IMG/VR virus record: IMGVR_UViG_3300042507_003714
Span: 1-22,766 of that record
Direction: 5' to 3' (one strand)
DNA length: 22,766 bases
Source of the DNA: a virus
Part shown: piece after piece, positions 1-22,766 of the stretch
Layout of the letters: each line of letters starts with the position of its first letter
Numbering within the stretch: position 1 is the first letter of the stretch
Program-made: the position numbers and the translations under genes
Notes under the pieces: model-generated
What the model saw: the letters and a program-made list of their open reading frames with translations, nothing else
What the model was told of the DNA's origin: nothing
Databases searched by the model: none

Positions 1-251
1 TATTTGATATTGGTGGTGGAGAACAACAACCACAACAACGTGTGAATGTAAATCTCAACGAAGCACAAGATATTACTTGTGATAAGTGTGGTGGACATTT
101 CTTTCATTCAGTAACCTTCTTCAAGAAGATTTCAGCTCTCATGTCTCCAACAGGTAAGGAAGCAATCGTTCCACTTGAAACGTATGCTTGTCTTGAGTGT
201 GGAAATATCAATCCTGAATTTTTACCAACGGGGTTTAGTCAGAATGGCTAA
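1..251 (+). CDS. Zinc-ribbon phage protein, 5' partial
   Basis: The reading frame is open to the left edge (first full codon at base 3), so the gene starts outside the window. The GTG at 42 is not a convincing start, because the upstream codons read as protein (FDIGGGEQQPQQR). The visible part has two CxxC pairs, CDKC and CLEC, about 35 residues apart, the layout of a small zinc ribbon. No catalytic motif is visible. It ends 8 bases inside the next gene, which looks like a clamp-loader subunit, so it is probably co-transcribed with replication genes. A role in nucleic-acid or protein binding is inferred from the zinc ribbon only. The Cys pairs are seen directly; the exact family is not recognised. 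Confidence 0.75.
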   Translation, partial: FDIGGGEQQPQQRVNVNLNEAQDITCDKCGGHFFHSVTFFKKISALMSPTGKEAIVPLETYACLECGNINPEFLPTGFSQNG

Positions 252-696
252 GACCCTGTTCGATTTGATAAAGGGTGTGACCAAAGATAAAATCAAATGG
301 GAAGCCCTTGCCGAAGAAGACCAAAAGGTGTGGAATAACTTTATCATCACCCGTTGGTTTTCTATGGAAATGGAACTAACGGATGCCGTGAATGACTTTC
401 AAAAGTATAGTAACGGCATCCTCACTTCCAAAGATTACTACAAATTACTCCACGATATTCTACCAAAGACAACATTCTATCTGAAGTACACAAAGAAAAA
501 GAAAAAGATAGATATAGATTCACAATTTGTAGATTTATTCTGCCAACATTATCAACTTGGTAAGAAAGTAATTTTTGAGTATATTACAGACCTCGTAAGA
601 ATAAATCCAAATGAACTTGTTTCTGTTTTGGAATCTTACGGAACCAAGAAAGAAGATGTGGAAAAATTCAAGAAACAAATAAAGACATTACAATGA
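244..696 (+). CDS. 62: Probable DNA polymerase clamp-loader small subunit (gp62-like)
   Basis: A 150-residue protein starting at ATG 244, overlapping the previous gene by 8 bases; an upstream in-frame ATG at 175 lies wholly inside the previous gene and is unlikely. The N-terminal half has the pattern I associate with clamp loader A subunits of marine T4-like phages: a short hydrophobic start (LFDLIKGVTKDKIKWEAL), then EEDQKVWNNFIITRWFSM, then YYKLLHDILPKTTFYLKYTK at about residues 76-95. T4 gp62 works with gp44 to load the gp45 sliding clamp onto primer-template DNA. T4 gp62 itself is about 187 residues and very divergent, so the call rests on remembered motif resemblance, not alignment. The clamp and gp44 ATPase are not in the window; they would be expected upstream. 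If wrong, it is an unassigned helical phage protein. Confidence 0.6.
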   Translation: MAKTLFDLIKGVTKDKIKWEALAEEDQKVWNNFIITRWFSMEMELTDAVNDFQKYSNGILTSKDYYKLLHDILPKTTFYLKYTKKKKKIDIDSQFVDLFCQHYQLGKKVIFEYITDLVRINPNELVSVLESYGTKKEDVEKFKKQIKTLQ

Positions 697-704
697 GGAA
701 TAAG

Positions 705-1082
705 ATGGCAATAAAAGAAATCGACTTGGGTAAGAAGAAGGATGAAAATGACATCATTGCCCAAATGGAAGAGAAGTTTCCAATTATGACTACGGACTTC
801 AAAAGAATTCAACGTGAACAATATGAACTCTTTTGCCGTAAGCAATCTAACTACGGACCAGATAACATTTCATTAGGAACAACTCTTGAAAGAGAACAAG
901 ATCGTAAGTTGTCACTTCAAGGTTTGTTCTTCCGATTGAACGATAAAATCAATCGTTACAAACAAATGATCATGTTTGGTTCAGTTGATGCCGTCGGCGA
1001 ATCACTCGAAGACACATTCAAAGATATTTCAGTTTACGGTATCATTGCACAACTCGTTCAAAACGGTAAGTGGGGTAAGTAA
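705..1082 (+). CDS. DUF1599 / Nmad1 nucleotide-modification-associated protein
   Basis: A 125-residue, mostly helical protein. I prefer ATG 705 because GAGGA at 695-699 lies 5 bases upstream; an ATG at 693 (ATGA overlap with the previous stop) is the alternative. The core reads FCRKQSNYGPDNISLG, then LFFRLNDKINRYKQM, then ESLEDTFKDISVYGIIAQLV and GKW at the end. This matches the DUF1599 layout: a KQ..YG loop, an R..DK.NR helix and an ESL.DT...D...Y..I helix. Aravind and colleagues named the family nucleotide modification associated domain 1 from its association with phage DNA-modification genes; its reaction is not known to me. It sits between a clamp-loader candidate and a nuclease and shares one base with the latter (TAATG). 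Family call is good; function is open. Confidence 0.75.
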   Translation: MAIKEIDLGKKKDENDIIAQMEEKFPIMTTDFKRIQREQYELFCRKQSNYGPDNISLGTTLEREQDRKLSLQGLFFRLNDKINRYKQMIMFGSVDAVGESLEDTFKDISVYGIIAQLVQNGKWGK

Positions 1083-1984
1083 TGTCTTCTTCGCGAATTT
1101 CCTTTTCACAGTATCAAATGTGGAAAGGATGTCCTCATCGTTGGAAACTAAATTACATTGATAAGGTTTCCGTTCCGTCCCCATCAATCGCTCTCGTGTT
1201 TGGAACTGCAATGCATGAGGTTCTCCAAATGTATGTAGAGATGTTATATCGTTCTACTGTTGAAGAGGCAAACTCACTTCCACTTGAAGACCTTCTAAAA
1301 GAAAAGATGGGTGTGGAGTATAAGAAGATGTTGACTGAAAACAATGATGAACACTTTTCACATCGTGATGAAATGCAAGAACACTTAATGGATGGTATTG
1401 AAATTATCCGATGGTTCAAGGCACATCGTGAAGAGTTCTTTATGAAGAAGGGTTGGGAACTTGTTGGTATTGAAAAGCCAATCAACATCATTCCTGTTGA
1501 ATCAAATCCAAACGTTCGTCTTGTTGGTTTCCTCGACTTGGTGATGCGAGATTTGAAAACTGGTAAGATTCACATTTACGATTTCAAAACATCAACAAGT
1601 GGTTGGAATAAATACACAAAGGCAGATAAGGTAAAGACTTCACAACTTGTTCTTTACAAAACATTCTATGCCAAACAATATGATATTCACCCCGATGATA
1701 TTGAGATTGAGTATCTTATTCTCAAACGTAAGATAGCTGAAGATGCTGAATATGCCGCGATGAAGAAACGTGTTCAACGATTTGCACCTTCTCACGGTAA
1801 GGTTTCACAAACTCAAATCCTGAAAGAGATTCAGACATTTGTTGAAACTGCATTTGATTCAGAAGGTAATAAGAGAACAGATATTTACTATCCACCAATT
1901 GAAGGCGAAAAGAAAAAGAATTGCCGTTGGTGTGAGTTCAAAGATAGAGATGATTTATGTCCAATAAAGAACAGGGTTCAATAA
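1082..1984 (+). CDS. Cas4/RecB-like PD-(D/E)XK nuclease with Fe-S cysteines
   Basis: A 300-residue protein with the RecB/Cas4 nuclease set in order: CPHRW with Cys17, FGTAMHE with His45, GFLDLV with Asp152, YDFKTS with Asp167 and Lys169, and the QxxxY motif Gln188-Tyr192. Three more cysteines near the end (Cys281, Cys284, Cys293; CRWC then C after 8 residues) with Cys17 give the four-Cys iron-sulfur arrangement known from Cas4 and AddB. It should be a metal-dependent DNA exonuclease or nickase acting in recombination or end processing. There is no helicase domain and no neighbouring cas gene or CRISPR array, so a CRISPR role is not supported. It starts inside the previous stop (TAATG) and ends inside the next start in the same way. 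All key residues are present. Confidence 0.9.
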   Translation: MSSSRISFSQYQMWKGCPHRWKLNYIDKVSVPSPSIALVFGTAMHEVLQMYVEMLYRSTVEEANSLPLEDLLKEKMGVEYKKMLTENNDEHFSHRDEMQEHLMDGIEIIRWFKAHREEFFMKKGWELVGIEKPINIIPVESNPNVRLVGFLDLVMRDLKTGKIHIYDFKTSTSGWNKYTKADKVKTSQLVLYKTFYAKQYDIHPDDIEIEYLILKRKIAEDAEYAAMKKRVQRFAPSHGKVSQTQILKEIQTFVETAFDSEGNKRTDIYYPPIEGEKKKNCRWCEFKDRDDLCPIKNRVQ

Positions 1985-3015
1985 TGAAGTACGCATATAC
2001 ATTTGATGATATTCAAATTATTCCAAAGTATAGTGAAGTTGATAGTCGTGGTAAATGTAATCTTGTAACAAACTTTACAAAACAATATAAGATTGGTACA
2101 CCACTTGTTGCTTCACCAATGGATACTGTAACTGAATATAACATGGCAATAACAATCGCATCATATGGTGGGGTTGGTGTAGTTCACCGATTCATGAACA
2201 TTGAAAGACAGGCAAATCAAGTTCGTAAGATTAAAGAACAAGAGAAGTTAGTAGCCGCCGCAATTGGTGCAACTGCTGATTACAAAGAACGTGCACAAGA
2301 ACTTGTAAATGCCGGTGCAATTGTTCTTCTTATTGATGTTGCTCACGGTAACACAAAACAAGTAAAAGACGCAATCTCTTGGTGTAAACAAAATCTGCCA
2401 AGCTATGTAGATGTAATTGCAGGTAATGTTGCTACATATGAAGGCGCAAGAAATTTGGTAGAATGGGGTGCGGATGCTATTCGTGTTGGTATTGGAAATG
2501 GTTCTCTTTGTGAAACAAGAATCAGAACTGGTATCGGTATTCCACAAGTTACAGCTCTCATTGATTGTGTTCGTGCCGTCGAAGAATCAGGAATTGATGC
2601 TCCTATTATTGCAGACGGTGGTGTGAGAATGACGGGTGATGTTGCCAAAGCAATTTCACTTGGTGCAGATTCTGTAATGTTAGGTTCACTTCTCGCAGGT
2701 ACTCGTGAATCTCCTGGTGAAATTCAGAGAATGGGAATGTGGCCGAATGAACAACTCTTCAAGAAGTATCGTGGTTCTGCATCTGCCGAAGTAAAACAAG
2801 TTCATGGATTAGAAGAAAAAAACGTGGAAGGTAATTCAAAGTTGATTCCTTATAAGGGTAAAGTAGAACGTGTCATCAATGACATCAATGATGGTGTTCG
2901 TTCTGCTATGTCTTATGTTAACGCAACAACAATTAGAGAATTCCAAGTTAAGTCTGAACACGTTCTCATTACACAGAACGGTTTGATTGAAGCCAAACCA
3001 CACTTGTTATTGTAA
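1984..3015 (+). CDS. GMP reductase / IMP dehydrogenase family enzyme, no CBS domains
   Basis: A 343-residue TIM-barrel oxidoreductase. The start is ATG 1984, which overlaps the previous stop; an earlier in-frame ATG at 1957 lies inside the nuclease gene. Visible landmarks are GVGVVHRF, DVAHGN, the catalytic loop GIGNGSLCETRIRTG with Cys176, IADGGVRMTGD, MLGSLLAGT, YRGSAS and PYKGKV near the end. The CBS pair found in most IMP dehydrogenases is absent, matching the length of GMP reductase (about 346). The flap region between YRGS and PYKG contains no Arg-Tyr pair, which IMP dehydrogenase needs for hydrolysis of the enzyme-XMP intermediate. This favours GMP reductase (GMP + NADPH to IMP + NH3). 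The loop has CET where families usually have CTT or CIT, keeping Thr at +2. It probably adjusts purine pools during infection. Confidence 0.85.
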   Translation: MKYAYTFDDIQIIPKYSEVDSRGKCNLVTNFTKQYKIGTPLVASPMDTVTEYNMAITIASYGGVGVVHRFMNIERQANQVRKIKEQEKLVAAAIGATADYKERAQELVNAGAIVLLIDVAHGNTKQVKDAISWCKQNLPSYVDVIAGNVATYEGARNLVEWGADAIRVGIGNGSLCETRIRTGIGIPQVTALIDCVRAVEESGIDAPIIADGGVRMTGDVAKAISLGADSVMLGSLLAGTRESPGEIQRMGMWPNEQLFKKYRGSASAEVKQVHGLEEKNVEGNSKLIPYKGKVERVINDINDGVRSAMSYVNATTIREFQVKSEHVLITQNGLIEAKPHLLL

Positions 3016-3032
3016 TCGTTTTTTCGTATATT
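3004..3032 (+). promoter_or_regulatory. Candidate sigma70-like promoter before the glycan cluster
   Basis: TTGTTA at 3004-3009 is followed after 17 bases by TATATT at 3027-3032, a spacing and sequence compatible with a sigma70-type promoter, about 42 bases upstream of the first glycosyltransferase start. The -10 lies inside the 11-base word TTTCGTATATT (3022-3032), which recurs exactly at 18484-18494 before another gene. The gap also holds ATATTTAT at 3034-3041. AT-rich DNA produces such matches by chance, and Bacteroidota promoters differ from the E. coli consensus, so this is tentative. Confidence 0.35.
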
Positions 3033-3075
3033 GATATTTATTGAAAACAAAAGTTTCGTAATCAAAGGTTTCGTA
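3022..3075 (+). repeat. Three TTTCGTA repeats in the gap before the glycan cluster
   Basis: TTTCGTA occurs at 3022-3028, 3054-3060 and 3069-3075, the last running into the ATG at 3075. Copies two and three are part of a longer imperfect repeat (AAAGTTTCGTA and AAAGGTTTCGTA). One more copy lies at 18484-18490. They may be operator or promoter elements; function is inference. Confidence 0.4.
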
Positions 3076-4499
3076 TGGCAAAGAAAAAGATTCTCCTCCT
3101 ATCAGACGACTTACGTCTAACGAGCGGTATTGCAACCGTTTCTCGTGATATGGTTATAGGCACAGTTCACAAGTATGATTGGGTTCAAGTCGGTGCCGCT
3201 ATCAACCATCCAGAAAAAGGAAAGTTGTTAGATTTATCGGATAATGCTAAAGAACTAACTGGAGTTCAGGATGCATCTATTAAGATTTTATGCAATGATG
3301 GTTATGGTGATCCGATGTTGATTCGTCGTCTAATCGAAATGGAAAAACCAGATGCAATTCTCCATTTTACCGATCCACGTTTTTGGGATTGGTTGTATAA
3401 TATGGAGCATGAAATTCGCACACAAATTCCACTTCTTTATTTAAATATTTGGGATGGCGCTGGCTTGGTTTGGGATTCCCCAACAGATCCAATGTGGAAT
3501 AAAGATGCGTATGCTAGTTGTGATTTGCTTATGGCTATTTCAAAACAGACGTATGGTATAAACAAAAGAGTTTTGAATCGTGTTGGTGAATCTACACCAA
3601 ATCATAGAATAACTTATGTTCCTCACGGAATAAATACACAAATGTTTAAACCATTAAATTCAAATGACAAGGATTGGGATAACTTGGTATCTGAGTCTCA
3701 AAAGATTCGGAGAGATAATCCAAATAGATTTGTGGTGATGTGGAATAATAGAAATATACATCGAAAACATCCTGGTGACGTTATTCTTGCATATCGTCAT
3801 TTGTGTGAACTCGTAAATAAAAATGGCGGTAATGCAGTAGATGATTGTTTACTATTAATGCATACACAACCTGTTGACCCTAATGGTACAGATATACCTG
3901 CAGTTGTTACAGAATTGTGTAGTAACTTTAATGTTATGTTTAGTGATAAAATTCTTCCAGCCGAAGGTCTAAATATTCTGTATAACATTTCGGACGTAGT
4001 AGTTAATATGTCATCCAATGAAGGTTTTGGATTAGGAACAGCAGAGGCAATGTCATCTGGTACTCCAATTGTTGTAAACGTAACTGGTGGTCTACAAGAC
4101 CAATGTGGTTTCATCAATCCAAAGACGGGTAAATATTTTACAGAAGAAGATTATGTTGAAGTTCATAGCTTAAATAGAAAAGATCAATGGGGAAATTTAC
4201 AACATGGTGAATGGGTTAAACCAGTGTGGCCATCAAATCTTTCACTTCAAGGGTCAGTACCAACACCATATATTTTTGATGACCGTGCAGACTTCAGAGA
4301 CGTTGGTCAGGCACTATATGAATGGTTCAAGACTTCAAAAGAAGAAAGAGTTAAAGCTGGATTGAAAGGAAGAGATTTTATTTTAAGTTCGGATGTTGCT
4401 ATGAATCGCGAACATATGTGTGAACGTGTAATGAAAAGTATTGACGATTGTCTACAAAACTTTACACCAAGAAATCGTTTTGAACTACATTTAGTGTGA
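3075..4499 (+). CDS. GT-B glycosyltransferase, GT4-like
   Basis: A 474-residue glycosyltransferase, first gene of the sugar cluster. The C-terminal half carries the GT4 donor-binding motif E-x7-E at Glu316 and Glu324 (EGFGLGTAE), followed by SSGTPIVVNVTGG. An N-terminal Rossmann-like start (KKILLLSDDLRLTSGIATVS) supports a GT-B fold. No membrane segment is visible, so it should be cytosolic, moving a sugar from a nucleotide donor to an unknown acceptor. It starts after the 59-base gap with promoter-like words; AAAGG at 3064-3068 could be a weak ribosome-binding site. A second GT4-like gene follows after 7 bases, but it is not an obvious copy of this one. Donor and acceptor cannot be read from the sequence. 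Confidence 0.88.
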   Translation: MAKKKILLLSDDLRLTSGIATVSRDMVIGTVHKYDWVQVGAAINHPEKGKLLDLSDNAKELTGVQDASIKILCNDGYGDPMLIRRLIEMEKPDAILHFTDPRFWDWLYNMEHEIRTQIPLLYLNIWDGAGLVWDSPTDPMWNKDAYASCDLLMAISKQTYGINKRVLNRVGESTPNHRITYVPHGINTQMFKPLNSNDKDWDNLVSESQKIRRDNPNRFVVMWNNRNIHRKHPGDVILAYRHLCELVNKNGGNAVDDCLLLMHTQPVDPNGTDIPAVVTELCSNFNVMFSDKILPAEGLNILYNISDVVVNMSSNEGFGLGTAEAMSSGTPIVVNVTGGLQDQCGFINPKTGKYFTEEDYVEVHSLNRKDQWGNLQHGEWVKPVWPSNLSLQGSVPTPYIFDDRADFRDVGQALYEWFKTSKEERVKAGLKGRDFILSSDVAMNREHMCERVMKSIDDCLQNFTPRNRFELHLV

Positions 4500-4506
4500 G
4501 GATAAT

Positions 4507-5814
4507 ATGAGTTATAGACCAGAATTAGTTTTTTGTGGACCAGTTGCAACACGTTCAGGATATGGAGAACACGCCAGAGACCTATTGACATCTATTATGA
4601 ACATGGACAAGTTTAATATAAAGGTCATATCAATAAATTGGGGACAGACTCCAATGAATGCGCTTGACGCAAATAATCCCGAACACAAACGTATATTAGA
4701 TAGTATAATTCCAGGTCTTACGTCCCAACCGGAAGTTTGGATTCAATGTACTATTCCAAACGAATTTCAACCAGTTGGAAAGTATAATATCGGAATAACA
4801 GCAGGGATAGAGACCGACCTTTGTTCACCTGAATGGATTGATGGTTGTAATAAAATGAATCTTGTTATTGTTCCATCTAAACACGCTAAAGATGTTCTAT
4901 CAAGTACAAAATATGAAAAGAGAGATAAGACATCAGGCCAGACTGTTGGAAATTTAGAATTGACTACTCCTATAGAAATTTTACACGAAGGTGTAAGACT
5001 TGACATCTTCAATAAAAATCTACCTGCCGAAAAAACAATTACTGAAACTTTTGAAAAGATAAAAGAAGATTTTTGTTATCTATTTGTTGGCCATTGGTTA
5101 AAGGGAGACTTCGGGGAGGATAGAAAAGATTTGTCAGGATTGATTTATACTTTCTTGGAAACATTTGGCGATACTGAAAATCCCCCTGCACTTTTATTGA
5201 AAGCATCGAGTGGTGGATTTTCAATAAGTGACAGGAGTAGAACTTTTGAAAAAATTGATTTGATTAAACAAATGGTAAAGAAGAAAAATCTTCCAAACAT
5301 CTATCTCCTTCATGGTGATTTAACAGACCAAGAAATGAATACTCTTTACAATCATGAAAAAGTAAAAGCACTTGTTTCGTTCACAAAAGGTGAAGGTTAT
5401 GGTAGACCAATTGCTGAATTTATTACAACAGGAAAACCTGTAATTGTTTCTGGGTGGAGTGGCCACGTAGATTTTGTAAATCCTGTCTTTCACACATATC
5501 TTGAAGGTGAATTGAGAGAAATTCATGATAGCTCAGCTTGGGAAGGTGTATTAAATAAAGGTTCAAAATGGTTCACTGTGAATTATAAAAAAGCATCAGA
5601 TACTCTACATAAAGTTCACAAAAAATATAAAACATACCTCAATGAATCTAAAAAATCAGTACCCGAATTAGAGAAGAAGTGGTCTTATGAAGCTATGAGT
5701 GAAAAATTTGAACAACTACTTGATACACATCTTCCAAAATTCGCACAGAGAATAAGTCTCAACTTGCCTCAATTAAAGAAACTTCCAACCTTAAAGAAAG
5801 TTGAAACTGAATGA
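4507..5814 (+). CDS. GT-B glycosyltransferase, GT4-like (second)
   Basis: A 435-residue protein with the GT4 E-x7-E motif at Glu296 and Glu304 (EGYGRPIAE) followed by GKPVIVSGWSGHVDFV. The N-terminus (ELVFCGPVATRSGYGEHARD) has the glycine-rich acceptor-side loop often seen in GT4 enzymes, and residues near 190-200 (FVGHWLKGDFGEDRKD) match the linker before the donor domain. GAGGA at 4498-4502 gives a ribosome-binding site overlapping the previous stop. The last about 60 residues are lysine-rich and helical. It is likely a soluble sugar transferase; specificity unknown. It ends in an ATGA overlap with the next gene, indicating translational coupling. Confidence 0.88.
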   Translation: MSYRPELVFCGPVATRSGYGEHARDLLTSIMNMDKFNIKVISINWGQTPMNALDANNPEHKRILDSIIPGLTSQPEVWIQCTIPNEFQPVGKYNIGITAGIETDLCSPEWIDGCNKMNLVIVPSKHAKDVLSSTKYEKRDKTSGQTVGNLELTTPIEILHEGVRLDIFNKNLPAEKTITETFEKIKEDFCYLFVGHWLKGDFGEDRKDLSGLIYTFLETFGDTENPPALLLKASSGGFSISDRSRTFEKIDLIKQMVKKKNLPNIYLLHGDLTDQEMNTLYNHEKVKALVSFTKGEGYGRPIAEFITTGKPVIVSGWSGHVDFVNPVFHTYLEGELREIHDSSAWEGVLNKGSKWFTVNYKKASDTLHKVHKKYKTYLNESKKSVPELEKKWSYEAMSEKFEQLLDTHLPKFAQRISLNLPQLKKLPTLKKVETE

Positions 5815-6440
5815 TTTCTTATACAATAACGGCTTGCAACGAAGATAGAGAGTTGGATAAACTACTGAATGTTATTCGTGTGAATTTAAAAGACACGGAT
5901 GAGGTAGTTATCCAACTCGACCAAGACAAAGTAACTGATGAAGTTAGAAAAGTGTGTTCTATATATAAAGAAAGAATACCAATATTAAAAGTTACCGAAT
6001 TTTCTCTGAACAATGACTTTGCATCATTCAAGAATAATTTGAAAAGTCATTGTACGAAAGAATGGATATTCAATATTGATGCCGATGAGATACCTTCTGG
6101 ATTTCTGCTCGAAAATATCCACACTATTCTTGAATCAAATTCAGATTTAGATCTTTTAATTGTTCCGAGATGGAATGTTGTTGACGGCATAACGGAACGT
6201 CACATAAATTCTTGGCGTTGGAGACATGATGAATGGGGTAGAATAAATTGGCCAGATTGGCAAATGAGAATTTATAGAAACAAGGAATCCATATCTTGGA
6301 AGAATAAAGTACATGAAAAGATTGATGGATATGAAAAATACTCATTTCTTCCAGAGGATAAGGATTATTGTCTTTTCCATAACAAGACAATACAAAAACA
6401 AGAACAACAAAATAACTTTTATGAAAATATGGAGTTATAA
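5811..6440 (+). CDS. GT2-like glycosyltransferase (short, WaaE/KdtX-like)
   Basis: A 209-residue GT-A type protein. The start (ISYTITACNEDRELDKLL) matches the ACNE signature of GT2 enzymes related to WaaE/KdtX, and the metal-binding DXD-like motif is FNIDADEIP with Asp90 and Asp92. Downstream, WRWRHDEWGRINWPDWQMR and KVHEKIDGY resemble the NWPDxQxRI ... VHE segment common in this group. At 209 residues it is somewhat shorter than typical members. It starts in an ATGA overlap with the previous gene and its stop shares one base with the next start. Soluble; sugar and acceptor unknown. Confidence 0.82.
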   Translation: MISYTITACNEDRELDKLLNVIRVNLKDTDEVVIQLDQDKVTDEVRKVCSIYKERIPILKVTEFSLNNDFASFKNNLKSHCTKEWIFNIDADEIPSGFLLENIHTILESNSDLDLLIVPRWNVVDGITERHINSWRWRHDEWGRINWPDWQMRIYRNKESISWKNKVHEKIDGYEKYSFLPEDKDYCLFHNKTIQKQEQQNNFYENMEL

Positions 6441-7294
6441 TGAAAGATTTAATAGTCACAACTATAAGTAAAAACTATGTTTGGACAGACATAAATAATT
6501 GGATTTCTTCTTTAAAGAAAACTGGATATGACGGTGATATTCTTGTATTAGCATATAATTTTGAGGAAGAACACAAACACATTCTTAAATTAAAAGAATA
6601 TGGTGTAGAAGTATTAATTCCAAATAATACATTTAGAGGAAGTGAAGAATCTAATTTCGTTTGGCACTCTGGTGAAGTAAACCCATCAAACGCAAATAAA
6701 CTGATTCATAATGTTAGATTGTTTCACTTGTGGCAATATTTCACAGAAACCGAGATAGATTCAAAATATAATAGAATTATCTTCACAGATGGGAGAGATG
6801 TTTATTTTCAAACAAACCCGTCTGAATGGCTAGATAAAAATATGGTTTCTGAAATTCTTGTACCATCGGAAGGTGTTTTATATTCGGATGAGCCTTGGAA
6901 TACAAATAATGCATTAGTAAATTATGGACCTTATGTTTATGAATATCTATTGAAACAAAAGACAGTTTGTAATGTTGGGACATTTGCTTGTAAGAGTTCT
7001 ATATGCAAAGAGTTATGTCTTGTTCTTTATTTAATGTCTAACAACACAGGTCATGCAGACCAACCGTCTTTTAATATTTTGGTTCATACTTTACTCAATG
7101 ATAAATGTCAGTTTGTTAATTATGATAATTCATGGGCACTTCAAATTGGTGCGATAGTTAATGAATTGGAAAAACACACGTATATGGATTCAGACATAAT
7201 CTACTCAAAAGAATCAAAAGAACCATATTGTATAGTTCATCAATATGATAGAGTTCCACTACTAAAAAATAATGCAGATTTAAAATTTAAGTAA
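6440..7294 (+). CDS. Putative GT-A glycosyltransferase with TDGRD motif
   Basis: A 284-residue protein without an easily named family. The centre reads YNRIIFTDGRDVYFQTNP with Asp117 and Asp120, resembling the 'DxRDV.FQ.dP' motif of uncharacterised nucleotide-sugar transferases. The N-terminus (VTTISKNYVWTDINNWISSL) reads as a beta strand and helix of a GT-A fold, and NTGHADQPSFNIL near residue 205 could be the acceptor-side D-Q motif. All five arginine codons are AGA. It lies between a GT2-like and a GT7-like gene, one base from the latter, so a sugar-transfer role is likely by context and motif but not proven. Confidence 0.6.
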   Translation: MKDLIVTTISKNYVWTDINNWISSLKKTGYDGDILVLAYNFEEEHKHILKLKEYGVEVLIPNNTFRGSEESNFVWHSGEVNPSNANKLIHNVRLFHLWQYFTETEIDSKYNRIIFTDGRDVYFQTNPSEWLDKNMVSEILVPSEGVLYSDEPWNTNNALVNYGPYVYEYLLKQKTVCNVGTFACKSSICKELCLVLYLMSNNTGHADQPSFNILVHTLLNDKCQFVNYDNSWALQIGAIVNELEKHTYMDSDIIYSKESKEPYCIVHQYDRVPLLKNNADLKFK

Positions 7295-7295
7295 A

Positions 7296-8027
7296 ATGAA
7301 ATACTCAATAATAATACCATACAGAAATAGAGAAGAACATTTACAAATTCTTCTACCAAGATTACAGGAATTATTTAAAGAAGAATCATACGAAATCATT
7401 GTATCTGAACAAGACAATGACGATAACTTTCAAATCGCCTGTGTTGAGAACGTAGGTTACAATAATTCCAAAGGTGACATTATAATACTACACCAAGTGG
7501 ATTATTATCCACTCGATGATGTTTCATATGAAGTAGAAGATAATCCAGTATTGCCTGCAAGGCGTGGTGTATTTGTTGATAAAGATAATAAGACCGAACG
7601 AAGTTATTATGATATACCGGCTGGTTATCGTAAATGGTCAACTGAAATAGATGCCAACTTTTATGGTGGAGTTATTTGTATGAAACGAGAACACTACGAG
7701 CAGATCAATGGACTAAATCCATTGTACAAAGGTTGGGGGAATGAAGACGAGGATTTAAGAGAAAGATTTGTGTGGGCGGGAATACCAGTTAAAAGAAATG
7801 AACATGGAACTTTTTTATGTCTGTATCATGAAGACAATGGTGACATGAGTAAGAAGGATGAATCAGGACGTAAGGACTTTTTTGAGGGAAGAGATTACTT
7901 CTATGAAAAGGCATTCCATGATAGACATATTGGACACAAAAACTTATCGGCCGATGTTGAAGAGATGGAAACTGATATTGAAAATGTTCGTTGGATTAAA
8001 AGTAAAAACTACAAGGTTACTGAATGA
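7296..8027 (+). CDS. GT7-like (beta-1,4-galactosyltransferase family) glycosyltransferase
   Basis: A 243-residue GT-A enzyme with the landmarks of family GT7: IPYRNREEHL at residues 7-16, NVGYN at 52-56, HQVDYYPL at 66-73 (the DVD-like metal site), YGGVICMKREHYEQINGL at 123-140 and the catalytic-loop motif GWGNEDEDL at 146-154. In animal beta-1,4-galactosyltransferases the equivalent loop, GWGGEDDD, binds acceptor and provides the catalytic acid. Here it is cytosolic with no signal or membrane anchor. It likely transfers Gal, GalNAc or a similar sugar to a non-reducing GlcNAc- or Glc-like end; the exact sugar is inference. The next gene starts in an ATGA overlap. Confidence 0.85.
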   Translation: MKYSIIIPYRNREEHLQILLPRLQELFKEESYEIIVSEQDNDDNFQIACVENVGYNNSKGDIIILHQVDYYPLDDVSYEVEDNPVLPARRGVFVDKDNKTERSYYDIPAGYRKWSTEIDANFYGGVICMKREHYEQINGLNPLYKGWGNEDEDLRERFVWAGIPVKRNEHGTFLCLYHEDNGDMSKKDESGRKDFFEGRDYFYEKAFHDRHIGHKNLSADVEEMETDIENVRWIKSKNYKVTE

Positions 8028-8989
8028 GAAAATTAAATGTATATAGCTTTCACAGAAACATTGATTCTTTTAGATTTGATGCACATAACACCCACAACTT
8101 GATAGAGCAACTTAGTAAAAGATATGATGTGGTTTGGCACAACAAAGATGGGTCAGACCATTTTCATTATATCAATGACTGTGATGTATTAATAAATCAA
8201 GGATCAATTCTTATATTTGAATTTGATGATACAAAAGAATTTATGACATTTGATTTCGGAGATTCTCCATCATTGACTGTATCACTTTCAAAGTCAAGTA
8301 AGTTTATTGGTGCATCAATAGGACAATACAACAAAAAACTTTGGGATGATGTAATATCAAATCCAATTGTAAGAGAAAAGATAAAACCATCTGTATATCC
8401 AGAAACTTGTTGGAACTTTGGTATAGAAAATTTCTCACAGATTCAAGAGTATAGAAATTCAATTGATTTAGACACCCGTCTTTATTGGAGAGGTAGTACA
8501 TATAAGAATCATCCAAATCCACAATACAACGGAGTTAGAGACTCAATAGAACATATTTACAAAATGATGCCTGAGTTTTATTTTGGTTATCATCCAATAC
8601 CATTTGACAATTATATACAAGAGTCAATTGGATTTAAATTAGTTCTTGGATTTGGTGGGGGTGGTGGATATTTGTGTGGAGATTTTTGTTTTAGAGATAT
8701 TGAAATGTTTGGATTAGGAATACCAGTTATTCGACCTAAATTTGTTGCAGAAACAACAGACCCACTCATACCAAATGTTCACTACATTGCAGTTGACTGT
8801 GAATTTGATGATATGTTTAGATATAAAAATCCAGAACAATTGGCAAAAGATATAGTTAACAGATACAACGAGGTTATAAATGACGATGAACTTTTATCAA
8901 GTGTTGTAAATAACGCAAGAAATTGGTATATTAAAAATATCAGTTCTGAAAATATTACAAACAAAATTATGGAATCACTTGGCTTATGA
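8024..8989 (+). CDS. GT90/CAP10-like putative glycosyltransferase
   Basis: A 321-residue protein. The segment TRLYWRGSTY (151-160) and the later run FCFRDIEMFGLGIPVIRP (221-238) followed by an LA-x2-I-x2-R helix resemble the donor-binding half of GT90 (CAP10/LpsA-like) and some exostosin-like enzymes, where an Arg-Gly-S/N loop and an E..x.G..PVI motif are typical. A glycine run (211-215) lies just before. It begins in an ATGA overlap with the GT7-like gene and ends in one with the DUF6165 gene, so expression is tightly coupled. The family call rests on motif style, not close similarity. It could also be another GT-B subfamily. Confidence 0.55.
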   Translation: MRKLNVYSFHRNIDSFRFDAHNTHNLIEQLSKRYDVVWHNKDGSDHFHYINDCDVLINQGSILIFEFDDTKEFMTFDFGDSPSLTVSLSKSSKFIGASIGQYNKKLWDDVISNPIVREKIKPSVYPETCWNFGIENFSQIQEYRNSIDLDTRLYWRGSTYKNHPNPQYNGVRDSIEHIYKMMPEFYFGYHPIPFDNYIQESIGFKLVLGFGGGGGYLCGDFCFRDIEMFGLGIPVIRPKFVAETTDPLIPNVHYIAVDCEFDDMFRYKNPEQLAKDIVNRYNEVINDDELLSSVVNNARNWYIKNISSENITNKIMESLGL

Positions 8990-9363
8990 AAATAGAAGTA
9001 TCAAACGGTGAGATATTAGATAAGCTGTCTATACTCCAAATAAAAGCAACAAAGTTTAATGATATTTACAAACTCTCAAATGTAGAAAATGAGAGAAGAG
9101 CTCTTTTACCGATGTATGATTTAATAGCAACAACATCGGAGATACGTCAGAAGTTTCACGATCTTATTAATATCAACTCAAAGCTTTGGGACATCGAAGA
9201 CATGATTCGTATAAAAGAACAGAGAAATCAGTTTGATGAAGAATTTATTGAGTTAGCAAGATCCGTCTACAAGACTAATGATATACGTGCTGAGATCAAA
9301 CGAGATATAAACCTTTTATCAAATTCAGAGTTGATTGAAGAAAAATCATATGCAGAATACTAA
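8986..9363 (+). CDS. DUF6165 family protein
   Basis: A 125-residue helical protein that matches the DUF6165 pattern closely: SNGEILDKLSILQIKA at the start, LSNVENERRAL, then SKLWDIEDMIRIKEQR, then EFIELARSVYKTNDIR and a C-terminal EEKSY. The family's biochemical role is unknown to me; in bacteria it is found beside glycosyltransferases and lipopolysaccharide or capsule genes. It has no visible catalytic pattern and could be a scaffold or regulator for neighbouring transferases (inference). It overlaps the gene before by 4 bases and the GT9-like gene after by 14. Confidence 0.85.
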   Translation: MKIEVSNGEILDKLSILQIKATKFNDIYKLSNVENERRALLPMYDLIATTSEIRQKFHDLININSKLWDIEDMIRIKEQRNQFDEEFIELARSVYKTNDIRAEIKRDINLLSNSELIEEKSYAEY

Positions 9364-10258
9364 GTGTCTCATCGTAACTTATGGTTTCTTTGGTGACATT
9401 GCGTTTGCAAGTTCGATAGCCAAAAAGTTAAAAGAAGAAAACCAATTTGATAAAGTGGATTACCTAATAGGTTTTCCACAAATGCAAAGATTATTGGAGA
9501 ATAATCCGTACATAGATTTTGTTTACTCATCGGTGATACCATCACCAGTTCCAGTAAACAATTCAATAGAGTATAACTCTTATGATAAAGTAGTAAGACT
9601 ACAACAACTGTCTTTTACAGAGCCACCACCTTATGAGTTTCAAAAATTTGCTGGGGTTAGAAATCCAGATACATCATACAAGATTTATACTGAACCTAGC
9701 TATGACGAGATCGCCGAAGAATCAATACGAGAATTTTATTCTAACGGAAAAAAGACTTTGGCATTTCTTAGTAATTGGGAATCCAAATCATATGTTTTCA
9801 CTGAAGAAGAATACATTCAAGGAATAGATGTTCCTAATTTTGGATATGGTGGAAAACACAGGGATATAAACAAAATATTGAATGAACTAAAGAATTATTT
9901 TAACTTAATCGAAGTTGGAATGCCGTCTGATATTTCTCAATCCCAAACATCTATGATGGAAGATACGAATCAGAAATCAATTTTATTTGAGTGTTCTGTT
10001 ATGAAATACTGTGATGGATTTATTGGAACAGAAGGTGGTATGTGTAATCTTGCAGCTGGCGTTGGAGCAAGGACAATTATAACTGGTGACTTTGTTCATC
10101 AGTTATATGGATGGAATGGTGTTATAAAAAAAATAAATGAACCAAAATTAGGTCCAATCTATTATTTTGGAAATGAAAATCATACCGTTCTTAATCCATA
10201 CATGACAGATACGGAAGTATCAAACTCCATAATACAATTATTATTTAAAGGAAAATAA
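9350..10258 (+). CDS. GT9-like (heptosyltransferase fold) glycosyltransferase
   Basis: A 302-residue protein from ATG 9350, with GAAG at 9337-9340 as a possible ribosome-binding site; an in-frame TTG at 9335 would add five residues and is less likely. The N-terminus has GFFGDIAFASSIAKKLKE, equivalent to the GD.l..tP....L loop of GT9 enzymes, followed by VDYLIGFPQMQRLLENNPYI. The C-terminal half has FIGTEGGMCNLAAGVGA (about 224-240), equivalent to the D/T-GG..HLA.A.G donor motif. GT9 enzymes transfer heptose or related sugars in lipopolysaccharide core synthesis. Here the His of the HLA motif is replaced by Asn (CNLA). Substrate unknown. Confidence 0.72.
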   Translation: MQNTKCLIVTYGFFGDIAFASSIAKKLKEENQFDKVDYLIGFPQMQRLLENNPYIDFVYSSVIPSPVPVNNSIEYNSYDKVVRLQQLSFTEPPPYEFQKFAGVRNPDTSYKIYTEPSYDEIAEESIREFYSNGKKTLAFLSNWESKSYVFTEEEYIQGIDVPNFGYGGKHRDINKILNELKNYFNLIEVGMPSDISQSQTSMMEDTNQKSILFECSVMKYCDGFIGTEGGMCNLAAGVGARTIITGDFVHQLYGWNGVIKKINEPKLGPIYYFGNENHTVLNPYMTDTEVSNSIIQLLFKGK

Positions 10259-10261
10259 AAT

Positions 10262-11005
10262 ATGAAACAGTTATCTATTTGTATGACACATATAAACAGA
10301 AAACGTCAACTACTGAATACTTTACAAAGTATACAAGACCAAGACGTTAAAGATTTAATCGAGGTTATAATTGTGGATGATGTCAGTGAAACCCCACTTT
10401 CCTACTCCGATGTTCAAAAATTTGATTTGGATATAAAGTTAGTAACAATATCTACAAAAAATAAATGGTGGGTAAACCCAGTAGTTGCATTTAATACCGC
10501 ATTTCATTTTATACACGGTGAACGTGTAATAATTCAAAATGCAGAATGTCTTCATGGTACAAATATTGTCAAGTATGTAATTGATAATTTGAAAAAAAAT
10601 GAGTATATTGCAATGTTAGCTCTTGCACTATCTAAAACTTCATCTGAAAAAATAACGGAAAAAACTCAGCCAGATGATATAGATACGAATGGGGCGATAT
10701 GGTATTGTCATCCGGAACACAGACCTGATCCTTTAAATTTCTGCGCAGCAATGTTTACAGAAGATTTAGTTAAAATTGGAGGATTTGATAACAGGTATGC
10801 TGAAGGAATGTGGTCAGACGATACTGCATTTTTATCAACGCTAAAAAAACATGGAATAGAAACTAGAATTGAAGATAGTCAATTAGTTTTTCATCAATGG
10901 CACGAGGATTTATGGCATTCAAATCCAAATATGCCATCACTTGTTGCAAAAAATAGAGTTTTAGTAGACGCACTAAATAAGGAGATAAACGATGGCATAT
11001 ACTGA
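10262..11005 (+). CDS. GT2 glycosyltransferase with QNAE in place of DXD
   Basis: A 247-residue GT-A enzyme: SICMTHINRKRQLLNTLQSI at the start, VDDVS at 38-42 for nucleotide binding, and FCAAMFTEDLVKIGGFD then WSDDTAFL as the acceptor region with its catalytic aspartates. The usual metal-binding DXD is replaced by IQNAECLH (91-98), a variant I have seen in some GT2 branches, where a single acidic residue remains. A metal-weak or metal-independent mechanism is possible but inferred. The gene starts 3 bases after the previous stop and overlaps the methyltransferase-like gene by 14 bases. Confidence 0.85.
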   Translation: MKQLSICMTHINRKRQLLNTLQSIQDQDVKDLIEVIIVDDVSETPLSYSDVQKFDLDIKLVTISTKNKWWVNPVVAFNTAFHFIHGERVIIQNAECLHGTNIVKYVIDNLKKNEYIAMLALALSKTSSEKITEKTQPDDIDTNGAIWYCHPEHRPDPLNFCAAMFTEDLVKIGGFDNRYAEGMWSDDTAFLSTLKKHGIETRIEDSQLVFHQWHEDLWHSNPNMPSLVAKNRVLVDALNKEINDGIY

Positions 11006-11522
11006 TTGGATTGATATTGTAGAAAAAACAATACAAAATAAAGATAGAATAAATTTTCTAGAGTTTGGTCTTGGGGAAGGAACTGAATACTTAGTAGATA
11101 AGTTTAAATTCGTTTACTCTCATGAATTGATTGATGAAAGAGATTCAACTCTCATAGAATGGTATAATCAATCATCTGAAAAATTGAAAGATAAGAAGAA
11201 TTGGAAAAGTGAGGTAGTATTTTGGAAGGACATTAATTTTATAGATTACGACCCAAATCTACCAAAGAAACTATTGGATAGAATTGATGAATTATTTTCA
11301 GAATATAAATTTGATGGTGTTTTAGTTGATGGTGGTTATCATGTAAGAGGAGATATTGCAAATTATGTTTTGAATAAATTTAAACCAAAGTACGTTGTAA
11401 TACATGATACAAATTATAATTACGAAGTAGATGGTTATCTCAGAATAATTCTTCCGGATATATATGAAACTGTTGAATACAGAGTTGGAGAAGGAACTCA
11501 CATATTTGTAAAGAAAGGCTAA
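10992..11522 (+). CDS. Class I SAM-dependent methyltransferase-like protein
   Basis: A 176-residue protein with an excellent ribosome-binding site, AAGGAG at 10979-10984, 7 bases before ATG 10992. Residues 22-34 (FLEFGLGEGTEYL) resemble methyltransferase motif I with the acidic-G.G.GT loop for S-adenosylmethionine. FDGVLVDGGYHVRGD (107-121) and YVVIHDTNYN (134-143) resemble the D-G.H...D and HD segments of Methyltransf_24-type O-methyltransferases. It could cap or decorate a sugar hydroxyl of the glycan made by its neighbours (inference). It is smaller than a typical enzyme of about 200-220 residues, so loss of activity is possible. Confidence 0.65.
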   Translation: MAYTDWIDIVEKTIQNKDRINFLEFGLGEGTEYLVDKFKFVYSHELIDERDSTLIEWYNQSSEKLKDKKNWKSEVVFWKDINFIDYDPNLPKKLLDRIDELFSEYKFDGVLVDGGYHVRGDIANYVLNKFKPKYVVIHDTNYNYEVDGYLRIILPDIYETVEYRVGEGTHIFVKKG

Positions 11523-11526
11523 CAAA

Positions 11527-12468
11527 ATGAGAATTTTAATTACAGGTGTTTTGGGAACAGTAGGTTCTATTTTAAAAGAAAAACTAATTCACAAAGGTCA
11601 CTCGGTTTTTGGTATAGATTTATATCACTCTCTCGGAGAAACTGGATTTTCACAAACTGTTAGTTCCGAACAACAGACGTATAATAGATGTGATATTGGA
11701 GAATATCATCAAATAGAAAGAGTTATTGAAAAATTCGGTCCATTTGATTTAGTCTATAATTGTGCCGCAGAATTTGGTAGATGGAACGGTGAAGATTATT
11801 ATGAACAACTTTGGAAATCAAATGCAATAGGTTTAAAAAATATCATTCGATTACAGGAAAAACACAAATTCAAATTGGTTCATTTTTCTAGTTCTGAGGT
11901 ATATGGTGATTATGACGGTATTATGACAGAATCTATTATGGACGAAATAGAAATAAAACAGATGAATGATTATGCAATTTCAAAATGGGCAAACGAAATG
12001 CAAATACGAAATTCCAGAATCATGTATGGTACAGAAACTGTTATTGTCAGATTATTTAATACATACGGTCCAGGAGAAAACTATCACCCATACCGTTCAG
12101 TCAACTGTAAGTTCTGTTACCATGCACTTAATAATCTTCCTATAACGGTTTTTACAGGACATTACAGGTCAAGCACTTATATAGATGATGCAGTTAGTGC
12201 AATATCAAATATCTCTGATAATTTTATAGACGGAAGAATTTATAACATCGGTAGCAATGAATTTCATTCAATAGAAAAATTGGCAGAATTGATATGGGAT
12301 TATGTGGGTGCTGATAAATCTTTAGTACAGTATAAGGAGTCTGAGGTTTTAACAACAAAAACAAAAACACCAGACATTTCACTTTCAGTAAATGAACTTG
12401 GTTACAAATCAACTGTAATATTAGAAGACGGTGTTAAAAAAACAATTGATTGGATGAGAACAGTCTAA
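11527..12468 (+). CDS. NAD-dependent sugar epimerase/dehydratase (extended SDR) 1
   Basis: A 313-residue extended SDR enzyme. GVLGTVG at 7-13 is the GxxGxxG dinucleotide loop, SSSEVYG at 121-127 holds the active-site Ser, and Tyr149-x3-Lys153 (YAISK) is the catalytic pair. NTYGPGE and the YIDDAV segment near residue 220 are typical of sugar-nucleotide epimerases and dehydratases. It should act on an NDP-sugar using bound NAD to supply a donor for the surrounding transferases. The exact reaction (4-epimerase, 4,6-dehydratase or decarboxylase) cannot be assigned by eye. Only one base separates it from the next gene. Confidence 0.9.
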   Translation: MRILITGVLGTVGSILKEKLIHKGHSVFGIDLYHSLGETGFSQTVSSEQQTYNRCDIGEYHQIERVIEKFGPFDLVYNCAAEFGRWNGEDYYEQLWKSNAIGLKNIIRLQEKHKFKLVHFSSSEVYGDYDGIMTESIMDEIEIKQMNDYAISKWANEMQIRNSRIMYGTETVIVRLFNTYGPGENYHPYRSVNCKFCYHALNNLPITVFTGHYRSSTYIDDAVSAISNISDNFIDGRIYNIGSNEFHSIEKLAELIWDYVGADKSLVQYKESEVLTTKTKTPDISLSVNELGYKSTVILEDGVKKTIDWMRTV

Positions 12469-12469
12469 T

Positions 12470-13171
12470 ATGAAAATCATTTATAGAATATCAGATGTTG
12501 GTTACAAAAAAGTAAAACCAAAATATATCAATAATGAATCTTGTCTGAATAATGCAATATCAGTCTTTAATCCAAATGACCACGATTGGTTTATTATTGC
12601 AGATAATACATCCGATGAAACAAACAAAATGATTTCAAAGTATGTCCAGTCGGAATCAATTTACTACACATCAATCAAAAGTGGTGCCGGTACATTTAAC
12701 TATGCTCTTGATATGGCATTGAAGTTTGATAAAAATGATGTTGTCTATTTCTTAGAAAATGACTATATTCATAAAACAAATTCAGATGTTATCTTACTTG
12801 AAGGAATAAATGCTGGTGGAGATTATATCAGTCTATACGATCATCCAGACAAATACATACCATCGAGTCGTGGTGGTAATCAGTTCATAGATGATGATGG
12901 CGGCGAGATAACAAAAGTTTATCTAACCAAATCATCTCACTGGAAGATTACTAACAGTACAACGATGACCTTTGCTTCAAAGGTAAATACTCTTATGGAA
13001 GATGAAGATATACTTAGAAAATGGACTAACATGGGGAGTTACCCAAGAGATTTTGATATGTTCATTGAACTAAGAAATAAAGGAAAGGTTTTATTAACGT
13101 CGATACCTGGATATTCTACACACGGAGAATCTGCTTGGTTATCGCCATTAACTAATTGGGAACTCATATGA
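12470..13171 (+). CDS. GT2-like putative glycosyltransferase with ENDY motif
   Basis: A 233-residue protein in the sugar cluster. WFIIADNTSDET near residue 40 corresponds to the GT2 'DDGS.D' nucleotide site, and VVYFLENDYIH (91-101) takes the place of DXD. Residues after this (YISLYDHPDKY, RGGNQFIDDDGG) are distinctive, and the C-terminus STHGESAWLSPLTNWE looks like an acceptor loop. It resembles uncharacterised GT-A proteins in phage genomes, but I cannot name the family. It begins one base after the epimerase and ends in an ATGA overlap with a clearer GT2 gene, so a role in the same glycan is likely. Confidence 0.6.
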   Translation: MKIIYRISDVGYKKVKPKYINNESCLNNAISVFNPNDHDWFIIADNTSDETNKMISKYVQSESIYYTSIKSGAGTFNYALDMALKFDKNDVVYFLENDYIHKTNSDVILLEGINAGGDYISLYDHPDKYIPSSRGGNQFIDDDGGEITKVYLTKSSHWKITNSTTMTFASKVNTLMEDEDILRKWTNMGSYPRDFDMFIELRNKGKVLLTSIPGYSTHGESAWLSPLTNWELI

Positions 13172-13956
13172 TTTCAGTTGTAATACCATCATACAGAAAT
13201 CCAAAATGCTTGGATGTTTGTTTGAACTCTGCTCTCGAAAATCAATCAAATGATAATGAGATTATAGTTGTCCTCGACGGGTTTGCTGATGAGTCAAATC
13301 ACATTGTTGAAAAGTATCGTGATAGAGTTTCATTCATACCGATTGAAGTAAATTCAGGTATGCAATACGCTTTAAATGTGGGAGTCTATCAATCTTCAAA
13401 CGAATGGATATTGATTGTAAATGACGATAATGTATTTCCAAAAGATTGGGATATTCTTCTCGAACAAGATTCATCTGAACGTCTAATCATAACTCCAAAT
13501 CAAATTGAAAGGACACCAAGTATATTCAATTTTGTTACTAAAGATTTTGGTGGCATAGATAATTTTGATTTTCAATCGTATACAAATGAAGAACCAAATT
13601 ACAGAGAAAATTCTCTTACAAATGATGGAGAGATATTTCCATTCTTCATGCAGAAAAAATACTATATGGCTTGTGGTGGGTTCGATACAATTTATGATTC
13701 TCCGTTTATTTGTGATTGGGATTTCTTTTTAAAGCTAGAACTCATTGGTTTGAAGTTTGTAAGAAGTAGAAAGTTAAACTTCTATCACTTTGGAAGTATG
13801 GCAACAAAGAATGGAAATGAACGGGATAGATTTGTTCAAAGTGAAAGAGATGCATTTGACTCATTTAAATTTAAGTGGGGATTTAACCCAATACGAAATA
13901 TAGACAATAGTCATTCACCTAAAAATTATTATGTAATGGGAATTAAGTATGAATAA
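13168..13956 (+). CDS. GT2 glycosyltransferase
   Basis: A 262-residue GT2 enzyme from ATG 13168 (ATGA overlap with the previous stop); an upstream in-frame TTG at 13156 would add four residues and is less likely. The N-terminus ISVVIPSYRNPKCLDVCL is a textbook GT2 start. IIVVLDGFADES provides the nucleotide Asp, NDDN at 85-88 is the metal site, and GGFDTIYDSPFICDWDFFLK near residues 170-190 is the acceptor region with the catalytic Asp. No membrane segment is present, unlike polysaccharide synthases. It overlaps the following epimerase by 8 bases. Sugar specificity unknown. Confidence 0.9.
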   Translation: MISVVIPSYRNPKCLDVCLNSALENQSNDNEIIVVLDGFADESNHIVEKYRDRVSFIPIEVNSGMQYALNVGVYQSSNEWILIVNDDNVFPKDWDILLEQDSSERLIITPNQIERTPSIFNFVTKDFGGIDNFDFQSYTNEEPNYRENSLTNDGEIFPFFMQKKYYMACGGFDTIYDSPFICDWDFFLKLELIGLKFVRSRKLNFYHFGSMATKNGNERDRFVQSERDAFDSFKFKWGFNPIRNIDNSHSPKNYYVMGIKYE

Positions 13957-14947
13957 AAAAGTATTGATTACAGGAGTCGCAGGTCTTCTTGGCGCGAGAC
14001 TCGCTGATTGGATTATAGAGAATAAACCAGAATATGAAGTTGTTGGTGTTGATAATCTTGATGGTGGTTATTTAGATAATGTTCATCCGAGATGTGATTT
14101 TTATAAATCAGATTGTACAGATACAATTGAGATGGATAAGATATTTTCTACACATAAGTTTGAGTATGTATTTCATTTTGCTGCATATGCTGCAGAGGGA
14201 TTATCTCCATTCATCCGTTGTTTTAATTATACAAACAATCTACTCGCCACCGCAAACATTGTTAATAACTGTATAAGACATGACATCAAACGTCTTGTAT
14301 TTACATCCACTATGGCAGTGTATGGTCATGGCAATCCTCCGTTCGATGAGTCACATCAACCTGCACCTATTGACCCATATGGTGTTGCAAAGTTTGCCTG
14401 TGAGCAAGATATTCAAATCGCAGGAGAACAACATGGTTTGGACTGGTGTATTATTAGACCGCATAATGTGTATGGTATCAAACAAAATATTTGGGACAAG
14501 TATCGTAACGTTCTTGGTATTTGGATGTACCAACACCTAAATGGAAAGCCAATGACAATATATGGCGATGGTACACAAACACGAGCATTTAGTTATATTG
14601 ATGATTGCCTTGAACCACTGTGGAAAGCAGCAGTAGATGAAAAGACTTCAAAGGAAATTATAAATCTTGGTGGTACTAAGTATCATAGTATTAAAGAAGC
14701 AAATGAAATATTGATAGAAGTTATTGGTGATGGTGAGTTCATTCACATGGAACCACGTCATGAAGTTAAAGATGCCCACCCAACATGGAAAAAATCAGTT
14801 GAACTTCTCAATTATAACGATACAACATCTCTTAATGATGGTCTAACTGAAATGTGGGAATGGGCAAAACAACAACCAATGAGAGAACAGTTCATTTGGG
14901 AAAACTATGAACTAGACAAAGGTATTTATTCATTCTGGAGAAAATAA
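13949..14947 (+). CDS. NAD-dependent sugar epimerase (extended SDR) 2
   Basis: A 332-residue extended SDR enzyme, UDP-glucose 4-epimerase-like. GVAGLLG at 9-15 is the dinucleotide loop, GVDNLDGG the NAD-ribose Asp region, TSTMAVYG at 119-126 the active-site Ser/Thr strand, and Tyr144-x3-Lys148 (YGVAK) the catalytic pair. RPHNVYG and YGDGTQTRAFSYIDDCL are typical of NDP-sugar epimerases. Length and motif order are complete. It overlaps the GT2 gene by 8 bases and is followed 3 bases later by a UDP-sugar dehydrogenase. The two together could feed galactose- and uronic-acid-type donors to the cluster (inference). Confidence 0.92.
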   Translation: MNKKVLITGVAGLLGARLADWIIENKPEYEVVGVDNLDGGYLDNVHPRCDFYKSDCTDTIEMDKIFSTHKFEYVFHFAAYAAEGLSPFIRCFNYTNNLLATANIVNNCIRHDIKRLVFTSTMAVYGHGNPPFDESHQPAPIDPYGVAKFACEQDIQIAGEQHGLDWCIIRPHNVYGIKQNIWDKYRNVLGIWMYQHLNGKPMTIYGDGTQTRAFSYIDDCLEPLWKAAVDEKTSKEIINLGGTKYHSIKEANEILIEVIGDGEFIHMEPRHEVKDAHPTWKKSVELLNYNDTTSLNDGLTEMWEWAKQQPMREQFIWENYELDKGIYSFWRK

Positions 14948-14950
14948 GTT

Positions 14951-15787
14951 ATGGTAAATGTTATAGGAATTGTTGGTCAAGGTTTTGTTGGTAGTGCAGT
15001 TAAACAAGGAATGGAGAATCATTTTAAGATAGAGACGTTCGATATTCTTCCTGAAAAATCCACAACAAATAGTTTAGAAGAACTTTATAATAAAACCGAT
15101 TTGATATTTGTGTGTTTACCAACTCCGATGAAGAAGTCGGGGGAATGCGATACAAAGATAGTAGATTCTGTTTTTTCTCAACTCAATCAGATGGGTAATG
15201 GAAAAATTGTTGTATTGAAATCAACAGTACCACCAGGAACTTGTAAGTTATTTCAAGAAAAATATCCGAATATAAATCTTATTTTTAATCCAGAGTTTTT
15301 AACAGAAGCAAACGCTATAATGGACTTCATTAACCAAGATAGAATAGTTTTGGGTGGTAATAATGGATTAACAGAGACGGCCGATATGTTCAGAAGGGCA
15401 TTTCCATTTATTCCAATAGTACAGACAAGTTCAGATGTTGCGGAGATGGTTAAGTACGTTGCTAACTGTTTCCTATCCGTTAAGGTTGTATTCGCAAATC
15501 AATTGTTTGATGTTTGTTCTTCTGCTGGTATCAATTATGATGAGGTCGTCGGTATATCAAAATTAGATAAACGGCTTGGATTAAGTCATTGGAAAGTACC
15601 AGGACCAGATGGAGATAGAGGTTATGGTGGTCATTGTTTTCCGAAAGATATGTCTGCGTTCTTAAAGTTTGGTGAAAATAATGGAGTAAATCTTTCTTTG
15701 ATAAAAGAATCGATTGACTACAACAATATAGTCCGTAAAAACAGAGATTGGGAAACTATGATAGGAAGAGCTGTATCAGATGAATAA
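14951..15787 (+). CDS. UDP-glucose/GDP-mannose 6-dehydrogenase family, short form
   Basis: A 278-residue member of the UDP-sugar 6-dehydrogenase family. GQGFVG at 9-14 binds NAD, FVCLPTP (53-59) and STVPPGT (91-97) line the NAD site, NPEFLTEANA (113-122) begins the central domain, EMVKYVANCF (165-174) holds the conserved Lys168, and GYGGHCFPKD (224-233) holds catalytic Cys229. Full enzymes (about 390-450 residues) continue with a C-terminal UDP-binding domain of roughly 100 residues; here the protein stops soon after the central helices. All catalytic residues are present. It would oxidise a UDP-hexose to a uronic acid, or be altered in specificity. It closes the sugar cluster before a 57-base gap. 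Confidence 0.88.
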   Translation: MVNVIGIVGQGFVGSAVKQGMENHFKIETFDILPEKSTTNSLEELYNKTDLIFVCLPTPMKKSGECDTKIVDSVFSQLNQMGNGKIVVLKSTVPPGTCKLFQEKYPNINLIFNPEFLTEANAIMDFINQDRIVLGGNNGLTETADMFRRAFPFIPIVQTSSDVAEMVKYVANCFLSVKVVFANQLFDVCSSAGINYDEVVGISKLDKRLGLSHWKVPGPDGDRGYGGHCFPKDMSAFLKFGENNGVNLSLIKESIDYNNIVRKNRDWETMIGRAVSDE

Positions 15788-15801
15788 TCTGAATTAATGT
15801 C

Positions 15802-15812
15802 ATATTTATATT
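15802..15812 (+). promoter_or_regulatory. AT-rich promoter-like word before the DUF5856 gene
   Basis: ATATTTAT (15802-15809) runs into TATATT (15807-15812) about 33 bases before the start at 15845, in one of only four real gaps in the window. ATATTTAT also occurs in the gaps at 3034-3041 and 20041-20048. No convincing -35 box lies at the right distance. It may be a -10 region or a phage-specific promoter. Tentative. Confidence 0.3.
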
Positions 15813-15844
15813 TACAGTCAAGTCAATTATTATTGGAGATTAAA

Positions 15845-16201
15845 ATGCACGAAGTAGCAAGTAAACTTATAGAAGTTCACAATCAATTGAAGTTCTTTCA
15901 TTGGCAAACAACATCATATGCAAGACATCAAGCTTACGGTGGTGCTTATGATGCACTTACACCACTCATTGATAACTTTGTAGAAGTAATGATGGGTAAG
16001 TATGGCCGTGTTCCTGCACTCCCAATGAAGGTTTACAATCGTAATGAAAAGGATTGTATGACATTTATTGACGAAACAATTGCATACCTCCTACTTCTCT
16101 CAAACGGATTAAATCCCCAAACAGATACAGACCTCCTTAATATTCGTGACGAGATGGTATCTGAATTCAACAAATTGAAATATCTACTTACATTGAAGTA
16201 A
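15845..16201 (+). CDS. DUF5856 protein, ferritin/Dps-like helical fold
   Basis: A 118-residue helical protein. I start it at ATG 15845 with GGAGA at 15835-15839; an in-frame ATG at 15797 lies in the promoter-like gap and is not used. The sequence has QLKFFHWQTTSYARHQAYGG near residues 13-32, VEVMMGKYGRVP, and a C-terminal TDLLNIRDEMVSEFNKLKYL, the layout of the DUF5856 family of T4-like phages. The H-W-x-T and E/H positions resemble Dps or ferritin-like helical proteins, but I cannot show a full metal site. Its role is unknown; stress protection of phage DNA or a virion function are guesses. It begins a block of small phage genes and probably a new transcript. Confidence 0.8.
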   Translation: MHEVASKLIEVHNQLKFFHWQTTSYARHQAYGGAYDALTPLIDNFVEVMMGKYGRVPALPMKVYNRNEKDCMTFIDETIAYLLLLSNGLNPQTDTDLLNIRDEMVSEFNKLKYLLTLK

Positions 16202-16220
16202 AATAATAAAAAGGTGATGT

Positions 16221-16409
16221 ATGAATACAGAAACACAAACACAGGAAACACAACAATCACAAGGTCTTGGTGATACTATTGCAAAGGTTACAAATGCTCT
16301 TGGTATAGATAAACTCGCAGAAGAAGTTGCTCAAGCTATGGGTAAAGAAGATTGTGGTTGTAACAAGAGACGCAAAAAATTAAATGAAATGTTTCCTTAT
16401 AAAAAGTGA
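16221..16409 (+). CDS. Small phage protein with C-terminal CGC motif
   Basis: A 62-residue protein with a strong ribosome-binding site (AAGGTGA at 16211-16217). Residues 1-14 are Gln/Thr-rich and disordered-looking; then GLGDTIAKVTNALGIDKLAE forms an amphipathic helix and the end reads DCGCNKRRKKLNEMFPYKK. The GLGDTI..T...GI / CGC..R...LN..FPY arrangement is one I know from small uncharacterised proteins in many large phages. The CGC and basic stretch could bind metal or nucleic acid. Function unknown. It sits between the DUF5856 and Nudix genes. Confidence 0.8.
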   Translation: MNTETQTQETQQSQGLGDTIAKVTNALGIDKLAEEVAQAMGKEDCGCNKRRKKLNEMFPYKK

Positions 16410-16426
16410 AATAGATATAGAGAATA

Positions 16427-16858
16427 ATGCAAAAAATAAATAAAATAACACCAGAAGAATTGTCTGCAATTAAAAAACCAGCCGCTTCTGGTGTTTTAGT
16501 TATGACACATGACGGACAGTTTCTTCTAACGAAAAGAAATTCTAAAGCACATTATCTTGGAGGTTATTGGTCTGTTCCTTCAGGTGAATCAAATGTAAAT
16601 GAATTAGAATCACTTGAAGATTGTGCTAGAAGAGAATTTTTTGAAGAAACAACACATGAAATACCAAAATCAGAAAAATTGCTTTGTTTGGATAGATACT
16701 ATGCAGATAACAGATTATACTTTCTTTTTTTATATAAAACAAAGAAAAAATTCTTTGTAAAGATAGACTGGGAACATGAAGATGTCAACTGGTTTACAAA
16801 AGAAAATCTACCAAGTCCAATTGCACCCCAAATATTGGATGCAATTTCTAAATTGTAA
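16427..16858 (+). CDS. Nudix hydrolase
   Basis: A 143-residue Nudix enzyme. The domain begins at ASGVLVMTHDGQFLLTKR, then GGYWSVPSG (45-53), and the Nudix box with Gly53, Glu61, Arg69-Glu70 and Glu73-Glu74 (ARREFFEETT). The metal-binding REFFEE core is intact. Relative to the consensus G-x5-E-x7-RE, the first spacing is x7, and the last Gly is Thr. These enzymes cleave nucleoside diphosphates linked to another group: NDP-sugars, oxidised dNTPs, ADP-ribose, NAD or mRNA caps. Given the neighbouring sugar cluster an NDP-sugar substrate is possible, but nothing in the sequence fixes it. The ribosome-binding site is weak. Confidence 0.88.
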   Translation: MQKINKITPEELSAIKKPAASGVLVMTHDGQFLLTKRNSKAHYLGGYWSVPSGESNVNELESLEDCARREFFEETTHEIPKSEKLLCLDRYYADNRLYFLFLYKTKKKFFVKIDWEHEDVNWFTKENLPSPIAPQILDAISKL

Positions 16859-16869
16859 TACTTATTAGT

Positions 16870-17208
16870 ATGAAAACAAAACTAAAATATAAAGAAATTA
16901 AAGAAGCAGACTACATCATAAAAATGATGGAGGATGTCTTTGGCCACCGTGTAACTTCGTGGAATCCGGCTGATACTGCTCGTCTAAAAGGTAAAATAAA
17001 TCAACCTATTTCGGACAAAGAAAAGGAATCGTTTGTTGCTGTAGTAGAGCCATTAATGAATAAAAAATCACTTATACCGAAAAAGAAAGATACATTCTTA
17101 GATTCTTTTCTTGACTTGGACACACGAGTATCTCAAAAAGATTTTGAGACCACAACAGATCCAGATGCAGAAGAGATGGAGAAACTTCTTGGTATAGATT
17201 TAACATAA
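16870..17208 (+). CDS. Hypothetical phage protein, 112 residues
   Basis: Not recognised. A 112-residue, charged, mostly helical soluble protein: a Lys-rich start (KLKYKEIKEADYIIKMMEDV), a middle with NPADTARLKGKINQPIS, and a tail rich in Asp/Glu ending LLGIDLT. No cysteine, signal peptide or membrane segment. It lies 11 bases after the Nudix gene without a clear ribosome-binding site, and its stop shares one base with the next start (TAATG), so it is likely translated together with the acidic phage-motif protein that follows. It could be a small virion or scaffold-related protein; that is a guess from context only. Confidence 0.75.
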   Translation: MKTKLKYKEIKEADYIIKMMEDVFGHRVTSWNPADTARLKGKINQPISDKEKESFVAVVEPLMNKKSLIPKKKDTFLDSFLDLDTRVSQKDFETTTDPDAEEMEKLLGIDLT

Positions 17209-17987
17209 TGAATTTTGAAAATAACGATATAATTACTATATTAGAAAAATGGTCGAACAAATATAAACGTTCAATAGATTGTTCTAACCCCAAAGGTTTT
17301 TCTCAAAAAGCACATTGTGCTGGCAGAAAAAAGAGAAAACGTGGTGGTAAAACTAAATCAAGACCGGTAGAATCTTTACAGGAGAAAACAATGAGTGAGA
17401 AAAAGGATTTCATCATGACTGAAATTGAAAAGGCAATATCAAGAGAAGTTGCAAAGAAAAATATCAGACAATCTAGTAAGAATTTGTACGAGGCAGTATC
17501 TGCAGCAACAAAAGTTCTAAATGAAAATTCATCTGAAAAGAAGAAAAATCTTGCAGAATCTCTCATTGTTGTTGCGGAGAAAAAGTTGAAAGAAGATTAT
17601 GATGAACTAGACTCTATTGATAGTTGTAATTGTGGTGAAGGTGAAGGTGAAATGTTTAAAGCCCAACTACTATCAATCATTTCAAATGCAGAAAAATTAT
17701 ATCACATGATTGATGATGAAGATCAATTTGAAGATTGGCTACAATCAAAGGTAACAATTGCAGAAGATTATTTGAGAGCAATTTATAGTTATCTTACCTA
17801 TTCAAACGGTGGTGACTTAGAAGACGAAGATTGGGATGGTGACGGTGATTGGGATGATGTTGATGATGAAGATTGGGACGAAGAATCTTTTGATGATGAT
17901 GGAATGGACGTTGGTGTTCCAAATTACGATGAAGCACTCGACGCAGACGTAGATGACGATGAAATCTTCGAAAATAAAAAGAGGTAA
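17208..17987 (+). CDS. Phage protein with SIDCSNPKGFSQKAHC motif and acidic tail
   Basis: A 259-residue protein of three parts. Residues 22-43 hold the SIDCSNPKGFSQKAHC motif with a basic run after it (GRKKRKRGGK), a short module seen in many large phages and often fused to structural or protease-like proteins. Residues 62-205 are helical, including MFKAQLLSIISNAEKLYHMI and WLQSKVTIAEDYLRAIYSYL, a helical pair I associate with phage core or structural proteins. Residues about 210-253 are an acidic Asp/Trp-rich tail with repeated EDWD/GDWD units. ATG 17391 (Met62) has its own strong ribosome-binding site, so a shorter 198-residue product is likely. The function is unknown; an assembly or scaffold role is inference. 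Confidence 0.82.
   Translation: MNFENNDIITILEKWSNKYKRSIDCSNPKGFSQKAHCAGRKKRKRGGKTKSRPVESLQEKTMSEKKDFIMTEIEKAISREVAKKNIRQSSKNLYEAVSAATKVLNENSSEKKKNLAESLIVVAEKKLKEDYDELDSIDSCNCGEGEGEMFKAQLLSIISNAEKLYHMIDDEDQFEDWLQSKVTIAEDYLRAIYSYLTYSNGGDLEDEDWDGDGDWDDVDDEDWDEESFDDDGMDVGVPNYDEALDADVDDDEIFENKKR
17380..17393 (+). promoter_or_regulatory. Internal ribosome-binding site and start (Met62)
   Basis: AGGAG at 17380-17384 is 6 bases before an in-frame ATG at 17391, better than the signal at the upstream start 17208. It falls exactly between the basic phage motif and the helical part, so it would make a product lacking the SIDCSNPKGF module. Confidence 0.55.
17829..17878 (+). repeat. Short in-frame repeats coding an acidic DWD tail
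   Basis: GATTGGGA occurs at 17829-17836, 17847-17854 and 17871-17878, spaced 18 and 24 bases, all in frame, producing repeated DWD units within a run of Asp and Glu. Likely a local expansion; it might bind calcium, but a defined loop is not clear. Confidence 0.6.
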
Positions 17988-17989
17988 TA

Positions 17990-18193
17990 ATGTATCAACC
18001 ACCATTCATGTTTGTAAATGATTGGTCTCTTTCCTATAATGGAAAAACTCTAAACATATCAAAAGAAGATTTAGAAAATTACAGAGAAAATGGTTTATCG
18101 GACGATGAAATAAAGTCTATAGCATTTTCTTATCTTTCTAAACAAGGATTTTTTGATTTTGATAAACCGATAGGCTCAAGTGATGAACTTTAA
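17990..18193 (+). CDS. Hypothetical phage protein, 67 residues
   Basis: Not recognised. A 67-residue soluble protein with AGAGGTAA just before ATG 17990 and two bases after the previous stop. It has an aromatic N-terminus (MYQPPFMFVNDWSLSYNGK) and a small helical region with ENYRENGLSDDEIKSIAFSY, which looks like a helix-turn-helix-sized unit but without DNA-binding features I can defend. The length, tight packing and good start support a real gene. It overlaps the next gene by 11 bases. Confidence 0.7.
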   Translation: MYQPPFMFVNDWSLSYNGKTLNISKEDLENYRENGLSDDEIKSIAFSYLSKQGFFDFDKPIGSSDEL

Positions 18194-18464
18194 TACTAGA
18201 ACTGTATTAGATTTATTCATACTAGACCCAGATTTAGAAATAGTTATTTCTGCACTGGTCGAGGGTGAAAAAATTCTGTGGGATGATTTAAACAATACCA
18301 GTCAGAATGATTTTGTACGTTCTGTTATACCACTCGTTAAAGACGAGTTAAAATTTTATATGAAAACTCGCGTTCATAGACTAAAATTGGGATTTCTTAA
18401 AAAAATGGTAGACTTAGATAAGGTTGACTATTATCATCTTATCCCTGCGGTGGCAAAAATATAG
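18183..18464 (+). CDS. Hypothetical phage protein, 93 residues
   Basis: Not recognised. A 93-residue helical protein from ATG 18183; a GTG directly before it (18180) is an alternative start. It reads RTVLDLFILDPDLEIVISAL, then KDELKFYMKTRVHRLKLGFL, a long charged helix. No cysteine, signal or membrane segment. It overlaps the previous gene by 11 bases and is followed by a 36-base gap with promoter-like sequence, so it probably closes this transcript. Length and overlap pattern support it as real; no function can be given. Confidence 0.68.
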   Translation: MNFNTRTVLDLFILDPDLEIVISALVEGEKILWDDLNNTSQNDFVRSVIPLVKDELKFYMKTRVHRLKLGFLKKMVDLDKVDYYHLIPAVAKI

Positions 18465-18494
18465 TTTGGAAATCTCGAAAAAGTTTCGTATATT
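18465..18494 (+). promoter_or_regulatory. Candidate promoter with very short or no leader
   Basis: TTTGGA at 18465-18470 is followed after 18 bases by TATATT at 18489-18494, itself part of TTTCGTATATT (18484-18494), identical to 3022-3032. CGAAA (18476-18480) and TTTCG (18484-18488) form a small inverted repeat around AAG. If TATATT is the -10, transcription would begin at about the ATG at 18501. Confidence 0.35.
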
Positions 18495-18500
18495 AGTGTT

Positions 18501-18872
18501 ATGAAAAATTTACTACTAAATAGAATCCGCCAAGGAGAGTTCAATCCTTCTCCTACAATCCAACAAACTATTGATTCACTCAATAAGTCTTATTCTCGTG
18601 CAAAGAAAACGGTAGAACGTATGCACGGTAATGATGAGATAACTCTTGAGGAATCAATGACACGGGAGTTTCGTTATTACAGTACGGAAATGCAACGTGC
18701 AAAACAAAAACAATTTGAAGATGAACAAAAGAAAATGTTTGAACTTCGTAAGGAGTTAAAAAGTATTTTTGGTATGGATGTTTGGGATGAGGTGATTCTA
18801 AACTATGAATTTGAGACACTAGAACAATTTTATGATTGTGTAAAATCACACATAAGGAATAATCATGATTAA
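18501..18872 (+). CDS. Hypothetical helical phage protein, 123 residues
   Basis: Not recognised. A 123-residue, strongly charged protein with a long helical or coiled-coil stretch in the middle (REFRYYSTEMQRAKQKQF then EDEQKKMFELRKELKSIFG). The C-terminus has an acidic-aromatic helix (LNYEFETLEQFYDCVKSHIR). No ribosome-binding site precedes ATG 18501, and the candidate -10 box ends only 6 bases upstream, so a leaderless message is possible. It overlaps a small membrane-protein gene by 8 bases. Confidence 0.75.
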   Translation: MKNLLLNRIRQGEFNPSPTIQQTIDSLNKSYSRAKKTVERMHGNDEITLEESMTREFRYYSTEMQRAKQKQFEDEQKKMFELRKELKSIFGMDVWDEVILNYEFETLEQFYDCVKSHIRNNHD

Positions 18873-19032
18873 AGATATTTTAGAGTTTATTATGACCGGT
18901 GTTATGGTAATCGTTGGCTATCTTTTGTATTTTATACTAGCGGCGATTGCAACGGTCTTGATTGGAATACCAATTGGTTTTGGAATACACATTATAAATG
19001 AAATGATAAAAACACTATTTAATGGAGCTTAA
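18865..19032 (+). CDS. Small membrane protein, 55 residues
   Basis: A short gene read directly from the sequence. ATG 18865 follows AAGGA at 18854-18858, overlaps the previous gene by 8 bases and ends at TAA 19030-19032, one base before the next start. The product begins MIKDILEFIMTGVMVIVGYL and has a strongly hydrophobic middle with LLYFILAAIATVLIGIPIGF (about residues 20-39), then a polar tail INEMIKTLFNGA. One long or two short membrane helices are likely. It also fills what would otherwise be a 161-base gap between coupled genes. Function unknown; small phage membrane proteins include lysis and superinfection-exclusion factors, but nothing here points to either. Confidence 0.75.
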   Translation: MIKDILEFIMTGVMVIVGYLLYFILAAIATVLIGIPIGFGIHIINEMIKTLFNGA

Positions 19033-19033
19033 T

Positions 19034-19378
19034 ATGAATCAAGAAAAACAATACCCAAGATACCGAACTTCAAAAGATTTAGATTTGAGATTTACACCAC
19101 AGATTTCTGTAATGGACTGTGCGTATCGTCACATAGTAAATGCATTCGGTCAACCAACTTTTTCATCTGATAATAATGACACGTTTGAAGGAACTGAACA
19201 ATGTTCTTGGCAAATTCAATTTGAAACAGGAGAACTTGTTTTGATTTCAGAAGAACGTGGATTTGGTGATCGTGAACATGACTACAAGACGAGTAAATCT
19301 TGGAAGGTAAATACCCATAGTAAAAATGCATATGAATGGGTGAAGCAAGCGATTCGTGATGCAAATCCAAATGGGTGA
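19034..19378 (+). CDS. Conserved-type phage protein of unknown function
   Basis: A 114-residue soluble protein. I choose ATG 19034, with GGAG at 19024-19027 6 bases upstream; ATG 19022 would overlap the membrane-protein gene by 11 bases. Residues 38-76 (FGQPTFSSDNNDTFEGTEQC, then WQIQFETGELVLIS) and the end (WKVNTHSKNAYEWVKQAI) follow a layout familiar from small phage and plasmid proteins: 'FG.P...' then 'W...F.DG....I' then 'W.I..HS..A...V'. I do not know a function for that family. It has one Cys in each half. The next gene starts 3 bases after its stop. Confidence 0.75.
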   Translation: MNQEKQYPRYRTSKDLDLRFTPQISVMDCAYRHIVNAFGQPTFSSDNNDTFEGTEQCSWQIQFETGELVLISEERGFGDREHDYKTSKSWKVNTHSKNAYEWVKQAIRDANPNG

Positions 19379-19381
19379 TAA

Positions 19382-20029
19382 ATGATACAACCAATAGTTC
19401 TGTATAGTTCAAATCACAACATTCTACGAACAAAGACAAAGCAATCCAATATTCAAAATGACCGAGAAAACTTGGAAAAATTAATCCAAGATATGAAAGA
19501 CACTCTCGAATCGGTTGGTGGTCTTGGTCTTGCCGCTAATCAACTTGGAAGAGACGAATCAGTTTGTCTTGTAAAGTTGGATAACAATATCATAACGATG
19601 ATAAATCCACAGATAGTAAGTAGTAATGGAGAAAAGAAAACATCAATCGAAGGTTGTCTTTCACTTCCTGATATTACTTCAAAGGTAGAACGTGATGAAA
19701 CAATATCGGTAAAGTTTATCAATCCAGATACCGAATGGTCTGAACAAGAAATGGAAATTGATTTTCCAAACTCTGTTATTGTTCAACACGAAATAGACCA
19801 TCTAAACGGTAAGTTGATGATTGATTATTTAACTCCACTACAAAAGAACTTGATAAACACCAAACTGAAAAAGGTTTCTCGTGGAAATGCGGATATTAAT
19901 TATGTTGGAATGGTTTGGCGAGACTCTCAAAGGAGTTGGTCTTTGGTTGGTACAATGGTAAAATTGATGGAATTTTATTCACAACATCAAGAAAAAGAAG
20001 AAAATAAAGAGGTGGCTACTGAAAAATAA
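19382..20029 (+). CDS. def: Peptide deformylase
   Basis: A 215-residue peptide deformylase with all three family motifs: GLGLAANQ (47-54, Gln54), EGCLS (90-94, metal ligand Cys92) and QHEIDH (135-140, ligands His136 and His140, catalytic Glu137). It removes the formyl group from the first Met of new proteins in the cytosol, using Fe2+ or similar. Phage-coded deformylases are known from marine T4-like phages, where they are thought to help turnover of host proteins. The C-terminal about 45 residues (after NADINYVG) are an extension rich in Glu/Lys. GGTGATAA precedes the start. The end of the gene forms one side of a hairpin with its stop in the loop. Confidence 0.95.
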   Translation: MIQPIVLYSSNHNILRTKTKQSNIQNDRENLEKLIQDMKDTLESVGGLGLAANQLGRDESVCLVKLDNNIITMINPQIVSSNGEKKTSIEGCLSLPDITSKVERDETISVKFINPDTEWSEQEMEIDFPNSVIVQHEIDHLNGKLMIDYLTPLQKNLINTKLKKVSRGNADINYVGMVWRDSQRSWSLVGTMVKLMEFYSQHQEKEENKEVATEK

Positions 20030-20040
20030 TTCGTAGCCAC
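20012..20040 (+). terminator. Hairpin across the deformylase stop, possible terminator
   Basis: GTGGCTAC (20012-20019) and GTAGCCAC (20033-20040) form a perfect 8-base stem with a 13-base loop that contains the TAA stop (20027-20029). The sequence after it (ATATTTATCT) is AT-rich but not a clean T run, so it is a weak intrinsic terminator or an mRNA end-stabilising hairpin. It separates deformylase from the secreted protein gene. Confidence 0.55.
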
Positions 20041-20054
20041 ATATTTATCTGTAA

Positions 20055-20085
20055 TTGGTTTCGGAAAGTTTTGTTGTTTTATATC
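20055..20085 (+). promoter_or_regulatory. Weak promoter-like region before the secreted protein
   Basis: In the 78-base gap, TTGGTT (20055-20060) and TATATC (20080-20085) are 19 bases apart, a poor sigma70-like match. ATATTTAT at 20041-20048 is shared with two other gaps. GAGGA at 20096-20100 is the ribosome-binding site of the gene at 20108. A new transcript is likely here by layout; the exact site is uncertain. Confidence 0.25.
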
Positions 20086-20107
20086 ACAACTTTTCGAGGA
20101 AATACAG

Positions 20108-22021
20108 ATGAAAAAATTTATACTCGCCCTTGGCTTATTAGTTTCAACAATTACAGGGGCAGTAGCCCAAAATGGTTTAGGAGAGGTGTTACCGGCACCA
20201 GATGCTTCTAAACCATACGTGCTTGTAGACACGTCGTTTATCGTAGGTTCTTATCTTCAAGGTTCAACAACCTTATATCTCCACTACAATTACACCGGCA
20301 CAGACAAAGTAAAGGCTATCCAAACTCGTATCTATTTTGATACAGCAGCTTTTTCTGGTGTAACTGCAACTACTGGCCCAACTATCGAAAATGAATCGGT
20401 TTACTTCCGTTCAAACAGAGTTGCAAACTATCTCACACTCACAGTATCTTATACGGGAAACAATGGAAACTGGTCATTCCCTTCTGGTGCTTGGGTAAAG
20501 TTGGTCTTCACACACGGTCCACGTTTCTATGATGTTGACCCTGACTCAATCAAACTCATCGGTGCACCGTCATACTCTAACAGAGCAACAATCAACAGTG
20601 GTACTGACGTAACGTTGGGTATGGTAAACTATGGTGGAAGATTTATTCGTCCTCCGTTTGTCATGCCTCTTTATGTTTTCAACCAAGATGATTCTCCACT
20701 CGGTGATGTGAAGGTTCAATTCTTCCATCGTAAAAAAGCAAATACTGCCGCTAATTGGGATTCAGTTGCAACATATCTCACAGATTCAGCAACGGGCAAA
20801 GTAACACTTCGTACAAACGTTGATACATCTATCTCTTTTGTAAGAATTCGTATCAATGGTGATACCGCAAAAGCTGGTGATGCTGTAAACGTAACAGACG
20901 CTTACAAGATAAATGAAGTTGTTCTTGAAACAGATACCCTTTCAAAATTCCAATACTTTGCAGCTGACATCAACAAGAATAACATCTATACAATATCAGA
21001 CGCGTTTCTTGTATTCAATCGTATAGCTCAAAGTGCTACTTTTTGGAATGACTTTTTACCAGGAACAAAAGACCTGATGTTATTCCGTGTTGGTGAAAAG
21101 CAATCAATCTATGCCGCACCTGGCACAAACTTCACAACAACAATTACACCAACACACGATATGGTTGACACACTCAATGGTGAGGATAGTGTTGCATATT
21201 GGGGTGTTCTTCTTGGTGATGCAAACGGAACAGGTCTTACAAACATCGGAATGATTGTTGGTAAGAATACAGATGACATCGAATCACCTGAGTACGTTCG
21301 TGATGCCCGTGTTTCATATGACAAGGCAAAAGAAAAGGTATCGTTTGAATTACCACGTCTAACTATATCAGCTGAATCAGAAGTAACTCTTCCAGTAACA
21401 CTTGTAACAAATGGTGTTGATGTTGGTTCACTTCAATTCGGTATTGTTTATGATACAACACTTCTTGAATTCAAGAACATAGACGTTTCTGAAAAAGTAA
21501 AAGGTTGGACATCATACATCCTTGTAAAAGGAAACCACGTTGAGTGGGGTGGATATGAAACATCAAACAAACAAGATGTTATCCGTTCAAACGCAGAAGT
21601 TTTCAACCTAACATTCAAAGTCAAGAAAACAGGATGGACTGAATCACCTGTCCGTGTTGTTACAAAGGCAGTTGGTAACTCAAAGGCAGAAGACGTAAAC
21701 ATTGACGAATCAAAAGCCGATGGTAAGATTGTTTACATGAGAGCACCAATTGAATTTGATTTTGATAACGTATTCGTTCCATACCCTGTTCCATTTGCAA
21801 ACTCACTTACAATTGAAACAATGCCACTTATGATGGGTAATGAATTTTCAGTTGAAGTTATAAACCAATTAGGACAGACTGTGTTTACAGAATCACAGAA
21901 TGCATATACAGGCGGAACACAAAGAATGTATATTGATATGTCAGCCCAACCAAAGGGTGTTTATTTTGTAAGATATAAGAATGGAAATACAGTTTCGGTA
22001 AAACAAGTTGTTAAGAATTAA
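20108..22021 (+). CDS. Secreted protein with T9SS (Por) C-terminal sorting domain
   Basis: A 637-residue exported protein. Residues 1-20 are a signal peptide (KK, hydrophobic core, AVA before Gln21). Residues about 30-150 form a beta-rich cohesin-like domain. Residues 287-307 (DINKNNIYTISDAFLVFNRI) resemble one dockerin calcium loop and helix, with a second weaker acidic loop GDANGTG near 371. Residues about 423-540 look like a second cohesin-like domain (VTLPVTL, GSLQFGIVYDTTLLEF). Residues about 555-637 are a type A T9SS sorting domain: YPVPFANSL, a VEVINQLGQTVF strand, IDMSAQPKGVYFVRY and the basic end VKQVVKN. T9SS exists in Bacteroidota and relatives, so the host probably has it. It has a good ribosome-binding site (GAGGA) and no paralog in the window. 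Binding partner unknown. Confidence 0.9.
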   Translation: MKKFILALGLLVSTITGAVAQNGLGEVLPAPDASKPYVLVDTSFIVGSYLQGSTTLYLHYNYTGTDKVKAIQTRIYFDTAAFSGVTATTGPTIENESVYFRSNRVANYLTLTVSYTGNNGNWSFPSGAWVKLVFTHGPRFYDVDPDSIKLIGAPSYSNRATINSGTDVTLGMVNYGGRFIRPPFVMPLYVFNQDDSPLGDVKVQFFHRKKANTAANWDSVATYLTDSATGKVTLRTNVDTSISFVRIRINGDTAKAGDAVNVTDAYKINEVVLETDTLSKFQYFAADINKNNIYTISDAFLVFNRIAQSATFWNDFLPGTKDLMLFRVGEKQSIYAAPGTNFTTTITPTHDMVDTLNGEDSVAYWGVLLGDANGTGLTNIGMIVGKNTDDIESPEYVRDARVSYDKAKEKVSFELPRLTISAESEVTLPVTLVTNGVDVGSLQFGIVYDTTLLEFKNIDVSEKVKGWTSYILVKGNHVEWGGYETSNKQDVIRSNAEVFNLTFKVKKTGWTESPVRVVTKAVGNSKAEDVNIDESKADGKIVYMRAPIEFDFDNVFVPYPVPFANSLTIETMPLMMGNEFSVEVINQLGQTVFTESQNAYTGGTQRMYIDMSAQPKGVYFVRYKNGNTVSVKQVVKN

Positions 22022-22036
22022 TTTTAGGAGTTACAC

Positions 22037-22504
22037 ATGGCGAAAAAGAAGAGTGTAGATTTAGAGGAACTGCAAGAGTCTGTTACGGAGGATTTAAAAA
22101 ACAAGAAGTTTGCGTTCACTCTTCCGTGGATTATCGGTTTGTTTTCAGCAGTATCTACTGTTATCGGTGGTTACTGGTATGTGAAAACAGAATTTGAAGG
22201 CATCATTGGTGATGTCAAGGCAATGAAAGAAGCAGAAGCCCCTTCTCGTAAAGAGTTCGATGAACTCAAAGAGGCAGTTGTTTTCTTGAATCAACAGGTG
22301 ACACAAGTTGGAACAAGTGGTGGTAACGGTGGTGCCGTTCCTCCAATGATTCTCCAACTCAACAACACCAACAATATCAAGCAAGAGCAAGGTAAGGGTG
22401 GTGGAGTTCAAATGCCATCTGCACCAGCAGCTCAACCAGCGGCAGAAACACCGGCAGCAAAGCCAACTGTCAATGACCGTCTTTCACGATTCAAGAAACA
22501 ATAA
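22037..22504 (+). CDS. Single-pass membrane protein with Ala/Pro-rich tail
   Basis: A 155-residue protein with AGGAG at 22026-22030. Residues 1-26 are charged and cytosolic in appearance, about 27-48 (FTLPWIIGLFSAVSTVIGGY) form one membrane helix, 50-92 are a charged helical or coiled-coil part (KAMKEAEAPSRKEFDELKEA), 93-130 a Gly/Asn-rich stretch, and the rest Ala/Pro-rich with a basic end LSRFKKQ. The layout could fit an inner-membrane spanin-like or structural anchor, but no lipobox partner is visible and the family is not recognised. It lies 14 bases before a second membrane-protein gene and 15 bases after the secreted protein. Confidence 0.8.
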   Translation: MAKKKSVDLEELQESVTEDLKNKKFAFTLPWIIGLFSAVSTVIGGYWYVKTEFEGIIGDVKAMKEAEAPSRKEFDELKEAVVFLNQQVTQVGTSGGNGGAVPPMILQLNNTNNIKQEQGKGGGVQMPSAPAAQPAAETPAAKPTVNDRLSRFKKQ

Positions 22505-22518
22505 ATAGGAGGAAATAC

Positions 22519-22766
22519 ATGGGACTTTTTTCAAACATATTTGCACCAAAACAAGAATTCACAGCCGTGGATAATCGTAACCGTTTCAACTTCATTCTCC
22601 AAAAGATGATGAACACAAGATGGTATATTACAGTTGTCACACTTGGTATATTTCTAACAATCGTTTTCGGACTTGGGTTCGGAATCATGACACACGCAAC
22701 TATTGATGAGGCGTGGAAAGAACTTCTTCTTCTCCTTCTTGGTGCGTTCATCGGTTCATACAACCG
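22519..22766 (+). CDS. Holin-like membrane protein, 3' partial
   Basis: The gene runs off the right edge after 82 codons. It has a near-ideal ribosome-binding site, AGGAGG at 22507-22512, 6 bases before ATG 22519. The N-terminus MGLFSNIFAPKQEF is polar, then a membrane helix at about residues 35-57 (ITVVTLGIFLTIVFGLGFGI), a short loop with TIDEAWKE, and a second helix starting LLLLLLGAFIGSYN. The 'LLLLLGAFIGS' ending before a basic or aromatic segment is a pattern I know from small holin-like phage membrane proteins. A lysis role is inference; the other end of the gene and any endolysin lie outside the window. Confidence 0.75.
   Translation, partial: MGLFSNIFAPKQEFTAVDNRNRFNFILQKMMNTRWYITVVTLGIFLTIVFGLGFGIMTHATIDEAWKELLLLLLGAFIGSYN

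Follow-up and report, generated by a model that had tools for sequence, protein, structure and literature searches.

A T4-like phage of Bacteroidota bacteria carries a 15-gene glycan assembly locus that varies between related phages as a swappable cassette behind a fixed core of three glycosyltransferases. With moderate confidence, it is taken here as a late-expressed operon for which a virion protein is the most likely acceptor, its product probably being a sugar coating on the particle. An earlier note had proposed stepwise building of a glycan by soluble enzymes on a cytosolic acceptor such as a virion protein, an interpretation that is partly supported.

The locus and its slot

The window, the whole stretch of 22,766 nucleotides that was analysed (IMG/VR record IMGVR_UViG_3300042507_003714), is a 22.8-kb fragment and not a whole genome. 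Judged by its gene order it belongs to a T4-like myovirus and is syntenic with Microcystis phage Mel-JY01, and its virus is a large T4-like phage of Bacteroidota bacteria. The conserved left flank consists of plus-strand genes for a gp62-like clamp-loader subunit (175-696), a DUF1599-like protein (693-1082; DUF1599 match sub-threshold) and a PD-(D/E)XK nuclease (1082-1984), with profile matches across 175..1984 to phrog_225 (7e-9) and phrog_69 (1.5e-28), and this order is common to Mel-JY01 and other relatives. The glycan locus fills a slot that is fixed in Mel-JY01 and the IMG/VR relatives. Its left anchor is a GMP reductase/IMPDH-like gene (1957..3015, + strand; PF00478, 1e-107), 75-100% identical in most relatives having it, and its right anchor a DUF5856 gene (15797..16201, + strand, likely real start ATG at 15845; PF19174, 68.9 bits), present in 16 of the 30 relatives searched.

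The tight packing described earlier was borne out: 15 plus-strand ORFs at 3075-15787 are spaced by -29 to +7 nt, their combined coding length matching about 100% of the interval. A hydropathy scan of the 15 proteins found no credible membrane segment, the sole peak, at residue 5 of g14, being the first strand of a Rossmann fold. Misassembly of a bacterial fragment, which would have undone the earlier reading, is ruled out, as flanks and core recur in independent contigs and in an isolated phage.

A conserved core and an exchanged cassette

The three core enzymes are encoded on the plus strand at the start of the locus: GT4a (3075..4499; PF00534, 33.8 bits, above the curated Pfam cut-off), GT4b (4507..5814; phrog_2170, 8e-16, below the Pfam cut-off) and the GT2 enzyme g3 (5811..6440; PF00535, 32.8 bits). 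This trio is common to all 14 bounded cassettes; GT4b adjoins GT4a in every testable locus (66/66), and g3 is found in 48 of 56 wider loci. The top PDB match of GT4a is chlorovirus B736L (8e-15; runner-up 4e-7). GT4a was detected in at least 583 IMG/VR stretches, as against four weak partial matches in 84,980 genomes scanned, and by these counts is a viral gene, essentially absent from bacterial genomes. A GT4a-GT4b pair is not claimed for phage RM378, where the GT4a homologue stands at 29% but the next gene is marginal to GT4b (E 0.004).

Behind the core, the gene content is exchanged; comparison of related phages for such cassette variation was a check proposed in the earlier note. The 14 bounded cassettes are composed of 92 families at 40% identity, 54 of them singletons. 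Two relatives illustrate the pattern: in G007 the upstream genes are 98-99% identical and DUF5856 92%, with a wholly different middle, while in G029 the backbone is only 56-81% identical, yet the order g5-g12 is retained, with g11 at 84%. In all pairs tested, dN lies well below dS, indicating purifying selection. Some relatives encode NeuB, PseB/PseC-like and formyltransferase genes.

The remaining cassette genes, all on the plus strand, were assigned to Pfam families by the curated cut-off of each. Those with profile matches include g5, GT7-type galactosyltransferase-like (7296..8027; PF02709, 55 bits; PF13733, 48.7 bits); g7, DUF6165 (8986..9363; PF19662, 41.5 bits); the GT2 enzymes g9 (10262..11005; PF00535, 38.5 bits; G029 relative 74%) and g13 (13156..13956; PF00535, 69 bits; in 10/14 cassettes); and g12, weakly GT2-like (12470..13171; PF00535, 20.7 bits, cut-off 23.3; in 9/14 cassettes). 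Two are NAD-dependent epimerases: g11 (epimerase/dehydratase; 11527..12468; PF01370, 128.6 bits; PDB 8w3u, 2e-89) and g14 (UDP-glucose 4-epimerase-like; 13949..14947; PF01370, 152.5 bits; PDB 4zrm, 3e-44). The last gene, g15 (14951..15787; PF03721 and PF00984), encodes a short UDP-sugar dehydrogenase in which no profile matched a C-terminal UDP-binding domain, PDB UGDH matches spanning only residues 35-264; the short form recurs in five relatives (G001, G003, G011, G022 and G025).

Assignments are looser for the others. The 'TDGRD' protein g4 (6440..7294), with no Pfam or PDB profile match, is a putative GT-A glycosyltransferase: its AF2 model, of low confidence (pLDDT 58), gave a Foldseek match to glycogenin, of GT8-type GT-A fold (E 1e-4), and D117 and D120 of its D-x-x-D-V motif are invariant across nine aligned relatives. 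Neither g6 (8024..8989) nor g8 (9335..10258) has a Pfam or PDB match. The first, kept within the cassette in G003, G022, G025 and G029, yielded an AF2 model too poor for interpretation (pLDDT 48); the second has a motif, G(T/S)EGGxxNxAAGxG, conserved in 9/9. For g10 (10992..11522; G029 relative 63%), a possible methyltransferase, no profile or PDB support was obtained. Thus, of the 'at least nine' glycosyltransferases claimed earlier, six are firm and two weak, whereas the GT90-like (g6) and GT9-like (g8, named from its motif only) assignments went unconfirmed; the two epimerases, DUF6165 and the C-terminally short dehydrogenase stood, and the methyltransferase call went without support.

A late-promoter-like motif

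An upstream motif, ATATTTAT, bears on the timing of expression. It occurs three times in the window, always on the plus strand and ahead of a gene group; one copy (3034..3041), which probably serves the glycan operon as a late promoter element, lies 41 bp upstream of GT4a, and a second (15802..15809) lies 43 bp before the likely DUF5856 start. Its distance to start codons peaks at 40-44 bp. In relatives it stands ahead of 17 of 50 structural-gene instances versus 4 of 93 replication-gene instances (Fisher test, 4e-6; background 2%), a comparison among contigs that are related and not independent. This link to virion genes is a new observation. Many structural genes, lying in operons, have no copy of their own. 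GT4a is preceded by the motif in 7 of 13 records, the motif is almost absent inside the operon, and in five relatives (G019, G022, G023, G025 and G029) it does not directly precede GT4a.

The T4 late promoter, TATAAATA, was not found in sense orientation before Mel-JY01 genes, the reverse-oriented ATATTTAT being the enriched form. A scan for sigma-70 promoters and terminators gave no excess over shuffles, and Rfam gave no match. The position of ATATTTAT suggests that it is late-promoter-like. Late expression of the glycan operon, and with it a virion acceptor, is favoured because the motif seems to mark virion rather than replication genes.

Host surface, DNA or virion as acceptor

It is possible, though unlikely, that the enzymes borrow the lipid carrier, flippase and ligase of the host to change its O-antigen or capsule and thereby block rival phages. 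The lipid-linked steps missing from the phage could come from the host; P-SSM2-type (PMC7824862) and pelagimyophage (PMC7029224) clusters have been read in the literature as modifying the host surface, and an epimerase together with a UDP-sugar dehydrogenase is typical of LPS loci. Selection by rival phages would fit the cassette variation, and the NeuB, PseB/PseC-like and formyltransferase functions of some relatives serve in LPS too.

Against modification of the host surface stands, above all, the search for export machinery. Four families were sought in the complete genomes of Mel-JY01 (190 kb; annotated with T4-like capsid, sheath and tube proteins) and immuto (160 kb) and in 17 shorter contigs, and two of them, PF01943 and PF02397, also in 12 further contigs of 53-209 kb; the same profile searches gave matches in control genomes. 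The polyprenyl-phosphate sugar-phosphate transferase PF02397 was found in 0/19 records and 0/12 further contigs, PF00953 in 0/19 above cut-off, the Wzx flippase PF01943 in 0/31 (control positive in 13/14 genomes) and the Wzy polymerase/WaaL ligase PF04932 in 0/19. Nor did any flippase, polymerase, ligase or PGT family match in the window, and the 15 cluster proteins include neither the transmembrane protein (Wzm) nor the ABC domain (Wzt ATPase) of an ABC-transporter-dependent O-antigen system. With transferase, flippase and polymerase/ligase all missing from the records searched, the cluster does not qualify as a Wzx/Wzy-dependent O-antigen or capsule operon. The earlier claims of soluble machinery and of absent export genes accordingly held, for the window as well as for the two complete and other long relatives. 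The near-absence of the conserved GT4a from bacterial genomes argues in the same direction, and the late-type motif fits poorly with a virulent phage altering the host surface just before lysis.

Quite improbably, the glycosyltransferases could decorate modified phage bases in the fashion of T4, allowing escape from restriction. The locus does adjoin the clamp-loader, PD-(D/E)XK and DUF1599 genes (the last associated with nucleotide modification, at a sub-threshold match); hydroxymethylcytosine is glucosylated in T4-like phages (PMC6024577); and 7-deazaguanine modification genes are annotated in immuto. However, the thymidylate-synthase/dCMP-hydroxymethylase family PF00303 is absent from complete Mel-JY01, from RM378 and from contigs of 161, 168, 202 and 209 kb, and was seen only in immuto, in a 180-kb contig (G032) and, partially, in G029; the thymidylate synthase of Mel-JY01 is ThyX. 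Fifteen genes including a UDP-sugar dehydrogenase exceed the needs of base modification, and ATATTTAT marks virion, not replication, genes. A Tet/JBP search was uninformative, its control having stayed silent. It is very improbable that the acceptor is instead an exported phage protein at the host surface, such as the cohesin protein with a T9SS sorting tail encoded nearby (20108-22021), which has the same upstream motif in 3/3 records but whose immuto homologue lies about 36 kb away from the glycosyltransferase locus.

If a virion protein is the acceptor, GT4a, GT4b and GT2, as soluble enzymes, would build an inner core on it in the host cytoplasm, and the later glycosyltransferases and sugar-nucleotide enzymes, exchanged as a cassette, would lengthen the chain and diversify its outer sugars. 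That protein acceptor would be a capsid, tail or fibre component, giving each phage a 'glycotype'. The cluster is not linked to any structural gene, and no initiating protein glycosyltransferase could be named, matches to MAF/MptE-like protein nonulosonate transferases being sub-threshold fragments in two relatives (G009 and G013). A 1226-aa multi-domain glycosyltransferase of Mel-JY01 (GT4 and GT9, weak TibC), beside a structural gene, looked like a protein-initiating enzyme but was set aside, because no copy turned up in immuto and its C-terminal domain occurs widely across other viral contigs.

Relationship to known systems

The earlier impression that so complete a set is unusual in a phage found no support in comparison: P-SSM2 has a 15-gene sugar and glycosyltransferase cluster, clusters of this size are known in cyanophages, with host LPS modification proposed (PMC7824862), a hypervariable region of pelagimyophages harbours glycosyltransferases (PMC7029224), and GT4a itself is widespread in IMG/VR. 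The locus shares both gene-level features of the P-SSM2-type 'LPS' clusters known from T4-like cyanophages and from jumbo phages (PMC7824862), namely several glycosyltransferase families clustered with NAD-dependent epimerase/dehydratases, in some 15 genes of a T4-like phage, and polymorphism between relatives. It differs in its GT4-GT4-GT2 core, fixed slot and late-type motif, which point to another acceptor than the host surface proposed there, and the window's cluster is without PfkB kinase or nucleotidyltransferase. Pelagimyophages likewise combine glycosyltransferases, many in the hypervariable region, with UDP-glucose dehydrogenase in a T4-like background (PMC7029224), but theirs are GT8-dominated and mixed with tail-fibre genes, whereas here they are GT4/GT2-dominated and follow replication genes between fixed anchors.

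The chloroviruses offer another parallel. Their capsid protein is glycosylated in the cytoplasm by virus enzymes, the core being conserved while the outer sugars vary (PBCV-1; PMC7826918, PMC4691112); the likeness lies in soluble virus-encoded glycosyltransferases and a core-plus-variable plan, seen here in gene content only, and the best solved relative of GT4a is a chlorovirus protein. Chloroviruses are, however, eukaryotic viruses with a proven acceptor, while the acceptor here is putative; no single operon with swapped cassettes is described in the available portions of those papers. In mycobacteriophages, as cited in the part of PMC12619734 available, capsid and tail tube subunits are reported to be glycosylated, but these are unrelated phages for which that text describes no multi-gene cassette. 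T4 DNA glucosyltransferases share the T4-like background and replication-gene neighbourhood; far more genes are present here, and most relatives lack the hydroxymethyl-pyrimidine synthase family.

Implications

Taken more broadly, and more tentatively, T4-like phages infecting Bacteroidota may include a large group with a virion 'glycotype' locus, resembling a capsule or O-antigen locus but with no lipid carrier, in which a fixed three-enzyme core, swappable cassettes (some for nonulosonic-acid-type sugars) and a late promoter would allow particle sugars to switch by recombination. Two cultured relatives, immuto (on Flavobacterium LMO8) and Mel-JY01, make the acceptor question directly testable. 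Should the virion prove to bear the glycan, the annotation of many phage 'LPS clusters' as host-modifying would need re-reading, and the locus would give bacterial viruses both a counterpart to chlorovirus capsid glycosylation and a system akin to serotypes, resembling the switching of capsules in bacteria.

Gene content of the glycan cluster

The window is a linear IMG/VR fragment of 22,766 bases in which fifteen plus-strand ORFs fill positions 3075-15787, with intergenic spacings of -29 to +7 nt. Pfam matches above cut-off identify gene 1 (GT4a), three GT2 enzymes (g3, g9 and g13, numbered in cluster order), a GT7-type enzyme (g5), two NAD-dependent epimerases, DUF6165 and a UDP-sugar dehydrogenase without its C-terminal domain. 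The call for gene 2 (GT4b) comes from a PHROG match, g12 has a sub-threshold Pfam match to GT2, and only a weak structural hint points to a possible GT-A fold in g4. The 15-gene glycan cluster of the earlier note is thus confirmed, but several of its enzyme names needed correction: g6, g8 and g10 were placed in no family by any tool used, Pfam, PDB and a structure model of g6 included. A hydropathy scan of the 15 proteins gave no credible transmembrane segment, the sole peak (g14, residue 5) being the first strand of a Rossmann fold. Selection on the window genes tested is purifying.

IMG/VR contains at least 583 relatives of GT4a, whereas a pattern-based scan of 84,980 bacterial and archaeal genomes, which can miss distant matches, gave only four matches, all weak and partial. 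Among solved structures, chlorovirus B736L matches GT4a best (8e-15; runner-up 4e-7). By sequence, this core enzyme is of apparent viral origin.

A fixed slot with exchanged cassettes

The cluster is preceded by genes for a T4-type clamp-loader subunit, a DUF1599-like protein, a PD-(D/E)XK nuclease and GMP reductase, and followed by DUF5856, NUDIX, peptide deformylase and a cohesin/T9SS-tail protein. The complete 190-kb Microcystis phage Mel-JY01, whose structural genes carry T4-like annotation, has the identical flank order round its own, shorter glycosyltransferase block; in Flavobacterium phage immuto (160 kb) the PD-(D/E)XK gene is followed by GT4a-GT4b-GT2. A Bacteroidota host is suggested by the T9SS tail together with the relatives from Flavobacterium.

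Among 14 contigs or records with both sides of the slot, the window counted (G009, a relative, ends within DUF5856), GT4a, GT4b and GT2 occur in all 14 bounded cassettes, whose genes, clustered at 40% identity, give 92 families, 54 with a single member. At the best 80 GT4a loci, the PD-(D/E)XK gene is present at 80/80, GT4b adjoins GT4a at all 66 testable loci and GT2 is next in order at 48 of 56. In the closest relatives upstream genes are mostly 86-100% identical and GT4a falls to about 74%. G007 is 98-99% identical to the window in upstream genes and 92% in DUF5856, and has none of g4-g15, bar a remote epimerase similarity. The backbone of G029 has diverged (clamp-loader subunit, 56%), yet the order g5-g12 is kept, with g11 at 84% and without g14 and g15. 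The cluster thus varies as a cassette, a point that the earlier note had proposed to check.

Such a complete phage set, which that note thought unusual, is not a new phenomenon, because P-SSM2 has a like 15-gene cluster of epimerases and glycosyltransferases, interpreted as host-LPS modification (PMC7824862), and pelagimyophages carry glycosyltransferases in a hypervariable region (PMC7029224). Within the literature surveyed, the fixed slot with its three-enzyme core, the swapping of cassettes between near-identical backbones and a motif common to glycan operon and virion genes are new.

Several further features were seen in relatives, in their own coordinates. The G009/G013 slot (L148; L151/L152) holds nonulosonic-acid genes (two NeuB, PseB/PseC-like, formyltransferase), and that of G007 (L146/L147) another NeuB with TPP-enzyme and dehydroquinate-synthase-like genes. 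In one branch a 461-aa protein without Pfam match replaces GMP reductase before GT4a (G019, L155 7561-8943; same place in G021, G022 and G025). An inserted ORF interrupts the GMP reductase gene in L041 (4452-6906) and L039 (4780-7214); since the L041 ORF has a NUMOD3 motif, that insertion is probably a homing endonuclease or intron. The Mel-JY01 GT4a is broken into two ORFs as deposited (L125 20001-21492), by natural break or sequencing error. Downstream of the G003 locus lies a 1411-aa protein with IgGFc-binding and HYDIN-type Ig domains (L145 5190-9422).

The window cohesin gene (20108-22021) encodes a 637-aa phage protein with a Por_Secre_tail sorting signal, which suggests export via the host type IX system; relatives occur in G013 (86%), contig 3300042350_002613 and immuto (30%). 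Mel-JY01 also has a 1226-aa multi-domain glycosyltransferase (GT4, GT9, weak TibC N-terminal domain; L166 4750-8427), annotated as FkbM methyltransferase and adjoining a structural gene; many IMG/VR contigs carry its C-terminal domain.

Lipid-linked export

In 19 records, the two complete genomes included, nothing scored above cut-off for initiating transferases (PF02397, PF00953), flippase (PF01943) or polymerase/ligase (PF04932), G014 having one PF00953 fragment below it; PF01943 and PF02397 were likewise absent from 12 more contigs of 53-209 kb. Control genomes gave matches in each search. The window's own genome being incomplete, this absence is by proxy from relatives, and the gene content of the complete ones supports soluble assembly, as the earlier note had read the cluster.

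A candidate late promoter

Alignment of the regions before GT4a revealed a common ATATTTAT, found on the plus strand of the window at 3034, 15802 and 20041, before GT4a, DUF5856 and the cohesin gene; three copies are within chance (expected 3.35) and notable in placement only. Although about 90% of the sequence codes, more than half of the copies in 14 records (135 of 245) are noncoding, and copies most often stand 40-44 bp ahead of the next start codon. Sites are many in Mel-JY01, G019, G023, G029 and G031, and in Mel-JY01 and long contigs they precede portal-region, sheath, tail-tube and neighbouring genes. A copy lies 25-110 bp upstream of 17/50 structural-gene and 4/93 replication/nucleotide-gene instances (random positions, 2%; Fisher 4e-6, among records that are kin and with labels from the Mel-JY01 annotation). 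ATATTTAT precedes GT4a in 7 of 13 records and almost never the later operon genes; in Mel-JY01 a variant, ATATTTGTA, stands 45 bp ahead of GT4a, and in G022, G025 and G019 the motif precedes the extra 461-aa gene. Its reverse complement is similar to the T4 late box TATAAATA. ATATTTAT, some 41 bp before start codons, probably serves this phage group as a late promoter element.

The acceptor

So read, the motif would make the glycan operon late, and such timing would point to a virion acceptor more than to DNA or to an early change of the host surface. Of the readings considered, a virion acceptor is the strongest, with roughly even odds of being correct. DNA may be the acceptor in the immuto branch, because immuto has the hydroxymethylase family PF00303 and annotated 7-deazaguanine genes; PF00303 is absent from Mel-JY01 (which has ThyX instead), RM378 and most long contigs, and the putative late expression also speaks against DNA. 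Host-surface change early in infection is less favoured, being at odds with the same predicted timing.

The virion-acceptor reading has an analogy in chloroviruses, which use their own enzymes to glycosylate the capsid protein within the cytoplasm; the glycans combine a conserved core with outer sugars that vary (PMC7826918, PMC4691112). The likeness is in mode of working and stops short of proving membership. In the window phage, the glycan operon would be expressed late and its sugars added to a virion acceptor.

Follow-up and report, generated by a model that had tools for sequence, protein, structure and literature searches.

The locus examined here raises the question of whether a phage encodes cargo for the type IX secretion system (T9SS) of its host and, if so, what such a protein would do at the cell surface. 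The window, meaning the whole stretch of DNA analysed, is the 22.8-kb IMG/VR record IMGVR_UViG_3300042507_003714 (22,766 nt). An earlier interpretation made from the letters alone (the sequence-only reading) had reported an ORF of 637 residues that begins with a signal peptide and ends in a T9SS sorting domain of type A, and this ORF was recovered at exactly 20108-22021 (+) and at that length. The proposal that it is phage-encoded T9SS cargo stands on sequence and fold, but it overlooked a cohesin, an X-module/dockerin-like region and a conserved multi-gene cassette. We consider that the protein, referred to here as the anchor, is probably the anchor or scaffold component of a surface-display cassette that is encoded by T4-like phages of Bacteroidota and conserved among them.

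Phage origin and gene content of the window

Genes outside the anchor were used to assign the contig, and the following were located in the window:

175-696 (+): T4 gp62-type clamp loader small subunit, a phage marker (phrog_225, E 7.4e-9)
22037-22504 (+): membrane protein, predicted to have a single TM segment, the counterpart by position of gp16 of Flavobacterium phage immuto
22519-22764 (+): truncated membrane-protein ORF at the contig end

Directly upstream of the clamp-loader small subunit, a near-identical sister record (G001/L146) has the AAA+ gene of a clamp loader together with a DNA methyltransferase, so that the AAA+ gene and the small subunit reproduce the layout of the T4 gp44-gp62 pair. 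The window also encodes a PD-(D/E)XK exonuclease. Of 20 long relatives, 16 have a match to a gp23-type capsid gene, which scores above the cut-off in 15 of them; the window itself is a fragment without a capsid gene. From the clamp-loader pair and the gp23 of its relatives, the contig is assigned to a T4-like phage. The anchor gene occurs in the same context on a second contig, where the protein is 100% identical across the first 427 residues, and on another independent contig, where it is 86% identical. Because of the clamp-loader pair and these two independent contigs, the window was not taken to be a bacterial chromosome or a chimera, and the phage origin originally proposed holds. When the full window was used as a megablast query, no phage record matched.

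The ORF at 22037 gave a weak profile match to gp16 in an N/Q-rich motif region, and no relatives of it were found by which the contig could be extended. The contig stops before the CsgG-like and adhesin genes described below, and their presence in the window phage is deduced from relatives; judging by gene order on related contigs, the rest of the cassette (gp17-gp19 and the adhesin) presumably lies beyond the contig end.

Several other genes were recorded. About 12 kb of the window (3075-15787) holds many sugar-related genes, including glycosyltransferases of several families, two NAD-dependent epimerases and one UDP-glucose/GDP-mannose dehydrogenase; these suggest surface-glycan or DNA/virion glycosylation and may be linked to the lectin cassette. 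A phage-encoded IMP dehydrogenase (1957-3015; PF00478, E 1e-107) is likely an auxiliary metabolic gene, and a peptide deformylase (19382-20029; PF01327, E 5e-38) lies immediately upstream of the T9SS gene.

Domain layout of the anchor

The anchor was divided into the following parts, all on the + strand:

20108-22021 (+): predicted secreted anchor or scaffold protein, 637 aa, equivalent to immuto gp14 and gp15 fused
20108-20170 (+): predicted Sec signal peptide, residues 1-21, MKKFILALGLLVSTITGAVAQ (sequence inspection)
20195-20653 (+): N-terminal beta-rich domain, residues about 30-182 (AF2 secondary structure)
20654-20857 (+): X-module-like (transthyretin/CarboxypepD_reg-like) domain, residues about 183-250, common to phage adhesins
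20843-21061 (+): dockerin-like module, residues about 246-318
20966-21001 (+): single conserved F-hand loop D287-x-N289...D298 within the dockerin-like module
21215-21235 (+): conserved GDANGTG element, residues 370-376 (alignments)
21359-21730 (+): cohesin domain, residues 418-541 (PF00963, fold match and family profile)
21782-22018 (+): type A T9SS C-terminal sorting domain, residues 559-637 (PF18962, TIGR04183 and fold)

By inspection, the start of the protein has the features of a Sec-type signal peptide (an n-region KK, a hydrophobic core and an AVAQ cleavage-like end), and signal-peptide-like starts are kept in the listed homologues, in agreement with the signal peptide first proposed. 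The AlphaFold model has a modest overall pLDDT of 63, with good values in the tail (83-94 over most of it). No PHROGs family matched the anchor. Between two close relatives dN/dS was 0.15 for the whole anchor protein and 0.25 for the tail, which indicates purifying selection. The possibility that the N-terminal domain is a second cohesin was rejected, as an hhalign profile comparison with the cohesin domain was not significant. With both an X-module/dockerin-like region and a cohesin, the predicted domains of the protein suggest an anchor or scaffold more than a simple effector.

The T9SS sorting domain

The C-terminal end of the anchor (YPVPF...KGVYFVRYKNGNTVSVKQVVKN) was compared with the two models of the T9SS tail, and both matches were significant: PF18962 (Por_Secre_tail) aligned to residues 559-634 at E 6.2e-10 (39.7 bits against a cut-off of 27) and TIGR04183 (NCBIfam, type A T9SS) scored E 1.9e-8 (34.2 bits against a cut-off of 23). 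When the specificity of PF18962 was checked in control genomes, it matched in 1/14 and exceeded its cut-off in 0/14. The modelled tail matched 8glk_D, the solved C-terminal domain (CTD) of the F. johnsoniae T9SS substrate NucA, with a TM-score of 0.80 on the target, and by this match is predicted to adopt the seven-strand Ig-like CTD fold. The assignment of a type A sorting domain is thus borne out by two sequence models and a fold match.

The tail is also conserved. It is retained in 24/24 of the fused homologues tested, by PF18962, and in 26/26 members of the cohesin/tail alignment, although homologue identity to the window protein drops to 26-30%. Each of 20 long phage contigs (99-309 kb) carried exactly one PF18962 domain, always within a frame of the length typical for the anchor gene. 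No phage-encoded PorV was found above cut-off in these 20 contigs, which is consistent with use of the host's T9SS. The SprA model had no match in any contig or in the controls and is hence uninformative on phage-encoded SprA. Together, sequence and modelled fold strongly support the anchor as predicted phage-encoded cargo for the host T9SS.

Relatives and distribution

A tblastn search of 50,697 phage records returned full-length homologues only in four records of Flavobacterium phage immuto, at about 30% identity. Immuto, the only cultured relative, is a Baltic Sea phage whose host is Flavobacterium sp. LMO8, and with such a host the suggestion that the anchor gives a clue to a Bacteroidota host holds for the window phage. 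Homologues of the anchor stand beside the same neighbours in immuto and in dozens of IMG/VR contigs; the IMG/VR set comprised 47 loci with the cohesin/tail part and 21 with the N-terminal part. When 84,980 bacterial and archaeal species genomes were scanned, the one match was a 10.8-kb MAG contig carrying the gp13-gp14-gp15 trio, so the anchor family appears phage-restricted at this sensitivity. That contig (JAAEPJ010000011.1), filed as a bacterial MAG, is probably a misbinned phage contig.

In immuto the anchor is split into gp14, which corresponds to window residues 1-377, and gp15, which holds the cohesin and the T9SS tail; both proteins begin with a signal-peptide-like sequence. In split relatives gp14 terminates two residues past the GDANGTG element. 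The division falls at the GDANGTGxN point in the immuto group (for example at 12680-12700 of locus L003) and in other split loci, and at many of them stop and start are one base apart (TAA T ATG), the second half beginning with its own signal-peptide-like start. At another locus (L031, 7951-8679) the gp15 frame is broken after 136 aa while the DNA match goes on, through either a sequencing error or a real loss.

This distribution bears on the simplest alternative, in which a host T9SS gene was acquired by chance and has no phage function. Unrelated T9SS cargo does occur in other phages (Cryophage, PMC7468147). Against chance capture, dozens of phages that have diverged from one another retain the anchor beside a constant set of neighbours, it is under purifying selection, and its sole match in the 84,980 genomes is the 10.8-kb MAG contig with the phage trio. 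Conservation and synteny already contradict this explanation, and we regard it as very improbable.

A conserved gene cassette

Gene calling and purpose-built HMMs placed the anchor in a cassette that comprises, in immuto numbering, the adhesin gp13, gp14, gp15, the small TM protein gp16, gp17, gp18 and gp19. At least 562 and at least 537 gp17 loci were confirmed in two scans of 600 candidates each. Linkage was counted on the best-scoring gp17 loci out of more than 500, with 89 distinct gp17 proteins kept, and more distant gp17 loci may be linked differently. Where the contig extended 3.5 kb or more upstream of gp17, gp14 and gp15 were present in every case (73/73 distinct best-scoring gp17 loci; 49 fused, 24 split). 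Where both flanks were present (n=53 best-scoring loci), the adhesin was found in 52/53, gp18 in 53/53, gp19 in 53/53 and gp16 in 46/53. gp18 combines a signal-peptide-like start, a Ser/Gly-rich linker and a barrel-like C-terminus with a final aromatic residue in many members; the linker differs strongly in length between phages, and one locus (L119, 4844-7054) has a very long Ser-Asn-Gly-Thr repeat linker. Signal-peptide-like starts are present on gp13, gp14, gp15, gp17, gp18 and gp19, and in immuto the cassette lies among replication genes at 10-16 kb, with gp23 distant at 127 kb.

These last two observations weigh on the possibility that the cassette proteins decorate the heads or tails of new virions, where they would bind glycans. 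Phage virions often carry lectin, LamG and Ig-like domains (PMC7824862), and immuto virion proteomics was not found in the literature searched. Signal-peptide-like starts on six of the proteins fit poorly with cytoplasmic virion assembly, however, and the immuto cassette keeps company with replication genes far from gp23; we therefore judge virion decoration improbable.

The front part of gp13 varies between phages: it can be a C-type lectin, a lectin that contains a LamG insert, PA14 or GEVED, and further fronts have no confident family assignment. All gp13 proteins end in one X-module/dockerin-like module of about 165 residues, which is also found inside the window protein (residues about 183-318). 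At one locus (L012, 6522-8798) two adhesin genes, one with a C-type lectin front and one with an unassigned front, stand side by side upstream of the anchor. DGR diversification of the C-type lectins was considered and rejected, as no reverse transcriptase was found in 20 long contigs.

Cohesin and dockerin-like modules

The anchor cohesin was identified by PF00963 (E 1.4e-11, 45.2 bits against a cut-off of 24.1), and this part of the AlphaFold model matched the cohesins 2vn5 (TM 0.68) and 4ums. The family profile of the cohesin/tail part likewise matched the cohesins 1g1k and 2vn5, as well as T9SS CTDs, and a cohesin was found in 17/24 fused homologues.

For the X-module/dockerin-like region, the five best PDB matches of the gp13 end-module profile were all X-module/dockerin ends of cellulosomal scaffoldins (2b59_B at E 7.4e-5, then 3kcp, 5g5d, 4wi0 and 4u3s), and the profile of the dockerin-like module matched dockerin 4uyp_B at E 0.0014. 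Dockerin_1 matched 14/24 anchor homologues at E <= 0.1 (best 2.2e-4); none was listed for the window ORF, and single adhesins scored 12-15 bits, below the Pfam cut-off of 22.9. The anchor and adhesin versions aligned to each other by hhalign at E 1.9e-25 over the X-module and dockerin region and at E 1.6e-19 over the dockerin-like module. One F-hand loop is conserved (D, N and D at positions 1, 3 and 12), and the first calcium loop of the adhesins looks degenerate.

From this domain content we infer a cohesin-dockerin pairing between anchor and adhesin. In the fused form, where dockerin-like and cohesin parts lie on one chain, the two could also bind each other. The X/dockerin part of the adhesin showed no co-variation with the cohesin beyond the gp17 control (62/500 permutations reached the observed value), which counts against tight pairing. 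Adhesins only 34-38% identical in the X/dockerin part adjoin cohesins that are 93-97% identical, and such near-identical cohesins beside quite different adhesins indicate that the anchor stays constant while the adhesin is swapped.

CsgG-like partners

gp17 was compared with known proteins by sequence and by fold. PF03783 (CsgG) matched 1/16 gp17 members (E 1.9e-4), and a sequence search of the PDB with gp17 gave nothing relevant. The top 17 PDB fold matches of the gp17 model (pLDDT 73) were all CsgG (best E 1.6e-7, prob 1.00), and on this model gp17 is a CsgG-fold protein. Several gp17 proteins match the gp19 profile, and gp19 thus looks like a smaller relative of gp17. None of the CsgG-system companions curlin, CsgE and CsgF was seen with gp17.

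A CsgG-like outer-membrane ring, a barrel and inner-membrane proteins could alternatively act as a spanin or pore in a module for envelope disruption or lysis, with the T9SS protein serving only for positioning. Such a module would accommodate gp16 and the window ORF at 22037, which look like inner-membrane proteins, a spanin-like PHROG match (E 0.021) and the membrane-protein ORF, possibly holin-like, that comes next in the window (22519). The spanin match is not significant, no endolysin is annotated beside the immuto cassette, and known lysis systems make no use of exchangeable lectin, PA14 or GEVED adhesins or of a T9SS tail; we judge a lysis function improbable.

Proposed mechanism and purpose

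The explanation that we favour, surface display, builds on the signal-peptide-like start, the X-module/dockerin-like region, the cohesin, the T9SS tail and the gene linkage, all read from sequences and structural models; secretion, docking and purpose are what we infer. During infection, the anchor would cross the inner membrane via Sec, and the host T9SS translocon would then export the tail-bearing protein via PorV. The tail would be removed, and the protein would stay fixed to the outer surface or be partly released from it, in keeping with type A CTDs of F. johnsoniae, which are reported to direct static surface anchoring or release via PorV (PMC12618676). The cohesin of the anchor would hold the dockerin-like ends of the adhesin, such that the infected cell shows a glycan-binding protein chosen by the phage. 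For the tail-less adhesin, two routes across the outer membrane are conceivable: via the CsgG-like protein and its partners, or carried along with the T9SS cargo.

The most likely purpose would be either to mask or alter surface glycans, which would shut out competing phages and keep released progeny from adsorbing again, or to attach the virocell to cells or particles. These purposes are hypothetical, as are those first suggested from the letters (receptor blocking, holding cells together, attachment to virions). A more specific version, put forward tentatively, is a virus-encoded, cellulosome-like scaffold in which a T9SS-exported cohesin anchor receives exchangeable dockerin-tagged lectins delivered through a phage CsgG-like outer-membrane channel, which would remodel the surface of the infected cell.

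Cargo and adhesin might instead be shed as a soluble glycan-binding complex, a decoy or aggregation factor that is not displayed on the cell. The tail is the sole anchor present, and type A CTD cargo of F. johnsoniae can be released too (PMC12618676). A cohesin-plus-tail architecture would be odd for a purely soluble product, and the conserved, linked membrane and outer-membrane set (gp16-gp18) points to the envelope; we consider shedding unlikely.

Relation to known systems and significance

Phage-encoded T9SS cargo has already been reported in Cryophage (Bellas et al. 2020, PMC7468147), the one such precedent found in the literature searched. As here, the Cryophage cargo (PMC7468147) bears T9SS sorting domains of type A and is presumed to use the host T9SS. 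It consists of three variable proteins (an endoglucanase, a GH39 and a PA14 protein), whereas here there is one constant cohesin-bearing anchor, within the same multi-gene cassette across T4-like phages, one of them cultured. Cellulosome anchoring shares with this system a cohesin on the anchor, an X-module with a dockerin-like module on the partners, and modular binding domains; the phage system differs in being virus-encoded and anchored by a T9SS tail, in carrying adhesins rather than cellulases, and in having a partly degenerate dockerin-like module with docking that is putative. gp17 shares the predicted fold of curli CsgG, but has very low sequence similarity to it and is tied to a T9SS anchor and adhesins. 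In marine phages, csgG reportedly ranks with the most abundant genes for 'virulence' or adherence (PMC7003362, PMC11309003). F. johnsoniae RemA, a surface-displayed lectin, has a type A CTD like the anchor (PMC12618676), whereas in the phages lectin and T9SS tail sit on separate proteins.

No description of the cassette or of a phage cohesin-dockerin system was found in the literature searched, which lay mostly outside subscription journals and preprints. What appears to be new is the conserved, virus-encoded arrangement of known parts; phage T9SS cargo itself is known.

Bacteroidota are major polymer degraders in water and gut. If the proposed mechanism is true, lytic phages would have a conserved route to rebuild the Bacteroidota surface by borrowing the phylum-specific T9SS, and the cassette could account for some of the abundant and puzzling csgG genes of marine phages. 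The T9SS anchor also serves as a host clue for anonymous metagenomic phages, and the cultured pair of immuto and Flavobacterium LMO8 makes export, docking and effects on superinfection directly testable.
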